From: Thiomicrorhabdus sp. 6S3-12
GTDB lineage: Bacteria > Pseudomonadota > Gammaproteobacteria > Thiomicrospirales > Thiomicrospiraceae
Direction of reading: 5' to 3'
DNA length: 64,000 bases
Assembly (NCBI RefSeq): GCF_017571475.1
Contig: NZ_JAGETW010000001.1
Coordinates: forward strand, 186,001-250,000
The notes beneath the pieces are model-generated. The model was not told the DNA's origin and did no database searches. It saw nothing but the letters and a program-made list of their open reading frames with translations. Made by a program: the position numbers and the translations under genes. Shown one piece after another: positions 1 to 64,000 of this stretch. How positions within the stretch are numbered: the stretch's first letter is position 1; each line of letters opens with the position of its first letter.

Positions 1-1
1 T

Positions 2-904
2 TCAGCAACCGTTCACGAGATTCCCGGGGGCTGCATTTGCTGTAGCTCCATGCCCGAGCTGCAGAAAACACTGGATGCGTTACTTCGCGAGAACAGATTC
101 GACCGAATCCTGATCGAACCGACCGGTCTCAGTGAACCCGAAACGCTGGTTGATCTCTTGAAAAACCTGAAGCAGGAACTCGATGCACAACAATCCGTTT
201 TTCTTGAAAACATCCTTTGCGTATTTGCCGCCAACGAGCTAAACCCGGAGCTATGGCAGGAAAAATTGAGTTACCGCAATCTCAGCCATATGGCTGACAT
301 AATTATTTTAAATAAAAGCGACCTGTGCAGTGATGAACACCTCGCATCCCTCACTGAGTATGCCTCCGGACTCTACCCCCCGAAACAGGCAGTCGAACTG
401 ACCCAACAGTCCGCCGCAGATGTAACGCTACTCAAACCTGCTCCAAAAGCAGCTGAGCTGTATTTTTTACGCGATTCGCAAACGACTAAGATCACCTCTT
501 CAAACCGCAAAGCACTCCATCAACCGCTTCACACCGTCCAGGAATCGATGCCAGAGCACCCTCAACTTCTCGATTACCAACAGCAACAAAGCAGTACAAC
601 CCTCAGTTACGGCTGGCTGTTTTCTCCGGAAGCAGAGTTCGACTGGCAAAAACTGCACACCCTGTTCGAAGAATTCAACAGCAAACCTGCCTTTACCGGA
701 ATGAGACGAATGAAAGGGGTTTTTCGTGTCGGCAAACCATGGATGCTTTTTCAATGGAGACAAAAACAACTCAGCCGCGAATTGATCAGCTACCGAAAAG
801 ATTCGCGGATCGAAATCCTTGTCGCGGCACACGAGAGCGACAAACCATTTAATCCCGTTGACTTCTACCTAGCACTGCTGAGCTGCCTAAAAACGCAAGA
901 CTGA
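2..904 (+). CDS. CobW/COG0523 family GTP-binding metallochaperone, 5' truncated by the window edge
   Basis: The open frame runs in from the left edge (phase starting at base 2), so the ATG at base 50 is not the true start. The first visible residues contain GGCICC, the CxCC metal-binding motif of CobW/COG0523 GTPases. EPTGLSEP (Walker B region) and NKSDL (the guanine-specifying NKxD) follow. The C-terminal half, from about base 600, looks like the CobW C-terminal domain. The Walker A loop must lie outside the window. Family members insert or chaperone metals, usually zinc, cobalt or iron; the metal cannot be read here. A role in nickel supply to the urease further along is possible but not supported by position. 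It ends 438 bases before nrdA and is probably a separate transcription unit. Confidence 0.88.
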   Translation, partial: SATVHEIPGGCICCSSMPELQKTLDALLRENRFDRILIEPTGLSEPETLVDLLKNLKQELDAQQSVFLENILCVFAANELNPELWQEKLSYRNLSHMADIIILNKSDLCSDEHLASLTEYASGLYPPKQAVELTQQSAADVTLLKPAPKAAELYFLRDSQTTKITSSNRKALHQPLHTVQESMPEHPQLLDYQQQQSSTTLSYGWLFSPEAEFDWQKLHTLFEEFNSKPAFTGMRRMKGVFRVGKPWMLFQWRQKQLSRELISYRKDSRIEILVAAHESDKPFNPVDFYLALLSCLKTQD

Positions 905-1017
905 TTAAGTTATAAAATTGCAAGCCCTTAAGACCAATAATCAGTCCGTTTTGACACTAAAATTTTTTAAAAGTAAATAAAAAAATTTTTCTTTTTTTAA
1001 TTTTTGTATTCACAAAG

Positions 1018-1026
1018 TTATCCACA
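1018..1026 (+). promoter_or_regulatory. DnaA box TTATCCACA
   Basis: This is a perfect match to the consensus TTATNCACA, followed at once by a degenerate second copy (TTATCCTTA at about 1030-1038). It lies beside the AT-rich run upstream of nrdA. Confidence 0.55.
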
Positions 1027-1145
1027 AGTTATCCTTAACAAAAAAGCACTGAAAACTCGGGGTTTAGAGATTATTTCCACAGAAATCCGTATCGCGACCT
1101 GTGAATTATCCCCACATTTTAACCTCTTGCGATTCATATAAATTT

Positions 1146-1161
1146 ACACTATATTCTGTGT
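1146..1161 (+). promoter_or_regulatory. NrdR box 1 upstream of nrdA
   Basis: The 16-mer ACACTATATTCTGTGT matches the NrdR box consensus (about ACACWATATMTWGTGT) at roughly 14 of 16 positions. NrdR is the ATP/dATP-sensing repressor of ribonucleotide reductase genes and normally binds two boxes about 31-32 bp apart. A second box at that spacing is present. Confidence 0.7.
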
Positions 1162-1176
1162 AACCGAGCAGACGCA

Positions 1177-1192
1177 TCACCATATCTTGTAG
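1177..1192 (+). promoter_or_regulatory. NrdR box 2 upstream of nrdA
   Basis: TCACCATATCTTGTAG matches the NrdR consensus at about 12 of 16 positions and starts exactly 31 bp after box 1. That is three helical turns, the classic NrdR spacing. The match is weaker than box 1; the spacing is the main support. Confidence 0.6.
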
Positions 1193-1316
1193 AGCTTCTT
1201 TACCTTTAACACTATAGATTAAGGCACACAGTTCACAAGCTACTGCTCATCTAGGCGCTAAGCCTATGAAATAGAAAATAAATCTGTTAATTCCATCAGA
1301 ATTAACGATGTTTTAT

Positions 1317-1325
1317 TTATACACA
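1317..1325 (+). promoter_or_regulatory. DnaA box TTATACACA next to the nrdA start
   Basis: This is a perfect match to TTATNCACA, 17 bases before the nrdA start codon, so it probably lies in or beside the 5' untranslated region. DnaA binding here could influence nrdA expression, as known for E. coli nrdAB. Confidence 0.45.
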
Positions 1326-1342
1326 GGTTAAAAGATCCGTTC

Positions 1343-3610
1343 ATGAGTCAGCCAAACATCCTAGTTACTAAGCGCAATGGTGCCACCGAAGCCATTGATC
1401 TGGAAAAAATTCACCGCGTCATCCGCTGGGCCGCTGAAGGCCTGGAAAACGTTTCCGTTTCCGAAGTCGAACTGCGCTCGCACATCCAGTTCTACGAAGG
1501 CATTAAAACCGCCGACATCCACGAAACGATCATCAAGTCTGCAGCAGACCTGATCTCCGAAAGCGCCCCGGATTACCAGCACCTTGCCGCCCGTCTTGCC
1601 ATTTTCCACCTGCGTAAAAAAGCATTTGGTCAGTTCGAACCACCACACCTGGAAACCCATATTCAGGCAATGACCGATAAAAAGGTCTACGACAGCCAAA
1701 TCATGGAAGACTACACTTCCGAGGAACTGGACGAACTTAACAGCTATATCGACCATAGCCGTGACATGAACTTCAGCTACGCCGCCGTAAAACAGCTTGA
1801 AGGGAAATACCTGGCTCAGAACCGTGTCACCAAGCAAATTTATGAAAGCCCGCAGTTCATCTACATGCTGATTCCTATGTGCCTTTTCGGTCATTACCCG
1901 AAAGAATCACGTCTGCAGTATGTCAAAGACTTCTATGATGCGGCGTCTCTGTTCAAACTGTCTCTGCCGACACCAATCATGTCCGGCGTACGTACCCCGA
2001 CCCGTCAATTCAGCTCCTGTGTACTGATTGAATGCGGCGACTCACTCGACTCGATTAACGCGACCTCTTCATCCATCGTGAAATATGTCTCGCAACGTGC
2101 AGGGATTGGTGTCAACGTCGGACGAATCCGCGCCCTAGGTTCGGAAATCCGTGGCGGTGAAGCTTATCACACCGGCATGATTCCTTTTATCAAGCACTTC
2201 CAGACAGCCGTTAAATCCTGCTCGCAGGGCGGTGTTCGCGGCGGCGCTGCAACCCTGTTCTATCCTATCTGGCACTTGGAAGTCGAATCCCTTGTGGTCC
2301 TGAAAAACAACCGCGGCGTCGAAGAAAACCGAGCCCGCCATCTGGATTACGGCGTGCAAATCAATAAGCTGATGTACCAACGCATGTTGGAAGGCGGCAT
2401 GATCACACTATTCAGCCCGTCCGACGTACCAGGATTGTATGACGCTTTCTTCGCCGATCAGGATGAATTCGAACGCCTGTATAAAATTTACGAAGCCGAT
2501 CCAACAATCCGTAAAAAACAGCTTAAAGCGATCGAACTGTTTACCCAGGTTGCCCAAGAGCGAGCACAGACCGGCCGTATCTACATTCAGAACGTGGATC
2601 ACTGTAACAACCACAGTCCGTTTGATGCGCATCAGGCGCCGATTCATCAATCCAACCTGTGCTTGGAAATTGCTCTGCCCACCAAACCGCTCAACTCTGT
2701 TGAAGATCCTGACGGTGAAATCGCTCTGTGTACACTATCGGCATTCAACCTGGGCGCGCTGGAAAACCTTGATGAACTGGAAAAACTTTCCGATCTGATC
2801 GTACGCGCTCTGGACAGCCTGCTCGACTATCAAGACTATCCGGTTCCGGCAGCGGAACGTGCCAGCATGGGGCGTCGCACACTGGGTGTCGGCGTAACCA
2901 ACCTGGCTTACTATCTGGCCAAGAACGGAACGAAATACTCCGACGGTTCCGCTAACGGCTTGGTTCACCGCGCTTTCGAAGCAATTCAGTACTACCTTCT
3001 TAAGGCCTCCAACCAACTGGCACAGGAGCACGGTGCTTGCGATTATTTCAATGAAACCACCTATTCGCAAGGCATTCTGCCGATCGACACCTATAAAAAG
3101 GATATCGACACTGTCTGCAATGAGCCGCTGCACCTGGACTGGGAAGCACTGCGCAGCGACATCAAACAACACGGCCTGCGTAATTCGACCCTAACGGCTC
3201 TTATGCCTTGCGAAACCTCCTCGCAGATCACCAACTCGACCAACGGAATCGAACCGCCTCGAGGTTACGTCTCGGTCAAGGCTTCCAAAGACGGCATCCT
3301 GAAACAGGTTGTACCGGGCTTTAAAGAATGTCGCGACAACTACGAGTTGCTATGGCACATCCCGAACAACCACGGCTATCTGCAACTGGTCGGAATCATG
3401 CAAAAATTCGTCGACCAGGCGATTTCCGCCAATACCAACTACGACCCATCACGCTTTGACGAAGACAAGGTGCCAATCAAAGTCATCCTTCAAGACCTTC
3501 TGTACGCATACAAGATGGGATTGAAAACGCTTTATTATCACAATACCCGTGATGGCGCTGACGACGCGCATGAAGACGACGGCTGCGCTGGCGGAGCCTG
3601 TAAACTGTAA
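1343..3610 (+). CDS. nrdA: Class Ia ribonucleoside-diphosphate reductase, alpha subunit
   Basis: NrdA reduces ribonucleoside diphosphates to deoxyribonucleotides for DNA synthesis, using the radical made by NrdB. The 755-residue product is collinear with E. coli NrdA. It has an N-terminal ATP-cone (about 5-95), the substrate/redox cysteine in FSSCVLIECGDS (C226), the QSNLCLE catalytic loop with the thiyl-radical cysteine, the partner cysteine in EIALCTLSAF, and the C-terminal thioredoxin-docking pair C748/C753. The ATG is the only start keeping the E. coli-like N terminus. Unlike E. coli, nrdB is not adjacent but lies at 40009-41142. A hairpin terminator follows directly. Confidence 0.98.
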   Translation: MSQPNILVTKRNGATEAIDLEKIHRVIRWAAEGLENVSVSEVELRSHIQFYEGIKTADIHETIIKSAADLISESAPDYQHLAARLAIFHLRKKAFGQFEPPHLETHIQAMTDKKVYDSQIMEDYTSEELDELNSYIDHSRDMNFSYAAVKQLEGKYLAQNRVTKQIYESPQFIYMLIPMCLFGHYPKESRLQYVKDFYDAASLFKLSLPTPIMSGVRTPTRQFSSCVLIECGDSLDSINATSSSIVKYVSQRAGIGVNVGRIRALGSEIRGGEAYHTGMIPFIKHFQTAVKSCSQGGVRGGAATLFYPIWHLEVESLVVLKNNRGVEENRARHLDYGVQINKLMYQRMLEGGMITLFSPSDVPGLYDAFFADQDEFERLYKIYEADPTIRKKQLKAIELFTQVAQERAQTGRIYIQNVDHCNNHSPFDAHQAPIHQSNLCLEIALPTKPLNSVEDPDGEIALCTLSAFNLGALENLDELEKLSDLIVRALDSLLDYQDYPVPAAERASMGRRTLGVGVTNLAYYLAKNGTKYSDGSANGLVHRAFEAIQYYLLKASNQLAQEHGACDYFNETTYSQGILPIDTYKKDIDTVCNEPLHLDWEALRSDIKQHGLRNSTLTALMPCETSSQITNSTNGIEPPRGYVSVKASKDGILKQVVPGFKECRDNYELLWHIPNNHGYLQLVGIMQKFVDQAISANTNYDPSRFDEDKVPIKVILQDLLYAYKMGLKTLYYHNTRDGADDAHEDDGCAGGACKL

Positions 3611-3625
3611 CCCTCGGTTACTTAG

Positions 3626-3654
3626 AAAAAGCCCTTTTAACCAAGGGCTTTTTT
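3626..3654 (+). terminator. Rho-independent terminator after nrdA
   Basis: An AAAAGCCCTT / AAGGGCTTTT stem with a 6-base loop runs into a T-rich tail, 16 bases after the nrdA stop codon. Confidence 0.85.
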
Positions 3655-3816
3655 ATTCCCGCAGCATATCTCACCTTTGCAAACACCTCCTCAAAACCCT
3701 GTCCCTAAAAACCGAAAACAGACCACCAACTCAAAAAGTTCACCCTTCCGAATAAGAAGTAATAAGCCGCTGTATCTGCCGATCAATTCTTGATCCAGAA
3801 CAAAAAAACCAAACAT

Positions 3817-3853
3817 TGCACCAATAATAAAAAAACCTCACCAATAAAGTGCG
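3817..3853 (+). promoter_or_regulatory. Candidate tandem NtrC binding sites upstream of urtA
   Basis: Two NtrC-like elements lie about 20 bp (two turns) apart. The first has a perfect left half TGCACCA (3817-3823) but a poor right half. The second is TCACCAATAAAGTGC (3838-3852), with both halves close to the TGCACCA-N3-TGGTGCA consensus. Their centres are about 75-95 bp upstream of the sigma-54 promoter, where enhancer-bound activators normally sit. Confidence 0.5.
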
Positions 3854-3917
3854 GAATAAACCTTTTAAACCAAACAAAAACCAATTCAAACATTGTATTT
3901 CAAAGACTTATAAAAAA

Positions 3918-3933
3918 TGGCATGCTCAATGCT
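3918..3933 (+). promoter_or_regulatory. Sigma-54 promoter of urtA
   Basis: TGGCATGCTCAATGCT matches TGGCACGNNNNTTGCW at all but two constrained positions. GG (-24) and GC (-12) are correctly spaced. Transcription would start near 3945, leaving a leader of about 37 bases before urtA. This predicts NtrC/RpoN control by nitrogen limitation. Confidence 0.78.
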
Positions 3934-3981
3934 TAAACAGAGGCGAAATTTTCTTCAACCACTCAATCTAAGGAAAATTCT

Positions 3982-5238
3982 ATGGATAACAAAATTTCGC
4001 CAGCAACAATGAAACGACGAAAAGTTCTTAAATCACTCCTTGCCATTCCAGCAGCCATGGCTCTGGCAGGCGGAACTTTCGGTTCTCTTGCTCACGCTTC
4101 AGAAGTTAACACTACAGGCCTGGCCGTCACTGACGACACGGTAAAAGTGGGGATTCTTCACTCTGTAACAGGGACTATGGCAATCAGTGAAACCGGTTCC
4201 GTTCAGGCAGAAAAACTGGCCATTGAGCAAATCAACGCAATGGGCGGTGTTTTAGGCAGAAAGATTGAATATATTCAAGAAGATGGTGCAAGTGACTGGC
4301 CAACCTTCGCTGAAAAGTCTAAAAAACTATTGGTTAACGACAAAGTTGCGGCGGTATTCGGATGCTGGACATCTGCTTCACGTAAAGCAGCACTTCCAGT
4401 ATTTGAACAATACAACGGTATGCTTTTCTACCCGACTTTCTATGAAGGGCTAGAGCAATCTCCTAACGTAATCTACACAGGTCAAGAAGCGACTCAGCAG
4501 ATCCTGAAAGGTATCGACTGGGCGAAAGAAACCAAAGGCGCTAAGAAATTCTTCCTACTTGGTTCTGACTACATCTGGCCTCGTACTTCAAACAAAATCG
4601 CGCGTAAACACATCGAGAAACTTGGTTTGAAAGTTGTCGGTGAAGAGTACTACCCTCTGGGTCACACTCAGTTCAACTCTGTAATCAACAAGATCAAACT
4701 TAAGAAGCCAGACGTTATCTTCACAACCGTTGTTGGTGGTTCTAACGTTGCATTCTACAAGCAGCTTAAAGCAGCCGGTATCGATCTAACTAAAGAGAAG
4801 CCATTAGTACTGACTCTATCTGTAACCGAAGATGAAATCCTAGGTATTGGCGGTGAAAACGTTGAAGGTCTATACGCTTCAATGAAGTACTTCCAAAGCT
4901 TGCCTAACGACAACAATAAGAAATTTGAAGCTGCATTTAAGAAAATGTGGGGAGAGAAGAGCGTTATTGGTGACGTAACTCAAGCGGCATATCTTGGTCC
5001 TTGGCTATGGAAAGCAGCTGTTGAAAAAGCAGGTTCTTTCGATGTTGACGCAATCAAGAAAACACTTCCAGGCATCGAGTTGACGACTGCACCAGAAGGT
5101 TATGTAAAAGTTCACCCGAACCATCACCTATGGTCTAAATCTCGTATCGGTCATGCTAAAGCAGACGGTACTTTTGATGTCGTTTATGAATCTAAAGAAT
5201 TGATTGAACCAAATCCATTCCCTAAAGGTTATCAATAA
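3982..5238 (+). CDS. urtA: Urea/short-chain amide ABC transporter substrate-binding protein
   Basis: This is the periplasmic binding protein that delivers urea, or possibly short amides, to the UrtBCDE importer. The 418 residues have an N-terminal signal with a twin-arginine-like KRRKVLKSLL followed by a hydrophobic run and an AHA-type cleavage region near residue 40. The mature part is a type I periplasmic binding fold of the UrtA/FmdD/AmiC family (VKVGILHSVTGTMAISE, then GCWTSASRKA). A ribosome site AAGGA precedes the ATG. It is first in the five-gene urt operon, behind a sigma-54 promoter. A long hairpin after the stop may keep its mRNA more abundant than the downstream genes. Urea is the likelier ligand given the urease cluster, but the adjacent formamidase leaves amides possible. 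Confidence 0.93.
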   Translation: MDNKISPATMKRRKVLKSLLAIPAAMALAGGTFGSLAHASEVNTTGLAVTDDTVKVGILHSVTGTMAISETGSVQAEKLAIEQINAMGGVLGRKIEYIQEDGASDWPTFAEKSKKLLVNDKVAAVFGCWTSASRKAALPVFEQYNGMLFYPTFYEGLEQSPNVIYTGQEATQQILKGIDWAKETKGAKKFFLLGSDYIWPRTSNKIARKHIEKLGLKVVGEEYYPLGHTQFNSVINKIKLKKPDVIFTTVVGGSNVAFYKQLKAAGIDLTKEKPLVLTLSVTEDEILGIGGENVEGLYASMKYFQSLPNDNNKKFEAAFKKMWGEKSVIGDVTQAAYLGPWLWKAAVEKAGSFDVDAIKKTLPGIELTTAPEGYVKVHPNHHLWSKSRIGHAKADGTFDVVYESKELIEPNPFPKGYQ

Positions 5239-5247
5239 GCACTTAGT

Positions 5248-5316
5248 GCGCGTGCAGCTAACAACAGGCTGCCGCGCCTAATTAAATACTTTCTATAGAG
5301 AGTATTTAATTAGGCG
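5248..5316 (+). repeat. Tandem hairpins between urtA and urtB
   Basis: The first stem pairs 5248-5258 with 5268-5277 with one bulge. The second is a 42-base palindrome, with perfect 16-base arms at 5275-5290 and 5301-5316 and a centre that can also pair, broken only by one G-T pair. There is no T tract, so a simple terminator is unlikely. Such hairpins after a binding-protein gene usually stabilise the upstream mRNA or attenuate downstream expression. Confidence 0.8.
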
Positions 5317-5384
5317 AATTCAAAATAACAAGATCCTTTTTTTCACTTCCGAACAACTCACTTTATCCACTAGGAGGAAAGTAC

Positions 5385-6311
5385 ATGTTTGCCGATTATA
5401 CATGGGCTGAACTCGGCTCAATCTTTGCAATGCAAGGCTTCTCTGGATTAATACTGTTTGCAGTATTACTCCTGATGGCCTTAGGTCTAGCGATCATCTT
5501 CGGACAGATGGGCGTAATCAATATGGCACACGGGGAATTTATGATCCTGGGCGCTTATATCACATACCTCACATCCAACCTTTTTGCCGACTTTCTTCCT
5601 AGCCTGTTCGACATCTATTTCTTCATCGCCATGATCTTTGCCTTTATAGGGACTTTCCTCTTAGGCATGCTCGTGGAATGGAGTCTAATTCGCCATCTAT
5701 ACAAAAGACCACTGGACACGCTTCTAGCGACATGGGGACTGAGTCTAATCCTACAACAACTTTACAGAACCGTTTTCGGGCCTCGTGAAGTAGGCGTAAG
5801 TCTTCCGGATTGGATGATGGGATCTTATGCACTGACAGATACCATCGAAATTCCGATTAACGGGATTATCGTTATGGTCATCACTTTCGTTATCACCGTA
5901 GGCGTATTCCTGTTCCTACAAAAATCACGAAAAGGCAAACAAGCGCGAGCAGTCGTTCAAAACCGTGCCATGGCCGGTGCTGTTGGTATTAATACCGCTA
6001 AAGTCGACCGTTTCACCTTCGCACTGGGTTGCGGGATTGCCGGGATTGCCGGAGCGACTTTCACCATGATCGGCTCGACAGGACCAACTTCAGGCCAGCT
6101 GTATATCGTAGATACCTTCCTGGTCGTCGTATTCGGTGGTGCAGCAAGCTTACTTGGAACCATTGCATCTGCGTTCTCAATTGCACAAGCACAATCCATT
6201 ATGGAGTTCTTCTTAAGTGGCTCTATGGCAAAAGTATTAACCCTACTAGCGGTCATCGTAATTTTGATGCTACGTCCGCAAGGCTTGTTCTCGCTTAAAG
6301 TGCGTAAATAG
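5385..6311 (+). CDS. urtB: Urea ABC transporter permease UrtB
   Basis: This is the inner-membrane permease of the branched-chain amino acid (LivH) type, pairing with UrtC to form the channel. The 308 residues contain about eight hydrophobic segments and the family signature QMGVINMAHGEFMILGAY near residues 44-62. A strong ribosome site (AGGAGG) precedes the ATG. It lies 146 bases after urtA, separated by the tandem hairpins, and 8 bases before the likely urtC start. It lacks the long N-terminal periplasmic extension of some cyanobacterial UrtB proteins. Confidence 0.94.
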   Translation: MFADYTWAELGSIFAMQGFSGLILFAVLLLMALGLAIIFGQMGVINMAHGEFMILGAYITYLTSNLFADFLPSLFDIYFFIAMIFAFIGTFLLGMLVEWSLIRHLYKRPLDTLLATWGLSLILQQLYRTVFGPREVGVSLPDWMMGSYALTDTIEIPINGIIVMVITFVITVGVFLFLQKSRKGKQARAVVQNRAMAGAVGINTAKVDRFTFALGCGIAGIAGATFTMIGSTGPTSGQLYIVDTFLVVVFGGAASLLGTIASAFSIAQAQSIMEFFLSGSMAKVLTLLAVIVILMLRPQGLFSLKVRK

Positions 6312-6319
6312 GAGGCATG

Positions 6320-7435
6320 ATGTTACAAAGTAAATTTAAATCGTTAACCCCAAGAAATGACGTACTGTCATTTGTTGTACTCGCAGTTTTACTGCTTGTC
6401 CTACTGCCTCTATTGTTTGATATTTTCCGACTAAACTTGATCGGAAAATACCTAACCTTCGCATTCGTGGCAATCGGCCTGGTTTTATCCTGGGGTCTTG
6501 GAGGAATTCTGAGTCTGGGGCAAGGGATCTTCTTTGGTATCGGCGGCTATGCCATGGCGATGTTCCTTAAACTGGAAGCATCGACACCGGAAAATACGGC
6601 AATCCAATCAACTCCTGGGATTCCTGACTTTATGGACTGGAACCAGCTAACGGCTCTGCCATGGTTCTGGGAACCCTTCCACAGCTTTGGCTTCACACTT
6701 GTTGCAATCATCGTCTTACCGGCAATTTTTGCTTACATTATCGGTGCTGCAATGTTTAAACGACGCGTGGGCGGGGTGTATTTCGCGATCATCACTCAGG
6801 CAATCGCTGCTATCTTGACCATCCTTATCATTGGTCAGCAGGGGTACACAGGTGGTGTTAACGGTATTACTGACTTAAGAACGCTACTTGGCTGGGACAT
6901 TCGTACCGATTCAGCCAAATATATACTCTACTTCGTCAACGCCATCTTACTTCTAGCGGTTCTAGTTGCTGCACAGTACATTCGTAAAAGCAAACTGGGG
7001 CGCCTACTGGTCGCAATGCGCGACAGTGAAGACCGTGTCCGCTTCTCCGGATATGACGTAGATAACTACAAAATTTTCATCTTCTGTATCGCAGGGATCT
7101 TCTCTTCGATCGGTGGCGCCATGTTCACGCTGCAAGTCGGATTCATGTCGCCTTCACTGATCGGTATCGTTCCATCGATTGAAATGGTTATCTTCGCAGC
7201 CGTAGGTGGAAACCTGTCTATCTTCGGTGCCGTTTACGGAGCGCTGATCGTCAACTGGGCAAAAACCATCTTGTCCGAATCCTACCCGGAAGTCTGGTTG
7301 TTTGCGATGGGTGCACTGTTCATCGCGGTTGTACTGGCATTCCCTAAAGGTTTGGCAGGACTGTATGAGACTTACCTTCAGCCAAAAGTCGACAAACTTC
7401 TCGACAAGAAGCTAAAGAAAGATAAAGCAGAGTAA
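6320..7435 (+). CDS. urtC: Urea ABC transporter permease UrtC
   Basis: This is the second permease of the urea importer (LivM type), 371 residues, with the signature GLGGILSLGQGIFFGIGGYAM near residues 55-75 and multiple membrane spans. Two ATGs occur in tandem at 6317 and 6320. The ribosome site GGAGG ends at 6315, so the second ATG (4-base spacing) is preferred over the first (1 base). It is followed by a lysine-rich cytoplasmic tail. It sits between urtB and urtD in the usual order. Confidence 0.93.
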   Translation: MLQSKFKSLTPRNDVLSFVVLAVLLLVLLPLLFDIFRLNLIGKYLTFAFVAIGLVLSWGLGGILSLGQGIFFGIGGYAMAMFLKLEASTPENTAIQSTPGIPDFMDWNQLTALPWFWEPFHSFGFTLVAIIVLPAIFAYIIGAAMFKRRVGGVYFAIITQAIAAILTILIIGQQGYTGGVNGITDLRTLLGWDIRTDSAKYILYFVNAILLLAVLVAAQYIRKSKLGRLLVAMRDSEDRVRFSGYDVDNYKIFIFCIAGIFSSIGGAMFTLQVGFMSPSLIGIVPSIEMVIFAAVGGNLSIFGAVYGALIVNWAKTILSESYPEVWLFAMGALFIAVVLAFPKGLAGLYETYLQPKVDKLLDKKLKKDKAE

Positions 7436-7456
7436 AAAGGAAATTTGGAGAAGACC

Positions 7457-8203
7457 ATGTATCAACAAAAAGATTTTGTACTCAGTGTTGAAGGCTTAAC
7501 GGTTTCATTTGATGGATTCAAAGCGGTGAACAACGTTTCCTTCTACATCGAAGAACAGGAAATTCGCGTCATTATCGGCCCTAACGGTGCCGGTAAGACC
7601 ACCATTCTGGATCTTATCTGCGGAAAAACCAAATCAACAGAAGGATCCATTAAATTTAAAGGTAAAGAACTTACCAAACTGCGTGAGCACGAAATTGTTC
7701 ACGCTGGTGTCGGCCGTAAATTTCAGAACCCGTCAATCTATGAAGATTTAACGGTATTTGAAAACCTGGAGCTTTCTTACCCTAAGGGCAAGAAAGTATG
7801 GGGTGCTCTAACCTTCACTCGAGACCAAGCGGTTATCGACAAGGTAAATGAGATTGCCGAAATGATTTTCTTGAAAGAAATGCTGCAAAGCAAAGCCAGC
7901 CTACTGAGCCACGGCCAGAAGCAGTGGCTGGAAATCGGCATGCTATTGATTCAAGACCCTGAACTTCTAATGCTGGATGAGCCTGTCGCCGGTATGTCGG
8001 TTTCGGAAAGAAAGCAAACCGCGGCACTACTGCAAAAAATTACCCAAGACCGTTCAGTACTTGTTATCGAACATGACATGCACTTCGTTGAAGAGATTGC
8101 TGACCGTGTAACTGTAATGCACCAAGGTCAAGTACTTTCGGAAGGTTCAATGGATCACGTTCAGTCGGATCCGAAAGTTATCGAAGTCTACCTAGGTCAT
8201 TAA
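7457..8203 (+). CDS. urtD: Urea ABC transporter ATP-binding protein UrtD
   Basis: This is one of two ATPases driving urea import (LivG type). It has Walker A GPNGAGKTT, the signature region LLSHGQKQWLEIGMLL (the C loop reads LSHGQ, as is usual for UrtD) and Walker B LLMLDEPVAGMS. A TTG at 7445 would add four residues, but it overlaps the ribosome site GGAGAAG (7447-7453). The ATG at 7457 is therefore the likely start, giving 248 residues. It is followed after 15 bases by urtE. Confidence 0.94.
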   Translation: MYQQKDFVLSVEGLTVSFDGFKAVNNVSFYIEEQEIRVIIGPNGAGKTTILDLICGKTKSTEGSIKFKGKELTKLREHEIVHAGVGRKFQNPSIYEDLTVFENLELSYPKGKKVWGALTFTRDQAVIDKVNEIAEMIFLKEMLQSKASLLSHGQKQWLEIGMLLIQDPELLMLDEPVAGMSVSERKQTAALLQKITQDRSVLVIEHDMHFVEEIADRVTVMHQGQVLSEGSMDHVQSDPKVIEVYLGH

Positions 8204-8218
8204 GAGGAGATCTACAAC

Positions 8219-8908
8219 ATGTTAGAAATTAAAGACTTACATGTCGCCTACGGAGAGAGTGAGGTCGTAAAAGGGTTAAATCTTTCTCTTAAAGAAAACG
8301 AAATCATCGCGGTACTGGGACGAAACGGGATGGGTAAAACCACACTCATGAAATCCCTGATCGGCATGATCCCAACCAAAAGCGGTTCAGTTCAACTGAA
8401 AGGAAAAGAGCTCAGCGGAATGAAAAGTCATGACCGCGTTGCCGCTGGCGTCGGCTTCGTTCCTCAGGGGCGAATGATTTTCTCGACCATGACCGTTGAG
8501 GAAAACATTGAAACCGGCCTGACGACGACTAAAGAATCCAAAGTACCGGAAGAACTGTACAACATCTTCCCGATCCTGCGCGATTTCCGCAAACGTCGCG
8601 GCGGAAACCTATCCGGTGGTCAACAGCAGCAGCTGGCGATTGCCCGCGCGCTGGCCAGTAACCCGGACGTACTGCTTCTGGATGAACCAACAGAGGGTAT
8701 TCAGCCATCGATCATCAAAGAGATGGCGCACACCCTGAAAGAGATTCGCGATTCGCACGGACTATCCATCATCGTTTCTGAGCAGGTTTTGAGCTTTGCA
8801 CTCGATGTTGCAGACCGAATCATCGTCATCGAAAAAGGCAAAATCATTCACGATCAGCCTAAAGACGAAGTCGATGAAGAACAGATAGCGAAATTCCTGT
8901 CGGTTTAA
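8219..8908 (+). CDS. urtE: Urea ABC transporter ATP-binding protein UrtE
   Basis: This is the second ATPase (LivF type), 229 residues. It has Walker A GRNGMGKTT, signature LSGGQQQQLAIARAL and Walker B LLLDEPTEGIQPS; EGIQPS is typical of UrtE. A ribosome site AGAGGAG precedes the ATG. It ends the transporter operon; fmdA follows after 58 bases with no terminator visible, so the amidase genes may be co-transcribed with the transporter. Confidence 0.95.
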   Translation: MLEIKDLHVAYGESEVVKGLNLSLKENEIIAVLGRNGMGKTTLMKSLIGMIPTKSGSVQLKGKELSGMKSHDRVAAGVGFVPQGRMIFSTMTVEENIETGLTTTKESKVPEELYNIFPILRDFRKRRGGNLSGGQQQQLAIARALASNPDVLLLDEPTEGIQPSIIKEMAHTLKEIRDSHGLSIIVSEQVLSFALDVADRIIVIEKGKIIHDQPKDEVDEEQIAKFLSV

Positions 8909-8966
8909 CAACAAACGGAATTCCTCTCAACCACTAACTTCTCACAACCACAACGGAGCTTTTAAA

Positions 8967-10199
8967 ATGGCTGAAACGATAGTTAAAATCGACCTTTCAA
9001 AGTCTGCCTACGACAATGAACAGGTTCATAACCGCTGGCACCCGGACATCCCGATGGCTGCAACCGTCAAACCTGGCGATGATTTCATTCTTGAATGTTA
9101 TGACTGGACAGGTGGACAGATCAAAAACGACGACGACGCATCGGATATCCGTGACGTTGACCTGTCTCAGGTTCACTTCCTCTCCGGTCCGGTCGGTGTT
9201 GAAGGCGCACAGCCTGGTGACCTTCTTGAAGTCGATATCCTTGATATCGGTACTTTCGAAGAAAGCAACTGGGGGTTCAACGGACTTTTCTCGCTTAACA
9301 ACGGTGGCGGTTTCTTGACCGATCACTATCCTGATGCTCAGAAAACCATTTGGGATTTCAACGGCATCATGACCAAATCCCGTCACATTCCAGGCGTTGA
9401 ATTTGCAGGTCTGCTGCACCCGGGTCTAATCGGATGCCTTCCATCAAAAGAGATGCTTAAAGAATGGAACGAGCGTGAAAAAGCGCTTTACGATACTGAG
9501 CCTGATCGTGTTCCTGCACTGGCTACCCTTCCGTACGCTGAAACCGCACACATGGGGCAGATGAAACCGGAAGCAGCGAAAGAAGCGGCTAAAGAAGGTG
9601 CACGTACCGTACCGCCACGTGAGCACGGCGGTAACTGTGACATCAAAGATTTGACCAAAGGTTCAAAAATCTACTTCCCTGTATACGTAGATGGTGCCGG
9701 CCTATCCGTTGGTGACCTTCACTTCAGCCAGGGTGACGGCGAAATCACCTTCTGTGGTGCGATTGAAATGGCCGGTTGGATTCACCTGCGCGTCAATCTG
9801 ATTAAAGACGGTATGAGCAAATATGCCATCAAGAACCCAATCTTCAAGCCAAGCCCGCTAACGCCTCGTTACGACGACTACGTTGTCTTCGAAGGTATCT
9901 CGGTTGACGAAGAAGGTAAACAGCACTATCTGGATGTTAACGTCGCATACAAACAGGCGTGTTTGAATGCCATCGAGTATATGAAGAAATTCGGTTATAC
10001 CGGTGAACAGGTTTACTCGCTACTGGGTACAGTTCCGACTCAAGCGCATATCAGCGGTATCGTTGATATTCCAAACGCCAGTGCGACGCTTTGGATGCCT
10101 ACCGGAGTATACGACTTTGATATCAACCCTAACGCCGAAGGACCGACTAAACAAGTTGATGAAAGCGTAACGGTTCCAATCGCTCCAGACGAGAAATAA
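8967..10199 (+). CDS. fmdA: Formamidase, FmdA/AmdA acetamidase family
   Basis: FmdA hydrolyses formamide to formate and ammonia. The 410 residues match the FmdA/AmdA family of Methylophilus methylotrophus throughout, with characteristic stretches such as DWTGGQIKNDD, HFLSGPVGVEGAQPGDLL, REHGGNCDIKDL and GDLHFSQGDGE. It is cytoplasmic, with no signal peptide. In M. methylotrophus fmdA sits with amide transport genes homologous to urt and with a porin gene, a context mirrored here. This family is unrelated to the nitrilase-type amidase encoded at 13299-14342, so the cell carries two amidase types side by side. Confidence 0.93.
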   Translation: MAETIVKIDLSKSAYDNEQVHNRWHPDIPMAATVKPGDDFILECYDWTGGQIKNDDDASDIRDVDLSQVHFLSGPVGVEGAQPGDLLEVDILDIGTFEESNWGFNGLFSLNNGGGFLTDHYPDAQKTIWDFNGIMTKSRHIPGVEFAGLLHPGLIGCLPSKEMLKEWNEREKALYDTEPDRVPALATLPYAETAHMGQMKPEAAKEAAKEGARTVPPREHGGNCDIKDLTKGSKIYFPVYVDGAGLSVGDLHFSQGDGEITFCGAIEMAGWIHLRVNLIKDGMSKYAIKNPIFKPSPLTPRYDDYVVFEGISVDEEGKQHYLDVNVAYKQACLNAIEYMKKFGYTGEQVYSLLGTVPTQAHISGIVDIPNASATLWMPTGVYDFDINPNAEGPTKQVDESVTVPIAPDEK

Positions 10200-10216
10200 T
10201 TTAAGGAGTTTTGCCA

Positions 10217-10606
10217 ATGCCTGTTTATGATTACAAATGCCAAGAACATGGAATTTTTCATGAGTTAGCGACCATTGATGATGCAGCTGAACCCATGCCA
10301 TGTCCACACTGTAAAGAACTTGCGCCAAGAATCCTGATGGTTCCGCCGGAAATTCTCGACATGGCCCCTGAAAAGCGAAAAGCCATTGAGAGAAACGAAA
10401 AAGCCCAGCATGAACCAAAAATGTCGACTAAGGAAAGTCGTGCAGAGGACGAAGAACGCCGCAAGTTTGAAGAAAAGCTCCACAAACACCATCACAAGGG
10501 TTGTGGTTGCGGAGGCCATCATAAGAAAAAGGCTTCCAAGCTGATGTGGACTGCAAATGGCGAGAAAATGTTCCCGTCAATGCGTCCTTGGATGATTAGT
10601 CACTAA
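10217..10606 (+). CDS. fmdB: FmdB-family zinc-ribbon protein
   Basis: This small protein (129 residues) has the FmdB N-terminal signature PVYDYKCQEHGIFHE and a CPHC pair (about residues 30-33), followed by a charged linker and a Cys/His-rich tail (HHHKGCGCGGHH). FmdB was described as a regulatory protein of amide use in Methylophilus; its biochemical role is unclear. The first cysteine pair is degenerate (CQEH), but the His/Cys tail could complete a metal site. The ATG at 10217 has AAGGAG 8 bases upstream; a TTG at 10211 is too close to that site. It follows fmdA by 17 bases and is followed by a terminator. Confidence 0.85.
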   Translation: MPVYDYKCQEHGIFHELATIDDAAEPMPCPHCKELAPRILMVPPEILDMAPEKRKAIERNEKAQHEPKMSTKESRAEDEERRKFEEKLHKHHHKGCGCGGHHKKKASKLMWTANGEKMFPSMRPWMISH

Positions 10607-10621
10607 ACAGCTCCGGCAAAG

Positions 10622-10661
10622 AAAAAGCCTCGAATATTCGCCTGAATATCGGGGCTTTTTT
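10622..10661 (+). terminator. Rho-independent terminator after fmdB
   Basis: A long stem pairs AAAAAGCCTCGAATATTC with GAATATCGGGGCTTTTT with one bulge, followed by T residues. It closes the urt-fmd transcription unit. Confidence 0.85.
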
Positions 10662-10833
10662 CATCTATACATCCAACGATTCCTGGTTACTTTACCGGCC
10701 TGCCTCTACTTATTCTGATTATCCCGACTCACTTCACAAGGTTAATCAACAATTATCGAGTTCAGCATTTATTGGGAATATCATCGCGGCCCGAACCGAC
10801 CTCAAGCTTCAACGTTATTAAAAGGATAGATAA

Positions 10834-11367
10834 TTGAAAATCACAACATGGTTACTCCTGCTTTCAAGCTTCTTTGCGACTCAGAGTCTGGCAAGTGACA
10901 CTGACGATAAACAACAGCAAATTGAAATCGGCAAACTTTACTACCAGAACCTGTTCGACAACCAGCCTGGCAAAAGTTACGAACTGCTCTCATCCAAGGA
11001 CAAGGAATCCTTTAGCAAGGAACAATTCACTCGAGTCATCGCTTTGAAAACCTCTGTTTTGGATAAAAACAGAGTGGTCACCATCAAAGGGGCAAGCATT
11101 ACCGAATCCGATGAAAGCATGGCTGTCGTCCAGGTAACCGCTGAACTCTCAACCCCGGGCAGCATGGAAGTGAAAACCGTAAAAGCAACGCAATTACTGT
11201 TAAAAGAAAATAATGAATGGAAAGTGTATTCTGCGCACGCGATCGCTTCGATCCTCATGCAAGCTAAATATGCCTGTGATAAGGACACCACTATCGCCCA
11301 GCAACTAAAAGAAGAAGCTTGTAACCTCTATTACGGAACAAAAACCCCGAACGAAGGGCAAAAGTAA
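10834..11367 (+). CDS. Secreted hypothetical protein, DUF4019-like
   Basis: A 177-residue protein begins with a clear signal peptide (MKITTWLLLLSSFFATQSLAS, cleavage near residue 21). The mature domain resembles small periplasmic DUF4019/NTF2-like proteins (LYYQNLFDNQPGKSYELLSS, then a beta-rich part with LLKENNEWKVYSAH). The start is a TTG with the ribosome site AAAGGA upstream; no in-frame ATG would preserve the signal peptide. It sits alone between the fmdB terminator and the convergent VWA gene. No function is assigned; the family identification is by general resemblance. Confidence 0.65.
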   Translation: MKITTWLLLLSSFFATQSLASDTDDKQQQIEIGKLYYQNLFDNQPGKSYELLSSKDKESFSKEQFTRVIALKTSVLDKNRVVTIKGASITESDESMAVVQVTAELSTPGSMEVKTVKATQLLLKENNEWKVYSAHAIASILMQAKYACDKDTTIAQQLKEEACNLYYGTKTPNEGQK

Positions 11368-11527
11368 TCAATTAATTATCGGACCCGCACGGGAACATAG
11401 ACATGCCCAGCTATTTTTGAATCTGCAACTGGCGCCAAGAATGAGAAGAAAACGTCTCTCCGCCCCCTTCCCCTCGCGTAGAAAAGCGCATAAAGCCTAA
11501 CCAAGACATTGGCCAAGCATCAGGCCA

Positions 11528-13273
11528 TCAGGCCAGAAATGACTTAAAGACCTTTAAATACAGCTTAGTCAGGATTTGCGGAAGCTTCTCCGCATGCTCG
11601 ACCACCTCATAATGCCCTTTTCTGAAAATTTTCTGCACATAATCATCCGCATTCTTATCCAGAGAAAGACAGAAAGTCTTACAGCCGGCCGATTCTATGT
11701 CTTTAATCGCCACCGCGCTATCTTCAATCAAATACTGCGGGTCGTACACATCGATATCGGAGGGTTGACCATCAGTAATAACCAGAATCAGTCTATGTCG
11801 CTCAGGGCGGCGGCTGATTTTGTGGAAGGCATGACGGAGAGCAGTCCCCAGACGCGTTGAATAAGCCGCTTTGGCCTGTCCCAAAGCTGCCAGAGAGGTT
11901 TCCGATTCGCCATCAAAGTCTTTAAAATTGTAATAGGACACTTCGCCACGACCATTGGAATTAAACCCCTGAATCGCATACGAATGCCCGAGGCCGTCCA
12001 GCAGCTGGGAAAGCACGACGGTGGAATCCAAAGTCAGATCCAGCACACTCTCGGCCCCTTCGGCATGCGGATCGTTCATCGATTCGGATAAATCCAGCAA
12101 CACCAGCAGAGAGAGCTCATGCTGACGCTCGCGAACATGATCGATATAGATACGCGACTCCGAAGCCGCACCGCCCTTTTTCAATTCTACCAGCTGGTCT
12201 ACAAGCGCCTCGAAATCCAGTTCTACGCCGTCTTCCTGCTTCTTTCGGCGATGCATCTGCGACTGATAGGACTGAATAATATGCTGCAGTTTGTTTACGA
12301 AGCTACGATAGTGCTCTATCCGCTGTTCAAGCGCATTTGAATCTTGTTCGTGAAAGGTAATTTCATCCAGCGAACACCACTTCTGCTTCCAGCGGGCGAT
12401 CTTATAGTCCCACTCGGGATAGGCAAACATTTCATGCGTCGGCGTATGCTTTAACAGCGAGGACTGAACCTCTTCGTCGACGGTCGTAAAAACCAGACCG
12501 TCAACTTCGCCGGCACCTTCTTTATAACTGGAAACCGACTTGCCATCCAGAACCTCTTCGTAGCCGATTCCGGTCACACTGACCGATTCGTCATCTCCGC
12601 TGGCCTGTTCACTTTGGGTCGCGACTTCCTCATAGGCGTTCCACAGATAGGAATTATCATCGCGGTAATCAACCAGCCTGAATTCGTCTCTTTCATTCAT
12701 ACTGATGCGCATCTGGCCAACATCGTTAGCCAATGCAAGACCGATTGCACGGAAAAGCAATGGATTCTCCACATCCTCTTCTACCGCCTCCTGAAAAAGC
12801 CGGCGCGCTTTGCTGACAAAAGGATTATCCGCAATATCCACCTCATTCACCAAGGCATAAGCGACGGCATAGGCAATCTCGGCGAACTGCAACGAGTTAG
12901 ACGGTTTTTTCGTGTAATTCCTGCGGAAAAGCGAGCGCATGCCCGGAAAGACCTGAGAAGCCAAATATTCCACTCTGGCATCTTCCAGCAGCGAAATAAG
13001 AACCAGCTGACGATTATTCAGCCCGGAGGAGTCTTGCGGTACGGAATACACAATATGTGCAGCCGCATGTAAAGCCGAGCTTAAGAAACGCTGACGGGCT
13101 TCTTTATCGGTCTCGGCTTCAATAAATTCGGGAAGGAAAATGGTACCGGCTCTGACAAGCGGTACCACTTCATTATCATTTAGTGGAAGCACCCTGAATG
13201 AGCGCCCCCAGAAGGCTAATAATGTAAGTTCTAATTGACGCTGTACATCATTTAATAAAACGTTATAACTCAT
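11528..13273 (-). CDS. CbbO/NorD-like protein with C-terminal von Willebrand factor A domain
   Basis: This 581-residue protein resembles the CbbO/NorD group, which works with a MoxR-type AAA+ ATPase (CbbQ/NorQ) to remodel or activate a client enzyme, such as Rubisco or nitric oxide reductase. The C-terminal third is a VWA domain with an intact metal-ion site: DLSES (DxSxS) in LLVLLDLSESMND, a conserved Thr region and ITDGQPSDID. The N-terminal two thirds are helical with HAAAHIVYS and LLEDARVEYLA. No MoxR/CbbQ ATPase is in the window. It is 25 bases downstream of amiE on the same strand and is probably co-transcribed with it, suggesting AmiE or another amide/nitrogen enzyme as client. Confidence 0.78.
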   Translation of the reverse strand: MSYNVLLNDVQRQLELTLLAFWGRSFRVLPLNDNEVVPLVRAGTIFLPEFIEAETDKEARQRFLSSALHAAAHIVYSVPQDSSGLNNRQLVLISLLEDARVEYLASQVFPGMRSLFRRNYTKKPSNSLQFAEIAYAVAYALVNEVDIADNPFVSKARRLFQEAVEEDVENPLLFRAIGLALANDVGQMRISMNERDEFRLVDYRDDNSYLWNAYEEVATQSEQASGDDESVSVTGIGYEEVLDGKSVSSYKEGAGEVDGLVFTTVDEEVQSSLLKHTPTHEMFAYPEWDYKIARWKQKWCSLDEITFHEQDSNALEQRIEHYRSFVNKLQHIIQSYQSQMHRRKKQEDGVELDFEALVDQLVELKKGGAASESRIYIDHVRERQHELSLLVLLDLSESMNDPHAEGAESVLDLTLDSTVVLSQLLDGLGHSYAIQGFNSNGRGEVSYYNFKDFDGESETSLAALGQAKAAYSTRLGTALRHAFHKISRRPERHRLILVITDGQPSDIDVYDPQYLIEDSAVAIKDIESAGCKTFCLSLDKNADDYVQKIFRKGHYEVVEHAEKLPQILTKLYLKVFKSFLA

Positions 13274-13298
13274 GCATACATCGTCAATTCAGAGGAGC

Positions 13299-14342
13299 TT
13301 AGCGATGCTCGGTTGTAGTCTCTTCGTTAGGAATTCCGTCGATAGGACATTCAGCCGTACCAACAGTCTTACGGGTAATCTTCTCGACCTGCTCTTTGGC
13401 TTTTTCAGGATCATTGATCCAGGTTGAGTAGAATTCGTAAGGACACGCAGCCACACCCTGATCGCCTTCACCGGAGTTGATCTTGCCGGTATAACCGCGG
13501 TGCAGAAGTTTGAACAGGTGGTTCTGAGACTGAGCATTTTTGCGGAAGTCACGGATCTGAGAAACAGACAGCTCGGCATACTGAATACCGTAATCTTCTT
13601 CACCACACTCACCCAAAGTATGACCGTCGAAACCGATGATTGCAGAGTGACCGAAGTATGAGTAAACACCGTCGAAACCACTGGCATTGGCAACCGCAAC
13701 GTAGGTATTGTTCATCCAGGCCATCGCTTTGGAAACCATAACCTGCTGTTCTTTAGCCGGGTACATGTAACCCTGACAACGAACAACCAATTCAGCACCT
13801 TTCATTGCGCAGTCACGCCAGATTTCAGGGTAGTTACCGTCATCACAGATGATCAAACTGATCATCATGCCTTTAGGTCCTTCAGTTACATAAGTCTTAT
13901 CACCCGGGTACCAGCCTTCAACCGGACACCAAGGCATGATTTTTCTGTACTTCTGAACAATCTCACCTTCGTCGTTGATCAGAATCAAAGTGTTGTATGG
14001 CGCCTTGTTAGGATGCTCTTCATGCTGTTCACCAGTCAGAGAGAAAACACCCCAGGTTTTCGCTTTCTTACAGGCTTCAGAAAAAATTCGTGTTTCGTCA
14101 CCAGGAATCGTTGATGCCGTATCGTACATTTCCTTGGCATCATACATAATGCCGTGAGTGGAGTACTCAGGGAAAATTACCAGATCCATCCCCGGCAACC
14201 CCTGTTTCATGCCAATAATCATATCGGCGATTTTCTGTGCATTATCAAGCACTTCATCCTTTGTATGCAGGCGCGGCATTTTATAGTTAACAACCGCGAC
14301 ACCTACTGTATCGTTACTGGAAGAGATATCTCCATGTCTCAT
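13299..14342 (-). CDS. amiE: Aliphatic amidase (nitrilase superfamily)
   Basis: AmiE hydrolyses short aliphatic amides such as acetamide and propionamide to the acid plus ammonia. The 347 residues align nearly without gaps to Pseudomonas AmiE ([20 protein letters not shown] start). The catalytic triad is visible: E59 in FPEYS, the Lys of [11 protein letters not shown] and the nucleophile Cys in [12 protein letters not shown]. AmiE-type rather than AmiF formamidase is favoured by the N terminus and length, but substrate range needs testing. Upstream (14343-14650) are a sigma-54-like promoter and a strong NtrC-like site. The CbbO/NorD-like gene follows. Confidence 0.92.
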
Positions 14343-14452
14343 GCTTAATTCCCCATAAACTCTGAATTACTAAATTAAAAACCTTAAACCTGCGTTATCG
14401 TTGCAATGGGCAATAGTTCACAGCCCCAACGCAGTACATAGGAACTATCATT

Positions 14453-14468
14453 AACAAAAGACATGCCA
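14453..14468 (-). promoter_or_regulatory. Candidate sigma-54 promoter of amiE
   Basis: On the minus strand the 16-mer reads TGGCATGTCTTTTGTT. The -24 part (TGGCATG) is good, but the normally invariant GC at -12 reads GT. It lies about 110 bases upstream of amiE, downstream of a strong NtrC-like site. The match is weaker than that of urtA. Confidence 0.4.
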
Positions 14469-14601
14469 AGAACCTCAATTTAAAACCCGATGTAAAAAAT
14501 TAACTATCTACTTGATTTAAAAGAAAAAAATATCACTATTACAAAATAGCAGCTCAAGTGAAAAATTCAATACACATTACTACATGGTTGAATGACAAGA
14601 C

Positions 14602-14618
14602 TGCACCATAAAAGTGCA
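14602..14618 (-). promoter_or_regulatory. NtrC-like binding site upstream of amiE
   Basis: TGCACCATAAAAGTGCA differs from the NtrC consensus TGCACCA-N3-TGGTGCA at only two constrained positions. It lies about 135 bp upstream of the sigma-54-like element, a typical enhancer distance. Confidence 0.62.
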
Positions 14619-14685
14619 TTCAAATTCAAAAACGAAACATCGCCCAAATCACTTTAGTTCAAAACACCGTTCCGTGTTGCAAAAA

Positions 14686-14715
14686 CAAAAAAACAGGCCG
14701 GAGCCTGTTTTTTTT
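14686..14715 (-). terminator. Terminator of the urease/nickel permease operon
   Basis: An AAACAGGC / GCCTGTTT stem with a 4-base loop has A and T runs on the two sides, so it can work in either direction. It lies just after the nickel permease stop codon on the minus strand. Confidence 0.85.
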
Positions 14716-14730
14716 AAGAAGCATTTGCAA

Positions 14731-15399
14731 TCAACCAAATAGGAGATAACCGCCAACGCCGATAGAGGTCACCCCCATAAGCGAATAACCGCCGCGCAGC
14801 AGCGCTTTAGACTGCATCAGCTTTTGATTCAGAAGCATGAGCGCAAAGCCGAAAAGTACAAAAATAATCGCCACGCCCAAGGTAAAACTAAGAATCATCA
14901 TCGGGCTGACCGCCTGTTCAGACAAGGCCGCTAAGGAAACCAACATACCGCGTGCCCCGCCGATTCCCATCAGCACACCCAGCGTCGCCGCCATTGCCCA
15001 GCCTTTTTTCGTCACATCGACCGTCTTTCCGTCGGCATGGCTGTGTGATTTTCCGTACCAGATATGAATATGCTCACGACCATTATGCGAGTGCTTACTA
15101 AGGTGAATACGATCGGCCAGCACCAGATACAGCAGATAAGCCCCCATAATAATTAACAGCGAAACACCGGCAATATCCCCCCAAGCCAGTAACTCGTCGG
15201 ACAAAGCAAACTGCTGCAACAGCAAAGCAAACAGATACAGACTGACACCATGGCCAATGGCAAAACCGAGCGCCACCTTAAACACGCGACGGCGCTCACG
15301 ACCAATCGAAAAATCTGCAATTGCCGTAAGATGATCCGGCCCGAAAGCGTGCAGCATGCCGTAAAAAAAGACGATTAACAGGCCGGTTTCCAGCATCAC
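14731..15399 (-). CDS. Nickel permease of the NicO/UreH type
   Basis: This 222-residue membrane protein, with about six spans, probably supplies nickel to urease. It has the nickel/cobalt transporter signature HX4DH (HAFGPDH, residues 17-23) in the first helix, a second metal-lining motif GHGVSLYLF, and a His-rich cytoplasmic loop ([19 protein letters not shown]) typical of NicO/UreH proteins. It is last in the urease operon and overlaps ureG by four bases, which argues for translational coupling and a urease role. HupE/UreJ permeases are the other common urease-linked type; the HX4DH and His loop make NicO/UreH the better fit. Confidence 0.82.
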
Positions 15400-15998
15400 A
15401 ACATCCCTTTTTCAACAATAAAATCGACAACCGTCTGCAGGCCTTCGAGTTTTTTCAGATTGGTAAAAACATATGGCCGCTCGCCGCGCTGCATTTTAGT
15501 ATCGCGATCCATCACCTCCAGACTGGCCCCGACATACGGCGCCAAATCGGTCTTATTGATAATCAGCAAATCCGATTGCGTAATGCCCGGACCGCCTTTA
15601 CGGGGAAGTTTGTCGCCGGCAGCGACATCAATAACATACAACGTCAGGTCGGAAAGTTCCGGACTGAAAGTCGCGCTTAAATTATCACCGCCGGATTCGA
15701 TAATCACCATATCAAGATGATCGAATTTTTCCTGAAGCTCTTCGATCGCCGTCAGATTCATCGACGCATCTTCGCGAATCGCCGTATGCGGACAGCCGCC
15801 GGTTTCAACCCCGACAATACGCTCTTCATCCAAAGCATTCTGACGAATCAGGATCTGCTGATCTTCCTTGGTATAGATATCGTTCGTCACGACGGCAATA
15901 TTGTAATCGTCGCGCATCGCCTTACATAACATCTCAATCAGAGCTGTTTTTCCCGAGCCAACCGGCCCGCCAATTCCCAATCTCAAAGGACCTTTCAT
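15396..15998 (-). CDS. ureG: Urease accessory GTPase UreG
   Basis: UreG is the SIMIBI-class GTPase that powers nickel delivery to apo-urease together with UreD, UreE and UreF. The 200 residues show the P-loop [11 protein letters not shown], the metal-binding CPH motif in [14 protein letters not shown], Walker B-like [15 protein letters not shown] and NKTDL. It lacks the His-rich N-terminal extension of some UreG proteins; here the His-rich tails are on UreE and the nickel permease. It lies 18 bases after ureF. Confidence 0.97.
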
Positions 15999-16016
15999 GC
16001 GTACTCCATCGTTTTC

Positions 16017-16682
16017 TTATGAACGAAATAATCGTGAATATTGAATTTCATGCTGGGCACTGAGAATGGCGTAATTCGGCAAACTCATCCCCAAAGCATC
16101 TTTAGGTAAATTTTGTGCCGTCTTAACCGCTTCCAGCACAACCTCGTCTAATTCGAGCATCATCACTTGAGCCTGCGTCTGGCCGATCGAACAAAGCTTC
16201 AACAAAGCGGCGATCTGATTTTCCAGCCAACTCCAGGCAAAGGCGGTCAGAGCCTGCTGCAGATCAACCCGCCAGACCTGTGCAAATCGGGCATAAACCA
16301 CGGGAAACGAAGTCTTGCGGTTAAACCGATCATCGATCGGCACACCCATCGGCTCTGCCAGTCGTAGCAGAGCGCGACTTAAATGGGAATCTTCCTGTAA
16401 AAGCTCCTCGGTTTCTCTTAATGCCCGACTGGTCTTGGCCAGTAAATTAAGCTGCGCATAATCCTCTTGCTGCCAATGCGCATACGCCTGGGCAATCACG
16501 GCCAAATCATTGTTAGCCAGTGATTGCCTGAGCAGCAAGGTCATCCATGCCTTGGCTTGCTTGATATCCGCAACCTGACCTTGATGAACGGCAGCTTCCA
16601 AGCCTTGCGAATAGGCGTAGGCGCCAATCGGCAAGCTCGGACTATTAAGCTGCAGTAGTCTGAGGAGTTTTTGCTGTGACAC
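16017..16682 (-). CDS. ureF: Urease accessory protein UreF
   Basis: UreF bridges UreD and UreG on apo-urease and controls UreG GTPase activity during nickel insertion. The 221 residues are all-helical with the family start LLQLNSPSLPIGAYAYSQGLE and the C-terminal part typical of UreF. It lies 16 bases after ureE. Confidence 0.95.
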   Translation of the reverse strand: MSQQKLLRLLQLNSPSLPIGAYAYSQGLEAAVHQGQVADIKQAKAWMTLLLRQSLANNDLAVIAQAYAHWQQEDYAQLNLLAKTSRALRETEELLQEDSHLSRALLRLAEPMGVPIDDRFNRKTSFPVVYARFAQVWRVDLQQALTAFAWSWLENQIAALLKLCSIGQTQAQVMMLELDEVVLEAVKTAQNLPKDALGMSLPNYAILSAQHEIQYSRLFRS

Positions 16683-16698
16683 TCGCAGCCCCCGTTAA

Positions 16699-17199
16699 TC
16701 AGTGATGATGATGGTGATGATCATGGCTGTGTGAATGAGCATGAGAGTGCTCATGCCCGCCGTGATGATGGCCACCGCCATAAGCACCGCTCTCCGGCTG
16801 GAAACTTGCCATTTCGGAGGTAACGGTTCCGCCGAGCTGACGAACCATGTCGTCCAGAACATGGTCGTGCACATAGCGCAGCCATTCCGGCTCGACCTGC
16901 AAAGGAACATGACGATTTCCCAGATGATAGGCGATGCGCAGAAGCAGATGGGTGTCGGGTGCCGTAATCGTCGATACCGATTCCAATGCCGCTTTAACGA
17001 CAACGCTTTCCCCCTGCTGGTTACTCAGAACATCGCCCTCTCGCAACACCGTACCGCGCGGCAAGAACAACCCGACCTCTTCTCCACTGTCCAAAGAGGC
17101 TTTTAAACGGCTTTTCTCCCGCTGACTGAAGTTCAGCGTCAGGGTCCCAAGATTCAGATCATCCTGTTTTACCTGATTGACAACAAAAAACTCTTTCAT
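16699..17199 (-). CDS. ureE: Urease nickel metallochaperone UreE
   Basis: UreE dimerises and hands nickel to UreG. With the ATG at 17199 the protein is 166 residues. A longer frame to 17262 would overlap the ureC end by 50 bases; the start at 17199 has AAGGAA upstream and gives the normal N terminus MKEFFVVNQV. It has an N-terminal peptide-binding domain and a C-terminal metal-binding domain (HLGNRHVPLQ, then YVHDHVLDDM). The tail is extremely His-rich (about 13 histidines in the last 25 residues), as in Klebsiella UreE, suggesting nickel storage as well as delivery. Confidence 0.95.
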   Translation of the reverse strand: MKEFFVVNQVKQDDLNLGTLTLNFSQREKSRLKASLDSGEEVGLFLPRGTVLREGDVLSNQQGESVVVKAALESVSTITAPDTHLLLRIAYHLGNRHVPLQVEPEWLRYVHDHVLDDMVRQLGGTVTSEMASFQPESGAYGGGHHHGGHEHSHAHSHSHDHHHHHH

Positions 17200-17210
17200 A
17201 AACGATTTCC

Positions 17211-18920
17211 TTAAAACAAAAAGTAGCGCTGAGCCAGAGGCAGCTGATCGAAAGGCTCGCAAATGATCAATTCGCCATCCACCCTCACCTCATAGGTTTC
17301 CGGATCAACCGTAATGTTCGGCATCAGATCATTCAGCACCATATCCTTCTTACGGATATTGCGCGTATTACGCACAGGCTTGACGATCTTTTGCAGCTTC
17401 AATTTATCCGCAATTCCGTCCTCATAAGCCGTCTGCGAGACAAACGTAATCGAGGTATTACTCATCGAAGGCCCTTGAGCGGCAAACATCCCTCTATAAT
17501 GAACCGGCTGAGGCGTCGGGATCGAGGCATTGATATCTCCCATCGGCGCTGCGGCAATCATGCCACCCTTGATAATCATTGAAGGCTTGGCGCCGAAAAA
17601 AGCCGGTTTCCACAGCACCAGATCGGCAAACTTTCCGACTTCGATCGAGCCGACATAATCGGCAATACCGTGGGTGATAGCCGGGTTGATAGTGTATTTC
17701 GCGACATACCGCTTGGCTCGGAAGTTATCGCAATCCGCTCCCTCATCTTCCGGAAGAGCGCCTCTCTGAACCTTCATCTTGTGCGCCGTCTGCCAGGTAC
17801 GGGTAACCACCTCCCCGACACGCCCCATCGCCTGCGAATCGGAGGAGATCATCGAAAAAGCCCCCAGATCATGCAAAATATCTTCGGCAGCAATGGTTTC
17901 GCGGCGAATCCTGGACTCGGCAAAAGCGACATCTTCGACAATATTCGGATCAAGGTGATGGCACACCATCAACATATCGAGGTGTTCGTCAATCGTATTC
18001 ACTGTAAACGGGCGCGTCGGATTAGTTGAGGAAGGCAAGACATTCGGCAGCTTACAGGCCACGATAATATCCGGGGCGTGCCCGCCTCCGGCACCTTCTG
18101 TATGATAAGTATGGATAACACGATCTTTCAGGGCAGCGATCGTCTCTTCGACAAAACCGGATTCGTTCAAAGTATCCGTATGAATCGCAACCTGTATATC
18201 GTAGTCTTCGGCAACCGACAGACAGTTATCGATAGCCGCCGGCGTACTTCCCCAATCCTCATGCAGTTTCAGTCCGATGGCACCGGCTTCCACCTGCTCA
18301 ATCAGCGGATCGGGAAGCGACACATTCCCTTTACCGAGAAAACCCAGATTCATTGGAAAAGACTCTGCAGAACGCAGCATCTGATGAAGATACCAAGGGC
18401 CTGGAGTACAGGTCGTCGCATTGGTTCCGGCTGCAGGACCGGTTCCGCCGCCGATCATGGTCGTCACCCCGGACATAAGCGCTTCTTCGATCTGTTGCGG
18501 ACAGATAAAGTGGATATGCGCATCAATACCGCCCGCGGTCAGAATCTGACCTTCACCGGCGATCACTTCCGTTCCGGCACCGATCTCAAAATCCACACCC
18601 GGCTGAACATCCGAATTACCGGCTTTACCGATGGCGGCAATATTTCCGTCCTTAATGCCGACATCAGCTTTCACGATTCCCCAGGTATCCAGAATCAACG
18701 CATTGGTAATAACGGTATCCATAACCCTGTCAGAACAGGCTTGTCCCTGCCCCATGCCGTCGCGAATAACCTTACCGCCGCCAAATTTGACCTCTTCGCC
18801 GTATAAAGTGTAGTCCTGCTCGACCTTGATCCACAGTTCGGTATCGCCCAGACGCACCTTGTCGCCGACAGTCGGGCCATACATCTCACTGTAAGCTTTT
18901 CGATCCAATTTATAACTCAT
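17211..18920 (-). CDS. ureC: Urease subunit alpha (catalytic)
   Basis: UreC is the dinickel catalytic subunit splitting urea into ammonia and carbamate. The 569 residues carry all active-site elements: HIH (H135/H137), the carbamylated lysine K218 in [29 protein letters not shown], the flap MVCHHLDP and the nickel-ligating Asp in SSDSQAMGR. It is intact and full length. The start overlaps ureB by four bases. Confidence 0.98.
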
Positions 18921-19234
18921 GCATCCTCCCCAAGCGGTCCCATGACTTTCTGTTGAAAACCGTAAACTTTGCGTTTACCGCCAATGGCAACCAACTCGAC
19001 TTTGCGAACCTGCCCCGGTTCGAATCGAACCGCAGTCCCTGCCGGTATATTCAAGCGAAACCCCTTCGCCATTTCCCGCTCGAACTGCAACGCCGGATTC
19101 ACTTCATAAAAATGGTAATGCGACCCCACCTGAACAGGTCGATCTCCCGCATTGGCAATTTCAAGCGTGATCAACTTTCGGTCGACATTCAGCTCGACAT
19201 CGCCTTCGGCAACAACTATTTCTCCCGGAATCAT
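18917..19234 (-). CDS. ureB: Urease subunit beta
   Basis: This structural subunit of the (UreABC)3 urease is 105 residues, with the signature [16 protein letters not shown] at the start and [16 protein letters not shown] in the middle. It overlaps ureC by four bases and follows ureA by 9. Confidence 0.97.
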
Positions 19235-19243
19235 TTCGACCTC

Positions 19244-19546
19244 CTATACGATTGGCTGATGCACGGTAACAAGCTTGGTTCCGTCCGGAAAGGTCGCTTC
19301 TACCTGCACTTCATCGATCATCTCGGGCACACCGTCCATGACCTGTTCCCGGCTAAGAACCGTGGTTCCAAAATCCATCAGCTCGGCAACGGTTCGTCCA
19401 TCTCTGGCCCCTTCCAATATCGCACAGCTAATCAGCGCGATCGCTTCCGGGTAGTTCAACTTCAGGCCGCGGGCGAGCCTGCGTTCTGCAACCAGACCTG
19501 CCGTAAACAGCAACAACTTATCTTTTTCTCTCGGTAAAAGCTCCAC
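19244..19546 (-). CDS. ureA: Urease subunit gamma
   Basis: The smallest urease structural subunit is 100 residues. It begins [17 protein letters not shown] and contains [12 protein letters not shown] and [20 protein letters not shown], all diagnostic. Separate ureA and ureB genes are the usual bacterial arrangement. Confidence 0.97.
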
Positions 19547-19583
19547 TCCGCCTCCTTGTAACCTTACTTAACGAATACCGACC

Positions 19584-20423
19584 CTAAGTCTTCCAAATTC
19601 TCGGATAGACTGGAGGAACGCCAATAATTAAAGACCTTGAAATCTCCCAAGCGCGAATCAAACGGTTTTTCAAATCATCGAGATCGCAATCCAATGTTCG
19701 TAAAACCAACACCTCATCGACCAGTGAAATGCCGCACCTATCCGACCACGGCTCCTCAAGCAGCAGCGCCCTGATTTTTTTAAGAACGTTTTTATCCGCA
19801 TGATAAAAAAGCATGGTCGCCATCAGCGTCTGCGCGGCAAGGGAAAAAGGACTGCTTAAAAGCTCCGACTGACCCGAAAATACAAACCGGTCGATAAAAA
19901 TCGGCTCTTTATGCAAATTGACAGTCAAACTCTGCACAAGATGACCGTTCTCGAATGTTTCTTGCATGGCCGGACGACCCAGGCCGACGATATCCCAGGC
20001 AATCAACCGGCAATCTGTATCGTGCAAATTAAAGACCAGAGTGTTTTTGACACTGGAACGATCGAAAAACAGGGTTTCCTGAGGCAGCCACTCAAGCTCA
20101 CAACCACCCGACACTTCGATCGTTTGCGATTGACAGGCTGTTTTGCCCAGACTCCGATAGAATTTCGTTGCCGCAGGCGTACTGATCAACGCTTTGGAGT
20201 CGGGCTGCATATCGACATTTAAAGACAGCTGATCTCCGGCAACAACACCGCCCGGCGGATGAATAACCAGAATCGTCGGCCGATCATCTTCCTGATAATA
20301 AGGCCTTTGCAGCACAAGAGGACCAAAGTGTTTCTTATCTTTTACAACGGTTTTATTCCATCGGTTGACCAATGAAAAAGATAAAAAACCTTTCCATCCC
20401 TGATTCAGTGAGGTATTAATCAT
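19584..20423 (-). CDS. ureD: Urease accessory protein UreD
   Basis: UreD binds apo-urease and forms the nickel passage with UreF and UreG. The 279-residue protein has the family features ILVIHPPGGVVAGDQLSLNV and TPAATKFYRS. It is the first urease gene, in the standard order ureDABCEFG, 37 bases before ureA. A weak terminator lies between it and the upstream porin gene, so it may be transcribed by read-through from the porin promoter or from its own. Confidence 0.95.
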   Translation of the reverse strand: MINTSLNQGWKGFLSFSLVNRWNKTVVKDKKHFGPLVLQRPYYQEDDRPTILVIHPPGGVVAGDQLSLNVDMQPDSKALISTPAATKFYRSLGKTACQSQTIEVSGGCELEWLPQETLFFDRSSVKNTLVFNLHDTDCRLIAWDIVGLGRPAMQETFENGHLVQSLTVNLHKEPIFIDRFVFSGQSELLSSPFSLAAQTLMATMLFYHADKNVLKKIRALLLEEPWSDRCGISLVDEVLVLRTLDCDLDDLKNRLIRAWEISRSLIIGVPPVYPRIWKT

Positions 20424-20427
20424 TTTG

Positions 20428-20460
20428 AATAAAAAAAGGAGCCGCAGCCCCTTTTTTCCT
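20428..20460 (-). terminator. Partial terminator between porin gene and ureD
   Basis: On the minus strand a short GGGGC/GCTCC stem is extended by an A-run/T-run pairing and followed by a T tract. It could reduce but not abolish read-through from the porin into the urease genes. Confidence 0.6.
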
Positions 20461-20484
20461 TAACTAGGCTGACCAAAAGTCAGA

Positions 20485-21165
20485 TTAGAAAGTAAAGCCG
20501 TAAGTAAGCTGAAGTAGAGGCTTCTCTAGTGCAGTATCGTCTACCGCATCACCGAACGCCTTGCTCAGTTTGAAGCTTAGGTTATCAGTTGCTGCATAGC
20601 TGATGTTTACATCGCTGTATTCAGCTGCATCGTTATCAGACAGAGTGGTACCGTAGTGAAGACCGATTGCACCCATTCCGTAGTCCAAAGAAATGTACTT
20701 GTAGTTATCTGCATCATCAGTCTCTGTATTGATATATGCAGTTGCAGAGAAATCTTTATAACCTAGACCAAGAACATATTCAGAGATCAAGTTCCCGTCG
20801 TCGCGATCATAGCTTGAACCACCTGCTGCAGGATAGAAATAAGCTGCATAACCGATATTCAAAGAAACATCACCAAAAGTTGGTGCATAACCACCGTAAA
20901 CATCAAATTCAGTACTTCCTGAAGCACCTTCAGAAGAAGTCCAAGTACCTAGATACAAACCTGATTCATGAGAATAATCGGCTCCACCAAAAACAGTACC
21001 AGCACTCTCACTGATCTGCAGACCACGCCACAGATACATGTTACTTACTGCTGCGTTATAAGAAATCTCACCCGCTTGAACTGATGCAGGCGTTACTGCC
21101 ATAGCTGCAGAACCAGCAACAGCAAGTGACAGAAGAAGTGGTTTTAGTTGTAGTGATTTTTTCAT
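20485..21165 (-). CDS. TorF-family outer-membrane porin
   Basis: The 226-residue protein begins with a typical signal peptide ending AGEISYNAAVSNMYLWRG. This start, plus alternating beta-strand segments and a terminal aromatic (YGFTF), fits the TorF/Gcw_chp putative porin family (18-20 kDa beta barrels). It sits directly upstream of the urease operon on the same strand. In Methylophilus a porin (FmdC) is part of the amide gene cluster, so passage of urea or amides across the outer membrane is a reasonable guess. NtrC-like half-sites upstream support nitrogen control. Confidence 0.8.
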   Translation of the reverse strand: MKKSLQLKPLLLSLAVAGSAAMAVTPASVQAGEISYNAAVSNMYLWRGLQISESAGTVFGGADYSHESGLYLGTWTSSEGASGSTEFDVYGGYAPTFGDVSLNIGYAAYFYPAAGGSSYDRDDGNLISEYVLGLGYKDFSATAYINTETDDADNYKYISLDYGMGAIGLHYGTTLSDNDAAEYSDVNISYAATDNLSFKLSKAFGDAVDDTALEKPLLQLTYGFTF

Positions 21166-21440
21166 CTATTAAATCTCCAAGACGGGTTTGAGTTGTTATA
21201 AAAAAAGCAAATTAATTTCACAAACCCTATTAACCCGATATAGGCCAAAAAATAAATAAAGCTTATATTTCAATCACTTAAAATTTATTACCAAAAAACA
21301 AGGTTTTTACCACCCTGAATAGAGCACCAAAAAAGAACACAAAAAGAAAACACTTGGTGCAATATGAATTCGCTTCAATCCACTACAAAGTCGGATCCAA
21401 AGTGTTGTGAATTGACCGTATTTGCTCCGCCCTAAAACAA
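21166..21440 (-). promoter_or_regulatory. Porin/urease upstream region with possible nitrogen-control elements
   Basis: No gene is visible. GCACCAA (21324-21330) and TTGGTGC (21354-21360) form a 7-base inverted repeat and resemble separated NtrC half-sites. Nearer the gene, minus-strand GTGAAATTAATTTGCT (21206-21221) has a good -12 (TTTGCT) but TG instead of GG at -24, so it is only a weak sigma-54 candidate. Confidence 0.35.
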
Positions 21441-21470
21441 AAAAGCCTCCGGTAACCACCGGAGGCTTTT
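21441..21470 (-). terminator. Strong terminator downstream of cysQ
   Basis: A perfect 13-base stem AAAAGCCTCCGGT / ACCGGAGGCTTTT has a 4-base loop and A and T runs. It serves cysQ on the minus strand and isolates the porin/urease promoter region. Confidence 0.93.
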
Positions 21471-21497
21471 TCAACAACAACGCATAACTTTAGCGCT

Positions 21498-22379
21498 TTA
21501 CATAACTTCGGGAATGGCCGGCCACGGGTAATCTTTCTGGCAAACCGAAATAAAGAAAGGATTTAACAGAGTCGGTGTCTGCACATATTCCAGAGGATGA
21601 CCGGCGGCATTTAACACAGCCCCTCCGGCAGCCTCGAGAATGGCTTGCGATGCCGCCGTATCCCACAGAGAGGTCGGACCGAAACGGGGATAGACATGCG
21701 CCTTGCCTTCCGCAACCAGGCAGGTTTTTAACGCCGAACCCATTTTAACGGTTTCATTGCTGCCCAACTCCGCCATGAATTGCTGGGTTCGTCCTCCGTG
21801 GCGACGGCTGACGGCGACCTTAGTCACCTCTTCCTCACTTAGGCGAGCCGCTTTGATTGGCTCGGCTGCAGACAACAGACTATCCACATTCAGCTTGTCC
21901 AGATCCAGCTGATAAATATCCAGCGGCAGTTTATAAGCGGTCTCCTCATCACGAAGCGCATAATAAAGCGTTCCCACTTCCGGGCCGAATACCACGCCAA
22001 GGACGGGATGATGCCCGACAATCAAAGCAATATTCACGCTGTATTCGCCGGTACCGGCAATAAACTCTTTGGTTCCATCCAGTGGATCGACCAGCCAGAA
22101 CACCGGCCAGTTACGTCGCTCCTCGAACGGAAAACGGGAAACACTTTCTTCGGTCACCAAAGGGATATCCGGAGTCAGTTTCTGCAAGGCTTGAAAAATC
22201 AGATTGTCGGCATGGCGATCGACTTCGGTGACCGGGGTTCCATCCTTTTTATGCTCGATATCCAATTCCCGGTTATCCCGGTACATTCTGGAAATTTCCA
22301 AACCGGCATTCAAAGCAATCCGACACACTTCCGGAAGCCATTCTTGAAGCTGGTTCAGCGGAATCGAATCCTGTTGCAT
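21498..22379 (-). CDS. cysQ: 3'(2'),5'-bisphosphate nucleotidase
   Basis: CysQ dephosphorylates 3'-phosphoadenosine 5'-phosphate to AMP, relieving toxicity from sulfate assimilation. The 293 residues belong to the inositol monophosphatase fold with metal-binding motifs EESVSRF, DPLDGTKEF and C-terminal WDTAASQAILEAAGG. It is immediately downstream of nudE, a pairing common in gammaproteobacteria. Confidence 0.93.
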   Translation of the reverse strand: MQQDSIPLNQLQEWLPEVCRIALNAGLEISRMYRDNRELDIEHKKDGTPVTEVDRHADNLIFQALQKLTPDIPLVTEESVSRFPFEERRNWPVFWLVDPLDGTKEFIAGTGEYSVNIALIVGHHPVLGVVFGPEVGTLYYALRDEETAYKLPLDIYQLDLDKLNVDSLLSAAEPIKAARLSEEEVTKVAVSRRHGGRTQQFMAELGSNETVKMGSALKTCLVAEGKAHVYPRFGPTSLWDTAASQAILEAAGGAVLNAAGHPLEYVQTPTLLNPFFISVCQKDYPWPAIPEVM

Positions 22380-22928
22380 TTAAATTTTCCCCAAATGTTT
22401 CAGAACCAATAAAAGTGCCGCATAAGCGCGCCCTTCGGAAAAATCCGGATGGGCAACCAGTTCCTGCCAGTCATCCAGATGCCACGGAACGACTTCCAAC
22501 GGTTCCGGTTCATCGCCCGGCGCTTCGGAAGGATGAAGGTCGGTGGCCAACACTATATGTGTCTGGTGCGTCATATAACCGGCCGCCAGACTGACGCTGT
22601 CCAGCAATTCAACCCTTTTCGGCAGATGACTGATCTCTTCCTGGCTTTCTCTAATCGCAGCCTCTTTCCAGCCTTCGCCAGGATCGATCTTGCCTTTTGG
22701 GAAACCGAGTTCATAACGTCCGACACCGGCGCCAAACTCGCGGATCAACAGTAAAGTACCGTCTTCCAGTACCGGCACGATCAACACCGCTCCGCCACCG
22801 CCGGCAAGCAGGCGTTCATAGACTACCTCTGCGCCGTTCGAAAACGCCAGATGCTGCGATTGAACGGTAAAAATCCGCGACTTGGCCGCGATTTTTTCCG
22901 CTAGAATAGAGGGCAGTTTTTGACTCAT
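22380..22928 (-). CDS. nudE: ADP-sugar/nucleoside diphosphate-linked Nudix hydrolase NudE
   Basis: NudE hydrolyses ADP-ribose, NADH and diadenosine compounds. The 182 residues contain a complete Nudix box, GKIDPGEGWKEAAIRESQEE followed by IS. It is adjacent to cysQ and divergent from yrfG; nudE and yrfG are also close neighbours in E. coli, which supports the orthology. Confidence 0.9.
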   Translation of the reverse strand: MSQKLPSILAEKIAAKSRIFTVQSQHLAFSNGAEVVYERLLAGGGGAVLIVPVLEDGTLLLIREFGAGVGRYELGFPKGKIDPGEGWKEAAIRESQEEISHLPKRVELLDSVSLAAGYMTHQTHIVLATDLHPSEAPGDEPEPLEVVPWHLDDWQELVAHPDFSEGRAYAALLLVLKHLGKI

Positions 22929-22994
22929 ACAACCTCATCAGGCTTTTGATATTAACGATCAAATAATCATACGCTAAAGGGGAAAGGCTTGCCA

Positions 22995-23645
22995 ATGAAC
23001 TGGAATCAGATCGACACCGTTTTGCTGGATATGGATGGCACTTTGCTGGATCTGCACTTCGATTATCACTTTTGGATGGAAAGCATGCCCGAAGCCTACG
23101 CACATCAGAACCATCTCTCCATCGAACAGGCCAAAGAGCAGATTCACCAGCAGATTCACTCGCAAACCGGCACCTTGAACTGGTACTGTCTGGACTACTG
23201 GAGCGAGACACTGAAACTCAATATTGCCGAACTCAAGCGGGAATTCAAAGACCAGATCAAAGTTCATCCGGAAGTCATCGACTTTCTGGCTGCTTTGCGC
23301 CGACACGGCAAAACCGTCGTAATGGTCACCAACGCGCACCGCGACAGCCTGGCCATTAAACTCGAGATGACCGAAATTGGTCAATACTTCGACCACCTGA
23401 TCTCGGCGCATGACTTCGGCATCCCCAAAGAAGATATCCGCATCTGGAGCGAGATCCAGCATGTTCAGCCATACGATCCAGAGAGAACGCTACTGATTGA
23501 CGATAACCTGCATGCGCTGCAAACCGCCAAGGAGTATGGTATCGCCTTTCCGCTGTGCGCAACTCATGTCAGCCCGAAACTGGATAAAATCGACCCCCAA
23601 GGCTTTGCGCACTTTGAGAAATACTCGGAAATCATGCCGCGCTGA
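22995..23645 (+). CDS. yrfG: GMP/IMP nucleotidase YrfG (HAD family)
   Basis: This HAD phosphatase hydrolyses purine monophosphates in E. coli. The 216-residue protein has motif I DMDGT (D12/D14), motif II VMVTNA, the Lys of IPKEDIRIW and motif IV LLIDDN, all intact. The ATG at 22995 is preferred over an in-frame TTG at 22989. It is divergent from nudE. Confidence 0.88.
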   Translation: MNWNQIDTVLLDMDGTLLDLHFDYHFWMESMPEAYAHQNHLSIEQAKEQIHQQIHSQTGTLNWYCLDYWSETLKLNIAELKREFKDQIKVHPEVIDFLAALRRHGKTVVMVTNAHRDSLAIKLEMTEIGQYFDHLISAHDFGIPKEDIRIWSEIQHVQPYDPERTLLIDDNLHALQTAKEYGIAFPLCATHVSPKLDKIDPQGFAHFEKYSEIMPR

Positions 23646-23657
23646 ATACAACCTCGT

Positions 23658-24287
23658 TCAGGGGCGGAGAATCAACACCTTTTCGACAACACGATTGCCT
23701 TTGCGCTCGAAAACTTCCTGATCAACGACCTCGATCGAAGAAAAACCGCCGAACAGCTGCCGGACTTCCTGTTCGCTCACTGAAAACGGCGGACCGGCCA
23801 TCGAAGACTGATCGTATTCCATAACCACCATTAAAAACGGTACCCCTTTCGGCAAAATTCGTTGCAGATGCTGTGCATACTCCCGGCGCATCTGCGGCGG
23901 CAGAGCGACAATCGCCGCCCGATCGTAGACCGCGCCGACACCTTTGCAGTCTTCGGCCGTCAAACCGAAAAAATCACCGCACAAAAGCGTCATCTGCTCC
24001 AGTTCATAACCGCAATAGCAATCATGCTGTACCGGCTGAGCCGTCAGGCTGTTTTCCTGCAGAAATTCGTCCAAAGCTTTCTGCGACAGCTCAACACCGA
24101 TGACATCATGCCCTAAGTCACGAAGCCAAAGCATATCCAGCGTTTTTCCGCACAGCGGCACCAACACCTGCTCATCCCCGCGCAAATCCAATCGGGGCCA
24201 AAAGTCCCGTAAAAAACGATTAATCTCTTTCTGATGAAAGCCAACAACTCCGCTTTCCCACATCTCGTGCCAAAAATCCGCCTGCAC
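23658..24287 (-). CDS. tpm: Thiopurine S-methyltransferase (TPMT family)
   Basis: This SAM-dependent methyltransferase of bacterial TPMT type (209 residues) is linked to detoxification of tellurite, selenium and thiol compounds. It has the family start DFWHEMWESGVVGFHQ, the SAM loop LVPLCGKTLDMLWL and YDRAAIVALPPQMRREYA. It is convergent with yrfG. The native substrate is unknown for the bacterial family. Confidence 0.9.
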   Translation of the reverse strand: MQADFWHEMWESGVVGFHQKEINRFLRDFWPRLDLRGDEQVLVPLCGKTLDMLWLRDLGHDVIGVELSQKALDEFLQENSLTAQPVQHDCYCGYELEQMTLLCGDFFGLTAEDCKGVGAVYDRAAIVALPPQMRREYAQHLQRILPKGVPFLMVVMEYDQSSMAGPPFSVSEQEVRQLFGGFSSIEVVDQEVFERKGNRVVEKVLILRP

Positions 24288-24366
24288 TGCGTACTCCCTG
24301 ATAACTTGCTGCGTATGCGTTTATAATAAGCGCGCAAAATTGTGCCATATTTTACAAGGATCGGCG

Positions 24367-24903
24367 ATGGAACAGACGCAAAACGCTAAAAGCTCAAAAC
24401 TCTGGCATAAAGCCTGGTTCAAGAACCTGTTAACGGTTTTGGTTTTCGTCGCCGTCTTTTTGGCATTGCGCCCGTTTATGCAAGGTGACGTCCTCGAAGG
24501 TCAGGCGCCGAAACTGCAACTGACCAGCCTGAACGGACAAACGCTGGACCTGCAGAAAATGAATGCCGAAGGCGAAGTGGTACTGATTCACATCTGGGCT
24601 ACCTGGTGTCCGATCTGCAAATTCAGCCGTGACGGCATTGAGGATATTGCCGCCGATTACAAAGTAATCAGTATTGCCACCCAGTCCGGCGATGACGAGC
24701 AGCTTCTGAGTTATGCCCGCCAGCACGAGATGAACGCCGACTATCTGGTTAACGATCTGGACGGCGCGCTCGCTGCGCAGTTCGGCGCCAAAGCGGTACC
24801 GGCGGATTTTGTCATCACCCCCAGTGGTGAAATCGCTTTTGTCGAAGTCGGGTTGACCAGTTCCATCGGTCTGCGCCTTCGTCTCTGGTGGGCAGGACTC
24901 TAG
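24367..24903 (+). CDS. Membrane-anchored TlpA-like thioredoxin domain protein
   Basis: A 178-residue protein has one N-terminal membrane segment (about 20-36) and a periplasmic thioredoxin fold with active site WCPIC (C81/C84), and the cis-Pro loop in AVPADFVI. It resembles the suppressor-of-copper-sensitivity/TlpA group of protein disulfide oxidoreductases. The ATG at 24367 has AAGGA upstream; an in-frame TTG at 24340 would break the normal N terminus. The next gene follows after 9 bases. Confidence 0.82.
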   Translation: MEQTQNAKSSKLWHKAWFKNLLTVLVFVAVFLALRPFMQGDVLEGQAPKLQLTSLNGQTLDLQKMNAEGEVVLIHIWATWCPICKFSRDGIEDIAADYKVISIATQSGDDEQLLSYARQHEMNADYLVNDLDGALAAQFGAKAVPADFVITPSGEIAFVEVGLTSSIGLRLRLWWAGL

Positions 24904-24912
24904 AGCATTCAT

Positions 24913-25629
24913 ATGAAATTTAACGGCATGATTATCCATACGGCGCGCGACGAGTACGGCCTGGTTCAGGTTGTCGAAAATCGCACTACCCGCAAACTGC
25001 ACTTCGACTCACCTGTCGAGCAAAGCTGCATTTTCCGCAACGCGCCCATGACCTTGAACTTCGAATACCAGCAGAAAATGATCGCGCTGGTCAACGAACA
25101 TTTCCAAGCCCGTAAACAGCCCAAAAACTATCGGGTATTGATGCTCGGCATGGGCGGCGGCACCATGGCGCACCACCTTTATCACAGCCTACCAAATCTG
25201 CAAATGACAATAGTCGAACTGCGCCGGATCGTGATCGATATTGCTTATAAATTTTTCGGTTTGCCGGATGCTCCGGAAATCGAAGCGGTGCAAGCCGATG
25301 CGATTGAGTACATTCAGGAATTAGCCGCAGAGTGCGAAAGCGACGCCATTTTTAAATATGACGCCATTCTGATCGACATCTTCGATTCCGAGGGACTGCC
25401 TTCCGAGCTGAGTTCACACCCCTTTCATCAGGCGATTAGCCGCTGTCTGAAACCCGGCGGCCGACTGATTTTCAACTTATGGAACCGTATCGAAGCAGGC
25501 AGAGAGCGAGAAAATACCGCAGAGAGCGCGGAAGTCCTCGCCTATTGGCAGAACGAAAAAACCCATAAAGCACAAAACCAGTATCTGATGCATTCAACCA
25601 GCAACCTGATTTTGTGCCTGGATTTTTAA
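24913..25629 (+). CDS. Spermidine synthase-like Rossmann methyltransferase-fold protein
   Basis: The 238-residue protein has the SpeE-like core: LMLGMGGGTMAHHLY (nucleotide loop), MTIVELRRIVIDIAYKFF, DAIEYIQE and YDAILIDIFDSEGLP. It is shorter than true polyamine synthases at the N terminus, and the substrate-binding residues cannot be judged. Related proteins are often annotated as spermidine synthase without evidence. It probably shares a transcript with the TlpA-like gene. Function not assigned. Confidence 0.75.
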   Translation: MKFNGMIIHTARDEYGLVQVVENRTTRKLHFDSPVEQSCIFRNAPMTLNFEYQQKMIALVNEHFQARKQPKNYRVLMLGMGGGTMAHHLYHSLPNLQMTIVELRRIVIDIAYKFFGLPDAPEIEAVQADAIEYIQELAAECESDAIFKYDAILIDIFDSEGLPSELSSHPFHQAISRCLKPGGRLIFNLWNRIEAGRERENTAESAEVLAYWQNEKTHKAQNQYLMHSTSNLILCLDF

Positions 25630-25632
25630 TCC

Positions 25633-26199
25633 TCAGTCGTTATCCGACAAACGCTGTCCCGTCATGCGTTTTAAAGTGACGTCCTTATCGATAAAGTGAT
25701 GCTTCAAAGCCCCTGCAATATGCAGAACTACAGCCAAGATAATCAGATTACCGCCCAGCCCGTGCAATGTCTTTCCTAAACCGGCCAGAGTTGCATTCAC
25801 CGCAATAACTTCCTGTGGGTTCTGCGGATCCGGGTTTCTGGCCATTAATTCCAGTCCGAAAAATGGAATGCCGTGACCGCCCAACCCTGACATCATCATG
25901 CCCGAAATCGGCATCAGAACCGTCCCGATAATCAACACCCAGTGAACAACTTTAGACAAAGTGATTTCCAGAGGCTTGTACTCGCGCACCGGCTCCAGCC
26001 AACCGTTTTTCACGCGCCAATAGATACGCCACAAAATGAAGGCCAACAGCAAAACTCCAAACGACTTATGCCACGGATAGAGCGCAAAAACCTCCGCTTC
26101 ATCCATATAAATGCCGGAGGCCAGCATCGCAATCATTCCGAAAGCGACCAGCCAATGAAGAAAAAGAGTCTGTCTGCTGAGTTGTTGTTTTGTATCCAT
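25633..26199 (-). CDS. Cytochrome b561 family protein
   Basis: This 188-residue membrane protein has four spans with paired heme-ligand histidines (LHWLVAF, YPWHKSFG, VVHWVLI, VVLHIAGALKHHF). It resembles the CybB b561, which oxidises quinol or handles superoxide at the membrane. It lies downstream of the Spy-like gene on the same strand, possibly in the same stress operon. Confidence 0.9.
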   Translation of the reverse strand: MDTKQQLSRQTLFLHWLVAFGMIAMLASGIYMDEAEVFALYPWHKSFGVLLLAFILWRIYWRVKNGWLEPVREYKPLEITLSKVVHWVLIIGTVLMPISGMMMSGLGGHGIPFFGLELMARNPDPQNPQEVIAVNATLAGLGKTLHGLGGNLIILAVVLHIAGALKHHFIDKDVTLKRMTGQRLSDND

Positions 26200-26323
26200 T
26201 TAATCCTCCTGGGAGCAGTGAGCTGAAGATAATAAAAAAGCCTTGAATATTTTAGGAAACGGCGGCCACTGAATATGAAACTTTTATTATGCCCGCCTGC
26301 GGCCGCCGGCTAATCATTCCCGC

Positions 26324-26815
26324 TTACGCTGCCGGAGCAAATGCTCTCTGCGGTAACTTGGCGCGCTGCTCGTCCGTTAACAGCTTATGCACTTCCTGGC
26401 GTGTCTGCTGACGCATCTGCTGCATATTCTGTTGTTTTTGCATCAGTACTTTACGAATTGCGTCCTGCTGCTGCGTGCTTAAATTCAGCTTGCGAGTCAT
26501 GCGTTCGATGCGGTTTTCCACTTTCAACTGCATCAAGGCTTGACGTTTTTCGGCACTCATGGCGTTCTTGTGAAAACCGCCCTTGTGCATAGCCTTGTGC
26601 ATAGCCTTGTGCATTGAAAAATGCCCCCCTGCATGAAAATTGTGACCGGTGCCTTTCAGACGATTGTGTTTATGCATCATGTATTGCTGATGGCCATAAC
26701 TCCCTTCGCCTTTATACATCCCTTTGTTCTGACAGAAATCTCCGTTTCCGGCAAAAGCCACTGTGGTGATTCCAGCCAGGGCAACGATACCGATAATAGA
26801 TGCTACTTTTTTCAT
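26324..26815 (-). CDS. Spy/CpxP-like periplasmic protein, Met/His-rich
   Basis: The 163-residue protein starts at the ATG at 26815 (AGGAGA upstream; a tandem ATG lies two codons earlier). It has a signal peptide (MKKVASIIGIVALAGITTVAFAG), a His/Met-rich linker with the repeat MHKAMHKAMHKGGFHK (possible copper binding), and a helical C-terminal part with LNLSTQQQ resembling the LTxxQ motif of CpxP/Spy chaperones. It is downstream of the response regulator gene, and TGCAA direct repeats lie just upstream. Confidence 0.82.
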   Translation of the reverse strand: MKKVASIIGIVALAGITTVAFAGNGDFCQNKGMYKGEGSYGHQQYMMHKHNRLKGTGHNFHAGGHFSMHKAMHKAMHKGGFHKNAMSAEKRQALMQLKVENRIERMTRKLNLSTQQQDAIRKVLMQKQQNMQQMRQQTRQEVHKLLTDEQRAKLPQRAFAPAA

Positions 26816-26874
26816 TGTCATTCTCCTGAACAATTTATTGAAACCGAAGGGTTTGCTTCGGGTTGTGTTCAGTA

Positions 26875-26903
26875 TGCAATCGAATCGTGCAAACTTTATG
26901 CAA
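26875..26903 (-). promoter_or_regulatory. TGCAA direct-repeat operator upstream of the Spy-like gene
   Basis: TGCAA occurs at 26875, 26888 and 26899; the last two are 11 bases apart, the half-site period of OmpR-family regulators. The same TGCAA pair with an 11-base period lies upstream of the histidine kinase gene (29120-29135). Confidence 0.5.
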
Positions 26904-26926
26904 GGAAAAAGAGATGCTGTGCAAGA

Positions 26927-27637
26927 TTATGCACCGGAAGCCGATTCACTCTCCGCAAAAGCATTGGCGGCAAACTTGTAACCGACGCCATAGACCGACT
27001 GAATCCAGTCATTTTCCCCTAAGGCCGCACTCAGCTTCTGGCGCAGTTTTTTAATATGACTGTCAATGGTACGATCGGAGACGATCCGGTGATCGTGATA
27101 AATGCTGTCAATCAACTGCGCGCGGGAAAAAATTCGCCCCGGCGCCTGAGACAAAGTACGCAAAATCTCAAATTCCACCGCCGAAAGATCCACCTTGTCA
27201 CCCTGATAACGAACCTGATAACGTTCGCCATCCAGAATCCAGCCGTTATCCTGAGGGTGTTCGCTGCTCGGTTTGGCCCGGCGCAAAAGCGCTTTGACTC
27301 GTGCGACCACTTCCCGCGGACTAAAGGGTTTACAGATATAATCATCCGCCCCCATCTCCAAGCCGAGAATTCGGTCAACCTCTTCGACTCTGGCGGTCAG
27401 CATCATAATCGGAATCTGACTGAATCCACGGATCTGCTGACAGAGTTCAATGCCGTCGCTATCGGGCAACATAATATCCAGAATAACGCAGTCGGCCCGA
27501 TTCTCCTTGAGCCACGATACTACCTGTGCACCACGTTCGAAGTACTGTGTCTCGTAACCAAAACTATGCAGATATTCGATTAAAATTTCGGCAATTTTGG
27601 CTTCATCTTCGACGATGACAATCCTCTCCTGGCTCAT
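26927..27637 (-). CDS. OmpR-family response regulator
   Basis: A 236-residue regulator has a receiver domain (phospho-acceptor D54 in CVILDIMLPDSDG, acidic pair EDE near residue 10, Lys in ICKPFSPREV) and a C-terminal winged helix (SAVEFEILRTL, SDRTIDSHIKKLRQKL). It is most like BaeR/CpxR/CusR-type envelope regulators. It overlaps the kinase gene by four bases. The likely targets are the Spy-like gene downstream and its own operon. Confidence 0.93.
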   Translation of the reverse strand: MSQERIVIVEDEAKIAEILIEYLHSFGYETQYFERGAQVVSWLKENRADCVILDIMLPDSDGIELCQQIRGFSQIPIMMLTARVEEVDRILGLEMGADDYICKPFSPREVVARVKALLRRAKPSSEHPQDNGWILDGERYQVRYQGDKVDLSAVEFEILRTLSQAPGRIFSRAQLIDSIYHDHRIVSDRTIDSHIKKLRQKLSAALGENDWIQSVYGVGYKFAANAFAESESASGA

Positions 27638-29064
27638 CCATGCTCCTTTTTCGGTAACCTAACCGCAACTTGTAAACCACCTGATTCGGAAGCGTCGAAT
27701 TGCACCGATCCGCTATGCGCTTCAACGATGCGACTGACTATCGCCAATCCCAGCCCGGCTCCTCCAGAGCGACGATTGCGCGACGGATCGGTACGGAAAA
27801 AACGCTCTGCCAGCTTCTGCATGTCTTTGGTTTCCACGCCCGGCTCCGAATCTTTGATCAGGATCAGCCAGCTTCGATTCTCTTCCTGTAACGATAATTC
27901 AATCATCCCTTGATCTCCATTGCTGCGTTCGGCATCCGTATAGGCCACCGCATTGTGCAACAGGTTATTCAACATCTGCGTCAGGCGCTTTTCATCACCA
28001 TGCACCAACACCTTCCGCGATGCGGGAATGTTCAGTTTGAAAGCGATGCCCTTGGCTTGCGCTTTGGCTCGATAATTCGCCGAAACCATTTGCATCAGCT
28101 CCGTCAGATCCACCGTCTGCATCACATACTGCAAGGCGCCGACATCGCTTAAACTCAGCTGATAAAGGTCTTCGATCAAATGCTGTAACAGCTCCACTTC
28201 CTGATGCAGGTTGTGCAAACTTTTCTCATCCAGCGGACGGATACCGTCACGCATGGCCTCAATGGAACCTTTCAATACCGTCAAAGGCGTTCGCAGTTCG
28301 TGCGAAATATCGGCAACCCACTGATTACGGCTCTGCAGAGAAGCCTGCAAAGTATTAGCCAGATGGTTGAAGTCTCTTTGCAAAGCACCGAACTCGTCCG
28401 AGCGACTGACTTTAGTGCGCTTCTGATAATCTCCTTGAGCCAGAGCGCGAACCGACCCGGTCAATTCACGAATCGGCACCAGAAAATGGTTAGCCAGCGG
28501 CCAGAGAATGACCAGAACCAGCAAGGTGATCAGAATCGCCCCCAGCGTTAAAATTTTAAATTGTGTCTGGGCGAATTCGATATCCGCCTGCTCGATCAAT
28601 TCACGCAAGGGGTGATAACCGATCTGTGCTACGACCTTGCCGTTTACCTGGACCGGAAGGCGCATGCAGGCTTTAGTCATTTTCGGACCGAGAATCACTT
28701 GCCCGTCGTTACTCATCAGACTGACACGTTCTTCAAATTCATCCGGCGCATACGGTCGTCTTTTGGGCTCACGTTTGAGAATAAACGGCAATATTCCCGG
28801 GTTCTGACTTAAATCGATACGATGCGAGAGGTGCAGCAGCCGCTGCCAGTTGGAAAGCGGGAGACCTTCGGCCTCATCGGTCGACTCATACTGCAGATAG
28901 ATTTCCAGGTTGTTTTTCAAACGTTCCAACCGCTGCTGATCCCGCTGGTCGACATAGTGCAGAATCGTCTTGTGCAGAACATATTGGTTACTCCACAGCA
29001 AGGTGCCGAGAATGACAAACCCGAACAACAGCAGAAAACCGACCAGTTTTAAACGAATCCCCAT
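27634..29064 (-). CDS. BaeS-like sensor histidine kinase
   Basis: A 476-residue kinase has a membrane segment at about 8-28, a periplasmic sensor, a second segment at about 170-195, HAMP, the H-box ISHELRTPLTVLKG (phospho-acceptor H255), an N-box (NNLLHNAVAYTD), G1 (IKDSEPGV, where DTGPG is usual) and G2 (GGAGLGLAIV). It is first gene of an apparent operon kinase-regulator-Spy-b561. The signal is unknown; the Spy-like target suggests envelope or metal stress. Confidence 0.93.
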   Translation of the reverse strand: MGIRLKLVGFLLLFGFVILGTLLWSNQYVLHKTILHYVDQRDQQRLERLKNNLEIYLQYESTDEAEGLPLSNWQRLLHLSHRIDLSQNPGILPFILKREPKRRPYAPDEFEERVSLMSNDGQVILGPKMTKACMRLPVQVNGKVVAQIGYHPLRELIEQADIEFAQTQFKILTLGAILITLLVLVILWPLANHFLVPIRELTGSVRALAQGDYQKRTKVSRSDEFGALQRDFNHLANTLQASLQSRNQWVADISHELRTPLTVLKGSIEAMRDGIRPLDEKSLHNLHQEVELLQHLIEDLYQLSLSDVGALQYVMQTVDLTELMQMVSANYRAKAQAKGIAFKLNIPASRKVLVHGDEKRLTQMLNNLLHNAVAYTDAERSNGDQGMIELSLQEENRSWLILIKDSEPGVETKDMQKLAERFFRTDPSRNRRSGGAGLGLAIVSRIVEAHSGSVQFDASESGGLQVAVRLPKKEHG

Positions 29065-29119
29065 AGCCTTCCCTTTGGCACTAATTCAATTACTTTACCG
29101 TAAAACCGACGGGCAAAAT

Positions 29120-29135
29120 TGCAAAAAATATGCAA
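29120..29135 (-). promoter_or_regulatory. TGCAA direct-repeat operator upstream of the histidine kinase gene
   Basis: TGCAAAAAATATGCAA holds two TGCAA half-sites with an 11-base period, 56 bases from the kinase start. It matches the repeat upstream of the Spy-like gene and suggests autoregulation. Confidence 0.5.
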
Positions 29136-29245
29136 CCCGAACCGGGGCGAACTCCGCTTAATCGCGAACAATAAACTGCTATACTCATAACTTGATCAGT
29201 TATCCCGAAACAAACCACAGCAGGCATCAAAGAGTCCGCGATTCC

Positions 29246-30247
29246 ATGAAACGATTTTCACATTTATTCAGCGCTTTTCTGACGATATTTCTTTTTATTA
29301 ACCCGCTCAATTTGGCTCAGGCCAACCCGGCTGCAGAAGGTCATTCGGAATCGAACCATACTCCGAAACTTGCCTATCTGGTCTCCGATATCCATATCCC
29401 TTTCTGGGAAATCATGAGCCGAGGCATTCAGGAGCAGGCGCACACGCTCGGCTATCAGCTGGAAATATACAGCGCGCACAACGAAGCTAAACGCGAGCTG
29501 AAAAATACCATTCAGGCGATCAAACAGAATGTTTCCGGAATCATCGTTTCGCCAACCAACTCTTCCGCCTGTGTCACCATTCTTGAACTCGCCCGCAAGG
29601 CCGGCATTCCCGTGGTTATCTCGGACATCGGAACCGAAAGCGGCGACTATGTCAGCTATATCTCTTCGGATAATTTTCAGGGGGCCTACCAGATCGGACA
29701 GGTTCTGACCGAAAAAATGCAAGCACTCGGCTGGCAGAACGGCAGCGTCGGCATCATCGCGATTCCTCAGGCAAGAGAAAACGGCAAAAACCGGACCGCC
29801 GGATTCCTGAAAGCGCTGGAAGAAGCCGGTATTAAGGGCGGCGGTCTCAAACAGCAGATTACCTTCTCCTATCAGGAAACCTATGACTACAGTAGCGAAC
29901 TGATCAACCAGACGCCGAACCTGAAAGCGATCTGGCTGCAGGGTTCCAACCGCTATCAGGGCGCACTGGATGCCATCCGCGACAGCGGTAAAGAAAACGA
30001 AATCCTGCTGCTGACCTTCGACGCCGAACCGGAGTTTCTGGAATTGATTCCGCAAGGCGTCCTGATCGCTTCCGCCATGCAGCAACCATTTCTAATGGGC
30101 TCCACGGCCGTCTCGGTATTGGATAATTTTTTACACGGGAAAAAGGTTGAAAAAGAGATTAAACTTTCCGTCTTGCCGATTTCGATGGCGAATATTAAAA
30201 AAATGCAGCCGACCATCAAACGAAATGTACTGGGAATACTGAAGTAA
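29246..30247 (+). CDS. Periplasmic sugar-binding-like protein (type I PBP fold)
   Basis: A 333-residue exported protein has a signal peptide (MKRFSHLFSAFLTIFLFINPLNLAQA). It resembles the ribose/LuxP binding-protein family: LAYLVSDIHIPFWEIMSRGIQEQA, then GIIVSPTNSSACV and GIPVVISDIG. An in-frame TTG at 29192 would give an unlikely N terminus. No ABC transporter genes are nearby. It ends 3 bases before the GGDEF-EAL gene, so the two are almost certainly co-transcribed and the protein probably acts as a ligand sensor for it. Confidence 0.85.
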   Translation: MKRFSHLFSAFLTIFLFINPLNLAQANPAAEGHSESNHTPKLAYLVSDIHIPFWEIMSRGIQEQAHTLGYQLEIYSAHNEAKRELKNTIQAIKQNVSGIIVSPTNSSACVTILELARKAGIPVVISDIGTESGDYVSYISSDNFQGAYQIGQVLTEKMQALGWQNGSVGIIAIPQARENGKNRTAGFLKALEEAGIKGGGLKQQITFSYQETYDYSSELINQTPNLKAIWLQGSNRYQGALDAIRDSGKENEILLLTFDAEPEFLELIPQGVLIASAMQQPFLMGSTAVSVLDNFLHGKKVEKEIKLSVLPISMANIKKMQPTIKRNVLGILK

Positions 30248-30250
30248 CTT

Positions 30251-32755
30251 GTGAACGTGAAAAGCAAACCGATCAAAAACAATTCAATCTACCTGAGATC
30301 CGGACTGATCATTATCACTTCAGTGCTGCTGGTTATGGCCGTCACAACCCTTTTTGCCTATCAGGGCGAAAAACAGCGCCTCGATCTAGAAATCAAGGAA
30401 AGCGCGCATCGAACCATGATTGCCGCCGAAGATCATATTACCGACATGATCGCCTCCTACTCGGTCAACGAATACAGCAAAATCGTTCACAACGAGATCG
30501 AGCACAACGGTCTGTTTGCGATGATCATCCAGGACAGCAACATGAGCACCCTCCTCGGAGAGAGTGTTTATTACAAAGGCTATATTCGCAATCATAAAGG
30601 GGAAATCGTCGAATACGACCCTGCCGACAGCCGACAGGCGCAGCAGCTTCACGACGCCTATTTCTCCCAGAAAAAAAATCTGACCGATGCTCAGGGAAAT
30701 CCGCTCGGCACCATCACGGTCTATATCTCCGATGACGAGCTGCACAAGCGGCTGGATAATCTGCTGGTCGAAAACCTGCTCAGTGCCTTGGCGATTTCAC
30801 TTTTACTGGTCGCGACCCTATTTATTATGATGCGCATGCAGCTTTTGCGCCCGCTGACGGAGATTATCGAAACCATTTCTCACCGGGATTCCGACGGCCT
30901 GCCCAAACACTTTGTACCGATCAAAGGGCCTAACGAGATCCAGACGCTGGGCCGAACCCTTAATCACATGGTCGGTGCCATCAAAGCCTCACAGGGCCAG
31001 CTGCTGCAACAACAAGAGGCATTGAAAGCCGCGACCAACCGCTTTCAACTTGCCATTGAAGGCTCCCGCGACGGACTTTGGGACTGGCTCATCAAAGATA
31101 ATGACATCTACTTCTCGGAGCGCTTCGCCAATATGCTCGGTTACTCTCCGGACGATTTTATTTCGACGCCCGAAGCTTGGATGCAGCTCATCCACCCCGA
31201 TGACCTCGACAAGGTGCGCTATCGCATTAACCAATACCTGAGCGGCAAAGGCGACAAAACCTACGAGAACACTTTCCGCATGCAGACCAAACAGGGCGAA
31301 TGGCGCTGGATCAGCGCACGAGGCAAAGCCCTGTTTGACGAAAACGGCGAGGCTACCCGTTTTGTCGGCTTTAACTCGGACATCACCAAAGCGATACAAC
31401 AGCAGGAAGAGCTGCAGGAACAGAAAAACATTCTGCAGTATTACGCCAGCCACGACCCGCTGACCGGTCTGGCCAACCGCAGTCTGTTTTATGACCGGCT
31501 CGAACAGGCCATCAGGAAATCACAGAGAAATTCCGAGAAACTGGCCGTCTTCTTTATCGATCTCGATAACTTCAAAGAGATCAATGACTCTCTGGGGCAC
31601 GATATCGGCGACGAAGTGCTCAAAGCGGTTTCCGAACATCTCAAAAAGCTGATCCGCTCCGGCGATACTTTCGCCCGTTTGGGCGGCGATGAATTCACCA
31701 TTCTGATTGAAGAACTCAAACAGGAACAGCACGCCTCTATCCTGGCGGAAAAGATCGTTAAAGACCTCAATCAGCCGATCCTCGTGCGTAACCACGAGCT
31801 CCATCTCGGTTGCAGTATCGGTATCAGCATCTACCCGGAAAACGGCGACAACCCGACCGACCTGCTGAAAAATGCCGATGCCGCCATGTACCGCGCCAAG
31901 AATCAGGGGCGCAACAACTTCCAGTATTATTCACGGGAGATGACCGAAGAAGCTTTCGACCGTTTGAATATGGAAGCCAATATCCGCTCCGGAATACAGA
32001 ACGGCGAGTTTGTAGTGTATTACCAGCCGCAGATCGATTTTAGCAACCGTAAAATTCTCGGCATGGAGGCTTTGGTCAGATGGAATCATCCGGAACTGGG
32101 CTTTATTCCTCCGGCGAAATTTATTCCGGTAGCGTCCAGTACCGGGGTGATTGTCGATCTTGATCGTCATGTCATGCACAAAGCGGTGCAGGACTTTGCC
32201 GGCTGGCATAAACAGGGATTGGAACCGGGTCGTCTGTCGATGAATCTGAATATCAAACAATTGCAACGCGAAGACTTTGTCGAGTTCCTCAAATGGCTGA
32301 TTACCGATTCCAACTGTCAGGCTCGGTGCCTGGAACTTGAAGTGACCGAGGGCGAGCTGATGAATAACCCTCAGCAGTCGATCCAGCTCCTGAAACAGAT
32401 CGATCAGCTTGGCATCACCCTCTCTCTGGATGATTTCGGAACCGGCTATTCGTCACTGTCGTACCTGAAACGACTGCCGATCTCCAAACTGAAAATCGAC
32501 CAGTCCTTCGTACGCGACCTGCCGGACGACAAAGAAGATGCTGCCATTACCGGTGCGATTATCGCTCTGGCGAAGAGTCTGAAGCTGGATATTCTGGCCG
32601 AGGGTACCGAAAACGAAGAACAGGTTCGCTTTTTGAGTGAACAGGGCTGCTCGAACTTCCAAGGCTACTATTTTGCCAAACCGATGCCTGCCGATAAGAT
32701 CAAAGACTATCTGAACCAATTCCGCTCCGAAGCGTTCGCGGAAGATAAAGGGTAA
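30251..32755 (+). CDS. Membrane GGDEF-EAL protein with PAS domain (c-di-GMP turnover)
   Basis: The 834-residue protein (GTG start) has an N-terminal membrane segment (about 15-37), a periplasmic domain, a second segment (about 176-196), HAMP, PAS/PAC (about 260-385), GGDEF (GGDEF at 478-482, with an RSGD inhibitory site five residues before) and EAL (EAL at 606-608; loop 6 DDFGTGYSS intact). Both catalytic signatures look complete, so it may both make and degrade cyclic di-GMP. The genetic link to a periplasmic binding protein resembles the Vibrio NspS-MbaA pair, where the binding protein controls the enzyme. Confidence 0.92.
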   Translation: MNVKSKPIKNNSIYLRSGLIIITSVLLVMAVTTLFAYQGEKQRLDLEIKESAHRTMIAAEDHITDMIASYSVNEYSKIVHNEIEHNGLFAMIIQDSNMSTLLGESVYYKGYIRNHKGEIVEYDPADSRQAQQLHDAYFSQKKNLTDAQGNPLGTITVYISDDELHKRLDNLLVENLLSALAISLLLVATLFIMMRMQLLRPLTEIIETISHRDSDGLPKHFVPIKGPNEIQTLGRTLNHMVGAIKASQGQLLQQQEALKAATNRFQLAIEGSRDGLWDWLIKDNDIYFSERFANMLGYSPDDFISTPEAWMQLIHPDDLDKVRYRINQYLSGKGDKTYENTFRMQTKQGEWRWISARGKALFDENGEATRFVGFNSDITKAIQQQEELQEQKNILQYYASHDPLTGLANRSLFYDRLEQAIRKSQRNSEKLAVFFIDLDNFKEINDSLGHDIGDEVLKAVSEHLKKLIRSGDTFARLGGDEFTILIEELKQEQHASILAEKIVKDLNQPILVRNHELHLGCSIGISIYPENGDNPTDLLKNADAAMYRAKNQGRNNFQYYSREMTEEAFDRLNMEANIRSGIQNGEFVVYYQPQIDFSNRKILGMEALVRWNHPELGFIPPAKFIPVASSTGVIVDLDRHVMHKAVQDFAGWHKQGLEPGRLSMNLNIKQLQREDFVEFLKWLITDSNCQARCLELEVTEGELMNNPQQSIQLLKQIDQLGITLSLDDFGTGYSSLSYLKRLPISKLKIDQSFVRDLPDDKEDAAITGAIIALAKSLKLDILAEGTENEEQVRFLSEQGCSNFQGYYFAKPMPADKIKDYLNQFRSEAFAEDKG

Positions 32756-32911
32756 TGACACAGAAACGGCTGAGCGCTCTGTCAAAAAGATAAATCAAAA
32801 ATAAACCGAGGCAAGCGAAGTTTTAAAAAGCGCAATCGGCGAAGCGGGAACAACGTCTCCCGGAGCAGAGTCCGCTTCCGGAAAGACGCCAAAAAGAATG
32901 CTCGGGAGCGA

Positions 32912-33088
32912 TTATTCTTTTGATCTGAAAATGCAGTTTTCAGCGTAGGATTTCGCTTCGTTTGCAGACCACTCCCCTTTCGGCTTCTGATCCATCTCTT
33001 CACACCAGGCCTGACTACCGACTTCAGCCGAACAGCCACCAAGAATCAGTCCACTCAGCAAAACCGTTAAATAGAAACTTTTTTTCAT
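32912..33088 (-). CDS. Small DUF3012 lipoprotein
   Basis: A 58-residue lipoprotein has a lipobox LSGLILGGC and the DUF3012 pattern WCEEMDQKPKGEW...NEAKSYAENCIF. The ATG at 33088 begins the signal peptide (MKKSFYLTVLL); the frame continues upstream to 33112 without need. Function unknown. The flanks (32756-32911, 33089-33335) hold no other gene. Confidence 0.8.
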   Translation of the reverse strand: MKKSFYLTVLLSGLILGGCSAEVGSQAWCEEMDQKPKGEWSANEAKSYAENCIFRSKE

Positions 33089-33335
33089 TTTCTTTCCTCT
33101 ATGTAAATACACCGGCGGAGACGACCGTCCACTCCGCTTGAAAATATGCTATCACTATCCGCATAAAACTTCGCAAAATCATATCCCTAAAAACCGCATG
33201 GACACTGTTTTTCCGCGACAGATCCATTCCCGTTTCCGTTTCCGCAAAAGAAGCCGGACAAATCGAATCCTCTGCACTCGACGCAATACAAGGTTTATAA
33301 TCTGCAAATTCTTTATTGAGCACTAAGGTATTTGT

Positions 33336-35258
33336 ATGGCACTGCTGTTTCTACGCGATATTCAACTCAGCTTCGGCTCGGCGCCGCTACTCGACAAAGT
33401 CAGCTTGCAGATCGAACCAAATGACCGGGTCTGTATTGTCGGACGAAACGGTGAAGGCAAATCCACCCTGCTTAAAGTAATTGAAGGCATTATCCCGCCG
33501 GACGACGGGACGCGCATCGTTCAGGATGGCGTACATATCGCCAAATTACAGCAGGAAGTACCGCACGACACCCACGGTTCGGTATTCCATATCATTGCTC
33601 AGGGACTCGGCGACATCGCTCCGCTGCTGGAAAAATTCCATAAATTGAGCGTCAAAATGGAGCAGGATTACTCCGACGAGGTTTTGGCGCATTTCACCCA
33701 GGTGCAACAGGAAATCGATGCCAAAAACGGCTGGGAGCTGAATCAAAAAGTCGATACCGTCATATCCAAACTCGGTCTGCCGCCGGATGTCGAATTCTCA
33801 ACCCTTTCCGGAGGAATGAAACGCCGCGTCCTGCTCGCCAAAGCTCTGGTTCAGGAACCGGACATACTCTTGCTCGACGAACCGACCAACCACTTGGACA
33901 TCCCTTCGATTCAGTGGATGGAAAACTTTTTAACCTCGATGCGTTGTGCACTGGTTTTCATAACCCACGACCGTTCGTTCCTGCAGGCGCTTGCCAATCG
34001 CATCGTCGAACTGGATCGCGGCAAGCTCTCCAACTGGGAATGCGACTACCATACTTACCTAGAACGCAAGGCTGAATGGCTTGCGGCCGAAGCCAAGCAG
34101 AACGCAGAATTCGACAAAAAGCTGGCTCAGGAAGAAGCCTGGATCCGTCAGGGAATCAAAGCACGCCGTACCCGCAACGAAGGTCGTGTGCGCGCCCTGA
34201 AGCAACTGCGCGATGAACATAAAGCGCGCCGTTCGCAGCAAGGCAAAGCCAATCTGCAGACCAATATTGCCGACACCTCCGGAAAACAGGTTATCGAAAT
34301 CAAAGAGCTGGGCTTCAACTATCCGAATAAACCGATCGTTAACGGCTTGTCGAGCGTGATAATGCGCGGAGACAAGGTCGGCATTATCGGTGAAAACGGC
34401 TGCGGTAAATCCACGCTGATCAATTTGCTGCTTGGCAAACTGGAACCTCAGGAAGGTTCGATCAAACTCGGGACCAACCTTAAAATCGCGTACTTCGACC
34501 AGCATCGTGCGCAGTTGAATGAAGAGTTGCCGGTCATCGAAAGCGTCCTCGAGGAAAGCGATCATGTCGAAATCAACGGTCAACGCAAGCATGTCATGGG
34601 CTACCTGGGCGACTTCCTGTTCAGCCCGGATCGAGCACGCCAGCCGGTCAAAGCGCTCTCCGGCGGGGAACGAAACCGACTTCTGCTGGCGCGCGTCTTT
34701 GCCAAACCGTCCAACCTGCTGATTCTGGATGAGCCGACCAACGATCTGGACGTCGAAACACTGGAACTGCTTGAAGAGCTGTTGATGAACTATCAGGGTA
34801 CGGTGCTGATCGTCAGCCACGACCGTGAATTCCTCAATAATGTCTGCACCAGTTCACTGGTCTTCGACGCGCCGGGCGACGTCAACGAATACGTCGGCGG
34901 CTACGACGACTGGTTGCGCCAGCGTCCGAGACACTATACGGAACAGAATAAAACCGAAAAACCGGAAAAGAAAACCGAGAAAAAATCGGAGACTCCAACT
35001 GCGGCCAAAAGCGAAAATAAACCGCCGCAAAAGAAAAAACTCAGCTACAAAGACCAGCGCGAATACGACGCGCTACCGCAATTGCTGGAAGACCTGGAAG
35101 CACAAATCGAGACTCTGAACGAAGAAATCTCCCAGCCGGATTTCTACTCTCAGGATCAGGAGACGATACAAGGCGTGCTGGGCAAACTGCAGGAAAAAGA
35201 AGCCGAACTCGAAGCCGCCTTTGAACGCTGGGAAGAGCTGGAAGCGATGATTTCGTAA
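33336..35258 (+). CDS. uup: ABC-F ATPase Uup
   Basis: This soluble 640-residue ABC-F protein has two ATPase domains (Walker A GRNGEGKST and GENGCGKST; signatures LSGGMKRR and LSGGERNR; Walker B LLLDEPTNHLD and LILDEPTNDLD) and a C-terminal coiled coil (about 570-635) after a Lys-rich linker. Uup proteins bind ribosomes or branched DNA and affect transposon excision and translation quality. The C-terminal coiled coil distinguishes Uup from EttA. Confidence 0.92.
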   Translation: MALLFLRDIQLSFGSAPLLDKVSLQIEPNDRVCIVGRNGEGKSTLLKVIEGIIPPDDGTRIVQDGVHIAKLQQEVPHDTHGSVFHIIAQGLGDIAPLLEKFHKLSVKMEQDYSDEVLAHFTQVQQEIDAKNGWELNQKVDTVISKLGLPPDVEFSTLSGGMKRRVLLAKALVQEPDILLLDEPTNHLDIPSIQWMENFLTSMRCALVFITHDRSFLQALANRIVELDRGKLSNWECDYHTYLERKAEWLAAEAKQNAEFDKKLAQEEAWIRQGIKARRTRNEGRVRALKQLRDEHKARRSQQGKANLQTNIADTSGKQVIEIKELGFNYPNKPIVNGLSSVIMRGDKVGIIGENGCGKSTLINLLLGKLEPQEGSIKLGTNLKIAYFDQHRAQLNEELPVIESVLEESDHVEINGQRKHVMGYLGDFLFSPDRARQPVKALSGGERNRLLLARVFAKPSNLLILDEPTNDLDVETLELLEELLMNYQGTVLIVSHDREFLNNVCTSSLVFDAPGDVNEYVGGYDDWLRQRPRHYTEQNKTEKPEKKTEKKSETPTAAKSENKPPQKKKLSYKDQREYDALPQLLEDLEAQIETLNEEISQPDFYSQDQETIQGVLGKLQEKEAELEAAFERWEELEAMIS

Positions 35259-35265
35259 GACCACA

Positions 35266-35290
35266 GAGGCGGCTCATTCATGAGCCGTCT
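35266..35290 (+). terminator. Hairpin after uup, no T tract
   Basis: A CGGCTCA / TGAGCCG stem with a small bulge lies a few bases after the uup stop codon. No T run follows, so termination is uncertain. Confidence 0.35.
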
Positions 35291-35675
35291 TGCACTTAGT
35301 TAAAATCTATCACACATTGTAAAAACCATTGTATTTTCCTATACAACCTTGAAATAGAGCTTTCACTTTGTTAGTGTATGCACCAACTTTAAGCAACCAA
35401 GACTTAAATTATCTTTTTTCATACTGCAATTACATTGCTGTCTTTTGCGTTTAGGCGCACTTTTTTAGGCCGTGAAAACCGGTCAAGTCTAATCCCTAGG
35501 GCAAAACCCTCAGGATCAATCGTAAGGCATATGCAGCGAGGGGCAACCCTGCCTCAGTCAATTCACCGACTTTACGCTGTTTCGAATATGCTCTTAACGT
35601 CTTTTGTGTTTCTCAAATTAACTTTTGTTTCAGCGCGATTGGTCAAAGACTCATCTTTAACCGAAGACTTCTACT
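35291..35675 (+). promoter_or_regulatory. Long, structured leader/promoter region of the ectoine operon
   Basis: No credible gene lies here. The first part is AT-rich promoter-like DNA. Between 35468 and 35550 three stem-loops follow each other: GGCC/GGTC (35468-35484), CCTAGGG/CCCTcAGG (35495-35514) and AGGG-GCAA-CCCT with a GNRA-type loop (35539-35550). A direct repeat GTCTTTTGYGTTT flanks them (about 35440 and 35600). It could be an RNA leader controlling ectA, or simply promoter DNA; I do not recognise a known riboswitch. Confidence 0.4.
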
Positions 35676-36221
35676 ATGGAGATCGATACAGATAATTCCC
35701 TGATTAAATATCGCCGTCCCCGCTTGGAAGACGGTCTCAGAATTTACCAACTGATTGCCGATTCACCTCCTCTGGATCTGAATTCGAGCTATCTGTACTT
35801 TTTGCAAAGTTCACATTTCGCCGACACTTGTGTTGTTGCGGAGAGTGACGGCGAATTGCTGGGCTTCATTTCCGGCTATTTACGTCCAGACAAACCCGAA
35901 GAGTTGTTTGTCTGGCAGATGGTCGTCGCCAAAACGGGCCGGGGCCGGGGCATCGCCAAAGGTTTGGTCAAGCAATTGATCAAACAGAGCCTGGCTTTCA
36001 GCCAAACGCCTTTGCAATCCCTAAGCTGCACAATCAGTCCGAGCAATCAGGCATCGCAAGGCGTATTCAAAAGCCTGGCAAAGGCTTTCGGACTGACCTT
36101 ACGCAGCGAAACCTTCCTGACTGAGGCGCATTTTGCCGGTCAGGAACATGAAGCGGAGGATTATTACTTCCTGACCGCTCCCGATGGCCAGAGCCTGAAT
36201 GATTACTTAACCGATACTTAA
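35676..36221 (+). CDS. ectA: L-2,4-diaminobutyrate N-acetyltransferase
   Basis: EctA acetylates diaminobutyrate, the second step of ectoine synthesis. The 181-residue GNAT protein shows YRRPRLEDGLRIYQLI, LDLNSSYLYFLQSSHFADTCVVAE and the acetyl-CoA loop KTGRGRGIAKGLV, diagnostic for EctA. The ribosome site is weak. It is the first gene of ectABC-ask; no EctR regulator gene is adjacent. Confidence 0.96.
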   Translation: MEIDTDNSLIKYRRPRLEDGLRIYQLIADSPPLDLNSSYLYFLQSSHFADTCVVAESDGELLGFISGYLRPDKPEELFVWQMVVAKTGRGRGIAKGLVKQLIKQSLAFSQTPLQSLSCTISPSNQASQGVFKSLAKAFGLTLRSETFLTEAHFAGQEHEAEDYYFLTAPDGQSLNDYLTDT

Positions 36222-36308
36222 ATAGATCTATTGCCTTATCGCAATTGCGCAGTAGTGAAACTGCCCTATTTAAACCGTTTTAAACAAATTTAAGATTGAG
36301 AGAAAACT

Positions 36309-37571
36309 ATGTCAGATTTAGAAATTTTTAACACTTATGAATCCGAAGTTCGCGGGTACATTCGTTCTTTCCCGACCATATTCGATACCTCCAAGGGTGC
36401 CGAAATCTGGGATACCCAAGGAAAACGTTATATCGACTTTTTCGCCGGTGCCGGTGCCTTGAACTACGGACACAACAACCCGAAAATCAATGCCGCAATT
36501 ATCGAATACCTGCAACGTAACGGCATTGGTCACGCACTGGACATGGGAACGGTCGCCAAGAAAGAGTTTATCGAAGCTTTCGTTACCAAAATCCTGCAGC
36601 CGCGTCACTTGAACTACAAACTGCAATTTGTCGGCCCGACAGGTACCAACGCCATTGAGACGGCGCTAAAAATTGCGCGTAAAGTGAAAGGCCGTAAGCA
36701 GGTCATGAGTTTCACCAACGGTTTCCACGGCATGTCAATGGGTTCTTTGAGTATTACCGGTAACCAGTATTATCACGACGACAGTTACGGCGTTCCGGGT
36801 TATACCTATCAGGTACCTTTCCATAACTATCTTGGCGATAAGGTCGATACCATCGCTTATCTGCGCAAAATTCTTGAAGATGCGTCTTCGGGTACCGAGC
36901 TGCCGGCAGCAATCGTACTGGAAACCATTCAGGCTGAAGGTGGTATTAATGTTGCCGGTCCGCAGTGGTTGAAAGACCTTCGTAAAATCTGTGATGACTT
37001 TGACATCCTGATGATTGTTGACGACATTCAGGTTGGTAACGGTCGTACCGGCGACTTCTTCAGTTTTGAACGCGCCAACATTCAGCCGGATATCGTTACG
37101 CTATCGAAATCCATCGGTACCGGTCAACCTATGTCGCTGGTATTAATGAAGCCGGAACTCGATAAATGGTCACCGGGCGAACACTCAGGAACCTTCCGCG
37201 GTAACAACCTGGCATTTGTCGCGGCAGCCACCGCTATCAACGAATACTGGTCGGACGACGACTTCGCCAACGAAAACAAAGAAAAATCCAAATTGATTGA
37301 AGAGCGTATGCAAGATTTGGCGCTTTCGTACCCGCACCTGACCAAAGATGTGCGCGGACACGGCTTTATCTGGGGGATCGAATTCCGTGACCCGGACTTG
37401 TGCGGCAAAGTATGCAGCGAATGTTTCGAAAAAGGTCTCGTGATTGAGACGGCCGGTTCGGAAGGCAACGTCATCAAATTCTTAGGGCCTCTAGTCATCA
37501 CGGAAGAACTGATTAACGAAGGTTTTGACATTCTGAAGAACGCGATTAAAACCTGCTCGGCAGACTACTAA
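36309..37571 (+). CDS. ectB: Diaminobutyrate-2-oxoglutarate transaminase
   Basis: EctB makes L-2,4-diaminobutyrate from aspartate semialdehyde with glutamate as amino donor. The 420-residue class III aminotransferase starts with FNTYESEVRGYIRSFP and has the PLP lysine in TLSKSIGTGQPMSLVL. It lies 87 bases after ectA. Confidence 0.97.
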   Translation: MSDLEIFNTYESEVRGYIRSFPTIFDTSKGAEIWDTQGKRYIDFFAGAGALNYGHNNPKINAAIIEYLQRNGIGHALDMGTVAKKEFIEAFVTKILQPRHLNYKLQFVGPTGTNAIETALKIARKVKGRKQVMSFTNGFHGMSMGSLSITGNQYYHDDSYGVPGYTYQVPFHNYLGDKVDTIAYLRKILEDASSGTELPAAIVLETIQAEGGINVAGPQWLKDLRKICDDFDILMIVDDIQVGNGRTGDFFSFERANIQPDIVTLSKSIGTGQPMSLVLMKPELDKWSPGEHSGTFRGNNLAFVAAATAINEYWSDDDFANENKEKSKLIEERMQDLALSYPHLTKDVRGHGFIWGIEFRDPDLCGKVCSECFEKGLVIETAGSEGNVIKFLGPLVITEELINEGFDILKNAIKTCSADY

Positions 37572-37631
37572 TCCATAAACGATGAATAAGAGAAGGCTTG
37601 CCGCTTGGCGAGCCGAAAACAAGGAATTTCC

Positions 37632-38030
37632 ATGATTGTAAAAAACCTATATGACGATGTTATCGGTACCGACGCCGATGTTGACAGTAAACAATGGACC
37701 AGCCGCCGCTTGCTGCTGGCCAAAGACGGCATGGGCTTTTCCCTGCACGATACTTTGATCAAGGAAGGCGAAGATCTTCACCTCTGGTATAAAAACCATC
37801 TTGAAGCGGTTTACTGCATTGAAGGCGAAGGTGAAATCTACGATAAAGCGACCGGAATTACTCACCCGATCCGAGAGGGAACCGTCTATGCACTGAACGA
37901 ACATGACCAGCATATCCTGCGCGCTAACAAGGGTTCGCAGATGCGCATGGTCTGTGTATTCAATCCTCCGGTTACCGGTCGTGAAACGCATGACAAAGAC
38001 GGATCCTACAACCTTCCAAGCGAAGACTAA
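37632..38030 (+). CDS. ectC: L-ectoine synthase
   Basis: EctC cyclises N-acetyl-diaminobutyrate to ectoine. The 132-residue cupin starts MIVKNLYDDVIGTDADV and keeps the family residues in WYKNHLEAVYCIEGEGEI and LNEHDQHILRA. The ATG at 37632 has AAGGAA upstream; a TTG at 37605 is unnecessary. No ectD hydroxylase is in the window, so hydroxyectoine is not predicted. Confidence 0.97.
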   Translation: MIVKNLYDDVIGTDADVDSKQWTSRRLLLAKDGMGFSLHDTLIKEGEDLHLWYKNHLEAVYCIEGEGEIYDKATGITHPIREGTVYALNEHDQHILRANKGSQMRMVCVFNPPVTGRETHDKDGSYNLPSED

Positions 38031-38039
38031 GCGTTTTTA

Positions 38040-38150
38040 AGGTTCCCTTCGGGAAGCGGCAATTTTTTTATTGATTAGTGCTTTCCGGAGAAGATTAATT
38101 CTTCCCTTGAGAAAAGTGTGGCGGTAAAATATCGCCCATTTTTCTCAGGC
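38040..38150 (+). repeat. Two hairpins between ectC and ask
   Basis: A short TTCCC/GGGAA stem followed closely by a T7 run (38040-38068) could attenuate transcription. A second, longer hairpin pairs TGAGAAAA with TTTTCTCA and GGCG with CGCC (about 38107-38147). They may lower ask expression relative to ectABC. Confidence 0.45.
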
Positions 38151-38193
38151 AAGTAAATGGCCCTTAAAAATCGTTTTAGAGATCGCTAAACCT

Positions 38194-39654
38194 ATGTCAA
38201 ACCAAGAAAATTCACAAAGCGCGCCCCGTCAACTGAGTGTTGAAAAAATCGGCGGCACCTCGATGAGCGCCTACGAAGCGGTGCGCGACAATATCGTGCT
38301 CTACCCGGCATCCCCTTACAATCGAGTTCTGGTCGTCTCGGCCTACGGCGGCGTGACCAACCTGTTGCTTGAGCACAAAAAAAGCGGACAGCCCGGTGTT
38401 TACGGCCTGTTTGCCCGTGGCGACGACAGCCATAACTGGCAGGAAGCGCTGGAAACCTTGCGTGCCGAACTGCTAAAAATCAACAGCGAACTGTTCAGTG
38501 ACGGCGAACAGCTGAAGCATGCCAACGCCTTTATCGACGCGCGTATCACCGACACGCGCGAGGTGCTGGTTCATCTGCATGAAATCTGCCGTCACGGCCA
38601 TTTCGAACTGCGCGAACATCTATTAACCGTGCGCGAGCTGTTGGCCTCGATCGGTGAAGCCCATTCGGCCTATAACCTGGCCGAACTGCTGAAGAACCAA
38701 GGGGTCAACAGCGTATTTGTCGACCTGACCGGCTGGGATCGCAAAGAAATCCTGCCTTTGGACGAGCATATCGAAACCGCTTTTGCCGATATCGACTTTG
38801 CCACAACCTTACCGATCGTCACCGGTTATGCACACTGTGAAGAAAACCTGATCAGTACCTTTGACCGCGGATACTCGGAGATGACCTTCAGCCGAATCGC
38901 CGTCATGTTGAAAGCGACCGAAGCGGTCATCCATAAAGAATTCCACCTTTCTTCCGCAGATCCTCGTCTGGTCGGCGAAGAGAATGCCGTACCGATCGGA
39001 AAAACCAGTTACGACATTGCCGATCAACTGGCCAATCTCGGTATGGAAGCGATTCACCCGGGCGCAGGTAAAGGCCTGCGTCAGGCACGAATCCCGCTGC
39101 GCATTATGAACACTTTCGAACCGGAGCATCACGGTACCCTGATTACTGCGGACTATAAGAGCGAAGAACCGAAAGTCGAAATCATCGCCGGTATGGATTC
39201 ACTGATTGCTGTCGAAATCTTCGACCAGGAAATGATGAACGAGCAGGGCAACTACGAAGCGCAAATCCTGAAAGTGACCAATCGCAATAAATGCCAGGTG
39301 GTCAGTAAGGATTTCAACGCCAACACCATCACCCTGTATATCAACAGTAACTTGAACAAGGTGAACCACGCGACCAGCCAGCTGGAAGAACTGTTCCCAT
39401 CGGCGCAGATTACCACCAGCAAACTGTGCATGGTTTCGGCAATGGGCAGTAATATGCGCGTCAAAGGGCTTCTGGCCAAAGCAATTCAGAGCCTTGCCGA
39501 CGAAGGCATCAATATCGAAGCCATGCATCAGAATACCCGTCAGGTGGAGATGCAGATCTTTGTCGATGCCGACTGCTACGCGACTGCCGTCAAAGCATTA
39601 CACCAGAAACTGATCGAGGTGCATGACCACGGTATGGCAATCGCCTCGCACTAA
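38194..39654 (+). CDS. ask: Ectoine-specific aspartate kinase (Ask_Ect)
   Basis: It phosphorylates aspartate, supplying aspartate semialdehyde for ectoine. The 486-residue protein has VEKIGGTSMSAYEAV, KIGKTSYDIADQLANLGMEAIHPGA-type substrate regions and two C-terminal ACT domains (about 330-480). The IGGTSM start and its place after ectC identify the ectoine-linked, feedback-relaxed form rather than LysC. It is 163 bases after ectC. Confidence 0.93.
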   Translation: MSNQENSQSAPRQLSVEKIGGTSMSAYEAVRDNIVLYPASPYNRVLVVSAYGGVTNLLLEHKKSGQPGVYGLFARGDDSHNWQEALETLRAELLKINSELFSDGEQLKHANAFIDARITDTREVLVHLHEICRHGHFELREHLLTVRELLASIGEAHSAYNLAELLKNQGVNSVFVDLTGWDRKEILPLDEHIETAFADIDFATTLPIVTGYAHCEENLISTFDRGYSEMTFSRIAVMLKATEAVIHKEFHLSSADPRLVGEENAVPIGKTSYDIADQLANLGMEAIHPGAGKGLRQARIPLRIMNTFEPEHHGTLITADYKSEEPKVEIIAGMDSLIAVEIFDQEMMNEQGNYEAQILKVTNRNKCQVVSKDFNANTITLYINSNLNKVNHATSQLEELFPSAQITTSKLCMVSAMGSNMRVKGLLAKAIQSLADEGINIEAMHQNTRQVEMQIFVDADCYATAVKALHQKLIEVHDHGMAIASH

Positions 39655-39693
39655 GCTTAAATAGGCGCCGACGTTCGCTCGGCCTTAAAAAAG

Positions 39694-39728
39694 AAAGCGA
39701 TGTCGGACTCTCCGCCATCGCTTTTTTT
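39694..39728 (+). terminator. Terminator of the ectoine operon
   Basis: An AAAGCGATG / CATCGCTTT stem with inner GGA/TCC pairing is followed by T7. Confidence 0.9.
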
Positions 39729-40008
39729 CTCTCTGCTCCCCTGAAAATAACGGATACTATCCGTCTGAATCCGTTTACGGACCGAAAATCGAACCGTCAG
39801 CAAAAAGCCACATACAACACTCGCTATAACCACTATAAATTGTTACCATACAAACCAAAACACACAACCTATAGTAAGAAGACGCAAAAGAGAGACGCTT
39901 TTCTGAAATATTTTAAATGACAATTAATCTCATTCAGTACTAAAATAGTCAATCTCTTAAAATTTCGGGGCGCAAACCCCTGTTTCGATGTAGAAGGAAT
40001 AAACGGAA
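39729..40008 (+). promoter_or_regulatory. nrdB upstream region
   Basis: No gene is visible between the ectoine operon terminator and nrdB. Two weak NrdR-like boxes (39830-39845 and 39862-39877) are listed separately; the rest is AT-rich promoter-like DNA. Confidence 0.5.
39830..39877 (+). promoter_or_regulatory. Candidate NrdR box pair upstream of nrdB
   Basis: CCACTATAAATTGTTA (39830-39845) and ACACAACCTATAGTAA (39862-39877) each match the NrdR consensus at about 10-11 of 16 positions. They start 32 bp apart, the expected NrdR spacing and nearly the same as the 31 bp upstream of nrdA. Each box alone would be unconvincing; the pair is plausible. Confidence 0.45.
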
Positions 40009-41142
40009 ATGAGTTGCCAAGATAAAAACACCTACTCAACTTTTTGTCAGAGTCACAATGACCCAATGAAAGAGCCGATGTTCTTTGGACAAAATGTGAA
40101 TGTGGCGCGTTACGATCAGCAAAAATATCCGTTTTTCGAAAAGCTGATCGAAAAGCAACTTTCCTTCTTCTGGCGCCCTGAAGAAGTGGATATCTCGACT
40201 GACCGAGCCCAGTATTCACAACTGCCGGCAAACGAGCAGCATATCTTTGTCAGCAACATCAAATATCAGACCCTTCTGGACTCGGTTCAGGGACGCAGCC
40301 CAAACGTAGCTTTGCTGCCTTTGGTATCCATTCCCGAACTGGAGACCTGGATCGAAACCTGGGCCTTTTCCGAAACGATCCACAGCCGCTCCTATACTCA
40401 CATTATCCGCAATATCTTTACCAATCCGTCCGAAGTCTTTGACGATATTGTCGATAACGATGAGATCACCAAGCGCGCCCTGGCCGTCACTTCGCACTAT
40501 GACGAACTGATCGCCTTGACCAACAAAATGTACGCCGAAGAGATCGACCTGAATGAGAACCCGGAATTCCGCAAGCAGATCAAGAGCCAGCTCTATCTGA
40601 CCATGGTTTCGGTCAATGTCCTGGAAGCAATCCGTTTCTACGTCTCCTTCGCCTGCTCGTTCAGTTTTGCCGAAAGATCGCTGATGGAAGGTAACGCCAA
40701 AGTGATCAAACTGATTGCCCGCGACGAAGCCCTGCATCTTTCCGGAACTCAGAACATCCTTAATCTGATGGCCGATGGCAAAGACGATCCTGAAATGGCT
40801 ATCATCGCCAAAGAACAGAAAGAAGCCGCCATCGACATTTTCCGCTCCGCGGCGCAACAGGAAAAAGAGTGGGCCGAATACCTGTTCAAGGACGGTTCGA
40901 TGATCGGGCTGAATGCCAGCATTCTGAAAGAGTATGTCGAATACATTACCAACGTACGCATGAAAGCCCTGAATCTGGAACCGATTTTTGAAAACCGCAG
41001 TAATCCGCTGCCATGGATGAATAACTGGCTGGTCAGCGATAACGTGCAGGTCGCACCGCAGGAATCGGAAATCAGTTCCTACCTGGTCGGGCAGGTCGAC
41101 TCCAAAGTCGATACCAACGACTTCAGCGACTTCTCCCTGTAA
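40009..41142 (+). CDS. nrdB: Class Ia ribonucleoside-diphosphate reductase, beta subunit
   Basis: NrdB holds the diiron-tyrosyl radical cofactor used by NrdA. The 377 residues match E. coli NrdB: the diiron Glu/His ligands lie in [16 protein letters not shown] and [14 protein letters not shown], and the C-terminal tail ends NDFSDFSL, the peptide that docks to NrdA. The ribosome site GAAGGA precedes the ATG. It is unlinked from nrdA (1343-3610) in this genome. Confidence 0.98.
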
Positions 41143-41166
41143 CGGAATTCCCTCTCTTTTTCCATC

Positions 41167-41187
41167 GGCGGCAGCTCTTCTGCCGCC
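41167..41187 (+). terminator. Hairpin after nrdB, no T tract
   Basis: A perfect 8-base stem GGCGGCAG / CTGCCGCC with a 5-base loop lies 24 bases after nrdB. It may act in termination or mRNA stability. Confidence 0.5.
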
Positions 41188-41208
41188 CTTCCCCCGTCAT
41201 AAATTTTT

Positions 41209-41218
41209 CACCTAGGTG
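41209..41218 (+). promoter_or_regulatory. Palindrome CACCTAGGTG upstream of the kinase/phosphatase cluster
   Basis: This perfect 10-base palindrome lies 37 bases before the first gene of the 41256-47268 operon. It is a candidate operator, though too short to be certain. Confidence 0.3.
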
Positions 41219-41255
41219 TGACATAAGCGTCATTCGTGCTCACTAAACTGGCCGA

Positions 41256-41957
41256 ATGAAACGATGTTATTTAGCTTTTTTACGCCACGCACAGTACGAA
41301 CAGCAGCCGCAGATGCCGAGCGCTCTGCAACCCTACGGATTGACCGAAGAAGGGTTTGCGCAAAGCAGTAAAGCCGCCAAAGCGCTGCAGAAACTGATCA
41401 AGCACCAGAAGTGGCAACTTTACCCAAGCATTTACAGCTCGAATCTGTTGCGCTCCTGGCAGACGGCAACCGAAATCAAACACCAACTCAAACAGTCCTG
41501 TCAGATTGAAACAACCGCCGCTTTGAACGAACGTTCCGTCGGCGCTCTGGCCAATCTGACGCTTGAACAGATTGAAGCGGTGATTGACCAGGATCCGCGG
41601 TTCGCGCCTCTGCCGCCGCACTGGAAAAGCAATTCCGACTTCTGCCTGCCGGTGGACGGCGCCGAATCCTTAATGCAGGCCGGCACCCGTGTCAGCCAAT
41701 TCATTCAGCAGACACTGCTTCAGGTCATGGCCAACAGCGAGTCGAATAATCAGTTGATCGTAATGGTCGGCCATGGTGCAGCCTTTCGACATGCTGCCTA
41801 CAAACTCGGTCTGCTGGAAAAAGCGGAGATCGGTCGTTACTCGATGCACTATGCGCAACCGATGGTTTTCGAATGCCGCCTCAAGGCACACCAACTGGAA
41901 ATCGACCTGCTCGCCGGAAAATGGAAAGTGCGCCAGGAAGAAGAACGTCCGGATTAA
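41256..41957 (+). CDS. Histidine phosphatase family protein
   Basis: The 233-residue protein is of the phosphoglycerate mutase/SixA fold. The catalytic motif reads FLRHAQYEQ (RHA instead of RHG), the second Arg lies in SSNLLRSWQTA and the second His in VMVGHGAAFRH. Members remove phosphate from small molecules or phosphohistidine. It is first of six tightly spaced genes that combine phosphatases with kinases and an ATP-grasp enzyme. No ribosome site is obvious at the ATG. Confidence 0.82.
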   Translation: MKRCYLAFLRHAQYEQQPQMPSALQPYGLTEEGFAQSSKAAKALQKLIKHQKWQLYPSIYSSNLLRSWQTATEIKHQLKQSCQIETTAALNERSVGALANLTLEQIEAVIDQDPRFAPLPPHWKSNSDFCLPVDGAESLMQAGTRVSQFIQQTLLQVMANSESNNQLIVMVGHGAAFRHAAYKLGLLEKAEIGRYSMHYAQPMVFECRLKAHQLEIDLLAGKWKVRQEEERPD

Positions 41958-41989
41958 ACGGATCACAAGATTTTAGTGGAGGACTTCCA

Positions 41990-43210
41990 ATGAATGCCCT
42001 GACAGAGAGTTGGTCGACTACCGGCGAATTCAATCACCCTCACGGCTGGCAGACGCCGCAAAAAGAGATCTACTTTTTCTGCGACCTGCATGCCGATGCC
42101 GACGCCTTGCTTAACTCCCTGAAATTGAGTGGTCTGATCGAACAGCGTTCGACTCATGAAACGCTTTATCTCTCGCCCGGAGCTGAAAACGCACAGATTC
42201 TGATCGGCGGCGACTGCTTTGACAAAGGCCCGAGCAATCTGGCGCTATTCCGCCTGTTGAATAAACTGCGTGCACAGCATCCCGATCTGGTTCTGCTTTC
42301 AGGCAATCACGATCTGAGAGTTTATGCCGGGCTTTTAGCGACCAATCATCTGGACGATCTTCGACAGGCTCACTTTTTCGTGCGTATGGGTCGAAAAACT
42401 GCGGCTTTTTTCGCCGAAATCTTCGAGCAGTATTGCCGGGATGAAAAAATTGCATCCATACCGCAAAGCTTGATCGAAGCTCAACTGATGCCCGATGAAC
42501 AGTGGTTCGAACTTTTTCCGCAGTACGCCTGTAACTTTATGAGCGCTAAGCAGCTCAAGAAAGAGCTCAAACAGATCCGCAAAAAGAAACAGGATTTCAT
42601 CGAGGCGTGGAACTCATACGGCTATGACTGGAACCAGCTGATGATGGCGGTCACTACGGCCAAACAGTTGTTCATCGAACAAGATGGTGAGTTTTTCTGG
42701 TTCTTCCAAAACCTGCAGTTAATGCAGCGTCACGGCAGCTATCTTTTCTGTCATGCCGGAATCGACGACCGGATCGCGCATCGCCTGCTGAAAGAACCGG
42801 TCGAAGACATCAACCAACAGTTCAATCAGGCATTACAGCTAGGCAAGATTTTCGAGATCTACTACAGCGAACTGGGCAATGTCGTGCGCACAAAGTACCG
42901 CAATAAAGACTGGGCCTTTTCCGAACTGGGCGCACAGGCTCTGAAAAACCAGGGAATCTATGCACTGGTTAACGGACACCGAGCGCATCACGACGGTCAG
43001 CAGCTGATTATTCGCCAGGGAATTCTGCATTTTGAATGCGATACGGAGCTCAACGCCAACTGCCGTGCCAAAAGCAACCTGCCGGCAAACGGTCAAGCTG
43101 TTACAATATTCTCTTCCGACGGCACGGTTCAGGCGTTAAGCAACGACCTCACGGCGCCGAAACGGTTCCACCCTTCAAGGTTTACAAACCCGAACGTTAG
43201 GTTCAATTAA
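41990..43210 (+). CDS. Calcineurin-like metallophosphatase
   Basis: The 406-residue protein has the dinuclear metal motifs of this superfamily in order: FFCDLHADAD, IGGDCFDKGPSN, LLSGNHDLRVY, FCHAGIDDR and LVNGHRAHHDG. The start at 41990 has GGAGG upstream; the frame extends back to 41873 within the previous gene, but that part has no coding character. An insertion of about 140 residues rich in charged helices lies between the GNHD and CHAG motifs. Substrate unknown. Confidence 0.82.
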   Translation: MNALTESWSTTGEFNHPHGWQTPQKEIYFFCDLHADADALLNSLKLSGLIEQRSTHETLYLSPGAENAQILIGGDCFDKGPSNLALFRLLNKLRAQHPDLVLLSGNHDLRVYAGLLATNHLDDLRQAHFFVRMGRKTAAFFAEIFEQYCRDEKIASIPQSLIEAQLMPDEQWFELFPQYACNFMSAKQLKKELKQIRKKKQDFIEAWNSYGYDWNQLMMAVTTAKQLFIEQDGEFFWFFQNLQLMQRHGSYLFCHAGIDDRIAHRLLKEPVEDINQQFNQALQLGKIFEIYYSELGNVVRTKYRNKDWAFSELGAQALKNQGIYALVNGHRAHHDGQQLIIRQGILHFECDTELNANCRAKSNLPANGQAVTIFSSDGTVQALSNDLTAPKRFHPSRFTNPNVRFN

Positions 43211-43236
43211 TTAGCGGGCAAAAGAGGGAGTTCATA

Positions 43237-43533
43237 ATGGCAAAGAAACCGCAATACTTCGAACATGAATCTCTGCAGGACAAAGAGTCCGTTGTTAATT
43301 ACCTCAAAGCCTTGTCCAAAGGAATCGAAAAGGGTGAAATTCTGCTGTCGGACGATGAAGACACCCAGATCCTCAATACCAGCGAACTTACGCAAATGAG
43401 TATCAAAGCCAGCAAAACCAAAAAAGAACAGAGCCTGCGCATCAAACTCAGCTGGACCAACGATACCGATGACGACGATCCGGATAATGCTCCGCTTTTT
43501 ATAAAAGCGAAAAAGCCCAAGAAAAAGAAATAA
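43237..43533 (+). CDS. Amphi-Trp domain protein
   Basis: The 98-residue protein fits the small amphi-Trp domain family: an N-terminal helix (SVVNYLKALSKGIEKGEILL), acidic turn, then amphipathic strands ending RIKLSWTN with the conserved Trp. A Lys-rich tail (KAKKPKKKK) follows. Ribosome site GAGGGA. The family is known mostly from genomic association with ATP-grasp and HprK-like proteins, both encoded downstream. Confidence 0.78.
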   Translation: MAKKPQYFEHESLQDKESVVNYLKALSKGIEKGEILLSDDEDTQILNTSELTQMSIKASKTKKEQSLRIKLSWTNDTDDDDPDNAPLFIKAKKPKKKK

Positions 43534-43582
43534 GCCACTTGTCACCTGATCTGTCTTGTCAATTTCACGGTACACAACCACT

Positions 43583-45217
43583 ATGAATCATTTTCCCGAG
43601 GTCTATGAAAGTCTGCGCTTTCTATTGATCGATCTGCAAAAACAGCTGCAAGCCATCTACGACGGCATAGCGGAAAATGATCCGAGCCTGTTCCTCAAAA
43701 GCCTCGAGCGCATCGACTATATCGAAAACGCCCATCTCAGCTTACTGAACCGTTCTTATAACAGCAGCCTGCGCCAAGACCGCGAATATCAGGCGCAACT
43801 TCAGGGCTTTGAACATATTTCCTACAGCCTGCATCACCTTTCCTCGCAACTCGAAGCCTTATGCTTTCAGCTGGAACAGTGTAAATCGCTGAAGCTGTTG
43901 CAGAAAAAGCGCATCTTCGCCGCGCTTGAAGACCTCAATAAGGGATTGTTGCTGATTGAACCGGCCGTCGAAAGCGAAGAGCTGACCCTGTCGATCGACA
44001 TCTGTCAGCTTCAGGGGCGGATTGAAAAAAGCTGTCGCCAGCAACTGGACCGTTATCAGGACAACCTGAAAACCGGACAGTACAGTCAGGCGCTGATGCA
44101 GAGCAGTTTTATCGTCCGTGACATCCTGAATATGGCCGATGCCCTGCTCAAAGTCGGAGAAGGCATTATCTCCGGGAAACTCGGCCAGTTCATTCAGATC
44201 GATCGCTATCAGACGCTGGAAGCCAGCTTGTCTGAGCTGGATTACGATCTGACCGAGCAGAGCATCAATATCCACTCCATGGGCGAAACCAAATCCGGCT
44301 GCACGATTTCCGGCGTCACTTCGGCCAGCGAAGCGCAGGAAGAAATTCTGGCAATCTTTAAACAGGGACGTAAAGACAAGCTGCTGGAAGAAAAAATCGG
44401 CATCGAAAGCTGGCACGAGAAATTCCCCGGCATTGCTCCGGAGGTGTATTCCTATCAGAAACAGGGCGATAAAGCCGCCCTGCTGTTCGAATACCTGACC
44501 GGGAAGACCTTCGACAAGCTGCTACTGGAAGATCGTCAGGCACTGCAATCAGGACTGAACCGACTGTTTGCCACCCTTAGCGAAATCTGGCAAGCCACCG
44601 AAAAAAGCAAACCGATCAGCGCTAACTTTATGCGACAGCTGCAGAAACGCCTGAAAAGCGTCTACGCGGTACACCCTGAATTCAACCTTAAAAGCAAGGG
44701 GCTGCGCATCGGCGATGCTCAGCAAGCCTCATTGGAACAGCTGATTAAGCAGGCCGCCAAACTGGAAGAGAAGTTTGAGGTGGCCAATGCTGTCTATATC
44801 CACGGCGACTTCAACGTCGACAACATCCTTTACGATGCCGATAAGGACGATATCAGTTTTATCGACCTGCATCGCTCCGAATACCTCGACTATACGCAGG
44901 ATCTCTCGGTACTGATGGTCTCTTTCTACCGTCTGACCAACTATGATCCGAAAGTACGTCAGCGCATCCGTCTGACCATCGAAGCTATTTACGACTTCGG
45001 TGCCGACTATGCCGAACAGAATAACGATAATGACTATGCAAAACGCATGGCGCTCGGGTTGGCGCGGTCTTTTATCAGCTCGACCCGTTTCGTGCTCGAT
45101 AAGGAACACGCCAAATCCATGCTCTTTAAGGGGCGTTACCTCTTGGAACAACTGATAAATCTTCCGAAAAAAGAACTGCCCAACTATCAGCTACCAAAGG
45201 AGCTCTTCCGTGACTAA
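43583..45217 (+). CDS. PhoU-like/aminoglycoside-phosphotransferase-fold fusion protein
   Basis: The 544-residue protein joins a helical, PhoU-like N-terminal part (about 1-220) to a kinase-fold part of the APH/choline kinase type. In the latter, IHGDFNVDNILYD (H407, Brenner motif HGDxxxxN) and ISFIDLHRSEYLDYTQDLSVL supply catalytic and metal residues. An ATG at 43583 is preferred over TTG at 43556. The substrate is unknown. The stop codon overlaps the next gene by 8 bases. Confidence 0.72.
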   Translation: MNHFPEVYESLRFLLIDLQKQLQAIYDGIAENDPSLFLKSLERIDYIENAHLSLLNRSYNSSLRQDREYQAQLQGFEHISYSLHHLSSQLEALCFQLEQCKSLKLLQKKRIFAALEDLNKGLLLIEPAVESEELTLSIDICQLQGRIEKSCRQQLDRYQDNLKTGQYSQALMQSSFIVRDILNMADALLKVGEGIISGKLGQFIQIDRYQTLEASLSELDYDLTEQSINIHSMGETKSGCTISGVTSASEAQEEILAIFKQGRKDKLLEEKIGIESWHEKFPGIAPEVYSYQKQGDKAALLFEYLTGKTFDKLLLEDRQALQSGLNRLFATLSEIWQATEKSKPISANFMRQLQKRLKSVYAVHPEFNLKSKGLRIGDAQQASLEQLIKQAAKLEEKFEVANAVYIHGDFNVDNILYDADKDDISFIDLHRSEYLDYTQDLSVLMVSFYRLTNYDPKVRQRIRLTIEAIYDFGADYAEQNNDNDYAKRMALGLARSFISSTRFVLDKEHAKSMLFKGRYLLEQLINLPKKELPNYQLPKELFRD

Positions 45218-46115
45218 TCTGAAAATTGGCGTTGTCGGCATTCCCGGCAAATGGTCAACCGAAGTCCTGGCCGACGAAATCGAAGCGAAAACCGGTTTCC
45301 GAATGGTCATCGATATCGAAAAAGTCGTCGCCGATCTCTCGACGCCGAAAGTCACCTATCAGGGGCAGTGCCTGTGCGAACTCGACGCTATCATTATCAA
45401 AAAGATCTCTCAGACCTACAGCCCAATGGTAATTGACCGTCTGGAAATCCTGCGTTTCGTCGAATCCTGCGGCGTCAAAGTCTATTCCAAACCAAGCGAG
45501 ATTATCCGTCTGGTGGATCGCATGAGCTGCACCATCTCCCTGGCACGGGCAAAAATCCCCATGCCGAAAACCTGTATTACCGAAGATCACGACGCCGCCT
45601 TCAAGACCGTCAAAGAATTCGGCGAAGTAGTGCTCAAGCCGCTATTCTCCACCAAAGCGCGCGGCATGGAAGTGATTAAAGCGGATCAGAAAGACGACTT
45701 AATCCGCAAACAACTGCAGGCGTTCTATCGCACGCATCAGTTTTACTATATTCAACAAAAAATGAATTTACCCGGTCATGACATGGGGCTGGTTTTCCTC
45801 GGCGGAGAACATCAGGGAGCCTACGCCCGGGTCGCCAACGGCGACAGCTGGAACACCACCATTCACTCCGGCGGGAAATATGCCGAAGTGAAACCGTCGC
45901 AGGACATCATCGAGATGGCGCAAAAAGCGCAAGCGCAATTTGACCTCTCCTATACCACGGTCGACATTGCCGAAACCGATCAGGGCCCGGTCTGTTTTGA
46001 AGTTTCCGCATTCGGAGGATTCAAAGGCGCCAAAGAAGGATTGAATCTTAATATGGCGCAGGCCTACACCGATTACGTCATTCAGGATTTACAGAAAAGC
46101 GGTGCCAATGATTAA
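45210..46115 (+). CDS. ATP-grasp enzyme (GAK-system type, RimK-related)
   Basis: The 301-residue protein starts at GTG with AAGGAG upstream and overlaps the previous gene by 8 bases. It has the ATP-grasp layout: MTNLKIGVVGIPGKWSTEVL at the N terminus, LVDRMSCTISLARAKIPMPKT, VVLKPLFSTKARGMEVIK (ATP-binding Lys) and VDIAETDQGPVCFEVSAFGGF near the metal site. RimK-like enzymes ligate amino acids to carboxylates. It best fits the ATP-grasp component of the set named GAK system in family databases. Substrate unknown. Confidence 0.8.
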   Translation: MTNLKIGVVGIPGKWSTEVLADEIEAKTGFRMVIDIEKVVADLSTPKVTYQGQCLCELDAIIIKKISQTYSPMVIDRLEILRFVESCGVKVYSKPSEIIRLVDRMSCTISLARAKIPMPKTCITEDHDAAFKTVKEFGEVVLKPLFSTKARGMEVIKADQKDDLIRKQLQAFYRTHQFYYIQQKMNLPGHDMGLVFLGGEHQGAYARVANGDSWNTTIHSGGKYAEVKPSQDIIEMAQKAQAQFDLSYTTVDIAETDQGPVCFEVSAFGGFKGAKEGLNLNMAQAYTDYVIQDLQKSGAND

Positions 46116-47268
46116 TGCGACCCTGATTTCGGAATTGATTGACCGTCAACCCGCGACCTCTGCATCCAGTCTGGAGCTGCGCCTCAGTGAAGTCAGTTAT
46201 CGGCTGCAAAGCAACAGTGAAGTCCTGTTGCAGGAACTGGCCGACTATTTCGGTAATCAGGCTGTGTGGAGCGACAAGAACACTGATAGCGATAAGACGC
46301 AGACTCGAGAGACGGTATTTATCTACGAATCATCCCTTGCGGACAAACTGATTGCCGCCACCGAATGGCAGGACTGGAAACGCGAAGCGGGTAAAAGCGG
46401 ACGCAAAGATGCGGTTTACGACCTCGATACCGCACACGGCAAACTGCGCCTGCTGTATAAGGTCAAAACCGGGATGCTGTTCCTGCAACCGGCCGAAGCG
46501 AATCCACAGTTCCCTCTTATGGCCTTCGGCCCGGCGGAAAAACATCCTAACCAGATTATCAACTTTATCCTGACTCAGTATCTGAACCGGCATATCCGGA
46601 GTAACTGGCTGCTCGGACATGCCGCCGGATTACAGATTAAACAACAGGGTGTCGCCATCGCCGGACTCTCCGGCGGCGGTAAATCGACTCTGATGCTGCA
46701 CCTACTGGAAGAGGGCGAGCACTTTATCAGCAATGACCGCCTGCTGTTCAAAGCGGATGCATCAGATCGCATGCAGATGCGCGGCATTCCCAAGCAACCG
46801 CGAATCAATCCAGGCACGATTGTTCACAACCCGCGCCTGCATTCACTGATCAGTGAACGGCAACGCTGCGAATTTCTCGCTATGCCGCAGGAAGAGCTGC
46901 GCGCTCTGGAGATGAAATTCGATGCACCGGTGGACCGACTGTATTGGGGAAATTGCTATTTGCAGGAATGTGAACTGGACTGGATAGTAATTCTGAACTG
47001 GCAGGCGAGCAGCGATGAAAGCACTCAAGTGCATCGCACGACTCTGCAGGAATCGCCGCACCTGATCCCGGCACTGGTCAAAAGCCCCGGCCCTTTTTAC
47101 AGCGATGCTTCGGGCAAATTTCTGAAAAACGGTCTGATTCCTGACCCTCTCGACTATCAGCAGGCTTTAGGCAAGGTAGCGGTTTTGGAACTGACGGGGA
47201 AAATCGATTTTACCCAAGCCAAATCGTTAATACTCGACCAACTGAATCATCCGCAAGAAAACGCGTAA
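46108..47268 (+). CDS. HprK-related kinase
   Basis: The 386-residue protein resembles HPr kinase/phosphorylase in its C-terminal half: Walker A GLSGGGKST (186-194), then HFISNDRLLF and the downstream RGIPKQPRINPGT region. The N-terminal half is unlike HprK. No HPr gene is in the window, so the target must be another protein. The ATG at 46108 overlaps the ATP-grasp gene by 8 bases (GTG 46102 is less likely). It is last gene of the operon and convergent with the ABC transporter genes. Confidence 0.8.
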   Translation: MINATLISELIDRQPATSASSLELRLSEVSYRLQSNSEVLLQELADYFGNQAVWSDKNTDSDKTQTRETVFIYESSLADKLIAATEWQDWKREAGKSGRKDAVYDLDTAHGKLRLLYKVKTGMLFLQPAEANPQFPLMAFGPAEKHPNQIINFILTQYLNRHIRSNWLLGHAAGLQIKQQGVAIAGLSGGGKSTLMLHLLEEGEHFISNDRLLFKADASDRMQMRGIPKQPRINPGTIVHNPRLHSLISERQRCEFLAMPQEELRALEMKFDAPVDRLYWGNCYLQECELDWIVILNWQASSDESTQVHRTTLQESPHLIPALVKSPGPFYSDASGKFLKNGLIPDPLDYQQALGKVAVLELTGKIDFTQAKSLILDQLNHPQENA

Positions 47269-47272
47269 CCCA

Positions 47273-48103
47273 TCAGAACTGCGGTAGATAAAGCGCCTGC
47301 CCGTTGTCGTCATGAAAGGTTTGCAGCTGCATCTCCAGCGCTTCCTGCAGAATCAGCGGCTGCAATACCTCTTTGGCTTCGCCCTCGGCGACAACCTGTC
47401 CCTGCTTCAACAAGAGAACCCGATCGGCCAGCTGCATGGCCAGAGGCAAATCATGCACCACCATAATCACACCCAGCCCCTGACGACACCATTGGCGTAA
47501 CATTGCCGCAAAACATTGCTGATGACGCATATCCAAAGCAGCATTCCACTCGTCCATGAACAGCCATCTGCCGCTGAAGTCCATCTCTTCACCCTGCTTT
47601 TCGCAGTCCCCCAGAGGCCATATCTGCGCCAGAGCTCGCGCCAGCTGCGCCCGTTTAAACTCCCCTCCGGACAGACTTAAAATCGAGCGATCCAGCAGAT
47701 TATCTAGATCACAAACTGTAATAATCCGCTGCAGACAGCGCTCGAAACGACCTTCATGCCGATAGGCTTCCAGCAGTTCACTGCTGTACTGAATTTCCAG
47801 TCCCAGACTGACGAGCTGGCGGACGGTGAAATCAAACTGCACCCCCTGCTGCTGCTCAACGACCGCTCTTTGTCGCGCAAGCGCCTGCAGACTCAGACTG
47901 GAAAGCGGTTCATTCTGCCACACAATATCGCCCGCGCTCGGATCGAGGCTTTTTGCCAGCAGGCTCAGCAAGGTTGATTTACCCGCGCCGTTCTGTCCTA
48001 GAATGACATTGATTTGTCCGCTCTGGAATTCGGCATTGATCTCATCAAGCAGTTCCGTTTTCGCGATACGATAAGCAAGGTCCTGACAGACAATCCGTTT
48101 CAT
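47273..48103 (-). CDS. FecCD-linked ABC transporter ATP-binding protein (HmuV/BtuD-like)
   Basis: This 276-residue ATPase pairs with the permease at 48100-49113; its ATG overlaps the permease stop as ATGA. It has Walker A GQNGAGKST and signature LSGGEFKRAQLARAL. Walker B reads LFMDEWNAALD, with Trp-Asn in place of the usual Pro-Thr; the catalytic Glu is present. The H-loop VVHDLPLAM is intact. It most resembles HmuV hemin importers, but cobalamin or siderophore import is possible. Confidence 0.88.
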   Translation of the reverse strand: MKRIVCQDLAYRIAKTELLDEINAEFQSGQINVILGQNGAGKSTLLSLLAKSLDPSAGDIVWQNEPLSSLSLQALARQRAVVEQQQGVQFDFTVRQLVSLGLEIQYSSELLEAYRHEGRFERCLQRIITVCDLDNLLDRSILSLSGGEFKRAQLARALAQIWPLGDCEKQGEEMDFSGRWLFMDEWNAALDMRHQQCFAAMLRQWCRQGLGVIMVVHDLPLAMQLADRVLLLKQGQVVAEGEAKEVLQPLILQEALEMQLQTFHDDNGQALYLPQF

Positions 48104-49113
48104 TGGCGCCATCCTCTGCGCTGTTTAAGCAACATCATCAGAAAAAAAGGCGCACCGATCAGAGCCATCAAAAGCCCGATCGGCAACTCGAGAGGATGCA
48201 GCAGGACTCTCGCCAGCCAGTCAGCCAGAACCAGCAGTATTGCTCCGCCCAAGGCACTCAAAGGCAAAACCAGACGATGATCGGAACCGACCCATAAACG
48301 GACGATATGCGGCACCACCAGACCGACAAAACCGATAACGCCGACCACCGAGACGGCACTGCTGACCATCAGCGCACTGAAAATCATCACCTGCCATTTA
48401 AAACGACCTGTATCGTACCCCATATAACGGGCACTGTTTTCCCCTAGAACAAACGCGTTCATCGCTCGGACCAGACGCCACAGAACCGCTGTACAGAACA
48501 GCACGACCGTTGAAACACCCACGACCGACGGCCATGAAAGATTGACCAGCGAGCCCATCAACCAGAAGGTCACCGTCCGTAACTGCACCAGATCCGCGAC
48601 ACTGAGCAGTAGCTGGGTGGCCGCCCCCATGATTGCGTTAACCGCCACCCCGGCCAGCAGCATCAGCGCAATATCGGTCTGACCCGACTTGGTCGCCAAC
48701 CGGTAAATCAGCAGAGTCGCCAGAAGCCCGCTCGCAAATGCGAAAAAACCGATCTGCCATAATGCGACCTGTTGCCACAGCCAGCCGCCAAGCACCATAA
48801 TCGCTACCGCACCAAATGCGGAACTGCTGGCGACGCCAATCAACCCCGGCTCGGCCAACGGATTGCGGAAAAGCGCCTGCAAAGCGACACCGGCGACTGC
48901 CAGACCGGCTCCGACAATGATTGCCATCAGTACGCGCGGCAAACGGAACTCTTGCAGAATAAACCACTGCTGGCTACTGACTCCTTCCGTCAACAAGCTA
49001 TTCCAGTTCAGCGAACTGTGTCCCACAAACAGATGTCCGATCACAGCCAGCAGCAGAATCCCGCCCAATATCACCGATCTGCGTGTCGGAAACGCCCCCG
49101 CAGAATTTTTCAT
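48100..49113 (-). CDS. FecCD/BtuC-type ABC transporter permease
   Basis: The 337-residue permease with about ten spans has the family signatures RLPRVLMAIIVGAGLAVAGVALQALFRNPLAEPGLIGVASSSAFGA-type start and GVIGFVGLVVPHIVRLWVG. It imports iron complexes, heme or cobalamin. No periplasmic binding protein or TonB receptor is encoded nearby, so the substrate cannot be assigned. It overlaps the YihY gene (4 bases) and the ATPase gene (4 bases). Confidence 0.92.
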   Translation of the reverse strand: MKNSAGAFPTRRSVILGGILLLAVIGHLFVGHSSLNWNSLLTEGVSSQQWFILQEFRLPRVLMAIIVGAGLAVAGVALQALFRNPLAEPGLIGVASSSAFGAVAIMVLGGWLWQQVALWQIGFFAFASGLLATLLIYRLATKSGQTDIALMLLAGVAVNAIMGAATQLLLSVADLVQLRTVTFWLMGSLVNLSWPSVVGVSTVVLFCTAVLWRLVRAMNAFVLGENSARYMGYDTGRFKWQVMIFSALMVSSAVSVVGVIGFVGLVVPHIVRLWVGSDHRLVLPLSALGGAILLVLADWLARVLLHPLELPIGLLMALIGAPFFLMMLLKQRRGWRQ

Positions 49114-50015
49114 GCCTGCGCCTCAGTCGCCTGCGCTTTTAATCGCGCCTTTTTCCAGCCCAGATACTGTTCGCTGAGCGTTGCAACCACGGCACCGTTC
49201 CAGATCACGATAAACCAGATCAGATAAAGCCAAAGCAGAAACAGCGGCACGGCAGCAAAAGCGCCGTAGACAAGATCATAAGTCGGGAAGAGTTTGACGT
49301 AGACTCCAAAACCGACTTTAAGCAATTCCATCTGCAGCATGGCCATAAAACCGCCTAAAAAAGCCGCACGAGTGGAAACCTGGCAAGCGGGAACGAATTT
49401 ATACAGCAAGGTAAATCCGAGCCAGCTCAAAGCAACCGGAATAATTTTCAAACCGAACAACAGCTTCTCGATAAAAGGCGTGGTATCGCTGACCAAAGGC
49501 AATGCCAGAATCGCCGAACTGACCAGCAGGCTCAATCCGAGGAGAATCGGTCCAAACAGGCTGATGCCGAGATAGTGCAGCAAACTGACCCACCAGCGTC
49601 TTTTCGCGCCCTCCGGCCAAAGCTGATTGAGTTTTTGATCCACTTTCCACAGCAGCATCACGGTGGTTATAAACATCATAATCAACCCCGGCCATTTCAG
49701 ATGCGTTGCCTGAAACGAGAACTGCAACAGATAATCCTGAATTACCGGCTGGGAACTGGGCATCAGATTTTTTACGACCTGATCCATCACCAGCGCCTCG
49801 AAATCGTAGAAGTAACTCGATACCGAAAACAGTGCCAGCATCACACCCAGCATCGGCACAATACCGATCAGCGAGGTGTACGCCAGAATCGCGACGGCAT
49901 CGGAGCCTTTCTGCTGCTGAAAACGCACCGCCGACCTGAACCAGAAACGCCAGTGGGCAATGTTTTTAAACACGGAAAAGGAACTTTTATAATCTGCTTG
50001 TCGTGCCGAAGGCAT
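49110..50015 (-). CDS. YihY/BrkB family inner-membrane protein
   Basis: The 301-residue protein has six membrane spans and the family pattern (AILAYTSLIGIVPMLGVMLALFS, LYKFVPACQVSTRAAFLGG, YDLVYGAFAAVPLFLLWLYLIW). YihY proteins were once misnamed ribonuclease BN; the function is unresolved. It overlaps the downstream permease gene by four bases. Confidence 0.9.
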   Translation of the reverse strand: MPSARQADYKSSFSVFKNIAHWRFWFRSAVRFQQQKGSDAVAILAYTSLIGIVPMLGVMLALFSVSSYFYDFEALVMDQVVKNLMPSSQPVIQDYLLQFSFQATHLKWPGLIMMFITTVMLLWKVDQKLNQLWPEGAKRRWWVSLLHYLGISLFGPILLGLSLLVSSAILALPLVSDTTPFIEKLLFGLKIIPVALSWLGFTLLYKFVPACQVSTRAAFLGGFMAMLQMELLKVGFGVYVKLFPTYDLVYGAFAAVPLFLLWLYLIWFIVIWNGAVVATLSEQYLGWKKARLKAQATEAQA

Positions 50016-50154
50016 AGTCGGAAGGATCCTTGGAACAGTTTTTAGACATTTGCGCCTATAATAACGCCGCTGGAGCTTTTTTTCTTGCTCTGCGTGCCAT
50101 TGAAGGCAAAAACAGAGACAACTTTTTCAAACGGAAAATCAACGGGGAAATAGA

Positions 50155-53100
50155 GTGGGTGTAAAACAGTGGCAATTCTGGATAGACCGCGGCGGAACCT
50201 TTACCGACATCGTCGCTCAAGCTCCTGACGGCAAGCTGCACACCCATAAACTGCTTTCGGAAAATCCGGAACGCTACCAGGACGCCGCCATCGCCGGTAT
50301 CCGCTATTTTCTACAGGTCTCCGAACCGGCACCGATCCCGGTTGAACAAATCGCTTGCGTGAAAATGGGCACAACCGTCGCCACCAACGCTCTGCTGGAA
50401 CGCAAAGGCGAAGCGGTGGCGCTGGTTACCAACCAGGGATTTGCCGACGCGCTCAAGATCGGCTATCAGAACCGCCCGGACATTTTTGCTCTGGAAGTTC
50501 GCACCGCGACGCCCCTGTACCAAAAGAGCATTGAAATTCCCGGGCGAATGAACGCCGACGGTAAAGAAATCGAAGCACTCGACGAAGCCGTAACCAAAAA
50601 GGGGCTACACGCCCTTAAACAGGACGGCTATCAAGCCATTGCGATTGCATTGCTGCACAGCTATCTCAACCCGCAACACGAAAAACAGGTAGCCCAATGG
50701 GCGGAAGAGATCGGTTTCACTCAGATATCCACATCGGCGGATACATCGGCACTGATCAAATATATCGCGCGCGGGCGCACAGCGGTCGTTGACGCCTATC
50801 TTAGCCCGATTTTGCACCGCTATGTACGTCAGGTTGCCGCTCAACTGCCCGGAGTGGATCTGCAGTTTATGCAATCACACGGCGGTCTGTGTCAGGCGGA
50901 GCGTTTCCAGGGAAAAGACGCCATTCTATCCGGCCCTGCCGGCGGCATTGTCGGCGCAGTGAAAACCGCGAAAATGGCCGGTTTTGATGAAATCATCGGT
51001 TTCGATATGGGCGGCACCTCGACCGATGTCTCGCACTATGCTGGGGAGTTGCAACGCAACTTCGAAACCGAGGTCGCCGGCGCGCAAATGCGCGTGCCCA
51101 TGCTCGACATCCACACGGTCGCGGCCGGAGGCGGATCGATTATTCACGCCCACCACGGCGAGTTACGAGTCGGCCCGGAATCTGCCGGTGCCAATCCGGG
51201 ACCGGCAGCATACCGACGCGGCGGCCCTCTCAGCGTGACCGACGCCAATCTCCTTCTCGGCCGCATTCAAAGCCAACATTTCCCGGCCGTTTTCGGAGCC
51301 GACGGTACACAGCCATTGGATAGAGAGATCGTCGCGCAGAAATTTTCCGACCTGGGCCAAGCGCTGAACATGACGCCCGAATCACTCGCCGAAGGCGCTT
51401 TGCAGATCGCCGTCGAGACCATGGCGAATGCGGTACAGACGATTTCCACCCAACGCGGCTATGACCTGAAAGACTACACCATGGTCAGTTTCGGCGGTGC
51501 CGGAGGACAACATGCCTGCGCCGTCGCCGAAAAACTGGGGATTGCCCAGGTTTTACTGCACCCCTACTCGGGCGTTCTCTCTGCTTACGGTATGGGACTG
51601 GCGCAGAATTCGGTGCTGATTACACGCTCTCATCAGCAGTCTCTTGAGCACCTCGACAAACTGCAAAGCAGTCTGGAATCACAGAGAGCCGAAGCCAGAG
51701 AAGAGCTTGAACAACAAGGTGCGCAATTCGCCGAAGACAAGATCACACTGCATCTTAACTATCAGGGCAGTGACACTACTTTGGATGTCCACTGGCGGGA
51801 AAAGGCCGGCGCTGACGACTATCGGCACGCCTTTGAAGTTCAGCATCAGCGTCAGTTCGGTTTTCGCCTGGATGCAGACATTCATATCCATAGCATCAGC
51901 GTTGAGGCTTTGAGCACGGCCCATCAGGCCCGTAAACTGGCGCCAGCCGAGCAGGAAGCCGCCAAAGCGGAAGAACAGGTGCAAACCTACCATCATGGCC
52001 AATGGCACGATACGCTGGTTTTTCAACGCGACCGGCTCGCTTTGCAGCAGATCTTACAGGGACCGGCGCTGATTCTGGAACCAACCGGTACCATCTATCT
52101 ACAGCAAGGATGGCAGGCGAAACTGCTGCAAGACGGACAGCTGCTTCTGGAAAAATATCTGCCGCAAGATGTTGCACGCGAAACTGCACCAGGCAGCGGT
52201 TCGCTGGATATCAACACCGAGATCGATCCGGTCAAACTCGGACTTTACAATCACCGTTTTATGGCCATTGCCGAACAGATGGGGGCGGTTCTGGCAAAGA
52301 CCGCACACTCGGTCAATATTAAGGAACGTCTGGATTTCAGCTGCGCACTCTTCGACAGTCACGGCCAGTTGATCGCCAACGCCCCGCATGTTCCGGTTCA
52401 CCTTGGTTCGATGGGCGAATCGGTTAAAACCGTCATTCAGCGGCATGCCGAACAGCTTCAGGAAGGCGACTGCTTCGCCCTGAACAACCCTTACGCGGGC
52501 GGAACCCACTTGCCGGATATAACCCTGATCTCGCCGGTATTTATTGACGGAATCTGTCGTTTTTATGTCGCATCACGCGGGCATCATGCCGATGTCGGCG
52601 GCCTGACCCCCGGTTCTATGCCGGCTGACAGCCGTCATATTGAAGAAGAAGGCGTTCTGCTTGACTGCGTGCAGGTTGTTAAGGCGGGTGAACTGCAGTC
52701 CCTGATCATTCACAAAGCGTTTAGCCAAGCACGCTATCCGGCGCGTAATCTGACCCAGAACCTGCACGACCTGCAGGCGCAAATTGCCGCTAATCAGACC
52801 GGAATAAGCGGTTTGCAGAAACTCTGCGCCAAAACCGGCGTGGCCGAGGTCAGTGCTTATATGGCGTTTGTTCTGCAACATTCTGAACAGGCGGTCAAAG
52901 CATTGCTTGCGCAATTAAACAACGGACACTTCTGTTACGATACCGACCAGCAAACACAAATTTGCGTGCGCATCGATATTGATCGCCGCGCCGGTAAAGC
53001 CCGTATTGACTTTAGCGGGAGCAGCGCGCAACAGAACAACAATTTCAATGCCCCCTATGCTATTACCCGCGCAGCAACTCTGTATGTCCTGCGCACCTTG

Positions 53101-53748
53101 ATCGATCAGCCTATTGCGCTGAACGACGGTTTTCTTCGCCCTATCGAACTGGTTGTTCCGCCGAACTCGATGCTCAATCCGAGCTATCCGGCGGCGGTAG
53201 TCGCGGGCAATGTCGAAACCTCGCAAGTGGTAACGGATGCACTCTACGGCGCCTTGAAAATTCAGGCCGCCTCACAGGGAACCATGAACAATCTGACTTT
53301 CGGTGACGAAACCTGGCAGTATTATGAGACGCTGTGCGGAGGAACCGGCGCCGGAAAGCATTATCACGGTGAAGACGCCGTTCACAGCCATATGACCAAC
53401 TCTCGCCTGACCGATCCGGAGATTTTCGAGCTGCGCTATCCGGTTCGTTTAAAACGTTTTGCGATTCGCCACAACAGCGGCGGAGAAGGTCGTTTTAACG
53501 GTGGTAACGGCTGTGAAAGGCACATCGAATTTCTGAAACCGATGACCGTCTCGGTGCTGAGCAATCACCGCACCGTCGCACCTTACGGTTTGGACGGCGG
53601 CGCTCCGGGAAAAACCGGACAACAGGGCTATCTGGCGAGAGAGAGTGACCATGTCGAATGGCTGAAGAGTACCTTTACACAAACCTTCAACCCCGGCGAT
53701 CAGCTATGGATGCACACACCGGGCGGCGGCGGTTACGGTAAAAAGTAG
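50155..53748 (+). CDS. ATP-dependent 5-oxoprolinase, fused HyuA-HyuB type
   Basis: The 1197-residue protein hydrolyses 5-oxoproline to glutamate. The N-terminal HyuA half begins [14 protein letters not shown] and has [10 protein letters not shown] and [18 protein letters not shown]; the HyuB half starts near residue 690 ([20 protein letters not shown]) with [14 protein letters not shown] and [13 protein letters not shown]. The start is a GTG with GGGGA upstream. Full-length fusion is typical of OPLAH-type enzymes and may salvage pyroglutamate nitrogen. Hydantoinase activity is the alternative. Confidence 0.9.
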
Positions 53749-53778
53749 AACAACAAGAAACGTTTCCTTGTATCGAAT

Positions 53779-54723
53779 TCAAACAGGGAAACGGCTGCGG
53801 TTAATGCTTCGCTTACTGTAATCGATCCCGGAAAATTCGGCGAAATCCTGCAGACTCCTTTCGCTTCCCAAACCGAAAGCACCCAACGGCTTACCGTAAT
53901 ACAGCAGATCGGCCATTCTTTGCCGCGCCAAATCCTTTAACTCATACCAGCGGTAATCTCTCTGTGAATCCCATTTCTCGTGCCAATGATGCGAATCGTA
54001 AGCATTGTCCGGCATCTTATAAAGGTGATACAGAGGAATATGCGGCGGGTGAAAAATATCCCAGCCACGGGTAAAGGCACGAATTGCTAGGTTTTGCTCT
54101 TCGCCATGGAAGTATAAACGCGGGTCGTAGGGCACTTCGTCCACAAAACGTCCCCAGGTGAAGATAAAACCGCCTGCCAGATGAAATCCGCGAACCATTT
54201 CGCGCGTCATCAGATGTTCCGCGCGAAAATGCAGAACCGGATCGTCGTCTTTTAGTACTTCCTCCGCCTTTGGTCTTAGCACCAGCACCGTTTCTTCGGA
54301 AGGTTTGGACTTGATTACCGGTTGAGTGCCTTCGAACTCGAAGGCATAAGGATAGGTTGACAGAATCGGCTTGGACGACAGGCGATCAAGCGCATGAAAC
54401 TGCTCGATTAAAACCGAATCCCAGCCCTGTTCGAAATAGGTATGTGAATCGATCTGCAGTAAATAGGTTTCATTCTGGTAAAGCGAAAAAACCAGTGACC
54501 GAGCCCAGGAAACACCTCGACTTTGCACCGGATCGATATGCACATAGCGGATCTGTTTCTGGAACTTGAAACGGCGGATAATATCACTGCGGCTTTGCGG
54601 GTGTTGATCAACCACGCCGAATACCAAGCGTTCCGGTTGATCCGCCTTGGCATAGGCCTGAGCCAGAGTAAACAGCAAAACCGGGTCGACATAAGATGCC
54701 AGAGACACAAAAATCTTATCCAT
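53779..54723 (-). CDS. GlcNAc-transferase-like glycosyltransferase
   Basis: The 314-residue protein resembles the GlcNAc (PF11397-like) glycosyltransferases related to Skp1 N-acetylglucosaminyltransferase (GT60): MDKIFVSLASYVDPVLLFTLAQAYAKA, then the DxD-like QIDSHTYFEQGWD and FHGEEQNLAIRAFTRGWDIFHPP. It is cytoplasmic, with no signal peptide. It lies 14 bases after yajL, on the same strand. Donor and acceptor are unknown. Confidence 0.8.
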   Translation of the reverse strand: MDKIFVSLASYVDPVLLFTLAQAYAKADQPERLVFGVVDQHPQSRSDIIRRFKFQKQIRYVHIDPVQSRGVSWARSLVFSLYQNETYLLQIDSHTYFEQGWDSVLIEQFHALDRLSSKPILSTYPYAFEFEGTQPVIKSKPSEETVLVLRPKAEEVLKDDDPVLHFRAEHLMTREMVRGFHLAGGFIFTWGRFVDEVPYDPRLYFHGEEQNLAIRAFTRGWDIFHPPHIPLYHLYKMPDNAYDSHHWHEKWDSQRDYRWYELKDLARQRMADLLYYGKPLGAFGLGSERSLQDFAEFSGIDYSKRSINRSRFPV

Positions 54724-54737
54724 TCCCGTGACCCTGT

Positions 54738-55292
54738 TTACGCTCTAACCAATCCGGCCTCGACAGTTTGCCGTACATCCGCCCCCTGCAGTTTCTGCAG
54801 AAGATGCAAAGCAAAATCCATTGCTGTCCCCGGGCCTCTGGAGGTAATAACCTGACCGTCTTCCACGACGGCCTCGTTCGAAAACTGCATGTCATGCGCA
54901 GGCTGTTTTTCAATTACCCCCGGATAGCTGGTGGCCTGCTTGCCATCCAGCAAGCCAGCAGAAACCAGAACCTTCGGCGCCGCACAGATTGCGGCCGCCA
55001 AACCGCCCATTGCGACCGTACTTTTGAGTTTTGCAATAATCCGAGAATCCGCCTGCAGATAATCCGCACCTGGCAAACCACCGGGTAGAACGATCAAATC
55101 ATAATGATCATCGATCACTTCATCCAGCGTGCTCTGGGCAACTAATTGCACACCGCGACTTGCGGTGATGGTGGTATTGTCGTCCAGACTAGCGGTCACG
55201 ACCTCTACGCCGCCGCGCACTAGAATATCGATAATGGTAACCGCTTCGAGCTCTTCACACCCTTGTGCCAAAGGAACCAGTACTTTGCTCAT
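54738..55292 (-). CDS. yajL: DJ-1/YajL family protein
   Basis: This 184-residue DJ-1/PfpI protein has conserved E15 and the reactive C103 in AAAICAAPKVL. YajL is described as a protein/nucleotide deglycase and oxidative-stress chaperone, though the deglycase activity is debated. Full length and without signal. Confidence 0.9.
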   Translation of the reverse strand: MSKVLVPLAQGCEELEAVTIIDILVRGGVEVVTASLDDNTTITASRGVQLVAQSTLDEVIDDHYDLIVLPGGLPGADYLQADSRIIAKLKSTVAMGGLAAAICAAPKVLVSAGLLDGKQATSYPGVIEKQPAHDMQFSNEAVVEDGQVITSRGPGTAMDFALHLLQKLQGADVRQTVEAGLVRA

Positions 55293-55333
55293 TTTTCACA
55301 CCCCTATGCCGTTTTTTCATCCTGACAAATAAA

Positions 55334-55365
55334 AAAGCCACCGTCACATTCGTTCGGGTGGCTTT
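55334..55365 (-). terminator. Terminator downstream of ctpA
   Basis: AAAGCCACC / GGTGGCTTT stem flanked by an A run and, on the minus strand, a T run; it closes the ctpA transcript. Confidence 0.85.
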
Positions 55366-55385
55366 ATTTCGCTCATACGCGCTGC

Positions 55386-56735
55386 TTATTTAAGCTGCTG
55401 GGCCAGAATCATGGTTCTGACAATACGCATGGCCTCGCTCAATTCAAAGTCTTTATCCAGCAGCGCTTCCGTTTCCTTGGAAACTCTTTCCTGCTCGGTC
55501 AGTTCTTCTTCCTCTTTATCGCCATTGCCGTTAGACAGGTGCCCGGAAAGATCCTTCTCTTTGATATTACCGATCTTGGACTTTTCGACCTTCTCGACTT
55601 TCAGCAGATCAATCTTCACATCCGGCTGAATCCCTTCGGCCTGAATCGAACGTCCCGACGGCGTAAAATAACGGGCCGTGGTAATTTTCATCGCCGCACC
55701 GTTATTCAGCTGCATCAGCGTCTGCACCGACCCTTTACCAAAGGTATCGCGACCGGCAATAATCGCGCGTTTCTGGTCCTGAAGCGCTCCGGAAACGATT
55801 TCGGAAGCCGAAGCCGAACCTTCATTCACCAGCACGACAATCGGCTTACCTTTCATAAGATCTCCACCCTCGGCTTCGAAACGCATCTGCGAATTGCGAA
55901 TACGTCCTTCGGTGTACACAATCAGTCCGTCGTCAAGGAAAGCGTCGGAAACTTCAACCGCAGCGGTCAGAACACCGCCCGGGTTGTTACGCAGATCCAA
56001 CACCAGACCCGATAAAGGCTTGCCGTTCTCTTTTTCCAAAGTTGAAATCGCTTTACTCAGATCCTGACCGGTACGCACCTGGAACTGGCTGATACGGACA
56101 TAACCGATATCGTCTTTAAGCATACGCTGCTTAACGCTTTTCACCTTGATGATAGCGCGCGTCAATTCGACCGTAAAAGGCGCATCAACACCATCTCGCA
56201 CGACGGTCAATTCGATTTTGGTTCCGGGCTTACCGCGCATAATCTTGACCGCTTCGCTCAAGGTTTTGCCTTTAACCGGTTCTGAACCGAGCTTGATAAT
56301 CAAGTCGCCGGCTTTCATACCCGCTTTCTCGGCAGGAGTATCGTCGATCGGAGAGATGACCTTCACAAAGCCATCTTCCATCCCGACTTCCATCCCTAAG
56401 CCGCCAAACTCGCCTCGCGTATGCTCTTCCATCTCCTTGGCATCGACCGGAGGCAGATAAGCCGAATGCGGATCCAGACTGGAAAGCATGCCGCTGATTG
56501 CGCCTTCAAGCAATTTTTTATCGTCAACCTGATCAACATAATCCGTGGAGATTCTTTCATAGACTTCAACAAAAGCGCGCAGCTCCTGCAAAGGAATGGA
56601 ATTGGTCTGTTGAACAGTCGTTTCGTCGCGATCCGCCCACACAGTGGTTCCGACAGCAATCATAGCCCCAAAGATTACGCCGGTTCCGACCCACATGACT
56701 TGTTTTATTTTCGATATAGCCACAAGGCTCTCCAA
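55386..56735 (-). CDS. ctpA: S41 family carboxyl-terminal processing protease
   Basis: The 449-residue periplasmic protease has an N-terminal signal/anchor (about 8-30), a PDZ domain (GGLGMEVGMEDGFVKVISPIDDTPAEKAG) and the S41 core with catalytic Ser in NEGSASASEIVSGAL and Lys in DTFGKGSVQTL. It trims C termini and degrades tagged envelope proteins. It is longer than the Asp-rich Prc of E. coli is not claimed; length fits the CtpA group. Confidence 0.93.
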   Translation of the reverse strand: MESLVAISKIKQVMWVGTGVIFGAMIAVGTTVWADRDETTVQQTNSIPLQELRAFVEVYERISTDYVDQVDDKKLLEGAISGMLSSLDPHSAYLPPVDAKEMEEHTRGEFGGLGMEVGMEDGFVKVISPIDDTPAEKAGMKAGDLIIKLGSEPVKGKTLSEAVKIMRGKPGTKIELTVVRDGVDAPFTVELTRAIIKVKSVKQRMLKDDIGYVRISQFQVRTGQDLSKAISTLEKENGKPLSGLVLDLRNNPGGVLTAAVEVSDAFLDDGLIVYTEGRIRNSQMRFEAEGGDLMKGKPIVVLVNEGSASASEIVSGALQDQKRAIIAGRDTFGKGSVQTLMQLNNGAAMKITTARYFTPSGRSIQAEGIQPDVKIDLLKVEKVEKSKIGNIKEKDLSGHLSNGNGDKEEEELTEQERVSKETEALLDKDFELSEAMRIVRTMILAQQLK

Positions 56736-56861
56736 TTAGATAAATCTTCACAATAATCTAGCATTTATAATGTTTTAAACCACAGGATTCAAGTTTGTTC
56801 GCCATTTTTCCACAAAAAAATATTAGCAACTCATAAAATATCCTTGAGGTGACTTATTCAG

Positions 56862-56881
56862 GTAAGTTCTATAGAATTTAC
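56862..56881 (+). promoter_or_regulatory. 20-base near-perfect palindrome upstream of the ArsR gene
   Basis: GTAAGTTCTATAGAATTTAC is a palindrome with one mismatched pair and a perfect 10-base core. It lies 41 bases before the ArsR start and is a natural candidate for the repressor operator. Confidence 0.55.
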
Positions 56882-56922
56882 ATAAATTTTCAGTAATATC
56901 GTTATATAGTGAATTGATCAGA

Positions 56923-57240
56923 ATGAGTGAAGAAAACGTCCCATTTGAAATGAAAGAAGACAATATCAATAAAGCCTCTAAAGCATTAAAAGCGATGGGG
57001 CATCCTCTTAGGCTGAAAATTCTTTGTGTTATCGGACAAAACGAATTGCCTGTAATGGAAATTGTCAAGCAAGTGGGTACAACTCAAAGTAACATTTCCC
57101 AACACATCGATATTCTGCGTGAAAAAGAGATTATCACCTCCCGCCGGGAAGGCAGCAAAATCCTTTGCCGAGTCCGCGATCATAACATTCTCACTCTAAT
57201 GAGTGCGATGCAGCAGACTTTCTGCCCGACCGAAAGCTAA
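56923..57240 (+). CDS. ArsR-family repressor, BigR/SqrR/YgaV-like
   Basis: The 105-residue winged-helix protein (ATG 56923; an in-frame TTG at 56914 is upstream) has MGHPLRLKILCVIG and the recognition helix TTQSNISQHIDILREKEII. It lacks the CxC arsenic motif. It has C35 and C101, 66 residues apart, the same spacing as the persulfide-sensing pairs of SqrR (41/107) and BigR (42/108); C82 is an extra cysteine. Regulation by sulfide or polysulfide is inferred. It is divergent from ctpA. Confidence 0.82.
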   Translation: MSEENVPFEMKEDNINKASKALKAMGHPLRLKILCVIGQNELPVMEIVKQVGTTQSNISQHIDILREKEIITSRREGSKILCRVRDHNILTLMSAMQQTFCPTES

Positions 57241-57332
57241 TATAATTCTGCTCTCGGTTCAAAGCGAAAGGCAACGTCAGCCTAACGCTTAAACGCCCAT
57301 TTTCTACAAATGTTTATCATACCGTGGAAGCA

Positions 57333-58166
57333 TTAAGCACCGTTCAGATTCATACGCAGATCAAACTGCGCTCTTGCCGCCTGAAGCTGGTCGGATCTCT
57401 GCGCTAAATTAGCGGCCTCAACCGGAGTTGACCGATTCTCCATCTGCGCCGTTTCAGCCTTAGGAAGAATAGTAGTCGCCGTTTCCATACGAGAATCACT
57501 GTCAGAATCCTGCATGGAATCGGCTTCCCTTATCTCAGAAGATTCAGCTGTATCGCCATAACTCTCTGTCGTTTGCCGAGCCATTTCCGCGCGTGCCTGC
57601 ATCATCATCTGTGAAGCTGCAGATGCAACCCGCATATCTTGCGCAGAAGGTTCGGCTGGCGCCAAGGCAGCATTTTGTATCACTATCGCTTTTTGCAGAG
57701 TCGCTTCCGGATTATTGGCCACGGCCGAAGTATCTATGCCAACTTCTCCACCAATAGCATAGCGTTTACCATCCGGACCTGTCTGATAGGTAAAACTCAT
57801 TCCCCGTGCATAGGCTCCGGCAACACTTAAGTGTGCCATTTCATGCGCCCGCACTTCCCTATCACGAGATTTCAGCTGACTGATCACCTGTTCGACTTGC
57901 TGCTGACTGAGTCGCTGCTCTTGGGTCTCTTGAGGTGCCTGATTGCCGGAAACAGTCTGCTGCGGCTGATCGGAAACGGTTTCCCGATCCGGCACTCGCT
58001 GCGAAGGCTGAGATTTTAGGTTCTGTTCTGCGGCAGAATTCGTTTTCGAAGACAGCAAGTCCGCAGCACTTTCCTGAGGCAGCACTTTACCCTGTCCGGT
58101 AAAAGCCGAACTTAAAGGTATCAAAGTTGCAGGTTGTGATGAGACAGTGCTGAATGAAATCGCCAT
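57333..58166 (-). CDS. SprA-related putative metalloprotease (CJM1_0395-like)
   Basis: The 277-residue protein has a Gln/Ser-rich N-terminal half and a conserved core RDREVRAHEMAHLSVAGAYA with a zincin-like HExxH-type HEMAH, then GPDGKRYAIGGEV and LQKAIVIQNAALAPAEPSAQD, diagnostic of the SprA-related family. There is no signal peptide. Proteolytic activity is predicted from the motif only. It is divergent from the YjfB-like gene; both proteins begin with MAIS. Confidence 0.82.
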   Translation of the reverse strand: MAISFSTVSSQPATLIPLSSAFTGQGKVLPQESAADLLSSKTNSAAEQNLKSQPSQRVPDRETVSDQPQQTVSGNQAPQETQEQRLSQQQVEQVISQLKSRDREVRAHEMAHLSVAGAYARGMSFTYQTGPDGKRYAIGGEVGIDTSAVANNPEATLQKAIVIQNAALAPAEPSAQDMRVASAASQMMMQARAEMARQTTESYGDTAESSEIREADSMQDSDSDSRMETATTILPKAETAQMENRSTPVEAANLAQRSDQLQAARAQFDLRMNLNGA

Positions 58167-58281
58167 CGTTTTACAAAACCGTTAAAAATCACAGTCGATA
58201 AATTGATTATAATAAAAACGGTTGGACTTGATAAATAAAAGTCACTTACGAATCATAGACTTAGTTTTTCGGAGGTCTATT

Positions 58282-58494
58282 ATGGCGATTTCTACAGACG
58301 GATCAGTGAATGCGTTGCAGATGCAACCGGCTTATGGTCAGCAGCAGGCGCAAGTCGGCATGCTGAAAAAATCCATTGACCTGCAAAGCCAGGCAGCAAT
58401 GATGCTAATCAACAGCATTCCGCAAGTTTCACAAGTTTCCAGCAATCCGACACCGCAGGGAAATCTGGGACAGAATATCGACGTCAAAGCTTGA
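58282..58494 (+). CDS. YjfB-family putative motility protein
   Basis: A 70-residue protein with ribosome site GGAGG begins MAISTDGSVNALQMQ. It has QAQVGMLKKSIDLQSQAAMMLINSIP and ends GQNIDVKA, the pattern of the YjfB motility family. An upstream in-frame start at 58222 is not needed. The family is linked to flagellar regulons by association; mechanism unknown. Confidence 0.78.
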   Translation: MAISTDGSVNALQMQPAYGQQQAQVGMLKKSIDLQSQAAMMLINSIPQVSQVSSNPTPQGNLGQNIDVKA

Positions 58495-58516
58495 GTGGCT
58501 CGAGCAAGAAAACGAC

Positions 58517-58553
58517 AAAACCGATCAGTCTTACATAAAACTGACCGGTTTTT
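58517..58553 (+). terminator. Bidirectional terminator between the yjfB-like gene and glmS
   Basis: AAAACCG-ATCAGT pairs with ACTGA-CCGGTTTT, with A and T runs on the flanks, between convergent genes. Confidence 0.85.
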
Positions 58554-58568
58554 CTCGCAACGCCTGCC

Positions 58569-60422
58569 TTACTCGACCGTTACCGATTTAGCCAGATTAC
58601 GCGGCTGATCGACGTCGGTACCCTTTATCAGGGCAACATGATAGCTCAATAATTGCAGCGGGATATTGAAGGTGATCGGCGCGGTAATCCGTCCGACATT
58701 AGTGGTCGCCTTAACGACATGAAAATTATCATTATCACTGCTGACACAAGAACCTTCGTCTTCAAAAACAATCATCTGACCGCCACGCGCCTTAACTTCC
58801 TGAAGATTGGATTTCAATTTCTCCAGTAACTCGTCCTTCGGAGCGATGGCAACCACAGGAATCTGCTCGTCGATCAACGCCAGAGGACCGTGTTTCAACT
58901 CGCCCGCCGGATAGGCTTCAGCATGAATATAGCTAATCTCTTTAAGCTTGAGCGCCCCTTCCATGGCAATCGGGAACATGGTTCCTCGCCCGAGGAAAAG
59001 AGCGCTGGTTTTATCCGCAAAGGAGAGCGCGATCTCTTTGATCGTCTCTTCATGCTTAAGCGCATTCTGAATCAGCGTCGGAAGCTTTTGCAGCCCATGA
59101 ACAATGGTTTTTTCGCGTTGTTCCGTCAAACGCTTCTGTACCTGACCGATAGCGGTCATTAACAGGGCAAGCGCAACCAATTGAGTGGTAAACGCCTTGG
59201 TCGATGCCACACCGATTTCCGGACCGGCGTGCGTCAGGAATACCAGATTCGACTCACGCGTCAAACTTGATTCCGGCGCATTACAGATTGTCAGGGAAGC
59301 GATTCCCGGAAATTGCTGTTTGGCTTCTCGTAAAGCCGCCAGAGTATCGGCCGTTTCGCCGGACTGACTGATGGTAACCAGCAAGGTTTTATTGCGAATC
59401 ACCGGGTGGCGATAGCGGAATTCGCTGGCAACCTCGACCGAGCAAGGCAATCCGATGATGTCCTCAAACCAGTATCTCGCCACCATTCCGGCATGGTAGC
59501 TGGTACCGCAGGCAATGATTTGAATATTCTCAATCTCGGAAAAAATGCTTTCCGCGCGATGACCGAATGCGGAAACCAGAACCGAAGAATCCGTTATACG
59601 CCCCTGCAAAGTATCGACAACCGCCTGCGGCTGCTCGAAAATCTCTTTGTGCATATAGTGTCGGTGCTCGCCAAGCTCGACAGAGTGGCTGCTTAAAGTG
59701 GAGGTTACAATCGAACGCTCAACCGGCTCGCCGTCTTTATCGAAAATCTGCAACTGATCGCGGCGGATGCTGGCGACATCTCCTTCATCCAGGAAAATAA
59801 ATTGCTGCGTCACCGGCAGGAGTGCAGAGACATCCGAGGCGATAAAGAATTCACCGATACCGACGCCGATCACCAAAGGGCTGCCGTAACGGGTCGCCAC
59901 TAACAGATCCGGCTCATCCAGCGCAATCACACCCAAAGCATAAGCACCTTCCAGATGTTCCACAGTGGCTTGCACGGCCTTCAGCAAGTCGCCGTCAGCT
60001 TTATCTAATTCGGAGTCCAGACAGTGGGCAACTACTTCAGTATCGGTTTCAGAGGTAAAGCGATAGCCCTGCTCAATCTGTTTTTCTTTCAGCTCGGCAA
60101 AATTTTCAATAATGCCGTTATGCACTACGGCAACGCGATTGTTACAGATATGCGGGTGTGCATTCTGCTCGGCCGGAATTCCATGGGTTGCCCAACGGGT
60201 ATGCGCAATGCCAATTTGTCCTTGAAACGGGTGTTCCGAGCGTTCGATCTTATCATTTAACTGTCGAATCTTACCAATTGAGCGCACTCGCTCGATTTCT
60301 CCCTCTGAACTGATCAAGGCAATACCGGACGAGTCATAGCCACGATATTCAAGACGACGTAAACCCTCAAGTAGAATTGGAGTCAGATTCCTTTCCGTGA
60401 CTCCCCCAACAATTCCGCACAT
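58569..60422 (-). CDS. glmS: Glutamine-fructose-6-phosphate aminotransferase (isomerising)
   Basis: GlmS makes glucosamine-6-phosphate, the entry step to peptidoglycan and LPS amino sugars. The 617 residues start MCGIVGG (nucleophile Cys2), with the glutaminase half (about 1-240) and two SIS domains (TISQSGETADTLAALR; GRGTMFPIAMEGALKLKEISYIHAEAYPAGELKHGP), ending LAKSVTVE. Complete. No glmS ribozyme leader is evident upstream. Confidence 0.97.
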   Translation of the reverse strand: MCGIVGGVTERNLTPILLEGLRRLEYRGYDSSGIALISSEGEIERVRSIGKIRQLNDKIERSEHPFQGQIGIAHTRWATHGIPAEQNAHPHICNNRVAVVHNGIIENFAELKEKQIEQGYRFTSETDTEVVAHCLDSELDKADGDLLKAVQATVEHLEGAYALGVIALDEPDLLVATRYGSPLVIGVGIGEFFIASDVSALLPVTQQFIFLDEGDVASIRRDQLQIFDKDGEPVERSIVTSTLSSHSVELGEHRHYMHKEIFEQPQAVVDTLQGRITDSSVLVSAFGHRAESIFSEIENIQIIACGTSYHAGMVARYWFEDIIGLPCSVEVASEFRYRHPVIRNKTLLVTISQSGETADTLAALREAKQQFPGIASLTICNAPESSLTRESNLVFLTHAGPEIGVASTKAFTTQLVALALLMTAIGQVQKRLTEQREKTIVHGLQKLPTLIQNALKHEETIKEIALSFADKTSALFLGRGTMFPIAMEGALKLKEISYIHAEAYPAGELKHGPLALIDEQIPVVAIAPKDELLEKLKSNLQEVKARGGQMIVFEDEGSCVSSDNDNFHVVKATTNVGRITAPITFNIPLQLLSYHVALIKGTDVDQPRNLAKSVTVE

Positions 60423-60556
60423 AGTTATTTTTCTCGTATCAAAATTTACCGCTTATAGTAGCATTTTGCGGCCTAAAGCCCCAACCAAAACCTAGTTATA
60501 AGGTCAAAGATAATTACTGTTCAACCGACCACTTAAAAAAGAGAGACGAATAAACT

Positions 60557-60594
60557 AAAAAAGCAAAGCCGATTCATATCAGCTCTGCTTTTTT
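60557..60594 (-). terminator. Terminator downstream of glgP
   Basis: AAAAAAGCAAAGC pairs with AGCTCTGCTTTTTT with small mismatches and flanking A and T runs, after the glgP stop on the minus strand. Confidence 0.8.
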
Positions 60595-60616
60595 AAGGGG
60601 AATCTTACAGCAATTC

Positions 60617-63130
60617 CTAACAGGCAATGTCAACCGACCCGGTATCGATCGGCGTTAACCCCCAAATCTCGTCGTTATACTGCTGCATGGTACGATCGGT
60701 CGAAAAGATACCGCTGCGCGCGGTATTAACGATACTTTTACGCACCCAGCTTTCGCGATCCTGATAGGCGTGCGCCGCCTGCTCCTGAACGGAAATATAA
60801 CTTTGGAAATCCGCCAAGGTCATCCACGGGTCTTGTGAAGATTTCATCGAACGGATAATCGGATCGAAAATCCTCGGCTCAAACTGATTGAAATGTCCGG
60901 ATTCGAGCAGTCCCATCACCGCCTGCAGATCGTTGCTCTGATCGATAAAGATCTGCGGGTTGTAATAACGGCGCAGTTCTTCCACTTCCGGGGTTTTCAA
61001 ACCGAAAAGGAAAAAGTTTTCTTCACCAACCGTATCCAGAATCTCGACATTGGCTCCATCCAAAGTACCGATGGTTAAAGCGCCGTTCATCATAAACTTC
61101 ATATTGCCGGTACCGGAAGCCTCTTTACCCGCTGTCGAAATCTGCTCGGAGAGATCCGTCCCCGGACAGATGACCTCCATCGCCGAGACTCGGTAATTCG
61201 GAAAGAAGGCCACCTTAAGTTTATCGCCGACATCCGGGTCCCTATTGACCACATCGGCGACATTATTTATCAGCTTGATAATCAACTTCGCCATGGCATA
61301 ACCCGGCGCCGCCTTACCGCCGAAAAGCACCGCTCGATTGGTCCAGTTATCGATTTGGCCACGTTTAATGCGTGAGTACAGATGAATGACATGCAACACA
61401 TTCAGCAATTGGCGCTTATATTCATGAATACGTTTGACCTGAACATCGAACATCGACTCCAGAGGCAGATTTACACCGGTTTCTTCAAAAACCAGATCCG
61501 CCAGGCGCTTTTTGTTCTTCTGCTTTACCTCATGCCAGCGTTTACGGAACATTGCATCCTCGGCCAAAGGCTCAATCTGATGCAAATCCTCCAGGTGTGT
61601 AATCCAATTTTCGCCGATATGTTCTTTCAACAGAGAGCGCATATCCGGGTTACATCCCGCCAACCAGCGACGCTGGGTTACGCCATTGGTTTTATTATTG
61701 AACTTCTCCGGCCAGAGCTGGTAGAAATCATTAAACAGCCCTTCTTTAAGAAGATTGGAATGCAATTCCGCCACGCCGTTGACCGAGTGGCTGCCGACAA
61801 TCGCCAAATAAGCCATAGAAATATTATCATTCTCGTCGACAATCGACATTCGACGCTGTCGTTCCGTATCCGCCGGCCACTTCATAGCGACTTCGGTCAG
61901 AAAACGACGATTGATCTCGTAAATGATATCCAGAGGTCGAGGTAATAACCTCTGGAACAGTTCCCTAGGCCATTTTTCGAGTGCTTCAGGCAACAACGTA
62001 TGGTTGGTATAAGCCATAGTCTGCGTCGTAATGCTCCACGCTTCGTCCCATCCCATACGTTCCTTGTCGACCAGAAGTCGCATAAGTTCGACTACCGCCA
62101 AGCTAGGATGCGTATCATTCAACTGGAAAGCGTTATATTCTGCAAAATCGCTGAAATCGGAACCGTATTTTTCCGTCCATTGCGTCAGTACATCCTGAAG
62201 GGAGGCGGACACCAGAAAATACTGCTGTTTAAGGCGCAACTCCTTACCGTTTTCACTCGAGTCGTTCGGGTACAAGACCTTGGTAATATTCTCCGCTTCC
62301 GATTTTTTCGCAACCGCTTCGTGATAAGAGCCGGCATTAAATTCGGACAGGTCAAAACCTTCCTTAGCCATCGCCCACCATAGTCGCAAAGTATTGACCG
62401 TCTCGTTTTTGAAACCGGGAATAGGGACATCATACGGAATCGCCAATACCACATCGGCATGTTCCCAGTGCGCAATCAGATTGCCGGAAACCGGATCAAT
62501 ATACTCACGCGACTCCCCGCCGAACTTGACCACTTGCGTATATTCCGCCCGCTGAATTTCCCATGGATGCGGGCCAAATCCCAACCAGTGATCCGGCTGT
62601 TCGACCTGATAGCCGTTCTGAATTATTTGCCGGAACATCCCGTATTCATAACGAAGACCATATCCCATTACCGGAAGCTTCAGTGTCGCACAACTGTCCA
62701 TAAAACAGGCGGCCAGACGCCCCAGACCGCCGTTTCCCAAGCCAGCATCGCGTTCGGTATGTTCAATCTCTTCAAAATCCAGACCGAGATCGTAAATCGC
62801 TTTTTCGGTCGCGTTCTCGATACCTAAATTCAATAGATTATTCGTCAGTGAACGGCCGATCAAAAACTCCATTGAAAGGTAGTAAGCCTTTTTGAGTTTT
62901 CCGTTATGATTGTAGGCAGCCCAGGTTCGCTTCCAATGCGTCATCAAGCGATCACGCGTTGCATAGGAAAGCGCTTTGAAAAGATAGTAATCCTCGGAGG
63001 TCAGCTGCCTTCCCAACGTATGACACAAATATTTCAAAAAATCCGCTTCGATCGCGTCTTTGTTCATACCGATATTAGGCAGCATATCGCTGATCACTTC
63101 CAGCCTTTTGGCTTCTATTTCCGTAGGCAT
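60617..63130 (-). CDS. glgP: Glycogen/starch phosphorylase
   Basis: It releases glucose-1-phosphate from alpha-1,4-glucans. The 837 residues include RDAGLGNGGLGRLAACFMDS, LKVAFFPNYRVS and the PLP-lysine region KEASGTGNMKFMMNGALTIGTLDGAN, all intact. The start codon overlaps the glgA stop codon by one base (TGATG), so the two are translationally coupled. Confidence 0.97.
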   Translation of the reverse strand: MPTEIEAKRLEVISDMLPNIGMNKDAIEADFLKYLCHTLGRQLTSEDYYLFKALSYATRDRLMTHWKRTWAAYNHNGKLKKAYYLSMEFLIGRSLTNNLLNLGIENATEKAIYDLGLDFEEIEHTERDAGLGNGGLGRLAACFMDSCATLKLPVMGYGLRYEYGMFRQIIQNGYQVEQPDHWLGFGPHPWEIQRAEYTQVVKFGGESREYIDPVSGNLIAHWEHADVVLAIPYDVPIPGFKNETVNTLRLWWAMAKEGFDLSEFNAGSYHEAVAKKSEAENITKVLYPNDSSENGKELRLKQQYFLVSASLQDVLTQWTEKYGSDFSDFAEYNAFQLNDTHPSLAVVELMRLLVDKERMGWDEAWSITTQTMAYTNHTLLPEALEKWPRELFQRLLPRPLDIIYEINRRFLTEVAMKWPADTERQRRMSIVDENDNISMAYLAIVGSHSVNGVAELHSNLLKEGLFNDFYQLWPEKFNNKTNGVTQRRWLAGCNPDMRSLLKEHIGENWITHLEDLHQIEPLAEDAMFRKRWHEVKQKNKKRLADLVFEETGVNLPLESMFDVQVKRIHEYKRQLLNVLHVIHLYSRIKRGQIDNWTNRAVLFGGKAAPGYAMAKLIIKLINNVADVVNRDPDVGDKLKVAFFPNYRVSAMEVICPGTDLSEQISTAGKEASGTGNMKFMMNGALTIGTLDGANVEILDTVGEENFFLFGLKTPEVEELRRYYNPQIFIDQSNDLQAVMGLLESGHFNQFEPRIFDPIIRSMKSSQDPWMTLADFQSYISVQEQAAHAYQDRESWVRKSIVNTARSGIFSTDRTMQQYNDEIWGLTPIDTGSVDIAC

Positions 63131-64000
63131 CAGAGTATCTCCTTATAAAGGGATTCATACTGTTTGGCGCTTTCTTTCCAGTCGAACGTCTGTAGCATCC
63201 CCTGCTTTTGAATCTGTTGCCAGCGACGCTTTTTATTGGTAAACAGATAAAGCGCATGCAGAATCGTCGAAAGAAGTGCATGTCGGTTAGGCTCATAAAA
63301 GACGAAACCGGTCGCTTCCCCCGATTTCAATGCATCCTCGTTCGCATTCACCACGGTATCGGCAAGCCCTCCGGTATGATGGACAATCGGAGGCGTTCCA
63401 TAAGCCAGACTGTACATCTGATTCAAACCACAAGGTTCGAAACGCGATGGCATCAGGAACATGTCCGTCCCGGCCTCAACCAGGTGCGCCAATTCTTCCG
63501 AATAACCGATATGGCACCAGACTCTTTTCGGGAAATCCCGTGAAATGCGGCATAACTCGGCTTCGAAATGTTTATCACCTGAACCGATAAACGCAAAATT
63601 GGCATCGGTTGTAGCCAGAATTTCCGGCAGCACAGACAGCACTAGATCAATACCTTTCTGCGCCACCAGACGACCGACGAAACCGATTAAAGGTCTGTCC
63701 AGCCATTCGTCAAAACGGTTTTCATCCGGCAATGATTGATCCGGGTGCAGAGCGCAAAACGTTTTTAGAAGCTCCGCTTTGTTTTTTCTTTTGGCACTGG
63801 TGCGCCCTTTCTTCTCGGAATAACGGTAAGGAATCAATGGATCACTGTGCGGGTTCCAGACATGCTCGTCAATCCCGTTAAGAATACCGATCAGTCGGCC
63901 TTGCCCGGCTCTTTCCTGAAGAATTCCCTCAAATCCGTACGCGTATTCATAGGTACAGATCTGCCGCGCGTAGGTCGGGCTGACCGTAGTAATCCAATCG
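63130..64000 (-). CDS. glgA: Glycogen synthase, 5' truncated by the right edge
   Basis: The frame runs off the right edge (reading minus strand from about 63999). The visible C-terminal part of this GT5 enzyme contains TTVSPTYARQI, GILNGIDEHVWNP, PLIGFVGRLVAQKGIDLVL and the donor-binding loop MPSRFEPCGLNQMYSLAYGTPPIVHHTGGLADTV, so the frame continues upstream of the first in-window start-like codon at 63837. It is co-transcribed with glgP; making and mobilising glycogen are thus linked. Confidence 0.95.
   Translation of the reverse strand, partial: DWITTVSPTYARQICTYEYAYGFEGILQERAGQGRLIGILNGIDEHVWNPHSDPLIPYRYSEKKGRTSAKRKNKAELLKTFCALHPDQSLPDENRFDEWLDRPLIGFVGRLVAQKGIDLVLSVLPEILATTDANFAFIGSGDKHFEAELCRISRDFPKRVWCHIGYSEELAHLVEAGTDMFLMPSRFEPCGLNQMYSLAYGTPPIVHHTGGLADTVVNANEDALKSGEATGFVFYEPNRHALLSTILHALYLFTNKKRRWQQIQKQGMLQTFDWKESAKQYESLYKEIL

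Follow-up and report, generated by a model that had tools for sequence, protein, structure and literature searches.

The gene amiE of Thiomicrorhabdus sp. 6S3-12, which codes for an aliphatic amidase, is linked to a gene coding for a CbbO-like VWA protein (hereafter O). This linkage is real and is conserved in other genomes, either as an amiE-O pair or together with a CbbQ-like ATPase gene (Q). O has kept its MIDAS site and VWA finger intact, and the host genome codes for RubisCO-type CbbQ. We judge the chances to be about even that O serves a MoxR/VWA machine as an adaptor specific to the amidase, and that AmiE is remodelled or reactivated by a CbbQ ring borrowed from RubisCO.

The two genes lie on the same strand, separated by 25 bp with O downstream, in the 64-kb window (the whole stretch of DNA that was analysed; Table 1). 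AmiE scored 725 bits against the NCBIfam equivalog NF009802 (cut-off 427). A consensus scan found no terminator-like site in the gap between amiE and O; the hairpin of Table 1 is the longest that it returned, and the 5 terminator-like sites of the region are no more than shuffled sequences give (mean 4.0). The sequence-only reading had given amiE as the only gene adjacent to O: the adjacency stands, but the neighbourhood is wider, with urt genes, fmdA and fmdB on one side of the pair and urease genes on the other. The same reading described O as lacking a neighbouring ATPase, and phmmer searches using the host CbbQ1 and CbbQ2 as queries indeed detected no CbbQ-like gene in the window. The cognate MoxR ATPase gene that usually, though not universally, accompanies a MoxR-partner VWA gene is therefore missing beside O. 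Reading through the open reading frames of the window turned up no gene for nitric oxide reductase.

Table 1. Features of the amiE-O region (positions in the 64-kb window)
Feature	Position	Strand	Basis
urtABCDE-type ABC transporter genes	3982..8908	+	substrate-binding protein PF13433; remaining names by reading
fmdA formamidase and fmdB zinc-ribbon genes	8967..10606	+	NF045496, TIGR02605
O, CbbO-like VWA protein, 581 aa, proposed amidase-specific adaptor	11528..13273	-	open frame
O C-terminal helix, residues 561-581	11531..11593	-	predicted structure, alignment
MIDAS D501	11771..11773	-	alignments
MIDAS T473	11855..11857	-	alignments
MIDAS DxSxS, O residues 394-398	12080..12094	-	D394, S396 and S398 invariant in alignment A1
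Two-helix VWA finger with conserved tip, O residues 323-365	12179..12307	-	predicted structure, alignments
Helical N-terminal domain, O residues 1-187	12713..13273	-	predicted structure; aligns with middle part of CbbO
amiE, aliphatic amidase, 347 aa, proposed client	13299..14342	-	NCBIfam equivalog NF009802
Terminator-like hairpin, 12 pairs, between amiE and urease genes	14687..14714	-	consensus match
Urease structural and accessory genes	14731..20423	-	names from reading translations

Residues 6-572 of O align with residues 195-772 of the host CbbO2 (29.5% identity, E 2e-77) and residues 283-574 align with solved NorD chains (E 7e-30), so that the earlier label of CbbO/NorD-like VWA protein is correct. 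O also matched the VWA domain PF00092 with 32.3 bits (cut-off 23.8), and the six best matches in a structural search were all NorD from NorQ-NorD complexes. No NCBIfam family was matched at E 0.01, the single row at 0.073 being at chance level. O carries the complete DxSxS-T-D MIDAS of MoxR-partner VWA proteins of the CbbO/NorD/ViaA kind, and all five residues (D394, S396, S398, T473 and D501) are kept in the 18 orphan O proteins aligned, i.e. those from loci without an adjacent Q; the motif table used 18 of the 52 Q-O rows (two of three left out) and excluded the truncated O of locus L081. A finger of the type that enters an AAA+ pore is predicted within the VWA domain, with helices at residues 323-346 and 354-365 and low confidence at the tip (pLDDT < 50), the sequence of which is conserved with CbbO and NorD-like proteins. 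In NorQD, the finger of the NorD VWA domain inserts into the ATPase pore, and the NorD region corresponding to the C-terminal helix of O contacts the post-sensor-1 loop of the ATPase (PMC13036017).

In a quick tree built from the last 330 residues, O fell outside both the starred CbbO clade (20 rows, 98) and the starred NorD-like clade (22 rows, 100), the latter being named from low scores to CbbO/CbbQ and the lack of a nearby RubisCO rather than from nor context. AmiE-linked O proteins did not form a single clade in this tree, for which every second Q-O row was dropped (26 of 52 used) and the L081 protein again excluded, and the group of the host O was separate from the Q-O type. Like the CbbO of the CbbQO Rubisco activase, O has a similar MIDAS and finger tip, is covered along its whole length by CbbO2, and would probably be served by CbbQ itself. 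Unlike CbbO, which has about 770 residues and whose gene accompanies that of CbbQ in a RubisCO locus, O lacks the first ~190 residues of the CbbO N-terminal region, and its gene adjoins that of a different client, amiE, with no Q gene next to it in the host. O resembles NorD in its VWA domain with finger and MIDAS and in its best solved-structure matches, but reading of the window showed no nor gene context, and O shares just the VWA part with NorD-like proteins; the 22 NorD-like proteins begin to match CbbO2 no earlier than about residue 400-480. An operon of plasmid pYu-LOS15-16 likewise combines amiE with a CbbQ/NirQ/NorQ-family ATPase gene and a NorD-like gene, and one sentence of the 2026 paper describing it proposes assembly/activation; the available text of that paper concerns one plasmid and its BLASTN homologues in Burkholderiales, and contains no survey, orphan-O form or link to RubisCO CbbQ (PMC13209695). 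Among PMC papers under CC0, CC BY or CC BY-SA licences, we found no other paper on an aliphatic amidase with MoxR/VWA proteins; a Streptomyces genome paper also matched (PMC11857848), and PMC8926400, which matched amidase and CbbQ, is unrelated judging from its available text.

Within the host's family, O and a close AmiE occur in the identical 9 of 62 genomes and are adjacent in all nine; absence of the gene beside amiE in relatives, the result by which the sequence-only reading proposed to be judged, was looked for and not seen. The eight other family genomes holding amiE code for AmiE proteins with 93-99% identity, compared to 44-96% for O. O thus diverges much faster than AmiE, so conservation of any contact between them cannot be seen on the two sides alike. 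Comparison of AmiE sequences revealed no acidic residue specific to those with O or Q-O partners. Such rapid change could mean that O is a decaying relic of an AmiE-Q-O operon that has lost Q, as could the O of Acidithiobacillus caldus, which is annotated in two pieces with adjoining insertion elements. We regard this as very unlikely, since the open frame and the adjacency are preserved in 9/9 family genomes at identities down to 44%, the MIDAS is complete in 18/18 orphan proteins, and the host has an O-first order with an O group distinct from the Q-O type.

A scan of the genome collection for close relatives of O gave 33 pattern hits, none of which was confirmed as a relative, peptide patterns being unable to keep up with the rapid sequence change of O; AmiE was therefore used as bait. 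We surveyed the closest 80 of the 425 AmiE loci found, four of them from family genomes, after dropping L070-L073 as duplicates of L076, L077, L087 and L078. Downstream of amiE and on the same strand, 62 of these closest 80 loci had O and/or a CbbQ-like gene, mostly directly following. The arrangements were Q then O (46 loci), O then Q (2), O alone (14), a convergent O-Q pair (4) and neither gene (14). In the host's family, most loci (8 of 9) have O without its ATPase, as the sequence-only reading put it, but elsewhere such loci are outnumbered, with 14 loci having O alone against 48 having Q on the same strand among these closest 80 of 425. The same counts bear on whether O has a different client at this locus, such as urease, formamidase or the transporter, genes for which flank the pair in the window and, for urt or formamidase, some other amiE-Q-O loci. 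With O or Q-O following amiE in 62 of the closest 80 loci, and with O and amiE present in the same nine family genomes, this seems most unlikely.

The linkage extends to less related genomes. Thirty-three AmiE loci sampled evenly over phyla comprised 8 with Q-O, 10 with a different AAA+ gene (AmiB-type) and 15 with neither, and 13 loci sampled evenly over classes comprised 6 with O, 2 with Q-O, 3 AmiB-type and 2 with neither. Together, 16 of the 46 had Q-O or O, 13 the AmiB-type gene and 17 neither; class-sample loci L301 and L304, whose contigs match those of L094 and L098 in length, are probably identical with them, and two of the 46 are therefore also among the 80. AmiE can probably work alone, because 17 of the 46 sampled loci have no such partner.

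The AmiB-type protein is a ClpB-D2-like AAA+ (PF07724 and PF10431) and was never found at one locus with Q or O (0/46). Its name is taken from the Pseudomonas ami operon, in which an AAA+ gene lies next to amiE. The sequence-only reading had invoked the amiB of P. aeruginosa as a parallel: an AAA+ gene does lie directly beside other amiE genes, but it is not a CbbQ homologue beyond AAA+, so that it stands as a substitute for Q-O and not as kin. AmiEs linked to AmiB also depart at several positions from those linked to O or Q-O, in keeping with the single clade that they form. We found no paper on the AAA+ gene beside amiE among CC0, CC BY and CC BY-SA papers in PMC.

The cbbQ/norQ search suggested by the sequence-only reading revealed only two CbbQ_C (PF08406) genes in the host genome, both ~190-200 kb away. 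The RubisCO form II and form I loci hold one of them apiece, and each locus also has a CbbO gene of its own (CbbO1 and CbbO2). Two further MoxR (AAA_3) genes each pair with an adjacent DUF58 gene and were ranked low as partners of O. As the presence of PF08406 anywhere in a genome was too blunt a measure (12/13 class-sample genomes whatever the partner of AmiE; background 124/397), RubisCO-type Q was scored instead, with a limit of 430 bits set after the scores were seen. It was present elsewhere in 21 of the 23 orphan-O genomes compared to 1 of the 34 AmiE-Q-O genomes (Fisher 2.5e-12), a contrast confounded by lineage. In these counts G717/G467 and G513/G468 were each taken once, and the 34 genomes comprise 24 (from the 46 closest-set Q-O loci), 8 from the phylum sample and 2 from the class sample, with possible overlap between sets; the verdict on the 8 came from Q gene number, plus L269 for G265, and unscored extra Q genes (two in G813, one a fragment, and one in G822) were counted as not RubisCO-type. 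In orphan genomes G011, G458, G459, G463, G468 and G738, the RubisCO-type Q was the only PF08406 gene found; no RubisCO-type Q was found in the orphan genomes G460 and G464, whose loci come from MAGs. In the class sample, RubisCO-type Q also occurred in one of three AmiB-type and one of two no-partner genomes. A careful tree using 14 of 54 Q-O rows and 6 of 23 nor-like rows (three of four left out) placed the AmiE-O-linked Q of L078, a close relative from a sister lineage, as sister to the host CbbQ2 (97/93). Moving the Q proteins of L078 and L084 into the main Q-O clade was rejected (p 0.002). Two loci of the host's O group carry a RubisCO-type Q directly behind O. O could serve as a scaffold for AmiE or inhibit it with no ATPase involved, which would suit the absence of an adjacent Q in the 23 orphan-O genomes and the two in which no RubisCO-type Q was found. 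However, the Q-facing finger tip is retained, and a RubisCO-type CbbQ is present in 21 of the 23 genomes and lies right behind O at two loci of the host's O group, making an ATPase-free role decidedly unlikely.

We thus favour O as a client-recognising adaptor for AmiE. Through its MIDAS site O would dock on AmiE; through its finger and C-terminus it would dock in a CbbQ-type AAA+ hexamer, which would remodel the amidase by hydrolysing ATP. In the simplest outcome, much as CbbQO acts on RubisCO, the AmiE active site would be freed of a dead-end ligand that binds tightly or covalently; urea or cyanate, to be expected beside urea uptake genes, might be the source of such a ligand. AmiE-Q-O operons would supply their own Q, and the host O would most likely borrow the CbbQ2 or CbbQ1 ring. 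The O-AmiE complex, the sharing of the ring and the reactivation of AmiE are inferred. The same machine might instead assist the same client in assembly or maturation (folding, oligomer formation), which appears rather unlikely given the 17 of 46 AmiE loci without O/Q-O or AmiB-type neighbours and given that AmiE is not known to require a metal cofactor. Arguing for maturation, NorD is the nearest solved relative of O, NorQD acts in the maturation of nitric oxide reductase (PMC9976466, PMC13036017), and the plasmid paper speaks of "assembly/activation" (PMC13209695).

Since many bacteria pair amiE with O, often together with a motor gene, a helper driven by ATP, so far the subject of very little study, probably acts on AmiE. 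More tentatively, and with more doubt than confidence, the RubisCO CbbQ ring may be a shared motor for interchangeable VWA adaptors in autotrophic gammaproteobacteria, CbbO directing it to RubisCO and O to AmiE, and AmiE may need ATP-driven reactivation by either of two mutually replacing, unrelated AAA+ types, CbbQ with a VWA protein or the ClpB-D2-like AmiB type. RubisCO itself has several unrelated activases, which parallels the two types of AmiE partner. MoxR/VWA machines are widespread, and few clients are known, among them RubisCO (PMC4660213), nitric oxide reductase (PMC9976466) and fumarate reductase (PMC10585395). If our reading is true, AmiE, a soluble and easily assayed hydrolase, would provide this field with a simple test system, and a use would be suggested for the AAA+ gene beside other amiE genes. 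Separate adaptors could then let different clients use one ATPase ring, and carbon fixation and amide use would draw on a common ATPase pool. The idea lends itself to direct tests, given the amiE-O pair, the two cbbQ genes and the replacement in nature by an unrelated AAA+.

The aliphatic amidase gene amiE and the gene for the CbbO-like VWA protein (hereafter O) lie where the sequence-only reading had placed them, and no gene for a CbbQ-like MoxR ATPase (hereafter Q) adjoins O in the window, as that reading had also held. A gene of the 581-aa VWA type (44-100% identity) was found in 9 of 62 family genomes, as was an AmiE of more than 90% identity, the host being included in both counts. The two sets of nine genomes are identical, and the two genes are adjacent in 9/9; absence of O from the vicinity of amiE in relatives, which the earlier reading had named as evidence against a link, was thus not seen in any family genome holding both. 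Sequence conservation is much lower in O than in AmiE, e.g. 44% versus 94% identity to the proteins of the family genome G005. The pair belongs to an amide/urea island (window 3982-20423) comprising a urt transporter, fmdA, fmdB, amiE-O and then urease genes; amiE-O lies on the urease strand and is separated from the urease genes by a terminator-like hairpin. Elsewhere, the host genome encodes a further AmiE-like amidase (G000:C18:70614-71486) that shares 35% identity with AmiE.

Genes of the window pair and AmiE loci with a ClpB-D2-like partner
Feature	Position or loci	Strand	Remarks
amiE	13299-14342	-	aliphatic amidase
O, VWA gene, 581 codons	11528-13273	-	25 bp downstream of amiE, same strand
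ClpB-D2-like AAA+ directly downstream of amiE, without Q/O	L189, L199, L201, L202, L204, L211-L213, L217, L218		phylum sample
ClpB-D2-like AAA+ directly downstream of amiE, without Q/O	L305, L307, L308		class sample

A survey of amiE neighbours, also proposed from the sequence, revealed O and/or Q beside amiE in the family, in the closest 80 AmiE loci and in even samples. The 80 loci are the best of 425 relatives obtained by scanning a genome contig collection with AmiE (4/80 are family genomes) and, being the closest AmiEs, constitute a biased sample. Downstream of amiE and on the same strand, Q is followed by O (Q-O) at 46 of these loci, one of which ends at a contig edge after Q. O precedes Q (O-Q) at 2, O stands alone (orphan O) at 14, an O-Q pair is convergent at 4, and 14 have neither gene; removal of the family loci leaves 46, 1, 11, 4 and 14 of 76, respectively. 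Gaps are mostly below 300 bp, with 0.6-2.4 kb in five Q-O loci, two O genes at 0.55 kb and one at 3.9 kb. The latter belongs to L098/L304 (probably one locus), where a second AmiE-like amidase (193 bits) lies between AmiE and O. The convergent pairs (L102, L120, L132 and L153) come from Ancylobacter and a Xanthobacteraceae genome. Plasmids of Agrobacterium, Paraburkholderia and Rhizobium etli carry Q-O examples, labelled 'CbbQ/NirQ/NorQ/GpvN family protein' (Q) and 'VWA domain-containing protein' (O) in the database; the order on the R. etli plasmid is urtCDE-amiE-Q-O-acs. Upstream of its amiE-Q-O, Agrobacterium plasmid CP129670.1 (L290, positions 1-3982) bears a further CbbQ-VWA pair with a hypothetical gene behind it. 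On an A. caldus plasmid (L289, 8141-9931), the annotation splits the O gene in two, next to insertion sequences.

In the even samples, an AmiE above the NF009802 cut-off occurs in 34/397 Pseudomonadota genomes and 14/370 genomes of the class, own genome included. The 33 other loci of the phylum sample comprise 8 Q-O, 10 with an AmiB-type AAA+ gene and 15 with neither, and the 13 of the class sample 6 with O, 2 Q-O, 3 AmiB-type and 2 with neither. No partner of either kind was thus present at 17/46 loci, and O or Q-O never occurred together with AmiB-type (0/46; hypergeometric 0.001, kinship uncorrected). In the AmiE tree, the phylum-sample AmiEs with an AmiB-type partner make up a single starred clade. 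As the AmiB-type protein consists of a single AAA_2 domain and a ClpB D2 small domain, two unrelated AAA+ families take the same place beside AmiE. AmiB-type genes also adjoin AmiE on plasmids of Klebsiella, Parageobacillus and, divergently, Rhodococcus; neither kind of partner is annotated at the Bacillus methanolicus plasmid amiE. No acidic AmiE residue specific to O/Q-O users was found. The 10 AmiB-linked AmiEs differ from the O/Q-O-linked ones at clustered positions, residues 63-74 and 329-337 among others, possibly a docking patch or mere clade history.

The window O aligns lengthwise with residues 195-772 of CbbO2 and 209-752 of CbbO1 from the host's RubisCO loci, and its VWA part aligns with the NorD chains of solved NorQ-NorD complexes. 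In a quick tree of the last 330 residues, it groups with gammaproteobacterial AmiE-linked O proteins (19 rows, support 89, not starred; 17 of 18 orphans and both O-Q proteins), outside the starred clades of 20 CbbO and 22 NorD-like proteins. AmiE-linked O proteins overall do not form one clade in this tree: most Q-O type proteins form a separate group, to which the orphan of locus L079 attaches weakly, and those of L205, L208 and the four convergent pairs are nearer to CbbO. All five residues of the VWA metal site (MIDAS) are kept in 18/18 orphan, 2/2 O-Q and 17/18 sampled Q-O proteins, and the finger tip of the orphans is similar to the tips seen in CbbO and NorD-like proteins. In an AlphaFold2 model (mean pLDDT 73, pTM 0.49), an N-terminal domain of helices is followed by a disordered linker and then by a VWA domain whose two-helix finger is of low confidence at the tip. 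Chains from NorQ-NorD complexes make up the top six PDB hits of this model, and in these complexes the NorD finger enters the ATPase pore (PMC13036017). The presumed ring-facing and client-facing parts of O are thus preserved despite the lack of an adjacent ATPase gene.

The CbbO MIDAS docks onto an acidic RubisCO residue (PMC4660213), and NorD has its finger in the pore, its C-terminus on the post-sensor-1 loop and its MIDAS probably directed to the client (PMC9976466, PMC13036017). By analogy with CbbQO and NorQD, O would bring a CbbQ hexamer to AmiE, which would be remodelled. For a soluble hydrolase client, the simplest task would be removal of a dead-end ligand. Urea is a tight inhibitor of the amidase from P. 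aeruginosa, and a ligand of this kind is plausible here because amiE-O is surrounded by genes for urea uptake and urease. The main rival is that O would serve AmiE maturation instead of ligand removal. The available text of PMC13209695 (May 2026) describes one plasmid operon of amiE, a PF07728+PF08406 ATPase gene and a NorD-like gene, notes homologues in Burkholderiales and suggests that both proteins could help in amidase assembly or activation. Our literature search found no second paper apparently joining an amidase with such ATPase/VWA genes; that text contains no survey, no orphan-O form, no alternation with AmiB-type partners and no link to RubisCO CbbQ. Under either task, binding of O to AmiE and an effect on its activity are proposed from the analogy. 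Against the proposal stand the low conservation of O relative to AmiE, the failure to find an acidic AmiE residue specific to O/Q-O users, and the 17/46 sampled loci at which AmiE has no partner of either kind.

A search for cbbQ elsewhere in the genome, likewise suggested by the sequence-only reading, revealed two PF08406 CbbQ genes in the host (2.55 Mb, 19 contigs), one adjoining form II RubisCO with CbbO1 and the other form I RubisCO with CbbO2. The host's two remaining clear MoxR genes (AAA_3) each have a DUF58 gene as neighbour. We scanned the orphan-O genomes for PF08406, scored their Q genes against the host CbbQ1 and CbbQ2, and inspected the flanking genes. Of the 23 distinct orphan-O genomes, 21 carry a RubisCO-type CbbQ, defined by a score of 430 bits or more (a limit chosen after the scores were seen). 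In 16 of the 21, a RubisCO gene lies near this Q, and another 4 have a CbbO-type gene there; G566 has neither within 1.5 kb of its Q. Of the two remaining genomes, G460 gave no PF08406 match in the genome scan, and G464 has only one 351-bit Q and a fragment. The RubisCO-type CbbQ is the sole PF08406 match in six orphan-O genomes (G011, G458, G459, G463, G468 and G738). By comparison, a RubisCO-type CbbQ occurs additionally in 1/34 amiE-Q-O genomes (G827), two of which hold three more, unscored Q genes between them. The difference is large (Fisher 2.5×10−12, or 5×10−9 minus own family), with lineages confounded. The PF08406 background is 124/397 genomes; in the class sample alone, PF08406 occurs in 12/13, and a RubisCO-type CbbQ also in 1/3 AmiB-type and 1/2 no-partner genomes.

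The Q genes that follow O were placed in a careful tree of 46 rows, whose groups were named post hoc. Both (L078 and L084) belong to a 22-row set of RubisCO CbbQs, with support 88/96 here and a star in the quick tree. That of L078, from a genome of the host's genus (G042), is sister to the host CbbQ2 (97/93), its long branch making the exact sister less sure than the RubisCO-type membership. G042 additionally retains both RubisCO CbbQs; the L084 genome (G462) has no PF08406 match besides its amidase-locus Q. Placement with the main Q-O clade was rejected for the two Qs together (p = 0.002) and singly (p = 5.5×10−5 for L078, 0.002 for L084), as was a RubisCO-type clade excluding both (p = 0.004). 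Q-O type Qs alone as one clade were not rejected (p = 0.2). The Qs following O are thus an independent pointer to a RubisCO-type ring as the partner of this O group. Their sequence placement is what would be expected if the group used such a ring, as a rule by borrowing it and occasionally through a copy duplicated into the amidase operon.

Follow-up and report, generated by a model that had tools for sequence, protein, structure and literature searches.

Gene content of the operon

The window, a stretch of 64,000 nucleotides from a sulfur-oxidising Thiomicrorhabdus-like bacterium, features six adjacent genes, A to F, on the + strand at 41256-47268. The likely starts are ATG codons at 41256 (A), 41990 (B), 43237 (C), 43583 (D), and 46108 (F), and a GTG codon at 45210 (E). 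The genes A and B are separated by 32 nt, B and C by 26 nt, and C and D by 49 nt, and the D/E and E/F pairs overlap by 8 nt each. All open reading frames and spacings were confirmed as described in an earlier note made from the sequence, which had reported six same-strand genes with gaps of 26-49 bases or overlaps of 8 bases. The gene names given in that note are also correct, as is its assignment to the GAK system (TIGR04354, TIGR04355, TIGR04356, TIGR04357, and TIGR04358): the curated models for the amphi-Trp protein (TIGR04354), the GAK ATP-grasp enzyme (TIGR04356), and HprK-related kinase B (TIGR04355) all exceed their cut-offs, and the three genes are adjacent. On sequence grounds the six genes are one GAK-type operon, and the predicted catalytic residues of the kinases, the ligase, and the phosphatases are intact and conserved.

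The first two genes encode phosphatases. A (41256..41957, +) is a branch 1 histidine phosphatase with RHA and GHG motifs that matches His_Phos_1 (PF00300) with 72 bits (cut-off 21.7), and the RHx motif is preserved in 30 of 33 relatives. B (41990..43210, +) is a PPP-like metallophosphoesterase with DLHAD, GDCFDKG, GNHD, and HAG motifs, of which GNHD is found in 35/35 relatives. B matches Metallophos (PF00149) with 24.5 bits against a cut-off of 21.5, scored on the longer open reading frame from 41873.

C (43237..43533, +) is an amphi-Trp domain protein of 98 amino acids that carries the GAK-class FxHESLQD motif and matches TIGR04354 with 63.8 bits (cut-off 31). The AF2 model of C features a helix and four strands (pLDDT 85), and a fold search with this model against the PDB returned a best match of only E 0.87. 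No match to C was found in the phage collection, and a relationship to cullins was rejected, as the sequence matches at E 0.035 are not credible.

D (43583..45217, +) is a fusion of an N-terminal PhoU domain and an APH-fold kinase, as determined by profile search, AF2, and Foldseek. The C-terminal half matches APH with 42.3 bits (cut-off 23.2). As a single sequence the PhoU half is unmatched by any Pfam or NCBIfam model; a profile of 39 relatives searched against the PDB aligned residues 6-224 with PhoU 4q25 at E 3.3e-16, and it also matched four other PhoU structures as well as APH(3') structures. The AF2 model has a pLDDT of 91 and its best Foldseek matches are APH(3')-Ia. The N-terminal ~220 residues correspond to approximately the full length of PhoU (4q25, 1t72, 1sum), but unlike these proteins D is fused to a kinase and is missed by PhoU models. 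In this genome the D gene also lies apart from the pst genes, which are adjoined by a separate candidate PhoU-like open reading frame (L196). D shares the C-terminal kinase fold and catalytic motif of APH(3'), with a conserved HGDxNxxN...D motif, G-loop, and Lys and invariant catalytic residues; it differs by the PhoU fusion and by a near-invariant ARSFxTSTRF region that was not traced in APH. A role as an aminoglycoside resistance kinase was rejected, since the best resistance model scores 42.6 bits against a cut-off of 205.

E (45210..46115, +) is the GAK ATP-grasp enzyme (TIGR04356, grasp_GAK, 456.9 bits, cut-off 300), with a carboxylate-amine ligase fold like that of RimK and MptN. Its ATP-grasp homology with the RimK, MptN, and LysX ligases (4iwx, 5zct, 1uc8) extends over the whole length, and RimK structures are matched at E 5e-20. 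E nevertheless belongs to a family of its own, in which the Asn of the metal-binding ExN motif is replaced by Ser (FEVSAFGG) and the N-domain carries a conserved KKIxxxYSP motif. It scores 112 bits against the RimK family model, below the cut-off of 143, and the best non-GAK model is MptN, tetrahydromethanopterin:glutamate ligase, with 162 bits against a cut-off of 350.

F (46108..47268, +) is HprK-related kinase B (TIGR04355, HprK_rel_B, 285.3 bits, cut-off 200), with a Walker A motif GLSGGGKST, a conserved His, and SNDR. Searches against HPr kinase/phosphorylase structures (1jb1, 2qmh) gave E 2e-4 and aligned the His/P-loop/Asp region, whose columns are invariant. F therefore shares with these enzymes the P-loop kinase core, the conserved His, and Asp-Arg, and this distant relationship is what would recommend HPr-type control of carbon catabolism by an HprK homologue. 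Against this stands a score of 26.8 bits where the HprK cut-off is 240, as well as an N-terminal half that is different. The earlier claim that HPr is absent holds for the whole genome, in which 0 matches were found by a search that was positive in 7 of 14 controls, and no HPr was found in three other Thiomicrospirales. HPr-based control is refuted for this genome by this absence, its likelihood is negligible overall, and F must act on something else.

Conservation and variation of the module

Co-occurrence was counted over 48 loci with full coverage, drawn from Desulfobacterota and several families of proteobacteria. The HprK-like kinase is present in 46 of the 48 loci, and the amphi-Trp protein, the PhoU-APH fusion, and the ATP-grasp enzyme in 47 each. 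The core genes thus do occur together elsewhere, and the recurrence of the module across phyla and on Rhodobacterales plasmids argues that the arrangement is not due to chance. Correlations of gene-family distances (0.58-0.91) are confounded by species relationships and were left out of the argument. The earlier note had proposed that the phosphatases and the fusion extend the annotated core. For the fusion this is borne out, as its presence in 47/48 loci makes it a core subunit, one for which NCBIfam has no model. The phosphatases do extend the operon but were found in only 25 and 28 of the 48 loci; A and B are lineage-specific and lie outside any universal core.

In Desulfobacterota a PHP-like protein takes the place of A and B. 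This protein has no sequence match in Pfam, NCBIfam, or the PDB, and its putative assignment is our own reading of HxH, H, and DxH motifs. None of the 48 loci combines A/B with the PHP-like protein, which is consistent with interchangeable phosphoesterases. At several loci, among them L072, L076, L079, and L106, neither A or B nor a PHP-like gene lies in the vicinity of the core genes.

The operon also differs from the catalogued GAK system by the lack of a gene for XXXCH (TIGR04358) and by the lack of CofD_rel_GAK (TIGR04357) in the genome. The latter gave 0 matches in this genome and four Thiomicrospirales in a search that was positive in 5 of 11 genomes, and it is an accessory protein present in 13 of the 48 loci. 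The CofD-like protein bears on the idea that the product of the module, perhaps a glutamylated polymer or a cofactor, spares phosphate or acts as a store when phosphate is scarce. The CofD-like and ATP-grasp enzymes would then work as they do in F420/methanopterin tailing. The MptN match of E and the many loci with a GAK CofD-like protein are in keeping with such a product. The absence of the CofD-like protein from this genome and four relatives argues otherwise, as do the two kinases and two phosphatases of the operon, which would be left unexplained, and the idea is considered improbable.

The distribution of the module is patchy, with 13 of 399 sampled Pseudomonadota and 32 of 63 genomes within the order being positive. 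Such a pattern, together with the presence on plasmids, would suit an anti-phage defence or toxin-antitoxin island. A defence system was rejected, since the PADLOC models gave nothing better than E 0.0047. The Pho-box control and the pst/pho neighbours described below suit a metabolic role, and an island of this kind is very unlikely.

Probable phosphate-starvation control

The operon is preceded by a Pho-box-like array, CCGTCATAAATTTTTCACCTAGGTGTGACATAAGCGTCATTC, of four 7-mers with an 11-bp period at 41194..41235 (+), which was identified by EM motif search, matrix, and shuffles. An EM search run without a seed on 23 upstream regions from Thiomicrospirales revealed the PhoB box, tGTCAtAAAaCTGTCAT, whose distance to the start is nearly constant. 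The unseeded motif, tGTCAtAAAaCTGTCATntannnaTcAta, has an LLR of 236 compared with 77-92 for shuffled regions and is convincing in 22 of the 23. Its first part agrees with the E. coli pstS box, CTGTCATAAAACTGTCAT, and with the published PhoB consensus (PMC3465305). A matrix was also trained on GAK promoters of 20 other genomes; the E. coli box served as its seed, and the unseeded search agrees with the result. This matrix gives the array 24.6 bits, a score reached by 0 of 60 shuffles. Among 366 upstream regions, which come from ~0.45 Mb of this genome, the GAK promoter ranks 1st, btaA/DUF3419 2nd, pstC 4th, and pstS 6th; the ranking speaks for a shared motif and is not a random draw, because three of the pieces (pst, btaA, and glycosyltransferase regions) were chosen after the loose pattern count described below had shown boxes in them. 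On pstS promoters of three genomes (G403, G430, and G186) the matrix scores 20-23 bits, versus shuffle maxima of 5.6-12.4.

A loose Pho-box pattern with 3 mismatches occurs 133/133 times genome-wide compared with 118/111 for a backwards control. These counts are barely above the control, so a lone match means little and it is conservation that carries the argument. Several loci outside Thiomicrospirales (L004, L006, and L095-L101) and two of the three Rhodobacterales plasmids show a weak box or none, and the upstream motif of Desulfobacterota (LLR 110, shuffled 69-81) is suggestive only. A likely -10 element, TAAACT (41244..41249, +), ends 6 nt before the ATG of A, and a TAnnnT hexamer is found at -12/-13 in most relatives with an annotated ATG start. 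No Shine-Dalgarno sequence was found in the 19 A-first operons (0 of 19), and the position of the -10 element predicts that the transcript is likely leaderless.

Gene neighbourhoods point in the same direction as the boxes. In Desulfobacterota, phoR-phoB and pstSCA lie immediately before the GAK genes at one locus (L010), phoB, pstSCAB, phoU, and phoH2 are near them at a second (L156), and phoU, phoR, and phoH2 at a third (L160); phoH2 is also nearby at L157 and L008. Such pst/pho neighbours were seen in Desulfobacterota and not in the window's own genome. The GAK operon is very probably a module of the Pho regulon, a well-supported assignment. This link to phosphate starvation is new and had escaped the first reading of the sequence.

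A proposed phosphate-gated circuit

The best overall explanation, which is favoured with some reserve, is a modification circuit that is gated by phosphate and probably acts on the amphi-Trp protein. Low phosphate would lead phospho-PhoB to bind the predicted array and turn the operon on. Because it carries a PhoU domain, D probably senses the state of the Pst/PhoR complex with respect to phosphate and would gate its attached APH-fold kinase. With E as a RimK-like ligase and F as an HprK-type kinase for a non-HPr substrate, D, E, and F together would most likely modify C. The phosphatases A and B, or the PHP-like phosphoesterase elsewhere, would undo the modification, and a reversible circuit is, by a modest measure, the expected one.

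The identity of the target is held more tentatively: C may be the substrate, at somewhat less than even likelihood, and this is favoured by a GAK-specific Ser motif. The Ser of HESLQD is found in 51 of 54 GAK-linked amphi-Trp copies, with Ala in its place in two genomes (L092 and L093), and the motif is absent from the non-GAK amphi-Trp proteins examined. This Ser is the best candidate phosphosite of C. APH-fold kinases usually phosphorylate small molecules, which makes D acting on a protein a poor fit. The module might instead make and break a small phosphorylated compound or chain, similar to polyphosphate, an inositol pyrophosphate, or a dinucleotide, that serves as a signal or a reserve of phosphate and that amphi-Trp binds while remaining unmodified. 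This is rather unlikely, and the usual substrates of APH-fold kinases are one point in its favour. Accessory genes act on phosphate esters or anhydrides, including a SixA-NUDIX fusion and a CHAD protein in gamma loci, a free NUDIX in Qingshengfaniella, and the PHP-like and CofD-like proteins of Desulfobacterota; B is ApaH-like, a weak match, and a non-GAK amphi-Trp gene adjoins Ppx/GppA. The NUDIX and CHAD partners occur in few loci only (the SixA-NUDIX fusion in 4/48), however, and the RimK/MptN-like E belongs to a family of amino-acid ligases, not metabolite kinases. A more speculative proposal, to which only a small chance is given, is that GAK does in bacteria what the inositol-pyrophosphate circuit for phosphate sensing does in eukaryotes. 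PhoB-induced kinases, the ATP-grasp enzyme, and histidine, NUDIX, PPP, and PHP phosphatases would then write and erase a phosphate-state signal that is read out by the PhoU-kinase fusion and an amphi-Trp effector.

Among the papers searched, none mentions the GAK families or gives them a function, and until now GAK has been a catalogue of gene families to which no function was assigned. Its probable placement in the phosphate-starvation response makes it testable with a single growth condition, a single regulator, and a single operon. The analysis also reveals a core subunit overlooked by the databases, the PhoU-kinase fusion. Such a naturally occurring fusion would offer a direct handle on the mechanism by which PhoU relays phosphate status.

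The GAK operon and its relatives

The six open reading frames at 41256-47268 on the + strand are present as the earlier note described them; with ATG taken as the start of genes B, D and F, the spacing (gaps of 32, 26 and 49 nt, then two 8-nt overlaps) agrees with it. The operon lies downstream of nrdB and is followed by a heme-type ABC transporter gene on the opposite strand. A is a histidine phosphatase based on a Pfam match, B is a metallophosphoesterase with PPP-type motifs (match weak but genuine), and D resembles APH in its C-terminal half. The amphi-Trp protein (C), GAK ATP-grasp (E) and HprK-related kinase B (F) all match curated models above cut-off. The host is placed close to Thiomicrorhabdus because E is 84% identical in sequence to its T. 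marina counterpart. The GAK family is already catalogued by NCBI without a function and is not named in the literature searched, in keeping with the view that this combination has no established role.

GAK loci were gathered from GTDB genomes and read out to 20 kb. Among 48 fully covered loci, genes C, D and E are each found in 47 and F in 46, while A occurs in 25 and B in 28. This tabulation of neighbors, proposed in the earlier note, bears out its suggestion that the phosphatases and the PhoU-APH fusion may extend the core. The invariant block is D-E-F, often with the same 8-nt D/E overlap. Thiomicrospirales loci have the order A-B-C-D-E-F or reduced forms, and D-E-F-A-B-C is found in other gammaproteobacterial loci and on three Rhodobacterales plasmids, where the GAK genes were annotated independently by NCBI. 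The Desulfobacterota order is PHP-like-C-D-E-F-CofD-C2. The leading PHP-like family (~390 aa; L010 6843-8018 and relatives) features the PHP-like metal motifs HWHPE, TQHN, PHPEQFWP and MGDDTH, and searches of Pfam, NCBIfam and PDB sequences found no match to it. A or B was never found together with the PHP-like protein in any of the 48 loci, a pattern consistent with their being interchangeable phosphoesterases. On sequence grounds, the GAK module is real and wider than its annotation. In two loci D is in pieces (L091 of genome G449, 7882-9515, where E is also split, and L159, 4291-5982), apparently through gene decay or an error in sequencing.

The PhoU-kinase fusion

The N-terminal half of D was not matched by any single-sequence model. 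With a profile built from 39 relatives, five solved PhoU proteins among PDB sequences were matched along the greater part of each (E 3.3e-16 for the best), while the C-terminal half of the profile matches APH(3') structures. In the AlphaFold model (pLDDT 91) the N-terminal part is entirely helical and the C-terminal part resembles APH. The kinase HGDxNxxN motif, a second Asp, a G-loop-like SG and one Lys are invariant in the 39 sequences. D is thus assigned, by profile and model, as a PhoU domain fused to a kinase. An ARSFxTSTRF region near the C-terminus (residues ~493-502) is near-invariant in these fusions.

Pho boxes and pst neighbors

Reading of the GAK upstream regions revealed CTGTCAT-like repeats with 11-bp spacing, in the window at 41194..41235. 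The E. coli-consensus score exceeded all 60 dinucleotide shuffles in >20 loci, including the window. Unseeded EM on 23 Thiomicrospirales upstream regions gave tGTCAtAAAaCTGTCATntannnaTcAta with a log-likelihood ratio of 236, versus 77-92 for shuffled sets; sites are convincing in 22 regions, mostly 61-62 nt upstream of the start. In its first part, tGTCAtAAAaCTGTCATntannnaTcAta is the same as the box of E. coli pstS and as the PhoB consensus in the literature (PMC3465305).

A GAK-promoter matrix from other genomes, for which the E. coli box had served as the first seed, was used to scan 366 upstream regions of the host genome, drawn from ~0.45 Mb; the GAK operon ranked 1st, a DUF3419 gene 2nd, PstC 4th, PstS 6th and a family-4 glycosyltransferase 8th. 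Three of the pieces scanned (the pst, btaA and glycosyltransferase regions) had been chosen for boxes already seen there, so the ranking speaks for a motif common to these promoters and not for a random sample. The second-ranked product is DUF3419 by Pfam, the family of BtaA in betaine-lipid synthesis. The same matrix matched pstS promoters of three other genomes (G403, G430 and G186). In marine bacteria, Pho-box-bearing phosphate-deficiency clusters contain betaine-lipid genes and glycosyltransferases (PMC4796936). The box is kept with the operon at other genomic places (L076, L081, L106, L111), but is weaker. Elsewhere in the host genome, the third-best score in the sample precedes a small lipoprotein-like ORF without family match (L206 5304-5954; contig C11 ~260.3-261.0 kb), and a Pho-box-like site of 11.1 bits lies upstream of type II secretion gspC (L207 9665-10510; C11 ~284.7-285.5 kb). 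In Desulfobacterota, an upstream motif of TTAAC/TTCAC/GTAAC repeats with an 11-bp period (log-likelihood ratio 110 versus 69-81), also found ahead of some pstS genes there, is suggestive.

In most ATG-start relatives with A-first operons, a TAnnnT hexamer is located 12-13 nt upstream of the start codon, and none of 19 A-first operons has a Shine-Dalgarno sequence. In the window this is TAAACT (41244..41249), six nt before the ATG of A at 41256 and kept in relatives. A leaderless, PhoB-driven transcript is probable; the Pho box would take the place of the -35 element and transcription would begin at about the A start codon.

The neighborhood evidence is independent of the promoter evidence. A Desulfobacteraceae locus (L010) runs phoR-phoB, pstS-pstC-pstA, GAK. 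GAK is adjoined by phoB, pstSCAB, phoU and phoH2 in L156, by phoU, phoR and phoH2 in L160, and by phoH2 in L157 and L008. Matches to pstS of all grades number 28 in 15 genomes, and since pst clusters occur once or a few times per genome, we estimate that chance would hardly place them less than 10 kb from GAK repeatedly. The GAK module very probably belongs to the Pho regulon.

Putative chemistry and target

In F the His, Walker A motif and Asp-Arg typical of HprK are preserved, and no HPr was found in the whole genome, as had been noted from the window. HprK/P enzymes use ATP or PPi and reverse with Pi, so that, by analogy, a Pi-sensitive kinase F would make sense inside a Pho operon. E is a RimK/MptN-type ligase by its similarity to those families and to RimK structures. 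Close to their N-terminus, amphi-Trp proteins linked to GAK have FxHESLQD in common (of 54, 51 carry the Ser, 2 have Ala and 1 has Cys), a motif not seen in the non-GAK proteins of L228, L229 and L231; for this reason the 98-residue C is tentatively favored as the shared target. The main alternative, that the module acts on a phosphorylated small molecule, is rather unlikely; speaking for it are the proteins of NUDIX, CHAD, PHP-like and CofD-like type that accompany GAK. These include a SixA-type histidine phosphatase-NUDIX fusion within GAK operons (L004 12187-13161; L095-L099), a free NUDIX protein, and, close to the operon, a CHAD-domain protein with a ParA-like ATPase (L004 5851-8138; L006, L097, L099). 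Among amphi-Trp genes without GAK, one adjoins a Ppx/GppA phosphatase gene whose identity was checked (L226 2197-3081), and those of L228 and L231 come after an apparent gpsA.

The Pho role of GAK is argued from sequence and the chemistry of the module is putative. What is new is the assignment of GAK to the Pho regulon, the PhoU-kinase fusion D as a core subunit, and loci consistent with interchangeable phosphoesterases.
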